From Puccinia triticina (lineage: Eukaryota; Basidiomycota; Pucciniomycetes; Pucciniales; Pucciniaceae), in contig NC_070575.1 of NCBI RefSeq assembly GCF_026914185.1, positions 2,997,001-3,061,000 on the forward strand: 64,000 nucleotides of DNA. Direction: 5' to 3'. The translations under genes were made by a program, and so were the position numbers. The notes below the pieces were generated by a model. That model saw only the letters and a program-made list of their open reading frames with translations. It did not search any database and was not told the origin of the DNA. Shown here in pieces: positions 1-64,000 of this stretch; position 1 is the stretch's first letter; each line of letters begins with the position of its first letter.

Positions 1-191
1 AAGGCGTAAGAGTGAATTGGCGCTGTGAGCATGTTTTTTTAACCGTGTTTTCAGTTTGGCGGGTGGCTAATCGATTTTCAACATGGAGACTGAGTGTACC
101 AACAGGAGGAAAGAAACAACATGAATGTGCTCAGTTACTAATGTCCGATTTGGAGGATTGAGGTGGTAAAACGTACTTGAACGGGACACTT

Positions 192-1339
192 TCAGCATAA
201 GGTCACAAGGTCTGGCCATTTGATTGATTCGGCCGTGTGGAGGAGTTCTCTTGCGGAACTTGAGAGGGTGGCCAAGTACTCTGGAGCGTAGCAGTTACTC
301 AGTAAATTTTGTGGAACATTTTTGTAAGATGGTGAAGGAGGGATTGCAGAATGCAGTCTTTGAGACTCCAGAATGTTTGTATGTACAAAGACTCGTCCGC
401 GGGTGTTATTCTTTTTCTGCTCAAAGATGGTGTCCAATTTTGCATAGAGCTGCTGGCCGTCTGGGTGGCTGCAGGAGTTCAACAATCAGAGTGGTCCTAC
501 GCAGAGCAATGTTCTGAGTGAATAAGTGATCATAATATGAGACTGAACAGAGAAACATACCAGATTTTTGCGCTTACCGGGAACCTTTGTTTGCTGTACT
601 TAGGAACTGCTGTTAGGGTCCAACTCTGGCACGCTCTCAAAATGCACGGGTCCTGTATTTGTGGAGCAATGGATGAGAGTAATTCAATGAGGAAAGATGG
701 GAGCCCAAGAAGCACACCTTGTCCCACTCAATTGCGTATAGCATTCCAAGTCGCCACCACATCGGGAACTGCCCATTGGGGGATCTTCATGACTGAGGCT
801 TTGGCATATAACTTGCCCTGGAATTGATAGGCCAAGTTCCAATCAACCCAATCGTGTCCGCCACTGGCTGATGCCTGAACAAGCAGTTGCATTTCTGAGT
901 CAACTAGCTTCTGCTTGTGTTGTATCCACAAGAGTTGGGAAGGGTTGAGGTTTGATGGTAGCTCCATGTGATAGTCTGGTAGCTGAGTCAAAGATTGATG
1001 AGTGTGATGTAGAGTAATTGCGCTTGCGGTTCTCTATCAGCTTAGTGCAAGGTGTTGGGGGATGGGAACACTTGACTTTCGCAGTTTATAGCATATGTGA
1101 GGAAGGTCTAGAAACCGGCGCCGTAAGGCCCAAATCCCTGCCAGGTGACAAGCAGTTTCATCAACACTGTAAGCAAGGGACTTAACATGAGCACGAAGTC
1201 GGCTGTGGCCATGTTGAAATCGCGACCACCACATCTGCAATCTTGATTTTGGGGATAAGTCGCTTTGCAACCGTGGCTGATTGAGTGGAAGTAGCATTTT
1301 CCTAGTGGTTTTTTTCCATCCGTTCATCGCCGGACTCAC
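192..1339 (-). pseudogene. Decayed multi-exon gene, unknown function
   Basis: Three open stretches on the minus strand read like coding sequence: 1339-1037, 991-530 and 485-192. The middle stretch keeps one frame across an in-frame TGA at 728-730. Its protein is rich in Trp, His and Asp (for example HDWVDWNLAYQFQGK) and low in simple sequence, unlike a chance ORF. Possible splice signals occur (GTGAGT downstream of 1339, GTATGT at 555-560), but the joins I tried create a stop, so no exon structure is offered. No domain is recognised. It lies head-to-head with the Tnp2 gene that starts at 1570, so it could be an accessory gene of that transposon or a separate repeated gene. The internal stop suggests it is dead. 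Confidence 0.4.
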
Positions 1340-1814
1340 CTGTGGGTGACGGTGAGCGCAGAGATAATCAGCACATATGTATTACTGAGTTATATTACTG
1401 CATGGAGACAAGTCAGGAGTGCCTAACAACGTGACTTGAGTGGTGTCACCGTGTCAGTCATTTGCTTCTTCTGCCACCCAGCTAGTTGCTTGAAACACAC
1501 GCGCCTCCAGCTCTCCTCATTGTTAATCTTGACACATTCCCTTCAACCACACATCACAATCCCAGAACTATGAGAAACCCACTCGATTGCGTTTGTCGTT
1601 GTGAACACTTTGGCTGCAACAAAACCCAACATGAAGAAGACGGGCAAGGTATCATTCCTGGAAGGGTTCTATCGCCGCAGGTTTTCCAAAAACATCAGGC
1701 AACAATGGCTTCAGAGAACGCCAAGCGCCACGTGGCTCAAGACAATCCAATTCTGGACCCGTGAGTCATCCCAACCCGCAGGTTACATGCTTTTGCTTTC
1801 TGTAGGCTCCAAGC

Positions 1815-2143
1815 AACGGTGGGCCGCTACGCTACATTTAGTCCGTAGTTCAGCGCAGCGTAGCGGATCTAAACTACAAATGACAGGGTTTTCCGTTAGC
1901 GGGCAGTGATTGCCCGCTACCGCTAACAGGCACCCCTTGAAACTACAGGGCCTCTATCGCCGCTATCAGCGCTAGCAGTGCTATTCAACCGCTAAAAAAG
2001 CTGATAGCGCTGTTAGCGCCCGTTAGCGTAGCGTAGCGTCCCGTAGCGGGCGCTACAACTAACGGCAATGTGTCAGGAACTACGCAACGCTAAACTAGAG
2101 GATAGCGCACGCTACAGATAGTTTAGCGTAGCGGCCCACCGTT
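1815..2143. mobile_element. 329-bp MITE, Mutator-like by its 9-bp TSD
   Basis: The ends are inverted repeats beginning AACGGTGGGCCGCTACGCTA and are flanked by an exact 9-bp direct duplication, GCTCCAAGC, at 1806-1814 and 2144-2152. The interior is dominated by short TAGCG/CGCTA motifs in both orientations. There is no coding capacity. A 9-bp duplication is typical of Mutator-like elements. A 7-bp reading (CTCCAAG) with termini two bases longer is also possible. The left duplication starts exactly at the predicted 3' splice site (AG at 1804-1805) of the Tnp2 gene, so the insertion lies 9 nt inside exon 2. Confidence 0.8.
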
Positions 2144-2503
2144 GCTCCAAGCAATGCTGATCCATTATAGTGTAGCAGAGTGTTCCCATTACATCTGGCT
2201 CTGGGTCAGCACAAATACCCAACGGCGGAACCACACAAGTCTTTCTGGAAGAGGGATTTTGTAAGCAGGTGATGTTGCAGATGGCATTGTCAGTGTTTAC
2301 TAACAAGTTGAGTAAAGCCGGAGCGGCCGATTTTTCGAAGGGAGCACGCGATAATGTTGTACTTCTTGCGAAGATTTGGAGCTGCAACCGAGGAAACCCA
2401 ATTCAATCCCCATTATGCGGCAGATTCCTCTCACCCAAGATGCCGCATTCCATTGTCTAGGCCTGAATCCAACCCTGACAACAAGAACGTGCTGCAAGAG
2501 ATG

Positions 2504-2751
2504 CACTGCAAAAAAAACTTGGTCAACTGCTTGCAGTTGACATGCAGGATACTCAAGCCAAGCTACCATTGTAAATCCACCTGAATGCACAAGTGCCTTT
2601 GTTGGCACAGTCACTGTGCAAGGTGCACAGTGACTGTGCATTGAAGCTTTGGTTGAGTCAAACCTTGGGTAAAGCTGGTGTAACACCACAAGCTTCCTCA
2701 GAGTTACCACATGTCAACTGCTCACAGTTGACACAGTTTTTTTTGCAGTGA
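2504..2751. mobile_element. 248-bp CACTG-ended MITE with 3-bp TSD
   Basis: The left end reads CACTGCAAAAAAAACT and the right end is its inverse complement. The flanks are ATG at 2501-2503 and 2752-2754, a 3-bp duplication as made by CACTA-type transposases. Secondary inverted motifs (GTCAACTGC with GCAGTTGAC) sit just inside each end. It is non-coding. It interrupts the upstream part of the Tnp2 gene. Its right end, T-rich then GCAGTG, resembles a 3' splice site, so it could in principle be partly removed as intron; this is speculative. Confidence 0.75.
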
Positions 2752-5490
2752 TGTTTTGCTTTGTACTTGCCCGAGTCTGACTCTCATCCAGAATCTGCAA
2801 GTGGCGGCCAACAACGTGTGGAAAATTTCACCCAGCCTTTTTTGTCCACAAAGCAAGGCTATTGCAAGTGGGCTGAGTCACAAAAAATAGCTCCGACATG
2901 CAAAGTGGCTTTGTACAAAGTCACCCAAAGCCGGAAAAAAGAACCTGTGCAATCGTTTACCTATGTGTCACTCGAGTCTTGGTTGAAGTGCCGTCTGTTG
3001 CAACCCCCATTTGAAGCATTACTAGATTCCAGCCTGGCTTCAAACAACTGGACCAAAAATGAACCAATGGAAGATGTGTGGCATGGATCTGTATGGCGAG
3101 GATTTCCAGAGCTTGACGATCTGACCGGAATATATACGCATAGTTCGGGAAACTTAGTCTTTAGCCTGTATCGTGACTGGTTCAGGCCGGGAGGGAGCTC
3201 AAATCTTGGAAAGCACCACTCTGTGGGGGCAATAACTTTAGTCTGCCTCAACCTGCCAGCAACTCACAGATAAAAAATAGAAAACATATTCTTATTCGGC
3301 ATCATTCCAGGCCCTAAAGAGCCCAAGCTGGAAGAGATCAACCACCTATTGCGACCTCTAGTTGACGAGCTAAAGAATTTTTGGAAAGGCGTTTTTTTTG
3401 AATCAACAAGTCTTCATCCTACTGGGAGGACCATTTGCGCTGTGATATTTCCGCTCATTGCAGACCTGCCAGCGCTCCAGAAGACAGCAGGATTTGGAAG
3501 TCACGCCGCTAAAATCTTCTGTTCCTTTTGTCTCTTGACCAAGGATGACATTGAAGTGACAGATACTTCTAAATTCCCTCGCCGCACTGATAAGGTACAC
3601 CTGAAACATGCTGCCGAGTGGCTCCAGATCCAGAATGCCACCGCAAGAAAGAAGTTTGTTAAAAAACACGGCACCCAATGGAGTGTGCTGAAAGAGCTTC
3701 CGTACTGGCTACCCGTTCAACACTGTTCAATTGAGTTGATGCATGCCCTTTTTCTGGGTGACTTGGCAGATCACAGCTTGCGGTTCCTGTTGTTGCCCCA
3801 AGCGGGGAAGCAACTCAAGGCAATGCAAGACCTAGACGTAGCGTGGCAGAACGACAAATCATATGGAGAGCCGCCGTTTACTGAGCAGCGCTCAGCCAAG
3901 GTCTCTAAGGGAAAGTGCAAAATTGATATGGTGCATGAAGAAGCTCCTGCGCCTGGCGCTGACAGACCCGCCAAGCAAGGCCGACGCACTTCTGACCAGT
4001 CAGGCAACGAAGGCATTGCAGCGCCAAGTTTGGAGCCTGCCCGGATTTGTTCCTCCGAACGTTCTGCCTCCCAATCTGATGCTTCCAGCAACTACAAAAC
4101 CTCATCAACCCACTCGTATTTGCTCCGTATTAGGAAGAAGTCTCTGTACGGAACATACATTAAAGAGGAGGAACCTGAAAATTTTGAGGAAGGCGGTCGT
4201 AGTGATGAAACAGTCAAGGGTGGGCGCAGAAGAAGCAGCAGTCCACTACCAGAAGACAAAAACATCCCCAAGTTGTCGCCAGAAGAGTTGGATATTGTCC
4301 GCCGCACTATTCTACATACCGTCTTACCCTCGTGGATAGACAGAGTGCCCCACAACCTTGGTTTGGCCAGTCATGGTTCCCTGAAAGCAGCGGAGTGGTT
4401 GATCCTCTACAAGGTCTACTATAAAATTGCACTCATTCCGCTGTGGGTCAAGGCTCAAGAAGAGGCAGCTACCACCAAGAGCAAGAGAAGAGTATCTGCT
4501 CTACTAGAGTCCACCACAACGCTTTCTCAAATTGTGCAATTTTTAACTCTGCCAAAGATAAGATTACAAGACCTGCAAGAACTTGACACCCTGATCCTCA
4601 ATTACCGCAGGTCTTTGCACGACGGATGGCCTGGTAAATCTAGCAAGCCCAACTTGCATCTGACCCAGCACTTCTCTGACGTGATCCTGAGGTTTGGTCC
4701 GCCTCGGTCAACCACAGCGTGGGCACAGGAACGAGTCAACGGGATGTTACAACGCTTACAGACTAATCACCACTTTGGTTTGTACTCTTTGTTACTCATG
4801 TCCCTGAATGCATTATGGTCAGGTCTACTGACACAGCATGAGCAGGCAAAATACCCAAAAAAGTTGGTCACGAAATGGCATTGCCAGTCAACCTTCCAGG
4901 CACTTGTCAAAGACCGCACCTGCATCACACCACACGAAGTTGATCCAGAGAGAACAGCTTCAAAATTGCTCGATTTTACGTTGCTGTTGAGATGGCAGCG
5001 AGCAGTTGGCCGCAAGCATGGGGCTGAAACCACGGCATTTATGACTCAACCTCACATTCCTTTGGATCCTCATGTCGTTGTCATTGATAGTTTTCAAATC
5101 AACTGGAAAACATTCAACCCAAAGAGGCTGCATGAAGGGAACTGTTTGATTGAGTTTTACGTCGGAAAGGATCAGAGATTCGGCAAAACTGATGAAATCT
5201 TCCGGTCTAGCCAAACACCAGGTAAAACCTGGGTGGTGGTAAACCCGTTCAAAGAACTACAAAGGGTTGACGACCCATACGGCAATTATCCGGACCTAAA
5301 CTGTTGCTTGGTCATGGCCAATCATGAGGCAAGTGTGGTTATTGACAGTGAACACATCATTGGGCACGTTGCCATTATGCAAAACGGCCCTGGTACATTT
5401 GGGTTGTCACACGCAACAATCAGTGCCGTTGGGTTAGGGAACGCAGTGAGTGTGTTTCCACTCCAAATTGCTGTTGTTAGCGGGGCCTGA

Positions 5491-5908
5491 GTGGAGCTAT
5501 TTGGTTTGTGTTTACTTCAGGGCTGGGAGAGTCTCGTTGACAGTCATTCATAAGGGCTTTTCAAAGGGGTGGTGGTGGTTGGTGGGGCATTCTTCATATG
5601 CAGTTGTACTTGCGTAGATGGGTGATGACAGCCCTTTGAGCGTGTTGGCCCATGTGCACATAGATACTCTTAAGAACAGTCCAGGAGGACTATGAACTCA
5701 AAATCCACCCAACCTCATTTATAGCTGAACTTGGGCTGGTCTCTGTCCCAATTGCCGTTTTCTCATACGTACTTCATTGTTCTGCCCGCCAAAAATCCCC
5801 AACACATAACCATCCCATCACGTTTCCTATCTACGCCTCCCGGCTCAATTCTTTGTTGATCCCCATATTTGCCCAATTCCCTGCCCACTTGTCTTATTGT
5901 TCACTGAA
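5491..5908. other. Spacer between Tnp2 pseudogene and downstream gene
   Basis: No ORF of note. It contains a GT-rich stretch near 5565-5590 and a weak TATA-like TTTATAG near 5719, about 190 bp before the next ATG. That motif could be part of the downstream gene's promoter, but nothing else supports it. Confidence 0.3.
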
Positions 5909-7581
5909 ATGAGTTCTGACACACGTGATGAACAATCAACAAACAGGGGCCCTCGAAGACCCAACAGAGAGGCAGACAAGGGATGGATATCATCCCTTGT
6001 GGATTGCCTGGTTCCGCAATTCAAACGGCAGGGAGCGGGAGCTGACTCCGCCATGCAAACGGACACTACAGGCAAGTGCATCATCTCTCTAACAGCGTAC
6101 CAGCGATCAACTAAAAAGCTGGCATATGTACCATTTGCATGTTCCTCTACAGGCGAGCGGCCTCGAGAGGAACCTACCCGGGATCAACAGGCTCCTTCCA
6201 AAATAGACAACCCATTCCGCCTGGATCCTCAATTCATTGTTGACAACGCTCGGAAAGCAAGAGATGAAGCAGAAGAGACGGAAAGCAAGTGGCGGTCTGG
6301 ACGGTGTGCAAGGGGAATCGCTCAAAAGGGGGCGCTTGTGGAGCACTACAACAAGTACTCTTGTGGTCTCCAAGAATTTGTCAAGTTCTTCCTTGGCTAT
6401 TCTGATTGGCCTCAAGATTATCCGCAACCTCCTACACCAGAAGAACTCGAGGACCAATACTGGGTTGACAACCGCAGCCAGACCATATTGAAACAACTGG
6501 ACCAAGTCCGGGAATCTCTTGCAGGAAGGCCACCCGGTGAGGTTGACCACTATGTCTCTGTTGCAGAGAAGGAAATTTTTCAAAACATGGTTCCCTCGCG
6601 GTTCACCCCTGCTGTCCCCAAGGGCAACGGGAAAAGCTTTCGGACAGTCAACAACATCACAAAGGCTGACGTGGAGCGTAACTTAGCGTTAGCAGGCATC
6701 TCCCGAGTGACATTCCAGTGGGACGCGGGGAACGATCGCATCTCTGGATGGAATTTGGCTGCGGTTGACGTCTTGGCAAGATGCGGTGTGGCTTGGATTC
6801 AACAAATGCTATCAGTGTCTGAATATCAAGCAGGTCAGGCTCCAGCCATAATCCATTGGTGGCTCCAGACCAAGTCGCGCAAGCTACGTGAATTTGGAGA
6901 GGTTGACGTTCAGACGTACGACACAATGAAGGCCCAGAAAGCCACCAAGGCACAATACCAGCACTGGCAACAAAAAGTAAGCACGTACTTAAACTCACCG
7001 GGCCGCCTCCTGTGACTCACCAACTTCAAATGTTTGGTCAGATCAAAGAGAACCAATGCTCCATGGTTGACAAGCTATTTAACAAGAACATTGTCCTGGC
7101 CAGCATTGTCGAGAACAAGGACTGCACCTCCGACCTTGAGGACGCCGGGCAGAACACGGCACCAACGTCTCTGATACCTGACTGGCGGAGCAATGACCTC
7201 ACCACAATTCTGCACTGTCTTGACAAGATGCTTATTGCCGGTGCGCAGCACCACAAGACCATTGAAGCACACACAAAGATATACACTCGTTCCAGCCGGA
7301 AATTCAAACAAGCCAAAGGAATCATTTGGGTCCCGCGGGGTTTGCCCCTTGACTGCTACAGTACAACATACCTGAATCAACTGACTACGTTTGAGCGCAA
7401 TACAATTTCAAAGATCAAGCCAATAGGTCTTGACATCATAGCCAAGAATCTCGGCCAGAGCTGCACAACTCATTCAGGCGGGGCACCTTTGACCTCACAC
7501 CTCCCAACTGCGGCCACATTGGCTGCTACTCCATCCGGTGCACCATCTAGATCGGGCCCTTTGATGCAACTGGATTCCTGA
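5909..7581 (+). CDS. Two-exon gene, 535 aa, unknown function
   Basis: The start is ATG 5909. Exon 1 (5909-6976) and exon 2 (7042-7581) join in phase 0 across a 65-nt intron with GTAAGC donor and GGTCAG acceptor, giving 535 codons plus stop with no internal lesion. Without splicing the frame stops at 7013-7015. The protein starts hydrophilic, has a charged middle (a Glu/Lys-rich helix about residues 110-150, a Trp/Tyr-rich block about 150-190) and a Ser/Thr/Pro-rich C-terminus. No signal peptide, membrane segment or known domain was recognised. It lies about 420 bp downstream of the Tnp2 pseudogene on the same strand, where CACTA elements often carry a second (TnpA-like) gene, so it may be a transposon accessory protein. 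That role is inference from position only. Confidence 0.65.
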
Positions 7582-7915
7582 ATCCTTCGGCTAGATTGCG
7601 CATGGGTGGATCTGTAAGACATATTGCTTTGTGTTATCCTTGCCAGGGGCTAAATTGTACACCCGCCACTACAAAGCCTTTATTTAGTGCAATCCAACAT
7701 TACAGTGGACATCATTCATACTAAAATTAGGCATTGGCCTGCTGTGTGTCCTGTAGGCTGAGGTAGATGAGTGCTTTTTGCCCTGGAAAGCCTGCAATGT
7801 TGAGGTAGGGTCCCCATCAAGCCCAAGATTGGGCTGGCCTCATTTGAGACGCTGAAGTCGATGACCCCGTGTAGGTGGGCCATAAGTGGCATGGTGCCCA
7901 GGCTGCAGCTGACTA
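7582..7915. other. No feature seen
   Basis: About 330 bp without coding sequence, repeat or recognisable regulatory site. It could contain the 3' UTR of the preceding gene and any right end of the CACTA element, but I found no convincing TAGTG terminus. Confidence 0.3.
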
Positions 7916-8589
7916 TGTCACCGTGATGTACGGGCAAACATCAGGGTGACATAGGCAACGTCTCTGTAACAAGAGGCACTTCACACGTCCATCCTGATGT
8001 TTGGCTGTACACAATGGAGATGGACATAGTGAAATGAAAGTTTCACAATTATATATCATTGAAGGGGTATTGTCAAACAAGGCGTGGTGTTCATGACATG
8101 GCTCCTCTTGCCAAAAAGCAAGCCAATTCTCACAATCAATCCTTCTGGGCCCACGGGGACTCCAGCACCAAAGCCACCGCAACAGTTGGTTCTCTTTGGG
8201 CTGCGTTGGGGGGTTAATGCTTCATATCCACTCTGATGTTTGGCCGAACCTCAGGGTGACAAATGGAGTACAACTTGTCACAGAGACGCTGAAAATGTCA
8301 CCCTGATGTTTGGCCGTTGTGGTGTTCCATATGCGTGACAATGCCAAAAGCTCATTGCAGAGGTATTATAGTGGAGGGAGTGTGTAATACAGTGCGGGGG
8401 AAGAAGGGAAGAAGGAGCAAGAGGGGAGGAGAGGCCTTGACCCCCAACATTGGGAGTGGAACAGGTTAGACAATGGATGCAGAGTGTGTGGAAGAGGATG
8501 GAAGATGGCTTGGTTGCATAGCAACACATGACATCATGCAGCGCAGTACATGCATGAAAGTGCTGTGTAGCTCAAGCGCCTCATGCAGT

Positions 8590-8990
8590 ATATATCCCTC
8601 ATTGTTTGTACGCATAGTACAGCATATGCAGGTAGATAAGCTGTACAGGAAGTGTCTCCCGCAGCATAAATCCCTCATTGTTTGTAAATGTAGCACAGCA
8701 TATGCAGGCAGATAAGCTGTACAGGAAGTGTCTCTTGCAGCATAAATCCCTCATTGTTTGTACACAAAGCACATCATATGCAGGTAGATAAGATGTACAG
8801 GAGGTGTCTCCTGCAGCATAAATCCCTCATTGTCTGTAAGGCAGTGCAGCACATGCATGCAGATGCTGTGTAGTTGAGTGTCTCCTGCAGCATAAACCCC
8901 TCGTTGTTTGTACATGCAGCGAAGTACATGCATGAGAGGCTGTGTAGTTGAGATCCCCTGCAGCAATAATCCCTCATGAGGAGCTTCCCT
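8590..8990. repeat. 76-bp tandem repeat inside the solo LTR
   Basis: About five degenerate units contain the phrase TCCCTCATTGTTTGTA at spacings of 76, 76 and 75 bp (8671, 8747, 8823, 8898). Units also share GCAGGTAGATAAG and GTGTCTCCTGCAGCATAAA. The tract sits directly upstream of the TATA box at 9016, where enhancer repeats are common in LTR U3 regions; that role is inferred. Confidence 0.7.
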
Positions 8991-9057
8991 GGAGCAAAAA
9001 TCCCTCACCCTTCAATATATAAGGAGGCCCTTTCTCCCCTCATCAGATGTTTTGCCA

Positions 9058-9265
9058 TCAGCCTACAGAGGTTTGGTCACAAGTGGTTAAGTTAGTTTAG
9101 TTAGGATCAGCCTACAGAGGTTTGGTCACAGTGGTTAGTTAGTTACGGTAGTTAGTTAGTGTCGCGATCAGCCTACAGAGGTTTGGTCACAGTGGTTAGT
9201 TAGTTACGGTAGTTAGTTAGTGTTGCAATCAGCCTAGGAAGGTTTGGTCACATACGGTAGTTTAG
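9058..9265. repeat. 61-bp tandem repeat downstream of the LTR TATA box
   Basis: Units start ATCAGCCTACAGAGGTTTGG at 9058, 9106, 9167 and 9228. The last full spacings are 61 bp and the first unit is shortened to 48 bp. The tract begins about 35 bp after TATATAAG, so it would lie in the transcribed R/U5 part if the LTR is active. Confidence 0.7.
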
Positions 9266-9970
9266 TCAGCAGTGCGGTTATTAGCGGTATTAGTGGTTAG
9301 TAAAAGTAGCGTAGAAGTTTAGTAGTAGTATTAGTGTTTTTTTTGGCAGTAGTAGAACCCAGAATAACACAACAACAAGTGCGAGTTAAACAGCATATTA
9401 GTAACGTGTAGTACGAGTATCACAAAGTAAGTATATTGCCTGCGAGCAAAGAAGTTAGAGCAGATTTGCTAGCCTGTTGAATCAAGTGATCTAGGTCTGA
9501 TAGAGATTACTATATGAAAGTAAGATCTATCTTGGAATCAGCCATATCTTTATAAATATTGATTACAAGACTCTTAGATATTTGCATAGTATTATTAGAG
9601 GGGCAGGTCTTTCAAACCACCCGTAAGTTGTAATAGCCTTTCAACCTATTAAGCAATTTATTTCCCCCTCAGCGGATATTTCACCAAATTATATTTAGTG
9701 TCCCACACGAGTCCTACACCGTACCTCAGGGTGACATAGTCACCAAGAGTCACTACTCAAGACGTCCCACACTGCTCCAGCTGCCTTGGACCATCCTGCA
9801 GCGGAGGCCAGACAAGCGCATTATTCCTACAGTATCCTCGGTAAACCGTCTTACAATGTACGGTGACCCAGGCATGCTCACTGATCACTGGGCACCACAC
9901 TCAGACCCTCAGACCCCCACCAAACTCTGTTCAATGTCACCCTGACGTTTGGCCAAACATCAGGGCGACA

Positions 9971-10695
9971 GAGTCAACACCACTTGACTGGTAATGTTCA
10001 GGCTAATCTCCAAAGTATTCTCAACATCAGGTCACGGGACCAAGAGTTCAAGCCCAATGACCGCGGCAGGAATTATGTGCATCCATGCACGCACATCCTG
10101 CTGCCGTCATCATCCCAACTGACCCACATCCTCTGGAAATCATCACTGAGTAGTGCATCCTGCCTCTGTTGTTACAAGGTAGATTTTAACTTGACCCCAA
10201 ATGATGCTGTCAGCGCTTGTTAGATTATGTAATTCTTCTCAAACCATGATTATGTGATCCAATTCTCACTTGCATCCGGTATATACTCAAACTAAACCTA
10301 ACCCAGAAAATCAAATCTCCGGATACAAAAACAACCGCTCCCGCACGGCTTACTAGTCTTTTTCTTCACGCGCTTATATCAATTCAACGTAAAGAAAAAG
10401 GCTAGTAAGTAGCAATTTCCCCTTTTCCTCATCAAGATCAAGACTGAAACCCGAACAAGCACAAACTGAACCCCATTCTCCTCATTCCTTTCTTTTTGTA
10501 TCTTAAAATTAGATTGCTTTCCCTTGCGCGTTCTTCACAAAAATCATAAAACAAAATAACACTGCGCTGTCATCGTTGCAGGTATGCCTAACTCTTAAAT
10601 CCAAACAATATTGTTCTTATTCTCTTTTCTTAACATCATCACATATTAATGTTTATTTTATTTTATTTCCATTGTTTTTCTTTTTATCATTTCAG
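9971..10695. other. Upstream region of the 11-kb gene
   Basis: No ORF of note. A TATA-like TATATAC lies near 10279. A possible 5' UTR intron starts GTATGCC near 10581 and ends TTTCAG at 10695. Together they suggest the promoter and leader of the gene whose coding part begins at 11138. Confidence 0.35.
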
Positions 10696-10861
10696 GTGTG
10701 TTATCGAGAGTCCGAATCCGTTGTCGCTTTTCTTTCTGAGCTTGTCACTCAAATCTATTTTTCATCAATCCTCATCAGGTGTGTTATTGAGAGTCCAAAT
10801 CCGTTGTTGCTTTTCTTTCTGAGCTTGTCACTCAAATCTATTTTTCATCAATCCTCATCAG
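10696..10861. repeat. 83-bp direct tandem duplication
   Basis: Two adjacent units, 10696-10778 and 10779-10861, both start GTGTGTTAT and end CAATCCTCATCAG, with only a few differences. The end of each unit provides a CAG that could serve as a 3' splice site, so the duplication may have doubled an acceptor in the leader of the gene downstream. Confidence 0.8.
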
Positions 10862-11137
10862 ATTACTTCCAAACTTTACAGCGCTTGTCAGCAGCATGCT
10901 GTGTCTCTTCGGGCACAGCGGAAGCCAAACACAAATCTCAAAGGCAAATCTCAAAGTCAGATGATTAAAGCCCACACAAAGGGCTTTCAAGTGCCAACCT
11001 GCTTCTTGCCCTCATCACACGTACTATTTGTCCGCGTCGTTATCAAATGCCCCCCCATCAAGCCTAAGCCTTTTCTTGCAAATAGTCCTCAAATCTCCCA
11101 CTCCTCCACCTCTCAATCCCAATCACTACCTCTCAAA

Positions 11138-13601
11138 ATGGATGCGTCCTCCATCCCCAGAAGCCCCTCCCAGACTGAGACAGAAGAATCCTCGACGACT
11201 CCACCCCCAAGTAAGCCGGATATACATCTCATGCCTACTACCGTGCAACCTGTTAAAACAAACTTCATTGCTATAGCGGCACAGCAAGCTGCCGCAAACA
11301 TCAACAGAAACCCGCTACCTGCACCATCTTTCACAGAGTTTGTCCTGAACGCGCGGCTTCCAGCGGCCGCTCCCTCACTCAATCCCAAGGAACGCATCTG
11401 GTCAACCAAAATTCAAGAAATAACACCAGACAAATTTGCCCGATCAATCGCGGCTGCCACCCGCTCCGCTGAAGAAATCCTTGCTCTCAGGCTCCCACAC
11501 AGCTGCAAACAAGTGGCCAAGCAGCTAGCAAGTTCCCTCACAAACACTAAACGCAGTGAGCCCAAGTTTCACCCCCTGACACCCTGCAAACTGCCATTTT
11601 TTGTTTTGATGCTGGAGTAACACACTAACACATTGGTGTTCCCACAAGAATGGGAAGAAACAGGTGTTGTTCCAGTTGAAGAAGAAATCAAAGTTGTCAA
11701 ACTAACCCAACAAATTCCTGCGGCCTCCACCCACCAGTCAACCTTGCGCAAGCCGCCCCGCAAACGGTCCAAGAAGAAATCAACAGTCAAGCCCGTGAAC
11801 CTGCTCAGTAACACTCCAGATCCCTCCACCAGCACGGCAGCGCCAACCAATCAGCCTCCTGTTCCAAACGATCTTGTTGGGCCTCTTCCCCATGACTCCA
11901 CTGCCCGACCCCCATCGCCATCACCCAGTTGGGCTACTGCCGCTCCCAAATGGAAACACGAGCAATCCCAGCACCAGGAGAACGCCTGAGACCGGCGTCA
12001 CTGACCTCCAGGAACCTTCCCAAGGCACTTTTGCCCCTGGCGGCGAGGTAGATCTTCCAGCTGACTCAGGCGCGCACCCTACTGAAGATCAGGCTGAACT
12101 TGCTGCCGCAACATCCGCTTCAGCTTCTGTCAGCTTAGCTAATTCCACTCCGGTAACAAATCCCACTCCACCAGGTGGCCCCACATCACTCAGACCTTCC
12201 AACACTCCTCAATCAAATCATTTGCCGCCCGAAGCCCCCAAAGAAGGCCAAAACACCTCCAACACAAATGCCACGGGCAACCAGCCGCCCGATCTCAACG
12301 CCGGCCATCCTTGTCCACTCACAATCATCGAGTCTGAAAAGATTTGCAAACAGGTGGTTGAAATTCACCACACTTTCAACGGTTCCAAACCGTTGTGGGC
12401 AAAGTATCAGTCCACCTGGAATTCACTCGGCCCTTTGATTGCCAGTTGTGCACGATTTATTCACAATCCACCTCCCAAACTGTCCATCTTCTATCTGCAA
12501 CGGACAGCCTGCTCTCACACATCGTGGATGGACACCATCACCTCGCTTGGTGAGTGTCTGGTCTGATCAGTCATCATTCCCATTCCAACTGACTGACCAT
12601 ATCCCTTTGATCAGCCAACAAGTTCCTCTCTCACTCTCAGAACAAGCAATGGTACTGCCCAGACATCCTCAATTTCCCACTCTTGTTGAGCTTTGGCAAC
12701 AAGGAGAAGGAGAACCCTCTGCAATCGGAATTTTTCATACCAACTGTTAACAAATCCCAACACTCAGAGTCAACTATTGTCCAATGCTTATTCCGTCTGC
12801 TGCACCCCCCCCCCCCCCCCCCCCCCCCCGTGCACACGCACATTGAATGGGCTAAAATCATTGCGGCCTCTGTTGAAATAATGGCGGACCACCTCTTCAA
12901 ACCGCCTCCACTCAGCTCCAGCCTCTCTGATGATCATCTCGGGCAAGGTGTTGAAGCCCTCGGTTACCTTGACGCCCTCAGGAGCTCATTATCTAGCTTT
13001 GACCCCCCAATGGACACCAACCTCCCAGCAATTGCATTCTGTCAATGTCCTACATGAATTCCGCAATGTTATCATCAATTTCCTGATGGCCTATCTCATC
13101 TTTCAGACTCATCACCTCAGCAAGTCGCCTATGACAACAGCCCACAAGAAGGCAGCCAGCCGTGCCAATTGAACCTCTACCAACCCAACAGCGACCGAGT
13201 CTCAGGTCCAGCACTCATCATCAGACTTAGCCAATGCCCCAGCAGCAGCTTCTCAACACCTTCAAAAATACCAATGAAAGCAAAACTTCCAGCCGCTTGT
13301 CCATTTTGTCCTTGCCAGAGTACGGGGGCTATTCATTATCTCTTGAGACCACTGGATAAAGGGGATTTCAGGCTGCATGTTGTTTATGCAAGCTATTTCC
13401 ATCATCAAGAGGCACTCAACAACAACACACATCCCCGAGGAGCTGATATGGAAATCACTTTCTGCTTACCTAGTCCGAGTTATGACACCCATCTTCCAGT
13501 CTCCTGACCAAATCTGCCCGTTGGCCAACATCAAAGTCCCAACCAGAATTGAGATTGCAGAGGCAATAACTACCGATTTCCTTGCACATTGGCCAGTCTG
13601 A
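11138..13601 (+). pseudogene. Pro/Ser/Thr-rich multi-exon gene, decayed
   Basis: Coding-like sequence starts at ATG 11138 (MDASSIPRSPSQTETEE). It is open to an in-frame TAA at 11618-11620 and resumes in the same frame to 11989, including a basic RKPPRKRSKKKS stretch that resembles a nuclear localisation signal. It then changes frame to 11990-12549. A clear 65-nt intron follows (donor GTGAGT at 12550, acceptor ATCAG ending 12614) and joins in phase to an exon running through a poly-C-encoded proline run to about 13057. A last open piece ends at 13601. The family is not recognised. The TAA might be bypassed by an unrecognised intron, since an acceptor-like CCCACAAG occurs at 11641-11648, but the frame change near 11990 has no such explanation. 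It is probably a dying copy of a repeated fungal gene. Confidence 0.5.
12805..12829. repeat. Poly-C tract of about 25 bases
   Basis: An uninterrupted C run inside the exon of the 11-kb gene, translated as about eight prolines. Such runs slip easily, so the length, and hence the downstream frame, may be wrong in the assembly. Confidence 0.85.
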
Positions 13602-14423
13602 ACCCCACATCACTGTTTTTTATTCCGAATGAACAAAATCAAATTACCAGTACTTCTTCTTCATAGCCATAAGATCAGTACAGAACTTGTAACCTAGCTA
13701 CTACCCAAATCCTTGACACATTACCCTATATCCCTTCCGCTCATACAAAGATGTGTACAGTTTGCTCAATCTTTCCAATGACACACAGTATTGCTATTTA
13801 TTTTCTTTCTTGCGTGCCACTCACATTTGTTTAGCAGGGATACCATGAAGGGGTTGCATTTATTTTGTGATAAAACCTGGCACATACTAACTAGCTCAAG
13901 TAGCTGCAGTACCGGTCTCCCCAATGGGCTTTTAAAGCACATGGACCGGCGCACCACAGCTGCTGGCCGCTCCTCCTCCCCTGGGGTTAGACTTGGACTT
14001 CAAGCTTATCATCAGCTCATTGCTACCAGGCCAAGCCCACCTCAGCTTGGAATGTTTTTGTGCCGTTGGAGGCTGAAAATAGTAGCTACCTTTACCTGTA
14101 GGATCTGATACTGGCTGTGTAGTACCACACTGCCAAGTTCACACTGTTGGTACCCTTACGGCAAGGGTGTGAATTGTTGACGTCATTGAATTGAGACATT
14201 CCCACCCAGCCTCCAAGCTCCGCTCTAGTATTACTATCTATGAAGTATGATCATACTTCATCAAGTCTTGCAACTACATAGGCACCTCTGCGCGCCGGTT
14301 TTTAGTGGTGAATTGTGATGACCTTGTTGGACTGGTGAATTTTGCCTACATGATGTGTTCTGTGCTGGAGCCAGAGCACCTCTGCTCTTACCGTACGCCC
14401 AGCACATGTCCATGAGGTGGGAA
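13602..14423. other. No feature seen
   Basis: About 820 bp of non-coding sequence between the 11-kb gene and the hAT-like element. No repeat, palindrome or credible ORF was recognised. Confidence 0.3.
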
Positions 14424-14779
14424 AAAGGCTAGGGTCAGCCTAAATGCACTCCAAACTTTTACTTCATGCACTCCACATATTTGGCTTTGGGGAACCAGCA
14501 CTCCAAAAAAGTTGGAGTGCCTTGATTTTTTACTCCCAAAACATGGAGTCCCCAGATGGGCAATCCATGTTTCTTGGAGTACACAACTGGGTACTCCAAA
14601 ATTGACCAAAATAGGGGAGTGCAGCTAGATGCACTCCAAAAAAAATGGAGTGCAAGCCCAAGCACTCCACCTTTTCAGTGAAGGATTTTGGCTTTCACTC
14701 CAGCTAGCAAATACCAAATGGAGTGAATTGGGGTGCACTCCAAGTCTCCTTTTTTTTGCAGTGCCCACAGCAATCACAC

Positions 14780-15248
14780 CTCTTGATAACAGGTCTGGAT
14801 CGGTCATTGAGGGGACTCACACAACCGGTCATCCAGAGGACTCATACCTCTTGATGACCGGCGCAGACCGGTCATCAGTCACACGTCTCGATGACTGGTG
14901 TGTACCGGTCAACAAGGGGAGGTGCTACTCTTGATGACCGGTCTTTACCGGTCATTGAGGGGACTCCCACCTCTCGATGACCGGCGCGGACCGGTCATCA
15001 GTCACACCTCCCAATGACCGGCACAGACCGGTCATTGAGAGGACTCACACCTCTCGATGATTGGTCTGACCGGTCATCGAGAGGACTCACACCTCTCAAT
15101 GACCGGTCACCACCGGTCATTGAGAGGACCCACACCTCTCAATGATCGGTCAGACTGGTGTAAGACTCAAAAGTGTTCCTGAGAACCTTTTGCTGAATGG
15201 AGAAGGGGATGATGGAGGTGCAAACTTTGCCCTTCTATACTACCAGAT

Positions 15249-15280
<32 letters not shown>

Positions 15281-16830
15281 TTAATGAATTGATAGGATTG
15301 GTTGGTTCAGATGAGCTTGTTGATGACACTGAATAATTTGTTGATATTGTTATTGTAAGGGTTGTTATGTATGTAGGTTGTTAAGTATATGTAAGACTGT
15401 AAATGTAAATGTTGGGGTGACTGTAATTGGTGAGTAATGAACTGCCCCCCCCACAACTGAGGGGGGGAGAGAGCTCCTTATATAGACAAATGTGAGGGAA
15501 TTTAGCTACAAGGAGGCCCTGTATGAGGGATTTTAGCTGCAGGGAAACTGAATGAGTGACTATGATTGGTCAGAACATGAGGGATTCAATGTGGTACTAC
15601 TATGATGTCACCTGCAGCTGTCAGTTGTGAAAATCCACTAATTTAGAATGTATGTACATACTATGCACTGTAAATAAATATGTGTAGCTGTCCTGCAGCT
15701 GGGTTGTGTATGTAAACGTGAGTTTGGAATAGGAGGTGAGGTGTATATGTAGCTTGGAATGTAACTTTTAGTCCTGTAGAGTCCCGTCCTTGCGCCAAAG
15801 TCCGTGATTTCTGATGAATGTTATGTAAAGAAAAGAAAACAGAGAATTTTTATTTATTTTTGATGTAGTGGAACCTTTCCGTCTACCACATTGGTCATTG
15901 AGGGGACTCACACCTTTTGATGACTGCTCATCACCGGTCATCGAGGTGAGTCACATTTCTTGATGACTGGTCAGACCAGTCATCAAGGGTAATAACACCT
16001 CTTGATGAGCGGTGTGTACCAGTCATCAAGGGGAGGTGCTACTCTCGATGACCGGTCATTGAGAGGAAATGTTACTCCCATTGATGAATGGCACAGACCG
16101 GTCATTGAGAGATGTGACTCACCTCAATGACCGGTCATCACCGGTCATCAAGTGTTATTACCCTTGATGACCGGTCTGACCGGTCATTGAGTGGTGTGAG
16201 CTGGTGTGAGCCCTCTCAATGACCGACCGGTCATTGGGAGCATCAAGAGGTGTGAGTCCCTTCAAAGACCGGTCTGTGCCGGTCACCAAGGGGAGCAGCA
16301 CCTCCTCTCGATGACCGGTCAGACCAACCGGTCATTGAGAGTAGCACCTCCCCTCAATGACTGGTACACACCGGTCATCCAGAGGAGGTGTTATTCCCCT
16401 CAATGACCGGTCTGACCGGTCATCAAGAGGTGTTATTACCCTCAATGACCGGTCTGACCGGTCATCAAGAGATGTGACTCACCTTGATGACCGGTGATGA
16501 CCGGTCATCAAGAGGAGGTGTTATTAGCCTCAATGACCGGTGTGACCGATCATTGAGGTGTGAGTACCCTTGATGACCATTCTGTGCCAGTCATCGGGAG
16601 GTGTGACCGGTCCGCGCCGGTCATCGAGAGGTGTGAGTTTGCTCGGTGACCGGCACAGACCGTTCATCAAGAGGAGATGTTACTCCCCTCAATTACCGGC
16701 ACAGACTGGTCATCAAGAGGTGTGATTTCTGTGATTTCCCTCAATGACCGGCGGTCCGGTACAGACTGGTCATTGAGAGGAGATGTTAATCCGCTCAATG
16801 CCGGTCTGTACCGGTCATGGATATCAGGAG
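14780..16830. repeat. ACCGGT palindrome array
   Basis: Dozens of short palindromes built on TGACCGGTCA, typically within TCAATGACCGGTCATTGAGA, alternate with AGGTGTGA or GGGACTCACACC linkers of 10-20 bp. Both CAAG/CTTG and CGAG/CTCG variants of the stems occur. The array is interrupted only by the LTR at 15159-15890. Each unit can form a hairpin of 8-10 bp. Spacers are short and near-identical rather than unique, so this is not a CRISPR array. Confidence 0.85.
15159..15890. mobile_element. 732-bp solo LTR nested in the hAT-like element
   Basis: Begins TGTAAGACTC and ends GTCTACCACA. The palindrome array continues on both sides and would be continuous without it. A TATA box (TATATAG) lies at 15479. 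Its first about 120 bp and its last about 15 bp match the sequence at 34049-35035, defining a repeat family. The flanks give only an imperfect 5-bp duplication (CTGGT/TTGGT). No internal domain is present. Confidence 0.65.
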
Positions 16831-17816
16831 GAATCAGGATCAAGTGGGGTGTGTTTGTACATAGCCCAGTTGAATTTGTAGGCACTTCAGCTCTAGCTGG
16901 AGTGCACAGTACTGCACTCCCCTTTTGAGGAGGAGAAATATCAGGAATGGAGTGCTGGGGGAATGCACTCCAATCTGATGGAGTGAGACTCATGGGCACT
17001 CATTACAATTCCTGGCCACTGGAGTTCTTTTTGGTGCACTCCAAAGAGTCTTGAGTCCCCGGTTCTGCACTCCAATTGACTTGGAGTACTCTAGTCTGTA
17101 CTCCAACAATCATTGGAGTGCACACTCCATACACTCACTTTTGGAGTGCTTTTGGGATTTTCTTGGAGTGCATTTAGGCTGACCCAAAGGCTATCGTGGA
17201 ACAGCCAGCTGACACAGCTGCATACCGGTGGGGCCAAGGTATCTCTCCACCTTTATTCATGCTGAAATAAATTATGAGTGCAGGTAGGCAAGGATCAACT
17301 CCTCCCCTAATGCTGCACGTCTTCTTTGCTGCGCATGTCTTGCTAAATGCTCCGTAAGGGAGAGATGTGTGTTTGTTGTGTTGTTGCAGTTTGTCTTGCT
17401 AGATTGACGGGAGCTGGTTTTACGCTTTACCGTTGGGTAATAGGTTAAGAAGGCATCAGAATTGTCAGTTGGGAAAACACTGGGGAATTCCAAGCTTTTG
17501 GAGTTTTAAGGGTAACGGAAGCGTCAATCTGTATCCCAATTAGTGTAACAGATCAAGGTAGAGTCGCCTCTCCCAGCAGGTTCACTTCTTGACCCCCCCC
17601 CCCCTCTCAGGGCAAAGAGAACAAGCGCGCGTAAAAAACCCGGCTGCCTGCAGGTGACTGGACTGCAAGAAAATTGTATTGGGGTACGGAGGATTGAGGT
17701 TTTGCCCTGCAAGGGTGGTAGCCTGGCTCGCACCGTGACTACAGTGCGTGTGATGATTCCTTCACGCCCGCAGTCTGGAATTTCCCTTTGAGGGACATGG
17801 AAGATCATTGAGATAG

Positions 17817-17856
17817 ATGTCCACAACAATGAACGGCCGTTCATGGAGGTGGACAT
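17817..17856. repeat. 40-bp interrupted palindrome
   Basis: The core ATGAACGGCCGTTCAT is a perfect 16-bp palindrome, flanked after 4-base spacers by ATGTCCAC and GTGGACAT. It is probably a hairpin or the centre of an old inverted-repeat element. The rest of 17194-18440 holds no supported gene, only a run of about 13 C near 17587. Confidence 0.7.
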
Positions 17857-18447
17857 ACATTGCACAGCTCGGCCATTGTTGCGTCAGCCAAGCTACGACC
17901 CGTTCTCCCAAAGAGCGCCCCATGATCAAAATATTTGGCTTGATTGGCAGTCCCAACCAAGCTCCAGTGGGAGTAGGAGAACAAAGGTTTTCTGCTTGTG
18001 ATGTGGGTAAAAGGCAACACAACCAAAGCACAGTGCAGCCTCACTTTGGGCTTGCGTGCGGAGAATTTGAACCAGGCCAGGTGACGTGCAGGGGCCAATC
18101 CCAAGCGCTGTGCCTTTGTTTGTTGGTTCAAAGGTTCAAAGGCACCATCAGAAAGGCTGGGCTCAGTGGCTCAGATGCCATGATGCTATGATAAGGTCTG
18201 GCCTATAAAGTCCTAGCATCTTCCCCGTCTCCCCCACCTGCCCAACTTCAACATAGCTCCTGGCCAAAGATCCCTCAGCATGATTGAAGTCGCCGGGAAC
18301 ATTCATCTCTCAAACACCTAACCGGGCAAAATATGTAGCATAGGGAATGAGATCCACATCACCACTTGTATCGCATCCAGCTACCAGCTCCCACTAGATG
18401 TTCCTATTTCTTCCTATCAAGAGTATTGAGTTGTCTTGAAGTCGTCA

Positions 18448-18696
18448 TCAGAATTTGTTCCTCCGATTCTTCATGATTCCCGCACCCAGATCATGTTTAG
18501 CGGCCAACTTATCATTCAAACCAATTCCAGTCACCCGGTCATTCGCGTGGACCAATTCAAGTAGCAGGTTCACCAGGGACATTTCCCTCTTGCCCACAAA
18601 TTCGAGAAAATCCATGCGTTTGGTACGGCTTACATTGTCAAGGTCCACATGAACCCAATTGTTGGCTGCTTTGAGGATATTGAGGTGGTTGATCAA
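18448..18696 (-). CDS. Possible 82-aa coding fragment, unknown
   Basis: An ATG-started minus-strand ORF with balanced composition (NHLNILKAANNWVHVDLDN near its start) and a basic end, KNRRNKF. It has no recognised domain. It may be one exon of a repeated fungal gene or a chance ORF; an overlapping plus-strand ORF of similar length exists. The surrounding 200 bp gives no clear partner exon. Confidence 0.25.
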   Translation of the reverse strand: MINHLNILKAANNWVHVDLDNVSRTKRMDFLEFVGKREMSLVNLLLELVHANDRVTGIGLNDKLAAKHDLGAGIMKNRRNKF

Positions 18697-18809
18697 GGGA
18701 CGAATCTGGTCAGTTACCTCTCACCACTGCAAAACACAAAATGCTCAATGTTACCCTACTGTCCTCTCACGTTGGTGACAGGTGAGTGGGCTTAGATGCA
18801 AATCTGTAG

Positions 18810-19174
18810 TCCAGTCCAGGCCGTATCAAGCTTGCCGCAAAACATGCACAAGGCCATGAGGATCTCCAAAAGCTACAATGCGGAGATTCTGTTAGGTTTG
18901 GAGGTGTTGCACCACAAGCGTCCAATCCTGCAAGTGGTTTGCTTTTGGTTGGGGTAAGTGCTTAAGCTTGACAAAGAATGTATATCAATGTTCAATGTCC
19001 AACTAGATGTGTTTCTTGCAGGTTGAGCGTGCTTTCAAGCTGGATTGTTCTGAGAAGAGCGGCTACGGGTTAAGACGCAATCCGAAGAAACGTTTTGACC
19101 TCCATGTCCACAACTGGCAACCTGCGAACATCAGACAACAGAGGAAGAAGCGGGGGCACCGCAAGGATATCTAG
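18810..19174 (+). CDS. 3' end of a two-exon gene, unknown
   Basis: A probable exon ends at 18953, followed by a 68-nt intron 18954-19021 with GTAAGT donor and TTTCTTGCAG acceptor. A final exon, 19022-19174, encodes 50 residues with a strongly basic tail (RKKRGHRKD) and a stop at 19172-19174. The upstream exon stays in frame back to about 18810, where CTGTAG gives a candidate acceptor; no first exon was found. The basic C-terminus suggests nucleic-acid binding, but no domain is recognised. It is likely a truncated gene. Confidence 0.4.
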
Positions 19175-20940
19175 GAAGGAATTCTAGGCTATGAGGAAGG
19201 GGAAGTCAGATGGGCACAGCACTTCTTTCCCCCACATGGGCTATAGAATTCCCATCTGTGTAGCCTCTTGGTCATGCTCTTCACCTGAAATCAAAACAAT
19301 TCAATGTGAACACAATGCGTGAAAATTACAGTGTTGGACTATGCGCAAACTTGCTTTTGCACCTTCAGCACTAACTGGCCAGCAGACTACATCTTTAGCT
19401 TGCTGGCAACACATGGTGACATTTAAATCAGGCAGAAGTGCAAGCTTAGGTTAGGGGCAACAGGGGAAGTGACTAACCCTTGGTTCAACACCCCAAGCAC
19501 GCAACCCAAAGTTTCTTCTGTCAAGAGAGACAGGAGACTGAGGTTTGCGCATGAAGGCTCAATCCCTGGCTGACTTGGATCATGATTTTCTGCTATGGCA
19601 AGCCAGCCCCTCTGGCTCAGCTTGGAGGTCTCAAAGGATTTGCCACAACAGCCCCCCCTGCCCACTCCAGCAGAAGTTGAGACATCCAAGACAGTCAGAT
19701 TTGGATAGATGCCTGCTGTTAGGCAGTTACTAAATACCAAACATTGTGAATCACTCTTTTCCATGTGCCTCTGGCGTGGCACCTGCACATTGAACCAACC
19801 AATGCGGTTTTTCTAGGTGCAGCGCAAGCAAGCAGTTAGCTGAGGAACATAAAGCAACTTTCAATAGCTTGAGGACAAGGACCGGGGGTGGTATTTTTTT
19901 GCCATATTTCAAAAGATGCAGGCACACTACAACAAATTAACACCAGTAACCTCAGAGGCAAGAGGTATTGCCGGGAGGAGTGTTACTGGACATTTATCAA
20001 TGTGGTGAAAAAAATCAACCTCCCAGCATCCTCAAAGCAGTGATAAAACAAAAACAACATGTGCAGGCAGAAAGATTTGCATGTCTATCTACACAGCATT
20101 TATGATGGAATCTGACAGATTCCACGGCTGAAATTGCTTCCCATTAAATCAACTAAATGAATGACCATGCCTACAGCAAATCCAAAGTTGAATATTTGGC
20201 AGAGGTTGATGATCTGTTAGATGTTTCTGAAGGAAGCTTGGTTGAATGAAGGTTGGGAAACGTGGTGATTTAGCCAACCATTCTTTTTGATGCACTTGGT
20301 ATATATGATTTATAGGACTGGATACCTGAGCCACTTTTTATCTGGTGATGATTGACTGTGACACGGTGGAGCTTGGGGAATCATGGGTTTCAATTGGTCA
20401 GGTGATTTGAAAAAAAACTCTGCTAATTACATCACAATTGAAAACATTTTTGCCTGGACAGCATGCTGCAAGATGCCATGGAGAAAAGAGATGGGGTTTC
20501 TGTCACCCCCTCCCACTTCAGGTTTATGTGACAGAATAGCTGGATTGTACCACCTCAAAATGATAACCTGAAGGGAGATGTGCACATCTGCAGGTATGAT
20601 GCACTTCTGGCTTCATCTGTTGAGGCTCCCTGGTCACAGTGAAGTTTACTCAGATTGACCTGCTCTGATGGACACATGACTTGCAGGATCCTCAGCTGAA
20701 ACACCCACAGAAGGGGTTCAAGTTGCGTCACACTGGAGTTCATCCTTGGGTCAGGTGAAGATATGGACATTGCCATGAGGTTAGATTGCAGATGATATTA
20801 GCCTGAGTTGAACATAAAATCACATTGACACAAGCTTGAGTTGTTTATGTGTTGCGTGTGTTTACATGCTTGATATCCACCAGGGTTACTGAAAGAAGTT
20901 ACGGTCTGGCACTCTCCAGAGGTTGCCACACTTTCTCCCC
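19175..20940. other. No feature seen
   Basis: About 1.75 kb without a credible gene, tandem repeat or element boundary. It should contain the unknown breakpoint where the 5' part of the chromovirus (LTR, gag, protease, N-terminal RT) was lost or displaced. Confidence 0.3.
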
Positions 20941-20949
20941 TGGTGATTA

Positions 20950-21009
20950 GGTCGAATTGGCAAAGAGACCGCGGCTTATCTAAATGACATCATGTTCTAC
21001 ACCCAAAAA
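20950..21009 (+). pseudogene. Ty3/gypsy RT fragment with the YLDD-type box
   Basis: The frame through 20974-21003 reads AYLNDIMFYT, the RT catalytic loop, with Asn in place of the usual first Asp of YLDD (20977-20988). It is cut by CACTA copy 1 at 21010, and the rest of RT resumes in frame at 27314 when the element and one AAA are removed. Nothing recognisable as RT lies further upstream, so the chromovirus is 5'-truncated here. The changed catalytic residue indicates a dead enzyme. Confidence 0.75.
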
Positions 21010-21599
21010 CACTACCAAGGTGGATGAATTTGCAATGTCGTATATTGATCATTTTTTTTCTTTTTTATTCCTGTTGATACGTTTGTCTGTTTTCCATGTC
21101 TCCTGAATACTCTTCTATAATCTCTCTCCTTCCAGCTGTGTTAGCTTCAAGCCGCAGGAATTTTTTTTTTTGATAAAATTCATGAATTTCTACATACACC
21201 ATTCAATTCTTCCTGAAAATGCAAGTTTTAGGATTAATCCAGGGTAGCTGAGGGGTCTCAATTTTTTTTCTTTTTTGACATCAACAATTGATGTTATCAG
21301 AAGTCTCCAAATCTACTTTTTTTCAAAATGGAAAAACATTGACCCTGACCTTTCTCATGAAACCCTCCGGCACTCATTCTTAACTTGGTTGGTTGAACTT
21401 GCGGAAGATATTGCATATCATACTGGGAGTACTACATGCATAGAATGCCTTTTTGAAATTAGTTTACCATGGGTTAGCTTATTTTTGTCAGGTTCTTTTT
21501 TTTATCTACTTTTGTTATCAACCACAGATTGATGAGGAATATTTCCTCAGAAAATTTCATTGGGAAATTTTTCTGCTTATGAAACCCAGAAATATTATA

Positions 21600-23395
21600 T
21601 TTGGGGTCACATCCCTTATGCAGCAGCTATAATCTGATCAGTTGCCAAATAGCACTACTTTGGTTGTTTCTTGGTGTTTCTGCAACTATATCTCATCCCA
21701 GCCTGGTAATTCTTCCAAAATATTGGTACCAAAATGTTTACAAGCACAAAAAGTTTCATAATGTACTTTTTCTGACCACAAAACCCCCAAATGTAGCACC
21801 TACAGTCTGATCAGTTTCCAAATATCACTACTTTGTAAGCTTCTTGGTTTTTCTGCCACTATATCTCATCCCAGCGTGGGAATTCTTCTGTCATATTGTA
21901 ACAAAAATATTCACAAGCCTCAAAAGTTTCATTACGTACCTTTACTGACCACAAAACCCCCAAATGTAGCAGCTACAGTCTGATCAGTTTCCAAATATCA
22001 CTACTTTGGTAGTTTCTGGGTGTTTCTGCCACTGTATCTCATCCCAGCGTGGGTATTCTTCTGCCATATGGTAACCAAAATGTTAACAAGCCCCCAAAGC
22101 TCCATTAAGTACCTTTTCTGACCACAAAACCCCCAAATGTAGCAGCTACAGTCTGATCAGTTTCCAAATATCACTACTTTGGTAGTTTCTGGGTGTTTCT
22201 GCCACTGTATCTCATCCCAGCGTGGGTATTCTTCTGCCATATGGTAACCAAAATGTTAACAAGCCCCCAAAGCTCCATTAAGTACCTTTTCTGACCACAA
22301 AACCCCCAAATGTAGCAGCTACAGTCTGATCAGTTTCCAAATATCACTACTTTGGTAGTTTCTGGGTGTTTCTGCCACTGTATCTCATCCCAGCGTGGGT
22401 ATTCTTCTGCCATATGGTAACCAAAATGTTAACAAGCCCCCAAAGCTCCATTAAGTACCTTTTCTGACCACAAAACCCCCAAATGTAGCAGCTACAGTCT
22501 GATCAGTTTCCAAATATCACTACTTTGGTAGTTTCTGGGTGTTTCTGCCACTGTATCTCATCCCAGCGTGGGAATTCCTCTGCCATGTGATTACCAAAAT
22601 GTTAACAAGCCCCCAAAGTTTTATTTTGTACCTTTGCTGACCACAAAACCCCCAAATGTAGCAGCTACAGTCTGATCAGTTTCCAAATATCACTACTTTG
22701 GTAGCTTCTGGGTGTTTCTGCCACTGTATCTCATCCCAGCGTGGGTATTCTTCTGCCATATGGTAACCAAAATGTTAACAAGCCCCCAAAGCTCCCTTAA
22801 GTACCTTTTCTAACCACAAAACCCCCGAATGTAGCAGCTACAGTCTGATCAGTTTCCAAATATCACTACTTTGGTATTTTCTGGGTGTTTCTGCCACTGT
22901 ATCTCATCCCAGCGTGATAATTCCTCTGCCATGTGATTGCCAAGATGTTTACAAGCCCGCAAAATTTCATTTTGTACCTTTGCTGACCACAAAACCCCCA
23001 ATTGTAGCAGCTACAGTCTGATCAGTTTCCAAATATCACTACTTTGGCAGTTTCTGGGTGTTTCTGCCACTTTATCTCATCCCAGCGTGGGTATTACTCT
23101 GCCATATGGTTACCAAAATGTTCAATAGCCCCCATAGTTTCATTGTGTACCTTTGCTGACCACAAAACCCCCAAATGTAGCAGCCACAGTCTGATCAGTT
23201 TCCAAATATCACTTCTTTGGCTGTTTCTGGGTGTTTCTGCCACTATATCTCATCCAGAGTGGGTATTCTTCTGCCATATGTTTACCAAAATGTTGAAAAA
23301 TCCCCAGTTTCATTAGTTACCTTGGCTGACCACAAAACCCCCAAATGAAGCAGCTACAGTCTGATCAGTTTCCATATATCACTACTTTGGCAGTT
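21600..23395 (+). repeat. 173-bp satellite array, left arm of copy 1
   Basis: About ten head-to-tail units. The phrase GTAGCAGCTACAGTCTGATC recurs at 21966, 22139, 22312, 22485, 22658, 22831, 23004 and 23177 (minor base changes), exactly 173 bp apart, then 170 bp to the next. Several neighbouring units (21966-22560) are nearly identical, implying recent homogenisation. Each unit contains CACTACTTTGGTAGTTTC, which resembles the element's own terminus CACTACCAAG when read on the other strand. Confidence 0.95.
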
Positions 23396-23399
23396 TCTA

Positions 23400-25400
23400 A
23401 GTAGTGATATTTGGAAACTGATCAGATTGTTACATTTGGTGGTTTTGTGGTCAGCAAAGGTACATAATGAAACTTGGAGGCCTGTGAACATTTTGGAAAC
23501 CATATGGCAGAACAATACCCACGCTGGGATGAGATACAGTGGCAGGAACACCCACTCCCAGAAACTGCCATAGTAGTGATATCTGGAAACTGATCAGACT
23601 GTAGCTGCTACATTTGGGGGTTTTGTGGTGAACAAAGGTACGTAATGAAATTTTGGACGCTTGTAAACATTTTGGTAACCATATGGCAGAAGAATTCCCA
23701 CACTGGGATGAGATATAGTGGCAGAAACACCCAGAAACAGCCAAAGAAGTGATATTTGGAAACTGATCAGACTGTGGCTGCTACATGTGGGGGTTTTGTG
23801 GTCAGTAAAGGAACATAGTGGAACTTTGAGGGCTTGTCAACATTTTTGTAGCCATATGGCAGAAGGATACTCACGGTGGGATAAGATATAGTTGCAGAAA
23901 CACCCAAAAACTGCCAAAGTAGTGAAATTTGGAAACTGATCAGACTGTAGCTGCTACACTTGGGGGTTTTGTGGTGAACAAAGGTACGTAATGAAATTTT
24001 TAACGCTTCTTAACATTTTGGTATCCATATGGCAGAAGAATACCCACGCTGGGATGAGACATAGTGGCAGAAACACCCGGAAACTACCAAAGTAGTGATA
24101 TTTGGAAACTGATCAGACTGTAGTTGCTACATTTGGGAGTTTTGTGGTGCAAAAGAAGGTACGTTGTGAAATTTTGGAAGCTTGTCAACATTTTAATAAC
24201 CATATGGCAGAAGAATACCCACGCTGGGATGAGATACAGTGGCAGAAACACCCAGAAACTGCCAAAATAGTGATATTTTGAAACTGATCAAACTGTTGCT
24301 GCTACATTTGGTGGTTTTGCGGTCAGCAAAGGTACATAATGAAACTTGGAGGCCTGTGAACATTTTGGAAACCATATGGCAGAAAAATACCCACGCTGGG
24401 ATGAGATACAGTGGCAGAAACACCCACTCCCAGAAACTGCCATAGTAGTGATATCTGGAAACTGATCAGACTGTAGCTGCTACATTTGGGGGTTTTGTGG
24501 TGAACAAAGGTACGTAATGAAATTTTGGACGCTTGTAAACATTTTGGTAACCATATGGCAGAAGAATACCCACGCTGGGATGAGATATAGTGGCAGAAAC
24601 ACCCAGAAACTAACAAAGTCGTGATATTTGAAAACTGATCAGACTGTAGCTGCTACATTTGGGGGTTTTGTGGTCAGTAAAGGTACATAATGGAAATTTT
24701 GCCGCTTTTAAACATTTTGGTAACACTCTGGCAGAAGAATTCCCACTCTGGGATGAGATATAGTGACAGAAACACCCAGAAACTACTAAAGTAGTGATAT
24801 TAGGAAACTGATCAGACTGTAAATGCTACATGTGGGGGTTTTGTGGTCAGTAAAGGAACATAGTGGAACTTTGAGGGCTTGTCAACATTTTGGTAACCAT
24901 ATGGCAGAAGAATTCCCACGCTGGGAAGAGATATAGTGGCAGAAACACCCAGAAACTGCCAAAGTAGTGATATTTGGAAACTGATCAGACTGTAGCTGCT
25001 AAATTTGGGGGTTTTGTGGTCAGTAAAGGTACATAATGAAATTTTTGAGGCTTGTGAATATTTTTGTTACAATATGACAGAAGAATTCCCACTCTGGGAT
25101 GAGATATAGTGGCAGAAAAACCAAGAAGCTACCAAAGTAGTGATATCCGGAAAATGATCAGACTGTAGGTGCTACATTTGGGGGCACCTGTGGTCAGCAA
25201 AAATACATTATGAAACTTTGTGTGCTTGTCAACATTTTGGTAACAATATTTTGGAAGAATTACCAGGCTGGGATGAGATATTGTTGCAGAAACACCAAGA
25301 AACAACCAAAGTAGTGCTATTTGGCAACTGATCAGATTATAGCTGCTGCATAAGGGATGTGACCCCAAAAACAATATTTCTGGGTTTCATATGCAGAAAA
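23400..25400 (-). repeat. 173-bp satellite array, right arm of copy 1
   Basis: The same monomer in inverted orientation (CTGATCAGACTGTAGCTGCTAC) for about eleven units. Two neighbouring stretches (about 23400-23750 and 24240-24600) are nearly identical over two units, a higher-order duplication within the array. It faces the left array directly at about 23398. Confidence 0.95.
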
Positions 25401-25794
25401 ATTTCCCAATGAAATCTTCTGAGGAAATATTCCTCATCAATCTGTGATCAATAACAAAAGTAGATAAAAAACTGATAAAAATATGCTAAACCATGGTAAA
25501 CTAATTTCAAAAAGGCCTTCTATGCATGTAGTCCTCCCAGTATGATATGCAATATCTTCAGGAAGTTCAACCAACCAAGAATGAGTGCAGGATGGTATCA
25601 TGAGAAAGGTCAGGGGCCATTTTTTTCCCCTTTTTGAAAAAAAGTAGATTTGGAGACTTCTGATAACATCAATTGTTGATGTAAACAAAAGAAAAAAAAA
25701 ATTTGAGACCCCTCAGCTACCCTGGATTAATCCTAAAACTTGCATTTTCAGGAAGAATTGAATGGTGTATGTAGCAATTCATGAATTTTATCAA

Positions 25795-27141
25795 GGGGCT
25801 TACTAAATGTACCCGGTTTTTCCGCGTTTGTACCTGGTTTTTGCGTACCCCCTTTTCCGCATGCGTACCCGGTTTTTTTCCACTCATTTCTACGCAAAGC
25901 AAATAATATCAAAATTCATCTAAAATGATGAACATAATTATCATGCAATCAGAATTTCAAAAAACTCAATTTCCAAATGATTAATTAATTTGTACCCAGT
26001 TTTTTGCATACATGCTTTTTTTGGGGTGAATACTAAGGGTATAGCTTTTTTGTTACATGCCCCAGCCGCACAAAAACCTCAGGACACTTATAATTGTGGA
26101 TATTCTACATCCCCTGAAATTTTTTGGATTTTCAGGGAGTGGGCGGTGGGCTTAGTAGGAAAATTCCCGCTAACTGAATAACATTTTTGTTACAATTCCA
26201 AACAAGCTAAAAATTTCAGGAATATTTAAAATCTGTATAATCTCTGTGTCCTGAAATTTTCAGCAATGGTGTGGCATAAAAACATGAAATATAAGGGGTG
26301 TGCGGCAGTCTTGAGGGGAAAAATCCGGCTAATTGAATAGCTTTTTTGTTACATATCACAGCAGCCCAAAAGCTCGAGTAAACTTTCAAATATGCATCTT
26401 TTCCTTGACCTTGAATTTTTAGCAATGTTGTGGCATCAGAACATGAGTTATATGGGGTGCGCAGTAGTAGGTATTATGACTACTGCGCATCCCTTATATC
26501 TCAGGTTATGATGCCACAACATTTCTAAAAATGTCAGGTCACAGAGGATATTCATATTTGAAATTTAAATCAAGTTTTTAGACTGCTGTGATATGTAACA
26601 AAAAAGCTATTCAATTAGCTGGATTTTTCCCCTTAAGACTGCCGCACACCCCTTATATCTCATGTTTTTATGCCACCCCATTGCTAAAAATTTCAGGACA
26701 TGGAGAATATACAGATTTTAAATATTCCTGAAATTTTTAGCTTTTTTGGAAATGTAACAAAAAAGTTATCCAGTTAGCGGGAAATTTCCTACTAAGCCCA
26801 CCGCGCACTCCCTGAAAATCCTAAAAATTTCAGGGAATGTAGAATATTCACAATCATAAGTGCCCTGAAATTATTTGGCGGCTGGGGCATGTAACAAAAA
26901 AGTTATTCCCCAAGTATATAACCCAGAAAAGGGGGTATGCAAAAAAAATAATTAATTAATTTTAATTGGTTTTTTTGGTATTCTGATTGCATGACAATTT
27001 TGTTCATCATTTTTGACCAATTTTGATATTACTTGCGTCGCATAGAAATGAGTAGAAAAAAACCGGGTACGCACGCGGAAAAGGGGGTACGCAAAAACCG
27101 GGTACAAACGCGGAAAGACCCGGGTACGTTTAGTAACCCCC
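25795..27141. mobile_element. 1.35-kb palindromic foldback element nested in copy 1
   Basis: Ends GGGGCTTACTAAATGTACCC and, inverted, GGGGGTTACTAAACGTACCC, flanked by TTTATCAA at 25787-25794 and 27142-27149, an exact 8-bp duplication. The undisturbed left arm of copy 1 carries TTTATCAA's complement once, supporting insertion. Almost the whole element is one inverted repeat centred near 26470, with GTACCCGGTTTTTGCGTACC-type repeats near each end. It has no ORF of substance. The 8-bp duplication suggests a hAT-type transposase, but the G-run terminus is unusual for that group. Confidence 0.8.
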
Positions 27142-27313
27142 TTTATCAAAAAAAAAAAAAAAAGATTCCTGCGGCTTGAAGCTAACACAGGGGGAAGGAG
27201 AGAGATTATAGAAGAGTATTCGGGAGACATGGAAAACAGACAAAGGTATCAACAGGAATAAAAAAAAAAAATGATCAATATACAACATTGCAAATTCATC
27301 CATCTTGATAGTG

Positions 27314-28150
27314 AAAGGATCCAACCACAAAGCAGCGGTTAGTGGTATACTAGACATACTGAGCAAGCACAATCTATGGCTAAAACCCAAAAAATGCGAG
27401 TTCTTGAGAGGAGAAGTCAAATATCTAGGCCTACTTATATCTTGCAACAGGTTGAGGATGGACCCGACAAAGGTCAAGGCTGTGACGGAGTGGCCGGTGC
27501 CCGTGAACGTGACCAAACTACAACGGTTCATTGGTTTTGCCAATTTTTACCGGCGCTTCATAGATCACTTCTCAGGAACAACAAGACCACTGCACGACCT
27601 AACCAAGCTGGGCACAAGATTTGTATGGGACAGGCGCTGTCAAGCCACGTTTGACGCATTGAAAATGGCTTTTACCACAGCCCCTATCTTGAAAATAGCC
27701 GACCCGTACCAACCATTTGTACTGGAGTGCGACTGCTCTGACTTTGCCCTTGGCGCGGTCCTGTCGCAAGCCTGTACCAAGGAAAATCTCCTTCATCTGG
27801 TCGCTTACCTATTGCGGTCTTTGATACAGGCAGAGCGGAATTACGAAATTTTTGACAAAGAGTTGTTGGCAATAGTGGTATCTTTCAAAGAATGGTGCCA
27901 TTATCTAGAAGGCAACCCTAACAGACTGAAAGCTATTGTCTACACAGACCACCGCAACCTCAAAAATTTCATGACTATCAAAAACTGACTCGACGCCAGG
28001 CAAGATGGGCGGAGACATTAGGGTGCTTTGATTTTGACATTGTATTCCGTCCGGGGCAGCAGGCAGCAAAACCCAATGCGCTGTCCAGACGACCCAATTT
28101 GGCGCCGTCAAAGGCGGACAAGCTCAGTTTTGGACAGCTGCTACAACCGA
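27314..28150 (+). pseudogene. Ty3/gypsy chromovirus RT C-terminus and RNase H
   Basis: Resumes RT after CACTA copy 1: LKPKKCEFLRGEVKYLGL, then the connection and RNase H region with FVLECDCSDFALGAVLSQ, NYEIFDKELLAIV and YTDHRNLKNF. The frame is lost at 27986-27988; the sequence continues one frame over from 27985 (TRRQARWAE), which a single A lost from the AAAAA run at 27980-27984 would explain. Coding similarity (QARWAETLGCFDFDIVFRPG, ALSRRPN) goes on to about 28130. RNase H acidic residues are visible in ECDCSD and DKELL. Confidence 0.85.
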
Positions 28151-28421
28151 ACATATCACACCCAAGACGTTTGCGGAAGTGGCGGCGTTCAACACGTGGT
28201 TTGAGGACAAATCGGTGGAGTTAGAAGACGCAGGACATTGGTTCGAGGGGGATGTTATGGGACTTGGAGAAAAAACGGCGGACAACAAGAGGGACGCACC
28301 AGAGATTCTGACAGATATTGAGCTGATAAGTGATATCCGTGACGCAACGCGCGCTGACGCTTGACTGACTGGACTTGTCAACAGACAACAGAGCAAAGAT
28401 CAACCTGGCGGTCAAAAATTT

Positions 28422-28685
28422 GTGTTAAGGGACGGTGTGGTGTACAGGGGGGGAGTGATTCAGGTACCAGCAAACAACAAGCTCAAGAAAGCAATCCTAC
28501 AAAGTTGTCACAAATGTCGCCTAGCGGGCCAACCCGGAAGATCAAAGACACTGGCTCTAGTACGCCAATGCTTTGATTGGCCGGGGATCAAGAAATTTGT
28601 CCACCAGTACGTGGACGGATGTGGGTCTTGTCAAAGAGTTAAGTCTTTGACCCAGAAGCCCTTTGGGACACTAGAAACCCTCCCC
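28422..28685 (+). pseudogene. Chromovirus integrase zinc-binding domain
   Basis: LRDGVVYRGG is followed by an H2C2-type integrase N-terminus: HKCRLAGQPGRSKT, then the WPGIKKFV helix and CGSCQR. The second His of the usual AGHPG motif is Gln. The frame runs on towards the integrase core but is cut at 28689 by CACTA copy 2. The stretch 28150-28420 upstream is more degraded and out of frame in places. Confidence 0.8.
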
Positions 28686-29339
28686 ATACACTACCAAGAT
28701 GTCTGAATTTGCGATGTTGTATATTGATCAATATAGCGTATATTGATCAATTTTTTTTATTCCGCTTGATAACTTTGTCTGTGTTCCATGTCTCCTTAAT
28801 ACTCTTCCATAATCTCTCTCCTTCCCCCTGGGCTAGCTTCAAGCCACAGGAATCTTTTTTTTTTTGCCTGATAACATTCGTAAATTTCTACATACACCAT
28901 TCAATTCTTCATGAAAAAAAGACATTGCAAGTTTTAGGATTAGTCCAGGATGGCTGAGGGGTCTCAATTTTTTTTTTCTTTTTTTTTACTTCAACAGTTG
29001 ATGTTATCAGAAGTCTCCAAATCTACTTTTGTTCAAAAAAGGAAGAAATTGACCCCTGACCTGTCTCATGATACCATCCTGCACACATTGTTAATTTGGT
29101 TGGTTTAACTTCCTCAAGATATTCCACATCATACTTGAAGTGCTACATTCATGGAAGGCCTTTTTGAAATTAGTTTACAAATTACCATGGTTTAGCATAT
29201 TTGTGTCAGGTTCCCTTTTTTATTTACTTTTTGTCAACCACGGATTAATGAGGAATATTTCCACAGAAAATTTCATTGGACAATTGTTCTGCATAGAAAA
29301 CCCAGAAATATTGTGTTTGGGGTCACATCCATTATGCAG

Positions 29340-30835
29340 CAGCTACAATCTAATCAGTTGCCAAATATCAATACTGTAGTAGTTTCTTGGTGCTTCTGCC
29401 ACTATATCTCATCCCAGTGTGGGAATTCTTCCAAGATATTGTTTCACAAATGTTGAAAAGCGCCCAACGTTTCATTATGTACCTTTTTGTGTACCTTTAA
29501 TGACCACAAAACCCCCAAATGTAGTAGCTACAGTCTGATCGGTTCCCAAATATCACTACTTTGGTAGTTTCTTGGTGTTTCTGCCACTATATCTCATCCC
29601 AGCGTGAGAATCCTTCTGCCATATGGTTGCCAAAATGTTAAGAGGCCCCCAAAGATTCATTATGTACCGTTACTGACCACAAAACCCCCAAATGTAGCAG
29701 CTACAGTCTGATCAGTTCCCAAATATTACTACTTTGGTAGTTTCTTGGTGTTTCTGCCACTATATCTCATCACAGCGTGGGAATCCTTCTGACATATCGT
29801 TAAAACAATGTTTAGGGGCCCCCAAAGCTGCAATATGTACCTTTAATCACCACAAAACCCCCAAATGTAGAAGCTACAGTCTGATCAGTTCCCAAATATC
29901 ACCACTTTGGTAGTTTCTTGGTGTTTCTGCCACTATATCTCATCTGAGCATGGGAAATCTTCTGCCATGTAGTTAGCAAAATGTACACAAGCCCCCAAAC
30001 TTTCATTATGTACCTTTACTTCCCACAAAACCCCCAAATGTAGAAGCTGCAGTCTGATCAGTTCCCAAACATCACTACTTTGGTAGTTTCTTGGTGTTTA
30101 AGCCACTATATCTCATCTCAGCATGGGAATCCTTCTGCCATATGGTTACCAAAGTGTTTGGAGGTTCTCAAAGACTCATTATGTACCTTTAATCACCACA
30201 AAACCCCCAAATGTAGCAGCTACAGTCTGATCAGTTTCCAAATATCACTACTTTGGTAGTTTCTTGGTGTTTCTGCCACTATATCTCATCCCAGCCAGGG
30301 AATCCTTCTGCCTAATGGTTAGCAAGCTATTGACCGGCCCCCAAAGTTTCATTACGTACCCTTACTGACCACAAAACCTCCAAATGTAGCAGCTACAGTC
30401 TGGTTGGTTCCCGAATATCAACACTTTGGTAGTTTCTTGGTGTTTCTGCCACTATATCTCATCTCAGCGTGGAAATCCTTCCGCCATATGGTTACAAAAA
30501 TGTCCATAGGCCACCAAAGTTTCATTATGTACCTTTACTGACCACAAAACCCCAAAATGTAGCAGCTACAGTCTGATCAGTTCCCAAATATCACCACTTT
30601 GGTAGTTTCTTGGTGTTTCTGCCACTATATCTCATCCCAGCGTGGGAATCCTTCTATGATATTGTTATCAAAAAGTTTACAGGCCCCCAAAGATTCATTT
30701 TGTATCTTTAATCACCACAAAACCCCCAAATGCAGAAGGTACAGTCTGATCAGTTCCCAAATATCAACACTTTGGTAGTTTCTTGGTGTTTCTGGCACTA
30801 TATATCATTCCAGCGTGGGAATCCTTCTTCCATAT
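29340..30835 (+). repeat. 173-bp satellite array, left arm of copy 2
   Basis: About 8.5 units. The homologous point of the monomer falls at 29521, 29694, 29867, 30040, 30213, 30386, 30559 and 30732, every step exactly 173 bp. Units differ by substitutions (about 10-15% by eye) but not by indels at this scale. They read TTCCCAAATATCACTACTTTGGTAGTTTCTTGG where copy 1 units mostly have a GGG variant, so each copy has its own subfamily. Confidence 0.95.
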
Positions 30836-31464
30836 CCAAGTTTATTAAAGCCTCTGAATCACAAAACAAACCTTCAAGGTTTTCCCCTACAAATCTCCAA
30901 AAATCACAAAAAGAAAATCAAGGGTTTCCCCTTTACAACTTGCATGAAAAAAACATGGAGGGTTTTCCCTCTTGAAATGCCAAAATCAACAAAAACCTGC
31001 AAACAGCCACCTAACATCAGCAAGCTGATGCACCATGGCCCACCGTCCATCCCTGTCTAGCAGGGTTAAAAAACAGTGAGAGGATGACCCCCAGCGCGCC
31101 GCATTGAAGGCATTATGCAAAGGGGGGCCAACGAGTTTAGCCCCTCAAACTGTGCAAGTTGAAAAGCAGAGGGGGTTGAGGATGAACCGCACGCTGGAAG
31201 TACAGCGGCAGAGGACGTCCTGGGGGACACAAACAAGCAAGCCAAACCTCTTTTTATAAACAATCTGGCACTACCTAGCACTCAACAGACTCCACCAGCG
31301 CACTTGACTGCCAAATCCGTCTAGCCTTGACAACTCCGCCACCGCCATGCACATCCGGTATCTCTGACCTGCATGGCGGTGCTTTGACTGGCTAGGCGTT
31401 GTCAACAAGACTGGAGTTTTTGCTGAGACCCTGGTCTCCCACCCATCTAATATACATACATACA

Positions 31465-32171
31465 ATGAAGTCACCACCTCGCCATTTTACTTGCCAGGGG
31501 CGCGCGTGCTCACACCACAACCCTTGCCCCTCTTGCCGCTGTTCTGCCTCCCAGCCGTTCCCTCGCCAACCACCAGACATGCGAACCAGCTGCTACAGCC
31601 ACCTCCATCCAAAACCAAAACCAACACCCAACAGACCAACAGCAGGGATCCAACCCTCACCCTGAATCAGACACACCATTGACCTGATCCCGCTCAATAT
31701 CCCGCCCCCCGCTACTACACCCACACCCCTTAAATACCCGTATCCTGAAACACTCAACTGCACACAAGTCACCGGCAAAGGTGAGCCCCCCCCCCACACA
31801 CACATACTCTCTCTCTCTCACAAACCACTACTGAAACAGCCTGTGGGTTTTTGCCCGTAGATTCTGGATTTTGAGATCAGTAATATGCCTTGCTCCTTGC
31901 AATCAACAGCGCCCTGGAACGGACAAATGTCAAGCAACAGAGTAATATCCGGACGCTGAAAGCCTGGCTGGCCGGGGCCGGGCCCCTCTGTCATCCAAGC
32001 AACGCCAGCGAATTGAGCAAGTCTGCCTTTGGCGGGACTGCTGCTGCTACTGCGGGGGGCGAGGAGGACAAGCCACTGGAGGGCCTATTTGCTCAGGACC
32101 CGCTCTTTTCTCACCTCATCCACGCCATCCAGCCCTCATCCACAACGCCTCCAATGCACTTGTCCCCCTAA
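31465..32171 (+). CDS. Possible captured host gene fragment
   Basis: The stretch 31890-32171 encodes a hydrophilic protein segment (LERTNVKQQSNIRTLKAWLAG, then acidic GGEEDKPLEGLFAQDPLFSH) ending at a stop. A GTGAGC donor near 31781 and a TTGCCCGTAG acceptor near 31860 could join it to an upstream exon starting at ATG 31465. The Pro/Ser-rich upstream frames are less convincing. The composition is GC-richer than the satellite arms, consistent with captured DNA. The family is not recognised, and a chance ORF cannot be excluded. Confidence 0.3.
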
Positions 32172-33011
32172 CCCCTCCGCACCCCTGCTTCATCCACCAA
32201 AAAACCAGCCTGGGCAAGCTGCACATAAAACCCCTTAATCCGCTTGCACCAACGGCCTCAACCTGCGCAAAATTGAACAGCATGCTGACCTCTTGATCTT
32301 TTCTGTATCAAACTTGTTAGCCAAAACAGCTGATCAAGCCATTAGAAGACCCAAACCGGGTATTCATCACCAAGATCCTCAACACCAACGCCCAGCTGAG
32401 CTCTTCCTGCTTCAACCCGCCCGCCAAGCCCCCCACGCCAACTTTCTCATGGGAGGTGCCCGGAGAGCGCAGCTCCTAAGGCCCCAATGTCCACACAGCC
32501 ACAGGGACACACCCAGCGCTACCTGAGTCGGAGTTCTCCTGCAGCTAGAGTGATACTCTGGGAATTTCCCAGAGAGGCAATGATGCCATAGAACTTGCGC
32601 CAGAGAGAGGCGGCAAGTTCTAGAGCCAGGCTTGCAAAGCCTAGGTTTCTCCCTGGGAAAGCAGAGGCCTTCATAAGGAGGCCAACAAAGCAGCCGCTGG
32701 CAGCAGGAGTTTTCCCTGCTCCATCTCAGCTTTGTCGTACTTCTTTTCCCGGGAGAAACATTTTTCTTTTTTCACACCGCCCACCCACCCATCAAGACAG
32801 AGCCCAGGAGTGGGGCTTAGCGGCTCGTCCCCCACTCCCTGGACTCTCATTTGCTGTTTCTGCTTGGAAATTTGTCTTGAAACTGCCAGCCAGGATGAAC
32901 CTGGCCACACTGGCAGCAAGAGACCACTTTCCCCTTTGACCCACACATGCCTAGGCGCATAGTGAGAAACGGGCTCCCCTCCCGGTGTGAGAAATAAGAG
33001 TGGTTAGCTGG

Positions 33012-33832
33012 TGTAGAATGTCCGCTGACTGCCTTCTTCAAGAATATTGAGGTGCGGGCTGTGTGATTGTCGGTAACTCGGCTCCGCACTGCTACTTTCC
33101 GCTAGCCTTCAGCGCTCCTTTACCAAGCCTGATCTATAGCGTAATAATCCGCAAGTGAATAAAGCTCCGCACTTTGTAAGCACCAGAATCCGCAGTAACT
33201 CTCTAATAAGAATAAGAACACAGACAATCTCCCAATAACTCTTGTACGTTCGTAGTTGTAAGTACAAAATGATGAGTGAAATCCGTAATCAATGATAGGA
33301 TAAAGATAATAGGATGAGGAAAAGAAAGAGAAAACCCTCAGCCACCCCCCTCCTTCCCTCCACGCATGTCACCGTTCCCACCCAATCCCGCACACCTGAC
33401 ACTTTCCCGCACTAGTCCTCCAGCTCCGCCTGCTATCCCGCTTGTCACTCTCCCAGACTCCGCTCCTCTCTGACGCTTGCCCTCCCACCGTCCTCTGTCT
33501 AGCCCCCGTCAGTCGTTCTCTGGCCACCGCCTTCACCCCGGTTCCACCCGCTCTGGCTGTCATGGCTCACCCGCTGACGCGCCGCTACTACCAGTCCACG
33601 TGTGTAGTCCCGCCGCAGTCCAGCCCTGTCTTTTCTGCTCCGATCCAAATACCCAATCCGAAATCCGCAATCCGCAATCCGCAATCCGCAATCCGTGCAT
33701 TCCAATCCGCGCGTGACTTTCCGTAAGCTTTCCTAGTGTGCTTTCCTGACCTCATCCTCAGTGCTTATGTCACCGGAATGCACTCTGCCTGAGCGGCTTT
33801 GTGCATTCCCCGCCCGCATGGACATTCTACCA
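33012..33832. mobile_element. Candidate LTR-like repeat
   Basis: Starts TGTAGAATGTCCGC and ends GGACATTCTACCA, giving TG...CA ends that are inverted copies over about 10 bp. It contains the AATCCGC microsatellite. No target duplication is visible and no second copy is in the window, so this is weak. Confidence 0.3.
33654..33696. repeat. AATCCGC microsatellite
   Basis: Six consecutive 7-bp units, AATCCG followed by A, C or T, in GC-rich surroundings. Confidence 0.85.
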
Positions 33833-34048
33833 CGCTTGCCTATGTAAATCACCACACCGGAAGGAGGGCAGAGCCCCAACGCCTAGCGGCGTCAGACTCA
33901 GTAGCCGGCACAGGTGAACAGCGGAGAGACTGGCCCACGCCACAACGCGTGCGGGCAGTGCGCTGTCACCCTTTGCCCCCATGGGCGTGCATCCATGTGA
34001 GCGGGGTGGACAGTCTCTACCTACTCATGCACATCCAAACCCACCCGT

Positions 34049-35035
34049 TGTAAGACTCAAAAGTGGTAATGAAACCCTTTTGCTGAATGGTGAAGGGTAT
34101 GGTGGAGTTGCAAGCTCTTCCCTTCTGTTATCAGTCAACAAGACCCACCAAGCTCAGCTTGGCAAGTTTTATTAAGTGATAGGTCTGGTCTGTTCCAGAT
34201 GAAATCTGTTTGACTGGCAACGTGTAAGTGTTTTAATTACTTTCTTATAAGGGTTTAATTGTTGTTATAAGGGTTGATTTATTTTTATAAGGGTTTTAGG
34301 ATTTGAGTGTGGATGAGTGTTGGGTGACTTGTGAGTTCTGGGTGAAGAACTGGGGAGCAAACCACTGGGGGTGGAGAGAGCTCCTTTTATAGACAAAAGT
34401 GGAGCCCCAAAGGGGCTTGTGGGTTAGGGTTTCAGCTAATCTAGACAACAGGATGAGGGATTTTAGCTGGTGGGAGTAGATATAAATGATGTCATAACCC
34501 CCTCAGGGGCGCATGAATGGTGTCAGAATATACAACAGAACATTCTAAACATGCCAGGGGTGCATACATGATGTCAGAATATACAAAAGAACATTCTAAC
34601 GCATGCATGGGGTGACAGTAGACTGCATGAGCTGTCATACAGGGGGAATTAGTGTATAAACAAAGTCTGAGGCTGCAGAAACAGTGTAAATGATGTCATC
34701 CTATGTATATAAAGGAGTGTATGTAGTTAATATGTAATGAGTGTAGCCTGACAGGGAGATGTATGTTTTTATCCTGTGATATGTATAAGTTTACTACTGT
34801 GAAACTTGGGTTGGGGCAGGTGCAGCTGGGTTACTGGGGCTGGCCGTGTGATAAGTGTCCATGAGGGGTAACTTCTTATCCAGCGGGGTTGTAATGACCG
34901 TTCCAGTGGGGACTAGGGGTGAAATTGGCCGTAGAATCCATTTCTGGGGTCCATTTGGTAGTATCTTGAGGCCTAGTATGAGTAATTGTGTAGCATAGAA
35001 AAACGTTTTATTTTTCCACTTTTCCGTCTACCACA
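34049..35035. mobile_element. 987-bp solo LTR nested in copy 2
   Basis: Begins TGTAAGACTC and ends GTCTACCACA, the same termini as the LTR at 15159-15890, and both share the first about 120 bp (CTTTTGCTGAATGG, AAGACCCACCAAG, TTGGCAAGTTTTA) and a TTATAGACAAA motif (here near 34388). The middle is diverged and about 255 bp longer. The flanks give an imperfect duplication (CCGTT/CCATT). No internal retroelement domain lies beside it. Confidence 0.65.
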
Positions 35036-35910
35036 CCATTGAGAAGACTGCTTTGCGGACAATCTCAGTGGCGCTTGCGGCACATCTCAACCGTCCTCAC
35101 TTGCCAAAACATGCCGCTATCAGTGTGATCTAGCTGCCCCTGCCCATCACATCCTCTTTCTCAGGCCCTGACAGACCTGGGTTGGGGCCGGGTTCATCCA
35201 GAAACTGCCCCCTTGACCGCCTGGACTCTGCCCTCCCCTCTCATAAGAACCAGAATCTTGGGGATCCCCCGGCTCTTGCCGTTTACCCCCGTCCTCATCT
35301 CGGCGACCCAAACAGTGGCCGCCATTAGGCCTTTTTTTGTTGGCAAAGTGTGCACTATCACTCTGGCCCCCCTTACCCCTCCCCCTCCCCCTCAAAAACA
35401 CACACACACTTGTTGTCGCGGCTTGGCCACCCGTCCGGCGTACACGCCGACCCACCGCTCATAAGTGCACCCCAATGAGAAACCCATTGTCAACAGGACA
35501 ATTATTTCCCGGCCTCTGCCAATCAACCCTTGGCGTTTCTGAGGACAGTCGCGTTGTCCTGCTTATAATAGCCTTTCTTGTCTCCCCTTTGATGTCTTCT
35601 TATCATCCTTGCCAAACACGCATAACTGCCCCCAACTCCAACCAAATCATACCAAATAACACACAGTATCTGCTCTGTTACCATTCTCTGGTATTGATTT
35701 GTGAATTTATATAGATATCTTACCTTTACCCAATCATTCAACCCAAAAGAAATGCAGATAGTTTATTTGAAGAGTGGGGGAGGATGGGGTGCAAATGATC
35801 TCAGATGGATCATTGCTCTCCATGAATATGTATTACTCTGAGGAAGAAGATTCTGGAGGTGGAGAGTATTGTCTGCAATTAGGTCTCATCAGTTCAAATT
35901 GATGTATGTT

Positions 35911-35964
35911 GTTGACTGATGCTACATTGTTGACTGATGCTACATTTTTGACTGATGCTACATG
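35911..35964. repeat. 18-bp triplicated repeat
   Basis: Three head-to-tail copies of GTTGACTGATGCTACATT, the third starting with T and ending with G. Confidence 0.9.
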
Positions 35965-37269
35965 CACATAATAGCTCCTTTTCAGCTTGATACACAACAG
36001 ATTAATTATCAGCTCCAGGCCATGACTATTCCCCCTTTGCTTGTCAGTGACTGTATACTATTCTTGGCATGGTCACTTGGCATCCAACTCATTTCTACAA
36101 AATCAACGTTTGCTGGTTTTTAGTTTGCCTGATTGAAATATCCACAGCCATCTGAGCAGTGCATGCTTGTTTTTAATGAAGAGATTTCCTTTCTACCAAT
36201 ACTGCAACAATTACAATACATGTATTTTATAGGCTATACATTGTATTGTATTTTCATGCAGATACATTCAATTACAATAAATATGTTTTGTATTGGTTTC
36301 ACCAAACAATTCCAATGATACATATGTACAGTTTTTGAAAAAAAAATTGGATACAGATAAATTTATTTTGATATTTTTCCAATACAATACAGTGAAATAC
36401 AATTATATGTGTTGTACTTGTTGCACCTTTGTTTCTACTTGGGATTTCTGCAACGGGGATTGATGCAATTTACACACTGACTCATCCAAAACTGTGTTAT
36501 TCATTTTTAATGTGTCACTGTTGGCCAAAAAAGAAAAAATGCAAGTTCTCTGCTTGATAACCCATTAACAAGCCACACAATTATTAGTGTGCAGGCTGGC
36601 CTTCTGGTGTCTTTTTCAGGAAACATTTTTTTCAATGCTGTGAATTGAACCCCTGATGCCCTGCAGAGGTGCAGCCACCTTGTCTCATATTACTGAAAGC
36701 TGGATTTTTTGGTTTCTGTGTAAAAGGGTCTTGCACAAACAATATTGATTCTTGCTTATCTTAGTGATCATTAAACAACTCCAAGTGATTCATGCATAAT
36801 TGTGAAAACATGCTGTTTGAGTTTGGTAATGCCATTTTTCAGGGGAAAATATTGCATTTAAAATTGGAAAAAAGGTGCATTTATGTTTGAGATTGGGCAA
36901 AACATTGTGAAAACATCATGTTTGGTAATGCCATTTTTTATCCAAGATTATCTGATTTAATATTGGGCCTTAGGCACATATGTAGCTTCAAGACTTGGCA
37001 TGACATTTATTCAGGAAAGGATAGAGGTGAAGCAAATTGTATATTTCACATACAGTTTAGGGTGGTGATTGGGCTGCATCTGAATTTTCTGACTGAAAAA
37101 AAGGAACATATGGTTCACACAGGCCACACTTGGTATCATGTAAGATAAACTGAGTTTTTAATCCTGTGCCATAGATCTTGTGGATGGGCTGGGTCTGATT
37201 TTTCTATCCTTGCCAGAGCCCATACCTGTAAGTGTGTTTTTTGCCCTGCAGCGGCGCAGCCGCCTTGGC

Positions 37270-38830
37270 CTCTAGTAGTTACAAAAATGTTTACAGGCCC
37301 CCAAAGATTCATTATGCACCTTTACTGACCAGCGGCTTGTAAACATTTTGGTAACCATATGGCAGAAGGATTCCCACACTGGTATGAGATATAGTTGCAG
37401 AAACACCAAGAAACTAGCAAAGTAGTGATATTTGGGAACTGATCAGACTGTAGCTGCTACATTTGGGGGTCTTGTGGTCATTAAAGGTACATAATGAATC
37501 TTTGGTGGTCTGTAAACATTTTTTTAACTATATGACAGAAGGATTCCCACGCTGGCATGAGATATAGTGGCAGAAATACCAAGAAACTACCAAAGTAGTG
37601 ATATTTGGGAAGTGATCAGACTGTAGCTGCTACATTTGGGGATTTTGTGGTCATTAAAGGTACACAATGAATCTTTGGGGGCCTGTAAACAAATTGGTAA
37701 CCATATGGCAGAAGGATTCTCATGGGGGGATGAGATATAATGGTAGAAACACCAAGAAACTACCAAAGTAGTGAAATTTGGGAACTGATCAGACTGTAGC
37801 TGCTACATTTGGGGGTTTTGTGGGCAGTCTACGTACATGGTGAGCCTTTGGGGGCTTTTTAACATTTTGGTAACAATCCGGCAGAAGGATTCTCATGCTT
37901 GGATGAGATCTAGTGGCAGAAACACCAACAAACTACCAAAGTCGTGATATTTGGGAACTAATCAGACTGTAGCTGCTACAGTTGGGGGTTTTGTGGTCAG
38001 TAAAGGTACATAATGAGAATTTGGGGGGTTTTCAAAATTTTGGTAACCATCTGGCAGAGGGATTCCCACGCTGGGATGAGATATAGTGGCAGAAACACCA
38101 AGAAACTACCAAAGCAGTGAAATTTGGGAACTGATCAGACTGTAGCTGTCACATTTGAGGGTTTTGTGGTCTGTCTAGGTACATAATGAGCCTTTGGGGG
38201 CTTTTCAACATTTTGGTAACCATCCGGCAGAAGGATTCCCATGCTTGGATGCAATATAGTGGCAGAAACACCAAGAAACTACCAAAGTAGTGATATATGG
38301 CAACTGATCAGACTGTAGCTGCTACATTTGTGGGTTTTGTGATCAGTAAAGGTACATAATGAGAATTTTGGTAACCACACGGCAGAAGGATTCCCACGCT
38401 GGGATCAGATATGGTGGCAGAAACACCAAGAAACTACCAAAGTAGTGATATTTGGGAACTGATCAGAATGTAGCTGCTACATTTGGGGGTTTTGTGGTCA
38501 TTAAAAGTACAAAATGAATCTTTGGGGGCCTCTAAACATATTGGTAACCATATGGCAGAAGGATTCCCATGGGGGATGAGATATAATGGCAGAAACACCA
38601 AGAAACTACCAAAGTAGTAAAATTTGGGAACTGATCAGACTGTAGCTGCTACATTTGGGGGTTTTGTGGTCAGTAAAGGTACATAATGAGAATTCAGGGG
38701 CTTCTCAACATTTTGGTAACCATCCGGCAGAAGGATTCCCACGCTGGGATGAGATATAGTGGCAGAAACACCAAGAAACTACCAAAGTAGTGATATATGG
38801 CAACTGATCAGATTGTAGCTGCTGCATAGT
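37270..38830 (-). repeat. 173-bp satellite array, right arm of copy 2
   Basis: About nine inverted units. The phrase TAGCTGCTAC or a close variant falls at 37451, 37624, 37797, 37970, 38143 and 38316 (173 bp steps), then 38471 (155, one deleted unit), 38643 (172) and 38816 (173). The matching left arm lies 6.4 kb away in opposite orientation. Confidence 0.95.
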
Positions 38831-39639
38831 GGATGTGACCCCAAACACAATATTTCTGGGTTTCATATGCAGAACAATTGTCCAATGAAATTTTTTATGG
38901 AAATATTCCTCATTAATCCGTGGTTGATAACAAAAGTAGATAAAAAAAAGAACCTGACAAAAATATGCTAAACCATGGTAAACTAATTTCAAAAAGGACT
39001 TCTATGCATGTAGCACTTAAAGGATGATGTGCAATATCTTCAGGAAGTTCAACCAACCAAATTAACAATGTGTGCAGGAAGGTATCATGAGAGAGGTCAG
39101 GGGTCAATGTTTTTCCTTTTTTGAAAAAAAGTAGATTTGGAGACTTGTGATAACATCAACTGTTGAAGTAAAAAAAAGAAAAAAAAAAAAGAAAAAAAAA
39201 TGAGACCCCTCAGCCATCCTGGATTAATCCTAAAACTTGCAATGTCTTTTTTTCATGAGTGATATAATGGTATTATGGTACTGAAGATGGCTGAATCAGT
39301 TGAATCTGATTTCAAAGTTGAAGAGACCAGCACTGTAGGTTGCCTACAAAAAAAATTTTGGGGGCTTTATGTTGAATTTTGCATTTTTTATTAAATTAAT
39401 CAGCGATTATATCACCTATAATTATATTGGTGCCAAACGGGGCCTTATGAATGTTATCAGGCAAAAAAAAAAGATTCCTGTTGCTTGAAGCTAACTCAGG
39501 GGGAAGGAGAGAGATTATAGAAGAGTTTTAAGGGGACATGGAACACAGACAGAGGTATCAAGAGGAATAAAAAAAAAATTATCAATATACGCTATATTGA
39601 TCAATATACAACATTGCAAATTCATCCATCTTGGTAGTG

Positions 39640-40746
39640 ATACCAGCAGGCCTGTGGACTGATATTTATTATGACCTCATAACGGACTTGCCCCAGTCAA
39701 ACAACTGCAACAGTATTCTCACGGTGGTGGACCAATTGACAAAGATGAGCCACTTTATAGGATGCCGCAAGGACATGACAGCAGCAGCGCTAGCAGATTT
39801 GATGCTCCGCCACGTTTGGAGACTGCATGGAACCCCTAAAACCATCACTTTGGATAGGGGAAGCATTTTCATATCTCAGATCACGCAAGAACTAAGCAAG
39901 CGGTTGGGGATTTGGCTATGCCCATCGACAGCGTACCACTCACGGACTCACATCCAATCTGAAATAGTGAACAAAGCCGTAGAGCAGTTTTTACGACACT
40001 TTGTATGATATAGGCAGGATGATTGGGAACCGCTGCTAGCAATGGTTGAATTTGCATACAACAATAACCAGCATACATCCACCGGGATGTCCCCCTTCAA
40101 AGAGAATTATGGATTCGACCTGACCTACGGCGAAATACCTTTTTCAGAGCAATGCGTGATGGCAGTGGCGGAGCGACTACAGACAATAGCTGAAGTCCAG
40201 AGGGAGCTGAAAGCAGCACTGGAGCAGGCGCAATCCTCAATGAAAACTCAGTTTGACAAGAAGGTCTGGAAGACGCCGGACTGGAAGGTTGGAGACTCAG
40301 TTTGGCTCAAAAGCAAAAACATTTTGACGACTCGGCCGAGTCCCAAACTCTCCCATTGGTGGCTAGGGCCATTTCTCATTGCACCCAAAATGTTGCCATT
40401 GGTGTATAAACTAACATTGCCTCTTTCAATGCAAGGGGTACACCCCACTTTCCATGTCTCTTTGATTAGGAAATTTGAAGCAGACGCAATCGGAGGCCGA
40501 GAAGCGGCCCAACCAGCACCAGTGCTAATAGAGGGCAAAGAGGAGTGGGAGGTGGACAAGGTTCTTGACTGTTGGAAAAGGAGAAAGCGGCGCAAATATC
40601 TCATTGGGTGGAGGGGATACGGACCGGAATCAAACTCTTGGGAACCTGAAGGCAACCTCACCAACTGCAGGGAGCTACTTGAAGATTTCAAAAAAAAATT
40701 CCCACACGCAACGGGCCGGCACAAGAGGGGAAGGCAGTTTAAATGA
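39640..40746 (+). pseudogene. Chromovirus integrase core and chromodomain
   Basis: Continues the integrase after CACTA copy 2. DLITDLPQSN and LTVVDQLTKMSHF hold the first catalytic Asp, LDRGSIF the second, and HIQSEIVNKAVEQFL the Glu. An in-frame TGA at 40006-40008 interrupts it. The second half (40009-40746) runs through VEFAYNN, the GPF-type module HWWLGPFLI, and a C-terminal chromodomain with WEVDKVLD, YLIGWRGY and NSWEPEGNL, ending at 40746. The chromodomain marks a chromovirus; in that group it directs integration to modified histones. The aromatic cage positions look preserved. Confidence 0.88.
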
Positions 40747-40816
40747 CAGGTTAAGCTTTTTTACCCAAGTGGTTTTTCAATGCTGCCTAGGATAGAGCGC
40801 AGAGCCGGGGGCTTGG

Positions 40817-41012
40817 GCGTTAAGGGCGGGGTAGTGTTATGAGCTGCGCCCGCGCGCCATAGCCTCCTCAGGGACATGTTACAGTTGTACTTTCATGTCA
40901 CAGTTCCCATGCACATAGGGGAAGCGGGGAGAGATCATCACACTCTCCCCATCCAGCAATCTGCCTACTTTACCAAGAGACCCAGAACCGAGCCCCTCCC
41001 CTAGACCAACCC
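40817..41012 (+). other. Candidate polypurine tract and start of 3' LTR
   Basis: After the pol stop comes a purine-rich GTTAAGGGCGGGGTAG, then TGTTATGAGC at 40835, which would start a 3' LTR with TG. No matching 5' LTR is present and the far end is not defined, because the gag of an oppositely oriented element begins by 41013. The LTR call rests on position only. Confidence 0.35.
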
Positions 41013-42176
41013 TTACAGGCTCTGCCTCTTGTGCTTGAGATTTTCCAGCGAGGTTAACTGTTCTTGGCGTGACAATTTCGTATGTTGTACGTCAATGTTT
41101 TGACTGATGTAATCTAATTCACAATCAATTAGCTCTTGCTCCATGGCCAAAGACTGGAGCGCACGGTCCCATTTGCATGGTGTCATTAAGAACTCCATTA
41201 TTGATAGCTCGTGGTCCTTGGATGCGGACTCATCCTCCATGAGATTCAGTTTCATATTTTTTGAGTTATTAGACTGCGGTTTGAACTTGATTTTTCGAGG
41301 GGCAGGAAAGTCTTTGGATAAGTGGCCAATTTTGTTACAATTGTAACAGCGGGCTTTACTCACATCCAAGACATCCAGGTCCATTGGGGTTCCTGGGCTA
41401 AGACTAGTTGAGGCTTGAGGACGCTGAAAGGAGCCTTGACGGTTGCCGAAATTTGATCCGCCGGAGAATTTAGAATTTTTCTTGAAGCTGATGAAAGGGA
41501 TGTTAGCTCCTAAAGATCCTCCATAACGTTGGTTTGACGCGGTGATCCGTTCATTCTCCCTAAGGGAATGGCAGAGGTCTTCAAGATTTTCACATTTTTC
41601 CACTAAGACGCGCTGCCTAAGTAGCGGGGGCAAGTTGCGCATGAAGAGGTAGTCCGACTCCCATTCACTAATCTTCTCCGCAGGTAACTTCATAATCAGA
41701 CATTTGAATTTATTGATGTAATCATTGGCGTTTTTGAATCAGAGGGCCTCTAACTGCTGTTGAACGTTGAGTTGCTTGTACACGTAGTTATATTGCTTTA
41801 GCAATTTTTCTTTGAACGTTTCCCAGGGTAAGTTGGTGGTACCTTTGGCTTTGGTGATCTGGTACCACCATGACTCGGCTTTGTTGCGCATACACTGGGC
41901 GATACTCATAGTCTATTGCTCCACGGGGTAGTTTTGACTTTGGAGGGTGGTTTCTATCTTGCTGAGCCAGATTTCGGCGTCGTTCTTCCCATCAAACGGA
42001 GGTAATGGAGCAGAAACGGTTTCTACTTTGGTCAGTAGAAAAGGGTTAGGTTGCTGGTGATTTTGGTGATTGACTTGCATCTGAAGTCGATTGAGCTGAC
42101 CTTGCAAGTCGGCTATTGTCGGGTTGTCACCATCAGGGGCAATTGGGCCCTGGACGTGGTTGTTTGCAGCGTCCAA
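41013..42176 (-). pseudogene. Ty3/gypsy gag, minus strand, two stops
   Basis: One minus-strand frame runs from about 42176 to 41013, broken by in-frame TAG at 41911-41913 and TGA at 41739-41741. It encodes a retrotransposon Gag: an N-terminal helical stretch (IADLQGQLNRLQMQVNHQ), the conserved LPPFDGKNDAEIWLSKIE block, WWYQITKAKG, then a CCHC knuckle CYNCNKIGHLSKDF in which the last Cys is Phe. No ATG opens the frame near 42176. Pol is absent: downstream lies the end of the plus-strand chromovirus. The LTR at 42419-42892 probably belongs to it. Confidence 0.85.
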
Positions 42177-42418
42177 TTTATTTTTATTTTTGAAACGGTC
42201 TTGAAAGATTCAAGAGAGGTTTATGCTTTAAATAAATATTCAAACAAGGTATTTTTGTAAGTTATTGGTCCCGGTAGTACCATGGAAGAAAATAAGTTTT
42301 AAGAGGAGGTTACCTTCTGGGTCGCGAGTCCAGTCGGTGTCAAGGAGTGGTTGTTATTGATTTTTTTTTTAAATAGAAGGATTAGATCTGTTGAGCAAGG
42401 CTGCCAGATTTTTGCGAT

Positions 42419-42892
42419 TGTGAGTTGATACACTTCTTATGGAAGAGGATATGTAAGGTTTTTAAGAAACTTTACTTATAAGCAGGTCGATGGCTCTAGT
42501 CAGATGGGAAGGGTAAATAGAAGAAAAACTCACAGAAATATTTCTGTGATCTCTCGGACTTTTGGATACAGAAGTTTGTAGAGAGAATGAGCTGGAGATT
42601 CTATTTTGGCAGGCATGATGGCCTCTATTTATAGGCGCCATTGGGCCTGAGTAGAGGTACAAAGGAGACAATAGAATCTCTGAGATATACAAGAGGAAAA
42701 GAAGGTGCTAGGCCAGAAGGCCAATAATAGTAATACAATGATTGGCCTGAGGGCTGCAATAAGACTTAGAGATGTAGTTCATCTCTAAGAGGACAAAGAG
42801 AGAGATAAATAGAAGTGCCGAGAGAAGCAAGGAAAGGGAATTGGTGGGTGCCTATTCCGGCATATATAGGTCTTGAGATCCGGGACATCACA
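42419..42892 (-). mobile_element. 5' LTR of the minus-strand gag element
   Basis: On the minus strand it starts TGTGATGTCCCGGATCTCAA at 42892 and ends CAACTCACA at 42419, giving TG...CA ends and a length of 474 bp. A TATA-like TATATATG lies about 25 bp in. It sits about 240 bp upstream of gag, the expected spacing. No matching 3' LTR was found and the flanks were not resolved into a duplication. Confidence 0.55.
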
Positions 42893-45133
42893 GGGCCTCA
42901 GTGGTGTCCACTCTGTTGCCACTTGCAGGATTAGATGTTGATCTAGTTAGTGGTGCTTGGATTCTTCTCTCCTCTTCTACACAACAGACATTCTGTCAAC
43001 AAATTTTTCTCTACATTGATGGCATCATTTCAAGCCTGCTTGAGCTGGGTACCTGTTTATCTGGCAATTGTGGTCTTTTGCCTCTTGCATGCGTTCCACT
43101 CACTCCATTTCCTGTGTCTGTCAGCTCTACCTCCTGGCCAATTATCAACTCAATCTCCTGCCATTGACACTCTTCAAGATTACGGCTAAGCTGATTGCAT
43201 TGGCTACAGTAGCTGAAACTTGGAAAATTATGGCAACATTGGGCCTCCTCATCCTCCTCCTATGAGAAGACTTGCGCTGAAAATTAGTTTGACAGATTTA
43301 TCCGTGCCCTTTTGAAATCATCCATCTCTTTGTGGTCTTGCTTGGGGTTCAACTGAGGTACATCTATAGTTTGCAATATCAAGTCAATCCTCACCTCCTT
43401 TCAATTGTGCTGGCATGTCTAATTTGTTGGTAGACCTTGTTGACTTCCTTCAATAATCACTAGTCGCACATGGGCATAGTTGATCTGGCGCCCAATCCAC
43501 TCATTGCAACCATCACCGCCTTGTCTTGTGTCAGCCATCTGTCAGAGTTCACCTTCTTCTCCACATCACTCAAGTCCAAGTGGTGAAATGACGCTTCAAG
43601 TGCTGTGGCCATCTTCATCACCTTCCTTCACCTTGTTCTCAATAAAGATAATGCCTTGGTCCACCTCCTGCATTACATGCTGTGATATCTTCTCTCCACA
43701 GAACATTTCAAATCGGCTGGATTCAATTCTGAGTTTTGGTCAGAATGCTGGTTCTAGCTGGACTAGAATGCACCTTTGCTGGAACAGACTTCCCAGTAGT
43801 TTGCCTTCTTGTCCTGGGGGAAGTGAAGCTGTCATGAACACAAATTGAGTTGGCAGCTGCTCCAGATCAATCACTCCTGGTTGTTATGTTTGGTGCGGGG
43901 TTCCCATCAAGGGTTGCCTTCAGAGGTCTCTGTCTGTTGGACCAAAAATTGGGCAGCGGAGTGGATCTAGTAATTCTGTAATTGTCTTGGCATATTGTCC
44001 CTTTGACGTGTGCCGCTCCTGAAGTGGTGATTACCCCACCGTTGGTGTTGCCATCTCACTGTCCATACAGCAAGTAAAATCTGGTCAGAACGCGGGTTGT
44101 TTGCACTGGGTGGGTAGAGATTGTTAATTTTTGGATAGAGCGTTTTGCGGAAGTGGCAGGCAGCATGATCCAACAGAAATCAACACAGCTACACAAACTA
44201 TGACTGTGTTTTGCTATCATAACTGGATTGTTAAAGAAAAAACTGCTAGCCACTACCGCCAACTCCCTGTCATCAGGAGTGGAAGGCAATGTGGGTTTCA
44301 GCAAAAAAACAGAGGCAAGTCAGACAACATCATCTGTCCACTCCTGCCAACTCTTATTTCTTGAGAGTTTGGAGCAAGATGCTCTTCACCACTGCTACAG
44401 CACTGCAACCTACACTATCACCCTCATAACTGGATCAGTTATTGAAAAATTGCTGGCCCCTCTTGGAAGTGAAAGGTGATATGGTCTTGGAAAAAATGTT
44501 GGCAAGTCAGAAATCTTCAGGCCACTCCCGCTAACTCTTCAATATCTGGAGTGAATAGCAACATTTTTTCTACATCTGGGACAGAGATGCAACCTTTCAA
44601 ACATGGTCAAGTTTTATAGTCATGGATATAAACCTGGTGGAGACTCACTCCAGCCAACTTTCCATTCTTGGGAGTGGGAGGCAATATGCTCTGACCAGGG
44701 AAGAACCATCTGGCTCCTCCCGCCAACTGTTAATTCTCGGGAGTGAAAAGCACTATTGTGTTTGCAGCATGTACAGCACAGCAACCTTCTCCAACATGGT
44801 AAACTTTTTAGTAAGCTAGCTGCAGGAAAATCCCAGCCTCTGTATGGCCAGATGTAATTGTACTCCCAAAACAATAACAATCTTGGGAGTAGAAAAGGGA
44901 GTAATGTTGGGCGTAGGGACATAAGCCCAATCAAGGCAGAGATTTTGCTGACTGCAGTATAAAAAGGGCTGTGCATCCTGTGTAGATGCAGATATTCAGA
45001 AATGAACCAACTGACGTTGATTCCTTGAGACCCGCTTTCCTCAACTAGAATTTAATGTTGGGCAGCACCTTCATCCGGTCTCCAAACCAATCTTTCACAG
45101 GCACACCCCATGCTGACACCTCCTCCTCCAATT
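42893..45133. other. Non-coding region with GGAGTG hairpins
   Basis: No credible gene. From about 44200 to 44960, blocks of the form CACTCC-NCCAACT ... GGAGTG-NNAGGCAA recur four to five times, each able to form a short hairpin, spaced irregularly at 90-190 bp. Similar ACTCCCAAGAA/TTCTTGGGAGT hairpins occur at about 46180-46490 and 49320. They may derive from an old inverted-repeat element. Confidence 0.35.
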
Positions 45134-45508
45134 CTATGGCTTTGTAGAGCTAAACTGACGTGCTAGCCCCATCTTTGTTTTGCAATTTTCAAGGTGATGA
45201 TAGATCCCAGAACTCTTCAGGTAGTTGCTGACCAACAAGGCTTGCGCTGTGAGGCTGTCAGTCAGTGGTGGACTATTGCCTAGCATATCAACCTTGATTG
45301 CTCTGTGGAGCTTGTCCCAGCTATTCAACAGATCCAATGAAGCCTGTCCCACCGCACCACTACCCTCCCCACTGGCAATCCTTTCAGAGGACCTGTCCTC
45401 ATTCTTGACACAAAAGTATTTCATAGTGTTACACAAACTGGCAAGAGCAGTGATCATCCCAATTACTACTGTTAGCTGTTCATGGCAAAATACAGTCAGC
45501 TTTGTCAT
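45134..45508 (-). CDS. Possible coding fragment, unknown
   Basis: A 124-aa minus-strand ORF with mixed composition: a hydrophobic stretch near the start, then DRSSERIASGEGSGAVGQ, then SLDLLNSWDKLHRAIK. No motif or neighbour identifies it. The overlapping plus-strand ORF (45225-45554) is of comparable length, so this may be chance. Confidence 0.2.
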   Translation of the reverse strand: MTKLTVFCHEQLTVVIGMITALASLCNTMKYFCVKNEDRSSERIASGEGSGAVGQASLDLLNSWDKLHRAIKVDMLGNSPPLTDSLTAQALLVSNYLKSSGIYHHLENCKTKMGLARQFSSTKP

Positions 45509-46149
45509 GCATCATCTGAGCCTTTCCTGTCTCTTACCCTTGTGCTCCAAGTAGAAATGGCTCTTCATTGACTTATCCTTCTTGACTGTGTGCCCACAGG
45601 TAGTCCCATTGTATTGTGCCATACACATGTAACCAAGATATGCAAAGACCTTGCACAGGGAGACATGGCTTGGTTAGGCCTTTACGCGGAGGATATTTTG
45701 GTGGCCAATCCATGATTTGGATGTCATGATTGTTGCTTTGAGCTTGCGTCAACTAATCTTGATTTTGTGTGTGTTGAACATGCGGCCAGAAACATCTTGC
45801 AGTTTGATGCCAACCCTACAGCTGATGCAAATGAGTTGATTTGTGTATGTGTTGTACAAAATGTGGGGAAAGTCAGGGACAGCTGGGGTCCCCAGTGCGT
45901 GAATTTCTGGCCTGGTGAAGACATGTGGTCATGGCTTACCAATAATTTGTGCCCCAACAATCACTATCTCACTTTGTGGGACCAGCATGACTTGTTCTAC
46001 TCCAAGCTGACATGGGTCACAAGCTTTGGTGTGTTTTTGCATCCCAACTGGGTTGTTTGTCTTTTCCATGCTTCAGCTGCAGCAGTTTCTCCTATTTTTT
46101 ATTGTCTGGTGCTGCCTGAGCATTATCATTTTTTGGTTGTCATGACAAG

Positions 46150-46490
46150 ATATGCACCCACACACATGAGTAAGCACTTCTTCCTGTTGATACTCCCAAA
46201 AACAATGTTTTCTTGGGATTTTGTCATCTCTTACCTGCGCTCTTTATCTTGCCGCACCCCATTTGTCTGGCTTTTAAGTTCTCTCAGTCTTTGCAATCAC
46301 GCTAGAGTTGGAATAAGTAGCTTACCCACACACATGAGCAAGCACTTCTTCTTGTCACCACCCCCAAAAACAACACTTTCTTGGGAGTATTTCATTTCAT
46401 GTCTACACTGTTCCTGTTCCTGCCCCCCACCAGTCTGGCCTTTAAGGTCTCTCAGTCTTTGCCATTGACGCTTACTCCCAAGAATGGCCC
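46150..46490. repeat. 168-bp tandem duplication
   Basis: Two units share ACCCACACACATGAG at 46156 and 46324, then CACTTCTTC, an ACTCCC(A)AAAACA...TTTCTTGGGA hairpin, and CTCTCAGTCTTTGC near the end. The 45767-46468 plus-strand ORF crosses both units but reads like non-coding sequence. The stretch 46560-46860 has weak repeats of about 110 bp (AAACTCTATNTATGNTGA). Confidence 0.65.
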
Positions 46491-46858
46491 TATGGCGGGA
46501 GTGGATCACACCACGTCCCACAAGCACGTTCCCCAATATTCACAATCTCTGTGTTAGTACCATTGCCTGCTGATTCAGCAGATCAAAATAGCAGTCTACA
46601 AAACTCTATCTATGATGACAACACCCAAAATAACAACCATACACCAAATAAAACATGATGACCCATTGTTTGCCCCAACAAACTTTATCAGATTGATGAA
46701 TCATCTGCAATTCTATCTATGCTGATGCCACCCTACCTGCCACCTGGTAACGGCCATGGGCCAAACAAAGCTTGATGACACATTCTTTGACCCAACAGAA
46801 TTTGCCCCACCAAACTCTATTTATGCTGACTCATCCCCCAAACAAAGAGTGATGTAAA

Positions 46859-48443
46859 ATGGTTTGCCTCAACATGCTGCGCAATCTTTGCCTAATTTTT
46901 TGTATCATCATCTTGCTGCGCTGCGTGCAGCCCTATTCTCCTCCTTATATTTCCATCATCCTCTTTGTTGCCTACTTGCCAGTTTTACTTACAGTTAGGA
47001 CTATTACGTTGTACAGTCCCTACCTCTCCACTTTCAGCTTCCAACCCACACCCTGCTCCCATTCCCCAGACTTGGCCCAAAAGATTTCTGTTAAACGGCG
47101 TGACTTATTATACAACTCATCAGAAAGATAAAGATTGCGCTGCCCAGCCCAAGAAGTCCTTACTGCTGCAGCCAAAGTCAGTCAGCCACTTGCATGTGGG
47201 CCTTGTGACTGTGCAGTCCTCATGTGATTTGTTTTTACCCTTCCCTTCCCCTTCTTATCTCCAGAATACCAATCACAGTTGCATCCTCCTCAATGCCTGC
47301 TGAAGATCAAACCCATTGCAACAGGTATGTTGTTTCCACTGTTTCTTCAATCTGCAAGCATTAAGCTAAATCTCACTCCCTCATGGGTGGCAGGACACTG
47401 GAGAGACTTGAACCTTTGTTTCTCCTTGTCATTCACCACACCTTCCTCTAAGGCCCGCTTTGTCTTGCAACAGGCCAGGCCTGTAAGCGTTTGATTTGGC
47501 CACTTTCCAAGACGTGCTTCATGTCTGATCAGTTGCTTGTCTCCTTAATCCTTGTCAGGCAACAAGGAAATACATTGTGGCTGCGCAGCACACACCAACC
47601 ACCGCTCAGTTTTGCTCTACCAACCATTCAAGCAACTTTTCTGGCCAAAACTGACCATTGGCGGCACAAAACTCGTTGACGTCCAGCCAAAAGTGCCAAG
47701 GTCCCCATGTATCTACCTGGGTGTTCATACAATGAAACTTTCCTTAAATCCCTTCTGGAGCCCAAACAAAAAGCTCTCAGTACAAAGCCACCTTCTGGCT
47801 TACTCGAATTTTAAAGGAAGGTCCACCAAGAGCATCCGGGGCTTTTCAAATCTGCTGTATCACGTAGCTTATTATAATTACTCTCCACTTAACAAAGTAT
47901 TAAGCTCTTTGTAGTTGTGAGTTGTATGTAAATTATGCCAAAGGGGAGATGAGAAAAAAAAAACGGTGGAGTTTAAACTCAAACAATGGCTTGTAATGGT
48001 ACTTGTGGGACATTGCACTGCCAATAGATCCACTATTGGCTTTGGCCAAAAGCTGGTTGATTTTTGAGGGCAAGATGATTGACAAAAGCTGGTTGATTTT
48101 GAAGGGCAAGATGATTGACTCACAACAGTTACAGATTGTCTTGAAACTCCTTTGATAGGCCTCCTGGACCTGCTTGTAGGACGCCATGGCAGCCGCAGCG
48201 TTGGCGTCAAAGTGTACAGATCCTTCATGATGAGCCCTCACAATTGCAACAATCCAGCTTGCGTGGACGGGCTTCATCACAAAGGTTCCTCCCTGCAAGA
48301 GTGTTCATAACCCGCGGAGTAATTAGCCTGCGCTGGTCATCAAGTGTGATTTCTAGATAACTGGTACATCCTTCATAATTTGTCAAATCTTTATGAAGCC
48401 GGTGCTTGAAACCAAATGTATTTATTTGCATAAAATTGCTCAA
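46859..48443. other. Weak ORFs only
   Basis: Several overlapping ORFs of 60-120 aa on both strands and no decisive choice. The most coding-like are 47552-47914 (+), which contains LYQPFKQLFWPKLTIGGTK, and 48298-47933 (-), with HASWIVAIVRAHHEGSVHF. The latter could be joined to 48443-48225 by splicing. No domain is recognised in any. Confidence 0.25.
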
Positions 48444-48488
48444 GTCCCCACCCGAGTTGGTTCCTTGTCATAGCTTTCTGCATGGAGT

Positions 48489-49314
48489 TTGAGTGGAGGA
48501 ACTTTTAAAGCTAGGAATCATTACTCATCATTGTCTACCGTGACACCAAAGAACAACTCAGTAAACGCTAGCCCCCGTCCAACAGTGACAACTTGTGCTC
48601 AAGCTAAGAAAACAAAATTGACTGTGTCTGAAACCACCCTTGAAAATTGTACAGAAAATCAAAACTCAACCTTGGCCTTGTCTAACGTGATATTGAAGAA
48701 CACCGCAGGAGAAACCAGCACCAATCCCATCTCATCCAATCTAGCGCCACCCAGTTGCCTAAGCACAATGCTTTCATCTCAAAGTACTAACCTCAAGCCC
48801 CCAACAGCAACAAAATTGACTTTGCCTGGAAAGGACGTTGCACAAAGTACCTTCACATCAAATACACAGGCTGTGAATATCTTGATCTTGCAGTGATTAG
48901 AACTACCGCTCAACCTTCTTTGCATATTTTTTACCACAGAAAACAACCTTAGAGATTCATACCAATGTCAGCTTAAATCAAAACTCAGCCTCAGCCTTAT
49001 CTAGCGTGATATTGAAGAACACCGCAGGAAACGCCAGCACCAATCCAGCGCCACCCAGTTGCCCAAGCACAATTTTTCCATCTCAAAGTACGAACCCCAA
49101 TCCCCCAACAGCAGCAAAATTGACTTTGCCTGGAAAGGACATTGCATCAAATACACAGGCTGTAAGTATCTTGAAAAATTGCAGTAGAAACTACCTCTCA
49201 ACCTTTTCCGCATCTGTTTTACTACAGAAAACAACCGTAGAGATTCATGGCATGGACACAAAGTCAAACGTTAGTGTTTTATTAATAAAAGCTATGAAGC
49301 TGGGCACGTCTTGA
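48489..49314 (+). CDS. Repeated exon-intron unit, hypothetical gene
   Basis: A Thr/Ser/Asn-rich ORF (48489-48896) and a second ORF (49006-49314) share a segment duplicated with a 319-bp period: GTGATATTGAAGAACACCGC at 48687 and 49006. The shared segment runs from coding sequence (LKNTAG, PPSC, KLTLPGKD) into an intron-like stretch with GTAAGTATC donor (second unit, after 49160) and a TTTTACTACAG acceptor before AAAACAACC. In the first unit the donor is GTGAATATC. So an exon plus its following intron appears to have been tandemly duplicated. Function is unknown; low-complexity composition makes the coding call uncertain. Confidence 0.4.
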
Positions 49315-49848
49315 GCACTCCCAAGAACTATCATTTCTCAGGAGTGGGCAGAATTAACCATGGATAACTCACCAGTTACAGGGGATTTATTACTGTGTGC
49401 CAGCACCGCACTTCTGGGTTCTTCACGAGTAAACTATGATTGAGTGCCATGAGCATTTTGGGCCTCATTGTTTCCTGGCATGAACAAGCAAAGGAGACAA
49501 TCAGTATTTTATAGACCATGCAGATCAACGTCTTCACCCTTGGAACTGCCTTCTTTGGGGAGTGGCAGGCCAGAATACAATCAGGAAGCTACCAGGCGTT
49601 CATGGTTTCTTCACAGGTGACTGGCCTAAACTCCTGAGTCCTTCTTCAGCCACCTGGAGCATTACATATGGTTAGTTTGAAGTGTTTGGGTATCTAGCCA
49701 AAGAAATACTCACCGGCTGGCCTTTTGTTGTGATGGGTGAAACTAAAACTGTGATTGGATGATATGTGAGGTGAAATCAACGCTGCATTGCTGGCAGTCA
49801 AGTCAATGATCTCAATATCCTCCACTTGGCCAGCGTTCAAAGAGTGAT
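49315..49848. other. No feature seen
   Basis: About 530 bp without a gene or clear repeat apart from one ACTCCCAAGAA hairpin at about 49320. Confidence 0.3.
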
Positions 49849-52744
49849 TCATTTGCTTGTTGACCTGGATACAAAACCTGGAGATGCATCACAAATTGCG
49901 CACAGCCATGTCATACGCCTGGGGAATTGTTTGATTGAGATCATTGGCCTGCAAATCTTCCACTGTTTTCCCCATTTGTTCACGGTTCCTCTCCCCTGCA
50001 ATAAATGAACAAAAGACGTGTCAGCAGACCATGAGAGCAAGTCCAACAATGGGGGGGGCTGGAAAGACTCAAATATATCCTCCAAAACCCTCATTTGCTT
50101 GAGGGAGGCCTTGGCAATGTTGAACCTCAAGTAGTACCTGTAGAGGGAGTTTGAGATATGGAAGCCTTTTGCATAGGGGTCAAGACAGTCAAGAGGCACT
50201 TTGGCATGAAGATCAGGGGGGGGGGGGGGGGGGGGGGGGGGGAGAAGCTTTGTCAAAGGATTGGTGTTGAGCTGGGCAGAATTGGTGGTGGGTGGCAATA
50301 CATTGCTCTGTGCAGCTGGAGTAACACTACTAGCACCAGGTGTAGGCATGTCTGTTGGGCCCATTTATACGGGGGCAGAATTCTTGGTGGGGCTGGTGCT
50401 TGTGTGTTTGCGTGGTGTGTTAAAAGTGCTGACATGATCCCAAGCATCACCAGTAAATTCAAAGACCTGACACCCTTTTGTGAGATGGTGGTGGCCTGTT
50501 CCTCTCAAAAATGACCAACAAAGAATTAAACAATCAATATACAGGTTTTGCCATTCGTTGGCCTTCAGTTTACCAAACAACACTTTTCCCAATACGGGAA
50601 TGGCACATTTAATCCAAGTGGGGACATGAATTTTACCTAGGAGGGAGTTGATGTGAGACACAAGAGTCTTGTCAAAGATAACATTGTTTGTTGGTGAGGG
50701 TACCCATTTGCCGCCCCATTCTGCACTTGAAATGTCAGGTACAAAGTTGCCATCGCCAAGCTCGGCCGTGTTGTCAAGGAGCGCATCCCGTAGGTCAGCT
50801 TGCTCTTCTTCAGCTGGTTGTTCAGTGGGAAGTTGTTGGCCCAGCCTTGAAGCAGCAGCGGCCGACTCTTGCAACTCCTTTGCCAAGACTCCTTTGGAGC
50901 CTTTGCCCTTGCGGTACTTAGCCATCAACTAAAAGCGTTTGCAGTGCCATTTGAGGAGCCCTAGAAGCAAGTTATGCATTGAATTGACGAAGTGATAGTT
51001 TAAAATGTCCCAATATGAAAGTTGCAATAATACTGAATAGCGCACGCACGCCATGGTGTAGAAGTATCTTGTCTTTTGCATCAATGCTTGTTGCTTTGTT
51101 GGATTTTTTGGCCCAGTACTTGTGCTGATCCAACATCCGGGGTGGCCAGCTTTCTTGGTTGATTTTTGAGATGTCCAATTTTGGTAGTAAACAGTTGGAG
51201 CACATCTTGGTTGCAGCATGTGAAGAAAAGCCTAGTGCTCGCCAAAGCGCTGGTAGATCCGCAAAGAAGGGGAGTAACGCCGCTCTAATCAACCAACCTT
51301 TAGGATGTAGTGAAGTTTTCAAGAGGTTGACGCCTGGGTGCCACAATGATTTGAGTTGTGCAACCACCAGTCCTAGAATCCAGTTTGTTTCTTCCAGCAA
51401 AGGTTCTTTAGGGCCCGGCGCTATACCGACCAAGAATATGTTTTTGGGCCAATAGCAAAGCGCAACGGGTAGGCTTAAACATATCATGATTATGAATGTC
51501 ACCGTGATTTTTTTTCCGCCCTGAAAATTGCCGTGCGGGTTGATCCCATCCATAAACATTCCAAAGACAAAATTCCCACTACTTGCTGTAAACTGATTGC
51601 TATTGGCACCCCAAAACTCTTGCCAGATCTGCGAGTCTTGGATGTTGAACATCTCTGCGGAAGGATCGTATGGAGATTGAGATTTGATAGCCGTCTTTCA
51701 TAGTGCTTATTCAACATCCTTGCGGCAGAAAAATTGCGCTAGCCAATCCACCAAGTTTTGGTAAGCAAACCTCCGAATGGGTGAACAAGTGACACCATGT
51801 TTTCTGAAAAGAACTGCGCCACAGACCATGGTATCATCATTGGATTTGTCATCTGTGTCACTGGAATACACGGGGTCGTGTTCTGGGAGCAGGTGATGGA
51901 AGCAGTGATCCGGAGTTGTCGAGATGTCAGGATACATTGCAAAGCAACTGGAGCAGCATACAAGATATTTGAGGTTAGGGTCAATAGCGAGTTTGCGTAT
52001 CACTGTTTGAGTGTCTTGGGGAAGAGCTTGGAGAGCAATTTGAGTCCCAAGGGAGATTGGCTGCGGGTCGGTATGTTTTTTGAGACCATGAGCGGCGACC
52101 AGTTTGATAAGATGTCAATCAATTTTCAGCATACACAAAGACAAATATAAAGGGCAACTCTTGGTCACGTAGAAGAGTGCTGTTTTGAGTTTTACAAGTG
52201 TAGCAGGGCTGATGTGATGCCAAGATGCAAGTCGGTGAAATCGAGCTGTAGAAAGGTGGACTTTAGCTTCACAAAGAGGCAATGCAAGGTGCACAGGTAA
52301 AACTTACAACAGTCATATTCTCTTGGAGACTGTATGAACAACATGGCCATTGATTGCCAGATATCTTCCTCTGTGTCTGGTACATCGAGTGGTTTGGCGG
52401 GTGATTGGGCAAGCTGAGATTCCTGAGCGGGTAGGGTTACACTTGCGAGATCGGCCAAATTATCTTGCGGCAAGTCGTAGACAACGGGAGTACCATCACG
52501 ATCTGGTGTGTCTGTTGATGTTGGGTGTACCATTAATTTGTTGCATCAGGGGTATGGAAAGAGAAAAAAACATACAATCTTCATTGGCGGCTTGAGCGTA
52601 GCTGAAAACCAACTCCTGGGAAGCTAGGTGCGATTTACGAGTGTGTGTGTCAGCCTGCGTGATGCCAAGGACAATAATCCTTCTAGCTACACGAGCTGCA
52701 AAGTGAAATACTAGAGTTTTAAGGACTCTGGGGATGATATCCAA
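49849..52744 (-). pseudogene. Second Tnp2-family transposase pseudogene
   Basis: The minus strand carries the same family as the 1.6-5.5 kb gene but a diverged copy. In order: an N-terminal region (52744-52192) with a GTATGT intron donor near 52577; a Cys pair block KYLVCCSSCFAMYP at about 51960; NLVDWLAQFF; the catalytic-type FMDGINPHGN; the hallmark GPKEPLLEETNWIL; FFADLPAL; SYWDILNYHFVNSMHNLLLG; and KLKANEWQNLY towards the C-terminus. Lesions include in-frame TAA and TGA just after 51707 (minus direction), a frame change near 51060, TAG at 50929-50931 and a stop at 50365-50367. A poly-proline stretch comes from a G run. No CACTA terminus was identified beside it. Confidence 0.8.
50217..50242. 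repeat. Poly-G tract of about 26 bases
   Basis: An uninterrupted G run on the plus strand, read as poly-Pro on the minus strand inside the Tnp2 pseudogene. Its length is likely unreliable. A sister tract (poly-C, 12805-12829) lies in another Pro-rich coding region. Confidence 0.85.
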
Positions 52745-52790
52745 GGCTTTGGAGAGGTTGTGTGGCGTAAAAAATAGAGAAATAGTAGTT

Positions 52791-52819
52791 TAATTATATT
52801 AATAAAATTAATATAATTA
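52791..52819. repeat. AT-rich perfect hairpin
   Basis: TAATTATATTAAT and its exact inverse complement are separated by AAA: a 13-bp stem with a 3-base loop, lying just upstream of the paired direct repeats. Confidence 0.85.
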
Positions 52820-52827
52820 AAATAAGA

Positions 52828-52936
52828 GGGGCCTGCAAGCAGGGGTGGTTTAGATCCCTCTAAGGTATCGTGCAAAAGCAGAAGATTTAGGTACCTGTTA
52901 GTACTGGGGCCTGCAAGCAGGGGTGGTTTAGATCCC
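52828..52936. repeat. Two 30-bp direct repeats, 78 bp apart
   Basis: GGGGCCTGCAAGCAGGGGTG continuing into GTTTAGATCCC occurs at 52828 and again at 52906. CCTGCAAGCAGG within it is palindromic (CCTGC..GCAGG). The high identity amid unrelated surroundings suggests duplication or a functional site; a primer-binding site was considered but not supported. Confidence 0.75.
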
Positions 52937-54085
52937 AGCAAGAATGAAGCGGAGAATCTCAAGAGAAAGGGGTTAAACTTACTAGAATTAAGCCCTTAAA
53001 GTCTTGAGGTTCTTCAGGGGAGAATCTGAGCAGATTCAGACGAAGGAATTGAGCTAAAGTCAGCAACTAAGGATCTTACCAGGCAGAGAACAGGTGTTGA
53101 GCACGTGTTGGAAGCGGGTAATGATCAGAGTAGGTGTAATAGCATGAGGGAGGGTCTTTGGAGCGCACAGAGGGCCCTTTAAATAGTCATGAAAGCCCTC
53201 AGGGAGCGCTCAGGGAGCCATATAGCTGCTGGCCAACTTGTGGGCGTAATTCTGGCTCAATTTGGCGGTTGGCCAACTTGTGGGCGTGATTTTAGACCAA
53301 TTTGGCAACGCTACAGGAGGACTATTCCTTTTTGGGGCGTGCAAATGGCTGCAAAAGTAATATTTGGCCGTATCAGGACTAGTCTAAAACACTTCTAACT
53401 AGTAGGGGTTGTTACGTGTGTCCTATCTTCTAGATTGGGCCACTTATGATGCTCCTGTATCATAATTAGTCTGAAACACATGGTAATTGTTTCAGGCTAA
53501 TTTACAGGTTACATAATAGTAATTACTGTTTGGGACATGCAGACTGTCACGTGTGGCCAATTGTTCTGCTTTGGTCTACATAATGACATCACATGTACCA
53601 ATTGGTTGGTACTTCTTATCTTTGTGCGTCAAGAATGTTTTATTTACATCATTACATATGTAATGGAACATTCTAGGCGCTCATGGGACTCAGAAGGTGT
53701 CATATCTTCATAGTATGGCGTGATCACGGCCTTTTTGGGTGTCTGTGGCGCTTACAAGCATATGTACATGAGCATATAAGCATGAGCGCTACCTTATCCG
53801 TGGTAACTGGGTATATTTTCATGTGTAATTTACACAGGGAAGGAGTAAGAGTTTAGGGTACGTTGCAGTGAGGTACCCTAGTTTATTTTAGGCGTAGATT
53901 AGGAATCTGAAGTAATATTCTACAATTTACATATGTAAGAGTGCGTAATAATGTCTCTTTCATAGGTAATATTTATACTTTTTATAGTGTTACATATGTA
54001 GGAGATTAGTAATAATGTCTCTAACATATGTAACAATTTATTATTTTTCTGTGATATTATGTCACGGTGGCTCTGACATAGTAGC
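52937..54085 (-). mobile_element. Candidate solo LTR, minus strand
   Basis: On the minus strand the stretch starts TGTCAGAGCCACCGTGACAT near 54080 and contains a TATTTAAA box at 53177-53184 followed by GGGCCCTCTGTGCGC, the arrangement seen at the TATA box of the LTR at 8318-9718. Several TTACATATGTAA palindromes lie at 53650-54035. The lower boundary and any target duplication are unclear. The alternative is a promoter region of the Tnp2 copy downstream. Confidence 0.3.
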
Positions 54086-54557
54086 CAGCTGACAGTGTGG
54101 ATCTACTTCCTGGCCTGCCTTGACAACACCTGTTTTCCCATCAATGTATCAATGTTTTGAACAGGGGAAACAGGTAGAAATTACTCTTGTAGGCGCGGGT
54201 TTTTGGGGTGGCTTGTGAGGGGGCATTGGGGGATCTGGCGAATCAACCTGATGATGATCAAAAAACAGAGCTGGGTGAGTTGTCAAATTTTATTTGTTAG
54301 CCGGAAGGGGTGATGACACAGCACTGAGTGAGTTTTGCGAGTATATGAGGGGCTATTGAGCCGGAGCAAGAAGAGGCGATGTTTGACAAGGTACAGTGAA
54401 GTCTTCAGAATGTGGTGGTTTTAAAGGGGATAACCGGCAGGATCGCCACTAGCAACAAAATGGGATGATCGCTTTGGAGTAAAATGTTGTACATAATATA
54501 TAAAATTATACACACACAAACAAGTACAGAGGAAAAGAGAAATGTGGGAGGATGTAA

Positions 54558-56090
54558 TCAGGACGCTTGCATAAGTGTGAGATAATGGTTCACTGGTGTC
54601 TCTACCGCGTCCATCTGTACGAGCTCCCTTGGCAACAAGGTCCTCAACCAGTCAGGATTGCAAGCTCCTCGGGGAAGCCGGAATACGGGCTTGATACGTC
54701 CAACTCTGGGGTTTGGGTCTTGTCTTTGCTGACATGTTGGTGGGGCATTCAATCTAGTCTCCGCTGCCTCAAGCCGCTCGCGGTGGAGCTGATTGAGCCA
54801 GTTCAAAATGTGCCCAATCCAAGGGCTACACCAAGGTACATGGAGTGCCACACAGCGCTTGGGGCGTCTGGCTGGTCCTAAATCGTCTTCTACTTCCAAA
54901 TCTTCAACAGCTTCTTCATCTGACTTGTTGTTGCTGGTACAGCCTTGTACAATACGGATTAGTCCTGCCAGCTCTGGGTTTGCCTGAATCTCAGCTATTT
55001 GCCATTCAATGAGCTAGCCAAGTAATGCGGAGCGAAAATCAGTCAGTCCATATCAAGACCGTCTGGAATTTCAGTTTCTTACCTTTTTACGGAGTGTGAC
55101 GGCTTGACGGGCGCGAGCATGCCGCTTCAACTCGGCTTCTTCAAATTTATTATTGTCGTAATATCTGGAACAAGATCAGGCGAGTTAGTAGATGATTTGC
55201 GTGATCAAAGACGTAGACTTACACTCTCATGATTTGACCTAACACAAATCTATTGATAATCTGCTGAACCATCTGAAGATCGCAGATATCCCGCGTAACA
55301 AGGTTAAATCTGCCGCTATCGACCCGTCTCATGAATGTGCGAGCGGCAAGCTCCCAAAGGAAACAATTGGACACGGAGTTGACAGATTTGCCAAGATCTG
55401 GCCTAAACGACCAAACGCCCGCACGGCGCACCATGCGCCAAATGATTTTGAGTGACTCTGGCGTGGCTCGTGGGTGGCCAGGGCCGTCTGGATAGGGAAA
55501 ACACGGATCAAAGTCTTCGTCCATGTGCAAGGGATCTTTGTCAGAATCTGAGTCATCGAAATCTTCATTGCCGGGATCTTCAATTGGTTGGACCCAGCTC
55601 CTACGGTCCTCATCACTGGCAGGTGGAGGATAATCGCCATTTGATGCTGCGCGTCCAAACAATCTTATGACATGCCTCCTCACTTCATCCTATGACAGTG
55701 CAAACGCATAAGTTGACGTTCTCTCTCTTCAAAAAATAAAATAAACAAAGCTTTAACAAGAAAAGGACTAACCGCGACAGGTCCCGCGCCGGGTATGTAA
55801 TGAAGCTTAGCAGTTGGAGATTCTAGATCATACAAGTCATCCGCTGCACGGTCATGTGGAGATCTTTGAGAAGTCAAGGCCCCGCTTTGTGTGTTTGAAA
55901 AAATCCCAGGACTCAATCGAACTGTTTCCTTGATCACAGTGACCCCTTTGGCTATGACGCCCACGGCTTGAAGTGTGGATTTGACAAGTTCTTTTGAGTC
56001 TAACGCAAAATCCTTGAACATTTTTAGTAATTCTTGCGTGGAAGTTGACTCAGGGGCACAGTGATTTGGTGTTGAGGAGTCCATATCCAT
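54558..56090 (-). CDS. Intact four-exon gene, 440 aa, unknown function
   Basis: Start ATG at 56090-56088 (MDMDSSTPNHCAPE). Exons 56090-55773, 55689-55223, 55164-55083 and 55013-54558 join through introns of 83, 58 and 69 nt with GTTAGT, GTAAGT and GTAAGA donors and AG acceptors, giving 1,323 nt, exactly 441 codons including stop. Visible parts: an N-terminal helical region (LLKMFKDFALDSKELVKSTLQ), an acidic stretch in exon 2 (DFDDSDSDKDPLHMDEDFD), a conserved-looking WSFRPDLGKSVNSVSNCFLWELAARTF, and a basic coiled segment in exon 3 (EAELKRHARARQAVTLRKK). No known domain. It is one of the two complete genes in the window; it may belong to a repeat-associated fungal family. A later ATG 6 nt downstream is an alternative start. 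Confidence 0.7.
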
Positions 56091-57850
56091 CTTATCTTGG
56101 GCACCAAATACGCCTGAAACCCAGGCTGCCACCGGGCAATAGGATGTGGGGTTTCTTGTGAGACAGATTTGAGCGTGGGTTGACACAATAGCAAGATTCC
56201 TGCCGATTCCGTGGACTCAGAGTTGTTGAACAAGTGGTCACCCATCTCGACATCCGCTAAGTCAACCGGTAAGGGTGCTTGGCTGTTTGGCTGTTTTCCA
56301 AAGAGGTTGGAGAGACAGCTCTTTGTTTACCTTTATCCAAACGTTTCAATTGATCTAATGGATGTCCATCGACAAGATAGACATTGCAAGTGGGACCTGT
56401 GGATATTACTGGCGGTGGTTGACATGCTAGAGATATTGGTGGTTGAGAGCTAGTCGGGATTGGGGGTTGATATGCCTCAATTGCACACTGTTTGCTTTCT
56501 AGAACTTTATTCCTATTTATCAGAGCAGGCTTGAGCTCGTTAGATTTGTATTTAACTTTAAACTTGTTGAGCACCTCTTTCAGCTGTTTGACTTTCAATT
56601 TCAATGGGTCTTTTGCCCATTTTTGCCTGTCATTTTTGACGGTGACTACAATTTCATCTCTTGCAGTAAGTGATGTAAATGCAATGTTGGGATTTTTGCC
56701 TCCCAAAGGTATGACATCTCGGCAATCTGCAATGTGTGATGCTGTGGGGAAAGTTACATTGGAGCTTGTGGGGATGTTAGAATTGGGGTTGTTGGGTGGA
56801 GGGGCTTCAAGTGGGACAACGGAGTGGTTTTCTTGTCCATTGGGACAAGCTTCTTCCTCTTTGTCAGATTTGGAGATGATAATTTGTCTTGAGTTGAATC
56901 TTCGACGGTGTGGGGGCACAAAACTGCGATGTTCTCTACCCATGTTGTTGGGCGAAGCTGTCAGCGGGTCTGCCTCGGTTTCTGACTTGCGGCTTTCTGG
57001 TCGCAATTGGATTGGACTGTCAATCTGGAAATTTTGTGGGCGGCTTTTCTGTAGGTTACAGAAGGTTGAGAATGAGCCTGTCAAATCAATCAATCAACAA
57101 CAATGCCAAAATTCAACTGACCTCTGTACTGTTGGTGTGGTCTTCAGGTTCTTCAACAAATTGAGGGCTGTCAATGCGGTCTTCAAGCTCGTGGCCAGTG
57201 TCGCCCGTCTGATGTTGGTGTTCTTGAACTGATCCAGGAGATGGTGAGTGCTGAGCACGGCTTTCAGCAGGTCTTTTGGTAAAAATCAAAGGGGAGGAAG
57301 TGGATAATGTTGATTGAGTTGAAATGCCTTGTGCGCAGTCAGTTGCGCCATTACGTTTGGGGGAAGTGGGGGGAGCCAACAAAGGATCAAAGGTCAATTG
57401 ATGAGCGATGTCCGCGGCATCTTCTGGTGCATCAATTTGTGCAGATTGGTGAGAGGGGCTTGGGGACAGTTCAGTTGATTGAGATGAGAGCAGAATTCAT
57501 GGAAACTCAATCCTTTGATGCCGAAAGGCATGCAGGACGGGACTGAGTGCTTTGCTCCCAGTAGTTGAAGTTGAGCTGTGGCAGCACAGCAGATGCAGTA
57601 CAAGCAGCCTGCAATGAATCAGCTTGTTGTGCTTGGCCATCAACATTTATTTGTATTATTGGGTCCGTAGAATCTGTGGATGGCTTTGATGTAGCTGGAA
57701 CTTGAAGACTAGAAGACAGGGTAATCAAGTGAGCTATGGTTTCAATTGTATCATGAACAGGCAAGGGTGCTTGGTCAACAGAAGTCGAAAGGCATGGGAG
57801 AACCAACAATCAAACATTTTGGTTCAACGTGAACTGAATTTATCACTGAT

Positions 57851-57868
57851 GGGGGAGGGGGGGGGGGA
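57851..57868. repeat. G-rich run
   Basis: GGGGGAGGGGGGGGGG inside 57800-58120, a stretch of the SAP-gene region with no open frame; it may be intron. Confidence 0.7.
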
Positions 57869-58689
57869 GCCAATGTAGCTGAAAGACCAGCAGGCAGGGT
57901 GAGTCATGGTTCCAATTGTAGTACTATCCGGCAAGTGTGCTTGATCACCAGACGTCAAAAGGTGTGGGAGGCCCAATTCAAAATTTGGCTCACTGCGAGC
58001 TAAAAAGGTGAATGAGCCTGTGATAGAGACCGAGTCGGATGAGTTACCCGTTGACCGCTGAGCTGCTGGATCTTTGACTACAGTGCCGTGACAATGTGGA
58101 AAGGGACGTAGGATTGCCGGTTTATTGCGCCCTTGCCTTGCTCAAGATGTTCAATTTTGGCCTTGCCTTGCTCGGGGTAGAACAAATGGTGTTATACTTG
58201 CACCAGAAGGACCCAAGCAAGGCTTCTTTTGAGGAAAGCAGCAGACGTCCTGTGGAAAGTCCTTTAAGATGAGAAATGAGGAGAAAAACAGTGAACTGAT
58301 AAAACCTTCTACTTACTTGGCTTCTGCCTGGTGGCTGGGCGAGTCCGTTTGCATCTTCTGAGCTCAAAAAGGCGTTCCCATGAGTTGGTTGACTCAAAGG
58401 ACCCGCGGACATGGCACAACGTTTTGTGTGGCTGTCACTAAGAGGAAACTTGTTTATCTGTTGGTGCTTTTCGGAGGTGCCCGGGGCTTGTGGAGATCTA
58501 GCTGGGGGTACAAGTTCTGGTCGCAGATTGGATTGGGCTGAGTCTTTCTGTTGCTGTGTGCCACGGCAATCATTGATAATGGCGGATTTGGTGGCTTGAC
58601 AGGCGCCGGGGACGAGGAAGGATGATGAAGTGGAGGGTACTGGCTCTGATTGCAGAACAAGTTGAACTGAGTCATCCGGGGTAGCCTCC

Positions 58690-59640
58690 TCCATTGGCTG
58701 TTTCCCACGGCGGCAAGCAGTTATGGAGTTCTTGCTGGCTTGATGGGCGCCCAGGAATAGTGAGGTTTTGGCCAACAGCACAAGCTCCGGTCGCTGAGCA
58801 GGTTGAGCTGAATCTCTCAGGGCAACCTTCATTGTTTGCTGCTTCCCAAGGAGGCCAGCGGTAGGTATTGCAAAGGAGGTGGCGTGCACATTTAGTACAA
58901 CCGACAAATTTTGAGCTACCAAAGGTAGAAGAACCGTTCCTGATCACCATCTACACTGGGTTGATGGGCGCCCGGGACCAGTGAGGATTTGGCCAACGGT
59001 ACAAGCTCTGGTTGCTGAGCAGGTTGAGCTGAATCTCCCGGGGAAGCTATGGAGGTCATGCTGGGTTGATGGGCGCCCGGGGCTAGTGAGGATTTGGCCA
59101 AAGGTAGAAGCTTGGGTTGCTGAGCAGGTTGGGCTGAATCTCCCGGGGCAACCTCAATCCCTTGCTTGTCCCCAAGGGGGCCAGCAGCAGGTAATTCAAT
59201 GGAGCCAGCATGCACATTGAGTGCAGCCAACGCTTGAGCTACCAGAGGGAGAAGAAACGTTCCTGAGCGTTGAGTTTGCTGATCACCATCTAAAGCAGCG
59301 GCTATGGAAGTCTTGCTGGGTTGATGTGCGCCCAGGGCTAGTGAGGATTCAGCCAATGTCACAAGCTCTGGCCGCTGAGCAGGTTGAGCTCTCCCGGGGC
59401 AGCTATGGAGGTCGTGCTGGGTTGATGGGCGCCCAGGGCTAGTGAGGATTTGGCCGAAGGCACAGGCTTGGGTTGCTGAGCAGGTTGAGCTGAATCTCCC
59501 GGGGCAACCTCAATCGCTTGCTGCTCCTCAAGGGGGCCAGCAGCAGGTATTTTGATGGAGCCGGCGTGCGCACTGAGTGTAGCCAACAAATCTTGAGCTA
59601 CCAAAGGGAGCAGAGCCGTGCCCAATTGTTGAGTTTGCTG
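58690..59640 (-). repeat. Tandem module repeat inside the SAP gene
   Basis: About five to six copies of a DNA module of 100-240 bp encode variants of GDSAQPAQQPELVPLAKSSL followed by APGAHQPSMTSIA. Some copies also include a LLPLVAQ...LNVHAGSIELPAAGPL extension, so long and short versions alternate. Nucleotide identity between copies is high, pointing to recent expansion by unequal exchange. Confidence 0.8.
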
Positions 59641-60236
59641 ATCACGCTCTGCCGCAGCCGTTGTACTGGACAGCCCCTGTTTGCCAAGTAGGTTTGGATC
59701 CTTGCATTGCCGTTTGCGACCAGGTGATTCTGTTTTGTCATCTTCATCTCCTGAGTATGATACATAGATATATCAGTCAACAAAACAAGAAATTGCATTA
59801 TTTGACCATGCTAAATGCTTACTAATTTTTCTCCTGGTTCCCACCTTAGAATTCCTCGCCTCAGCTTCCAAAGAGCCTCCAATACCAAAAACATCCTTGG
59901 GTAGGATGGATGCGGAAGCTGCTTTTGAACATTTGAGCCTGAGAGATTTGTAAAGGGCTAGCAGCTGATCTTTCTTGTTGCAGGGTTTGTATGGCACACT
60001 GTATTTTTGAAGAATGTCGCGCAGCTGTTCTACTTTCATCTTGGACGGCGCTGGAATAGGAAGGTTGCTTAGCAACCAATCATAGGGCTCTGCAAGCAAC
60101 TTTCTGATAACACTAACCTAACCAAATAGTCCCCTGTTTGGCAGTTTGAGTAGAATCATTCGGGGCAGCCTTCTTCATTTGCTGTTTCCCACGGCAACAA
60201 GCGGTTATCTTGCTGGGTTGATGTGCGCCCGGGGCT

Positions 60237-60390
60237 GATACTCATTCAATTATTGACGCCATGATAGAGGAGACTGAAGAGAAAAACACTCTTGAATTGT
60301 TGAGAGCCAAGGACCAGATAGAGGAGGAAGAAGATGGGTGGAGAGTAGAAGAAGAAGTGGAAATGATCAGGGATAATGATAAGTTCTAAT
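60237..60390 (+). CDS. Short acidic plus-strand reading frame
   Basis: An open frame ending at TAA 60388-60390 encodes an acidic, helix-prone peptide (IEETEEKNTLELLRAKDQIE, then EEEEDG). It has no clear start; codon pattern is not random. T-rich stretches ending in TTTTAG and TTTTTGTAG (near 60470 and 60635) downstream look like fungal 3' splice sites, so it may be an exon. The rest of 60391-60727 is AT- and purine-rich with no other feature. Confidence 0.25.
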
Positions 60391-60727
60391 ATATACCGTT
60401 TTTATTTTTGTTGATGAGTTTTACTAATGTTATATTTTTATTTTTATGTCTTTGATTTTTATTTTAGATAAAGGGAAGGAGAAAGAGAAGGAAAAGGAGG
60501 GAAAGGAAAGAGAAATGGGAGAATGAGATGTAGTGATAAAAGAAGAAGAGGTGAGATTGATTTTATTCTAACTATTTTATTGGAAGAGTTTGAGAGCTGA
60601 TTTTATATTGATTTGTTTCTGTTTTATTTTTGTAGGTTTGAGTTTTATTTTGTTTTTATATTTGTGTGAGGAGATGAGGAAGAGAAAAGCAGAGAAATGA
60701 ATTGATTATTCCTTTTTTTATTTATTT

Positions 60728-63700
60728 TTACCTGGAGTGGTATTCCTTGACATGAGTTGCAGCAAACCTTCTAGCCAATTCTGTGCCATCTAGTTCTTCC
60801 AAGATATCAGATCCTCCTGGGTTTTGCGCTTTGATTCTGTAAGGACCATTCCATTTATTTTCAACAAGCTTGCCAAATTGAGAGTCCAAGGACTTATTAT
60901 ACACTACTACTAATTGTCCTTTCTTCAGAGGTTGCCTTGATGTTTTCTTTCTGTTCCAGTAATCCACAGAGTTCTTCCTAGAGTCCATAAGCTGCTGGTG
61001 TGCTTGCTGCAAAATGGTGTCCCTGTTTTCAAGCTGCTGAGTCCTGGCCAACAAAAGATGCTGAGTTGTTTCTACTTTTTACCAATCCACATCAAAGAAG
61101 GTTTCCAGTTCCAGGTCAATGGGTAAGATGGGGGGCTGTCCAAGAACTAGTTCACAAGGTGAGTAACCAGTTGATCTTTTGGCAGAAATTCTGTCTGCAA
61201 ATAAAACCAAAGGTAAATAATTCCTCCATTTCTTGCCTTCTTTTCCCCAGAGCTTGACCAAAGTATCCTTAATTGACTGATTTCCTCTTTCTACCATTCC
61301 ATTTGCTTCAGGATAATAAGGAGTGGTGACCTTGACTTTGATTCCAGATTCCAGAACAGAATTTTTGAAACTGTTATCCAAATTCAGAGCCTCCATCCAC
61401 TGTGACTGACCAAGGAGCTCCATATCTGTAGATCCAATTGTCCAAGAACCACTGAGAGATTTTCTTTTCCTGAATCTTCTGCAGTCCAAGGTATTTCCAT
61501 TTGCCAGCTTTGATGTGAACTGTATCCAAACTGACTCTTCCAGAGATGGTTGCTGCTCCTGTAGGTTTCTTGTATTCCATTGGCAATTTTGAACTCCTTT
61601 TCTGGCAAGCTTCACAAGACTGGACCCACTTGGTAACAACTCTCCTGAGACCTGGCCACCAAACCTGAGTTCAATCCTTCTGTAAGTTTCAGCAATACCT
61701 CTGTGGCCAAAGGATTCATGAAGGGAATTAAGGATGGAACTTTGAGCTGGAGGTGAGGTGACCACTATTTGGGAAAATGGTTTGTTCATCCTGTGCAAGA
61801 CTCCATTGGAAAGGAAAAAGTTGGCTGATTTGTGCAAAATTTGCTTGAATTCCAGGCTGCTGCATCCTGGAGGTTTATTCATGGTTAAAAGGTATTCCTG
61901 GAGGTGCTTCCAAATTCCTTGCTGCAAGTTACTTACCCCCTCCCCCAACTGAGCTGATGTCCCCAGAAGCAGGCCAAAAGAAGAGTGTTTAGTTTCAAAT
62001 CCAGGGTGAGGTTTTGATCCAGGTTTCATCTTCATCCAAGCTAGGGCAATCATCTTCATCAGAATCAGGAGGTCTTCTTGAGAGTCCATCAGCTAAAGTG
62101 AAAGTTTTTCCAGGAGTGTGAACAAGATCATAGGAGAATAACTGAATAAATCCAATCCATCTGTTCATAGGGGCATTGGGGAGTGAAGGGTTGTTGATCA
62201 TTCCAATAAGGCACTGGGCATCCACTCTGAGCTGAAAATGTTGGCCCCAAAGTTTGGTTTGAAGTTTCTTGAGGATCTTGGCAACACCACAAAGCTCTAA
62301 TTTGGATTGTGAGTACTTTGATTCCCTAGGTGAAAAGACTACTGACTCATATAAAACAGGCCTATCCAGTCCATCAGAATCCTGTTGAGTAAGTACGGCA
62401 CCTGCAGCAATAACACTGGAGTCCACTGAGAGTTTGATTAAGCCAGCATCAGGTCCATAGTCCAATTTCTTCAGGGTGATGTCAGTTCCAACAATCCTCT
62501 TGAGGTCTTCAAAGGCATCCTGGCAGTCTTCAGTCCAATCCCAAGAGGAGTACTTTCTGGTGAGCCTTCTGAGTGGAGCAGTGATGGCTGAGTCATTTTT
62601 AATAAACATTTTGACATATACACAGATACCTAAGAATCCTGTGACATCTGAAGGAGTGGTGGGAGTTGGCCAGGTTTCAATCTTGTTGAGCTTCTTGGTG
62701 GATATTCTTCTTCCTTCTTTACAAACCACATGGCCAACCAGATCCAAAGCAGGTACACAGCAAGCAAATTTCTTTCCAGAGATGGTGAGTCCAGCTTCTT
62801 CAATCCCAAAAAGGATCCTCTCCAGAGTAATGGCATATTCATAGATAAATCTTCTGATCTGGGGTTTTCCTTTAGAGTTTTTTCATTGTAGTCAGAAGTT
62901 GGTCCTTTTATACCTCCATCATCCACAAAGATTCCCATGTGTTGAGGTCATCCTGGAGTATCCACATCATTTGGGCCTGGTAAACTGCAGCTGAATTGGT
63001 GGCTCCTTGGGGTAATCTGGTGAGTTGAAATCTTACAAGAGGTGTTTCAAAAGTGGTCAAAGGTCTGGATTCTGGAGATAATTATCTTTCATCATATCCT
63101 CCCATAATATCAACTAGTCCATAGCAAGCCCTTCCAGTGAATGATTCAATGAGTTCCTCTGTCTTTGGTGGTAGTCCTGCGTCCTTTATGGTGATTTTGT
63201 TGAGTTTCTGAAGGTCATGTACAATTCTGAGCTTACCATCCTGCTTCTTTACACAAAATATAGGGCTGGAATAACTGGAAAAGGATTGTTCATAGAGGCC
63301 AGTGCTGAGTCTTTCCCTTACCAACTCTATAACCTGGTCCTTGATGGGTGCAGGGATTGGAATTAGTTTCTGTTGCCAAGGTTCATGGGGAATGACTGGA
63401 ATGATATAAGGTTGTTCATAAGTATGTTTAAGAAGGCCTCTTCTTTCTGTTTCTACAAAATCCAAAGCACCTTGTCTAATCACAATTACCCATACCAGCA
63501 GGAGATATTCTTGAGGAGAAAGCCATCCAGGAGGTCCAAAGTTGATAAGGTCCAGCCTTTCTTGGGTAATCTTTGAGGTAGGAATGAAGGGTGGAGGAAA
63601 ATGGTTTAAAGGAGTGAGGTAAGGATTCCTGGAAAGTGGTGGCCTTGATAATGGAGGGTTGAGAGCTAGTGGCATTGGTTGGTTTACTGGTTTTATCTTT

Positions 63701-64000
63701 TTTAGAGTTGGTTCATATTTTGCTGAATGAGTGACTACAGTTTGTTGCTTTTGGTTATTTTCCAGGGTTGCAGTTGTAAGAGAGGGGAACTGAAAACCTG
63801 GTCTCAATCTAAAGAATTCACCAGACCAGAATTGGAAGGTATGCTGGTTTCCCAGTTCTGATTGCTAGGGAGAATGATTGGAACCAAGAAAGTCTGACCA
63901 GCTGAATCCATGATTGAAAGTGCTTCTCCTCTGGCTCCATTGTAGTTGATGTTGGCTGAGACATCCATCAAGAAAGGCTTTCCAATAATCATCTGAGCCC
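60728..64000 (-). pseudogene. Ty3/gypsy pol, minus strand, truncated by window edge
   Basis: Reading down from 64000: the end of a retropepsin-type segment (IIGKPFLMDVSANINYN), RT (63807-63082) with SPIFCVKKQDGKLRIVHD and YGLVDIMGGYD, then QLTRLPQGATNS, the catalytic FVDDGGIKGP (about 62930), RNase H (62747-61995) with KLSVDSSVIAAGAVLTQQ and the HTPGKTFTLADGLSRRP block, integrase zinc region (HESFGHRGIAETYRRI), core with TVDGGSEFG and YYPEANGMVERGNQSIKDT, and the C-terminal GPYRI module ending at 60728. Breaks: frame changes near 63805, 62940, 62620 and within the integrase (about 61370-61590), and an in-frame TAA at 61079-61081. It has no chromodomain and differs in motif style from the chromovirus at 21-41 kb. 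No 3' LTR was recognised below 60728. Confidence 0.88.

What the first reader, a model, noticed from the sequence alone, without database searches (positions are those of the whole stretch)
21010..39639. CACTA-ended elements whose arms are inverted 173-bp satellite arrays
Two copies (21010-27313 and 28689-39639) have CACTACCAAGATG termini, exact 3-bp duplications (AAA, ATA) and arms made of the same 173-bp tandem monomer in inverted orientation. CACTA termini with a foldback, satellite-built body is not an architecture I know as a described class. Directly seen: termini, duplications, monomer period, inversion. Known: CACTA elements make 3-bp duplications. Inferred: a trans-mobilised foldback family that can carry and spread satellite DNA.
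Basis: partly seen in the sequence, partly recalled or inferred. Interest (0 to 1): 0.88.

Follow-up and report, generated by a model that had tools for sequence, protein, structure and literature searches.

The report
CACTA-ended foldback transposons built from satellite
In this large fungal genome (likely a rust fungus) a family of transposons with no gene of its own consists of two long runs of one 173-base satellite repeat facing each other between CACTA ends, and it is likely moved by a CACTA transposase made elsewhere in the genome, which would scatter ready-made satellite arrays over the chromosomes.

Summary
A (21010-27313) and B (28689-39639) belong to a family with 359 exact 13-base ends in a 122.8-Mb, 18-contig genome, hence at least about 180 elements or remnants. 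All 22 whole copies examined (A, B, 20 fetched) have terminal domains around plus arrays followed by minus arrays of the 173-bp monomer. Exact 3-bp duplications flank 18 of 23 copies; paralogous Ty3/Gypsy copies read gapless through A's and B's empty sites. Ten copies share one arm junction; oriented by it, both terminal domains are closest to their own side in 9 of 10 (one only marginally) and exchanged in one: the foldback moved with its satellite arms. Unit number then changed (6 to 25 per arm in that group).

Closest known: foldbacks with tandem-repeat arms (Tetris, Galileo, Tm1), outside CACTA, and a plant CACTA with one captured satellite array. The CACTA-ended, all-satellite, high-copy version is a new variant of a known kind. 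No autonomous partner was found (0 of 150 scored PF02992 domains inside 68 placed end pairs), so mobilisation in trans is inferred; activity today is not shown.

The parts
21010..27313 (.). Copy A, whole foldback element, inserted in the reverse-transcriptase part of a Ty3/Gypsy retroelement
   Evidence: Ends CACTACCAAGGTG / CACTATCAAGATG, TSD AAA; empty site in paralogs L052 and L054
21007..21009 (.). Target-site duplication AAA, left copy of A
27314..27316 (.). Target-site duplication AAA, right copy of A
21010..21617 (+). A, left terminal domain, with the subterminal motif TATATTGATCA near the end
   Evidence: Alignment of 44 ends; motif counts
21618..23398 (+). A, plus arm: about 10-11 units of the 173-bp monomer
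23399..25351 (-). A, minus arm: about 11-12 units; it abuts the plus arm directly
25352..27313 (-). A, right terminal domain, interrupted by a nested palindromic element at 25786-27150
28689..39639 (.). Copy B, whole foldback element, inserted further along the same Gypsy retroelement
   Evidence: Exact CACTACCAAGATG at both ends, TSD ATA; empty site in L054
28686..28688 (.). Target-site duplication ATA, left copy of B
39640..39642 (.). Target-site duplication ATA, right copy of B
28689..29333 (+). B, left terminal domain with repeated TATATTGATCAA
29334..30835 (+). B, plus arm: about 9 units
30836..37273 (.). Nested insertion in B's plus arm (approximate edges), read as not part of the foldback
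   Evidence: Plus-monomer remnant reappears at about 37274-37332; no homology with the centres of the other 21 copies
37334..38827 (-). B, minus arm: about 9 units
38828..39639 (-). B, right terminal domain

Best explanation
These are foldback transposons without a gene of their own, with CACTA ends and 3-bp target duplications, whose body is two inverted arrays of one 173-bp satellite, and they are likely moved in trans by a CACTA (EnSpm, PF02992) transposase encoded elsewhere in the genome. Shown: ends, duplications, empty sites, inverted arms, copies at many loci, and a shared arm junction that traces ten copies to one founder foldback. Inferred: the transposase would bind the 13-base ends together with the subterminal TATATTGATCAA repeats, cut out the element and reinsert it, so that the two satellite arms travel as a unit. 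Inferred from comparison of copies: after insertion, pairing of the arms with each other or of units within an arm (unequal exchange, gene conversion or break repair) adds and removes units and sometimes flips the centre. The satellite would therefore spread by transposition and be resized in place.
For: 359 exact ends, mostly in inward-facing pairs where placed, none of them with a base other than T at position 16 and 334 of 359 continuing NNTGAATTTG. 22 of 22 whole copies have plus arrays followed by minus arrays. Exact 3-bp TSD in 15 of 20 fetched copies, plus A, B and L059 = 18 of 23, against 12 of 380 in the cross-copy control. Gapless empty sites for A (L052, L054) and B (L054). Subterminal TATATTGATCAA: mean 2.1 per 120-bp end, absent from 3 of 44 ends, absent from both strands of 45.2 kb of window outside the elements. 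Apex group of ten copies with side-specific terminal domains. In that group arms run 25|10 to 6|19 units; elsewhere 53 plus-strand monomer matches within 9.8 kb, with one 0.95-kb interruption, and 20|2. Monomers are more alike within a copy (0.867 across arms, 0.875-0.886 within an arm) than between copies (0.827). No ORF above 167 aa in 19 of 22 copies; of the other three, L047 and L031 hold nested elements (an LTR retroelement and an hAT transposon) and L029 a 279-aa frame without Pfam match. At least 150 PF02992 domains in the genome.
Against: No autonomous member found: 0 of 150 PF02992 domains inside 68 end pairs, and about as many outside as inside near ends (5 v 3 within 10 kb, 9 v 8 within 20 kb). 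A CACTA family with ~99% identical copies shows none of the ends in 21.3 kb. 5 of 20 fetched copies lack an exact TSD. Median identity of terminal domains between copies is 91.6%, best 98.5%, so recent movement is not shown. In the apex group the side-1 end of L040 is only marginally closer to its own side (0.932 v 0.928) and joins the side-2 branch in the tree (support 0.895). Which step resized the arms was not observed.
Confidence: 0.82

Rival explanations
1. An ordinary satellite array misassembled or chopped up so that it looks like elements.
For: 173-bp tandem arrays and palindromes are hard to assemble in general (recalled); one small orphan array with no end found in the 3.2 kb read exists (L051).
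Against: Conserved terminal domains at both sides, exact 3-bp duplications, gapless empty sites, and, of the first 100 listed monomer words (all on contig 1), 98 within 20 kb (91 within 10 kb) on the inner side of an exact end.
Confidence: 0.01
2. The family has its own autonomous member, with these ends, the satellite arms and a transposase gene inside; the copies seen are its internal-deletion derivatives.
For: Tm1, a foldback family, has a transposase-coding member (PMC3169594, passages read). Only 240 ends were placed against 359 exact ones and 591 first-look candidates for the terminal 120 bp, and only 150 of 179 PF02992 candidates were scored.
Against: 0 of 150 domains lie inside 68 pairs; the centres of B, L031 and L047 are unrelated to one another, and those of L031 and L047 are nested elements; the two long pairs sampled held retroelement frames beside satellite (L049) or mostly satellite (L055).
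Confidence: 0.2
3. Another transposase type with 3-bp duplications (PIF/Harbinger-like) moves them and the CACTA ends are coincidental.
For: PIF/Harbinger elements also make 3-bp duplications (PMC2213677, abstract start in the listing).
Against: Of the 15 duplications in fetched copies only one (TAA) fits the TWA preference recalled for PIF/Harbinger, and the ends are CACTA with repeated subterminal motifs.
Confidence: 0.05
4. A dead family: the copies are relics that no longer move, and the inverted satellite arms are only resized by recombination. (Not exclusive of the best explanation, which concerns how they spread.)
For: Median 91.6% identity between terminal domains; no partner found.
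Against: Does not contradict past transposition; some ends are up to 98.5% alike, and no insertion polymorphism could be tested here.
Confidence: 0.4

Closest known systems
Tetris (Drosophila virilis foldback element; PMC4079207, passages read)
   Same: Gene-less foldback; terminal domain plus a tandem-repeat domain (about 220-bp units) in inverted arms; unit number varies between copies; no autonomous partner found; repeats also found as satellite arrays.
   Different: Tetris has 8-10 bp duplications, only three structurally complete copies, and its repeat shares a 37-bp stretch with its terminal domain. Here duplications are 3 bp, ends are CACTA, there are at least about 180 elements or remnants, and no stretch shared by terminal domain and monomer was detected.
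Galileo (P superfamily) and FARE (Mutator-type), read through passages of PMC4079207 and PMC3169594
   Same: Foldback structure; in Galileo the internal tandem repeats of the inverted repeats hold extra transposase-binding sites.
   Different: Transposases of the P or Mutator superfamilies. A CACTA foldback was not mentioned in the passages read.
Tm1 (Mutator/foldback, root-knot nematodes; PMC3169594, passages read)
   Same: Composite inverted repeats, a mostly gene-less family, consistent duplication length.
   Different: 9-bp duplications, a ~14-bp internal motif, and a transposase-coding member of Mutator (Phantom) type.
CACTA element Jozin of Chenopodium with a captured satellite array (PMC8978399, passages read)
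   Same: CACTA ends, and a 171-bp satellite array (32.5 units) inside an element; the satellite is dispersed along the chromosomes.
   Different: One array on one side of a transposase-coding element; foldback structure is not mentioned. Here two inverted arrays are the whole body and there is no gene.

Membership tests
CACTA (EnSpm) superfamily, non-autonomous | CACTA(C/G) terminal inverted repeats | tested here: met
   359 exact 13-base ends; placed ones mostly in inward-facing pairs
CACTA (EnSpm) superfamily, non-autonomous | 3-bp target-site duplication | tested here: met
   18 of 23 copies exact; empty sites
CACTA (EnSpm) superfamily, non-autonomous | Repeated motifs in the subterminal region | tested here: met
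   TATATTGATCAA, mean 2.1 per 120-bp end, present in 41 of 44 ends, none in 45.2 kb of window outside the elements
CACTA (EnSpm) superfamily, non-autonomous | Encodes a TNP2-type (PF02992) transposase (autonomous members only) | tested here: not met
   0 of 150 scored domains inside 68 placed pairs; so membership is provisional, by ends and duplications only
CACTA (EnSpm) superfamily, non-autonomous | Mobilised by a CACTA transposase | not testable with these tools
   Needs an activity test or a partner with the same ends
Foldback elements (structural class) | Long inverted arms made of internal tandem repeats, little or no centre | tested here: met
   22 of 22 whole copies have inverted arrays; 12 of 22 have no other stretch of 150 bp or more (13 by the mask, but A's nested element was masked by A's own end)
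Tetris-type foldback | 8-10 bp duplication | tested here: not met
   The longest direct repeat touching the ends is 3 bp in 15 of 20 and shorter in the other five
Tetris-type foldback | Repeat unit shares sequence with the terminal domain | tested here: not met
   382 of 400 shuffled monomers score at least as high against the outer 630 bp
PIF/Harbinger | 3-bp duplication of TWA type (recalled) | tested here: not met
   1 of 15 exact duplications (TAA) fits

The most novel reading that the evidence does not exclude
A CACTA transposition system has turned a satellite into a mobile genome-wide repeat: founder foldbacks with ready-made inverted satellite arms spread to at least about 180 sites, and each copy then acts as an arm-to-arm recombination machine that flips the centre (L043) and grows or shrinks the arrays from 2 to about 50 units, so the genome's dispersed library of this satellite is made by transposition first and amplification second.
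Probability: 0.45. Interest if true: 0.65.

Novelty: new variant of a known kind. Interest (0 to 1): 0.52.

Why it matters
How satellites become dispersed and where their arrays begin is an open question. Here the moving unit, its duplications, its founder junctions and the later change in unit number can all be read in one genome. It would add CACTA to the superfamilies that have produced foldbacks, alongside P and Mutator, which supports the view that foldbacks arise repeatedly from unrelated transposons. Each copy is a long near-palindrome, so the family is a candidate source of inversions and of double-stranded RNA (both untested here).

Tried and rejected
Monomer carries the terminal 13-mer (extra transposase sites as in Galileo): best match 9 of 13; 1196 of 3000 shuffles do as well by that measure; rejected. 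A TGATCA core is shared by the subterminal repeat and the monomer and is intact at that position in 84% of 495 monomers, but a 6-base palindrome is weak evidence and I do not build on it.

Monomer derived from the terminal domain, as in Tetris: 382 of 400 shuffles score as high; rejected at this sensitivity.

Autonomous partner: the 20 PF02992 loci L009-L028 share no DNA with the elements; a CACTA family with ~99% identical copies (L050/L056, extended by L057 and L058) has none of the ends in 21.3 kb (the 21 kb did share a 100-bp piece at 91% and a few shorter ones with a non-satellite stretch of L029, read as a repeat nested in both). A PF02992 domain 6.6 kb inside a C11 end proved to lie about 1.5 kb beyond the right end of a complete 5.1-kb foldback (L059). 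Around the two PF02992 genes of the window only weak CACT-starting pairs with a 3-bp match were found (best 12 of 16 bases at 42920-57937; 9 of 16 at 725-9700), which I read as chance. Both are nested, not the partner.

B's centre as the original loop: rejected, read as a nested insertion; its own ends were not worked out.

Species: not settled. Best named proteins are Puccinia triticina at 44-59% identity for a transposase and Puccinia coronata at 66% for the Gypsy; unnamed proteins are closer for the Gypsy (up to 78%). 18 contigs and 122.8 Mb resemble the P. triticina haplotype implied by PMC12210899 (Helitrons 2.6% = 3.2 Mb; passage read), but a 772-aa transposase with near-identical copies here has only 51-54% matches named P. 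triticina.

Sampling limits: of 37 pairs in the first 100 listed ends, 20 were fetched whole, all under 9 kb, so long copies are under-represented; of longer pairs only interior pieces L049 and L055 were read. Searches listed 100 of 107 and 100 of 141 places, so late contigs are under-sampled, and two rows (C17:2220299, C5:6155773) were not entered into the 240 ends. Copies with divergent ends were not sampled, apart from A.

An earlier count gave the duplication tally as 16 of 20; the correct figure is 15 of 20.

Novelty searches: (full text of the held open library only). Listings were read as shown; some searches found more papers than were listed (10 of 25, 12 of 97, 12 of 137, 10 of 15). 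Passages were read of PMC9659126, PMC4079207, PMC8978399, PMC12210899, PMC3169594, PMC10977897 and PMC9927501. No CACTA foldback with satellite arms was seen; papers outside that library were not searched.
Full report
OBSERVATION. The two elements are where the finder put them. A runs 21010-27313 between AAA duplications, B 28689-39639 between ATA duplications. Tandem Repeats Finder gives 173-bp arrays at 21618-23398 and 23399-25351 in A, and at 29334-30835 and 37334-38827 in B. Monomer BLAST confirms opposite orientation of the two arms and finds no monomer elsewhere in the window. A's ends differ from the 13-mer by one base each; B's are exact.

GENOME-WIDE. The window lies in contig 18 of a 122.8-Mb, 18-contig genome. 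The exact 13-mer occurs 175 times on + and 184 on -, against 2 and 0 for the reversed motif. None of the 359 has a base other than T at position 16, and 334 of 359 continue as NNTGAATTTG, so the exact 13-mer appears to mark this family alone. Of the first 100 listed places, 37 form inward-facing pairs under 45 kb. Of 240 ends placed, neighbours within 15 kb are 56 inward, 8 outward, 2 and 0 in the same direction, and 68 pairs under 30 kb have a median length of 7.4 kb.

COPIES. Twenty whole copies were fetched (L029-L048; all under 9 kb). All 20, and A and B, have the order terminal domain, plus arrays, minus arrays, terminal domain. The longest direct repeat touching the ends is exactly 3 bp in 15 of 20 and shorter in five (L034, L036, L043, L046 and L047). 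Left and right flanks taken from different copies agree in 12 of 380 combinations. With A, B and L059 (TAT) the count is 18 of 23. L059 was picked because it lies near a transposase gene, not at random. The duplications are diverse (GTA, AAT, TAA, TAT, ATA, TCT, TCA, TGA, TCC, TGT, ATT), which does not suit the TWA preference recalled for PIF/Harbinger.

EMPTY SITES. A and B lie in one Ty3/Gypsy retroelement (RT-RNase H ORF at 27275-27988; Tf2-type SH3 and chromodomain at 40009-40746). Its paralogs L052 and L054 align gapless over 120 bp across A's joined flanks (88% and 87%), and L054 across B's (85%), each with a single target site: AAA and ATA in L054, AAG in L052. In one search six paralogs at 88-91% span A's joined flanks with no change in length.

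TERMINAL DOMAINS. 44 ends align over about 640 bp with a median pairwise identity of 91.6% (best 98.5%) between copies. The outer 120 bp hold on average 2.1 copies of TATATTGATCAA (none in 3 of 44 ends), which is absent from both strands of 45.2 kb of window outside the elements, resembling the subterminal repeats of CACTA elements.

ARMS. In the 22 copies 552 monomer matches were counted. Adjacent units are 0.886 alike, units of the same arm 0.875, of the other arm of the same copy 0.867, of other copies 0.827 (495 near-complete units). By the mask, 13 of 22 copies have no further stretch of 150 bp or more outside ends and satellite; A is one of them only because its nested element was masked by its own end, so 12 is the fair count. 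Centres seen in the rest share no DNA with one another, apart from a 1-kb piece in L041 and L042. Where checked these centres are nested: B's sits inside a plus monomer, L047's is an LTR element with 99.9% identical 806-bp LTRs, L031's holds a hAT transposase domain, and a sampled 26-kb pair holds retroelement frames (zinc knuckle, weak RT match) beside satellite (L049). Longest frames are at most 167 aa in 19 of 22 copies; L029 (279 aa, no Pfam match), L031 and L047 are the exceptions. The interior of a 12.4-kb pair (L055) has 53 monomer matches, all plus, in 9.8 kb with one 0.95-kb interruption.

FOUNDERS. Ten copies (L030, L033, L034, L036, L037, L038, L040, L043, L044, L045) share the junction between their arms at 87-99% identity over 128-150 bp. 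Oriented by this junction alone, their terminal domains are more alike on the same side (0.946 and 0.960) than across sides (0.938). Copy by copy, both ends are closest to their own side in nine; in L043 the sides are exchanged. L040 is marginal (side 1: 0.932 v 0.928), and in the tree its side-1 end joins the side-2 branch (0.895), which otherwise holds the side-2 ends and L043's side 1 (0.979). A second junction is shared by L035, L046, L048 and L059 (94-99%), and a third by L041 and L042 (92%). So whole foldbacks, with arms already inverted, were copied to new sites from a few founders. Within the first group arms run from 25|10 to 6|19 units, so array length changed after the founding. L043 fits an inversion between its arms; since it lacks a full duplication, exchange between two copies is not excluded.

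IS THE SATELLITE FREE ELSEWHERE? A 19-base word of the monomer occurs 1229 times in the genome. Of the first 100 places, all on contig 1, 91 lie within 10 kb and 98 within 20 kb on the inner side of an exact end; two words belong to an orphan array of about two units with no end in the 3.2 kb read (L051). From the word's frequency in the 22 copies the genome would hold roughly 6300 monomers, about 1.1 Mb (rough).

MECHANISM. The ends, 3-bp duplications and subterminal repeats are those of CACTA elements, and PF02992 transposases are numerous (150 of 179 candidates scored, all over the cut-off). The transposase was not linked to the family: none of the 150 domains lies inside the 68 pairs, and numbers inside and outside ends are alike (3 and 5 within 10 kb, 8 and 9 within 20 kb). 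The one near case read (C11) is a foldback beside a transposase gene. Mobilisation in trans is therefore the likely but unproven step, and filing under CACTA is provisional, by ends and duplications.

COMPARISON. Foldback elements with tandem-repeat arms are known: Tetris (PMC4079207, passages read; 8-10 bp duplications, TIR-220 repeats, no partner found), Galileo (P superfamily, as cited there) and Tm1 (PMC3169594, passages read; Mutator type, 9-bp duplications). A CACTA element with one captured 171-bp satellite array is known in Chenopodium (PMC8978399, passages read). Ten literature searches (listed in Tried and rejected) showed no CACTA foldback with satellite arms. Hence a new variant of a known kind.

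LIMITS. Species is inferred only as a likely Puccinia-like rust. Present activity is not shown. No second haplotype or relative could be compared.

Noticed in passing
window 25786-27150: A second, unrelated palindromic element (86% inverted over 1.4 kb; ends near GGGGCTTACTAAATGTACCCGG) is nested in A's right terminal domain between what reads as an 8-bp duplication TTTATCAA: a foldback inside a foldback, of another superfamily.
   Followed up: partly
window 3109-5490 and 50972-51697: Two CACTA-type (PF02992) transposase genes or fragments flank the region; only weak CACT end pairs were found round them.
   Followed up: partly
G000 C18:1427300-1448600 (L057, L050, L058), C2:8019072-8028372 (L056): A CACTA-type transposase family with about 99% identical copies; two copies match over a full 9.3 kb without reaching an end, and a palindrome TCATGTACGCGCGTACATGG recurs in and around it.
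   Followed up: partly
L047 1871-6835: An LTR element with 806-bp LTRs 99.9% identical, a 4-bp duplication GCGC and an 874-aa frame without Pfam, NCBIfam or PDB match, inserted in a satellite arm: a recent insertion into an older foldback.
   Followed up: partly
L031, element positions about 2859-6477: A hAT transposon (PF05699 domain, inverted CAACACTGGGCCGG ends, duplication CCACACG) nested in a satellite arm.
   Followed up: partly
window 14824-15159, 15893-16034, 16351-16636: Arrays of about 43-bp units with an ACCGGTCAT..ATGACCGGT palindrome; not examined.
   Followed up: no
window about 39257-39450: The right terminal domain of B seems to be interrupted by a short AT-rich insertion (GTGATATAATGG ... 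ATTATATCACC), seen by eye.
   Followed up: no
L055 (C1:6111400-6121200): A long plus array in which a pattern of unit phases repeats about 2.05 kb (12 units) apart (by eye), suggesting block duplication inside the array.
   Followed up: no
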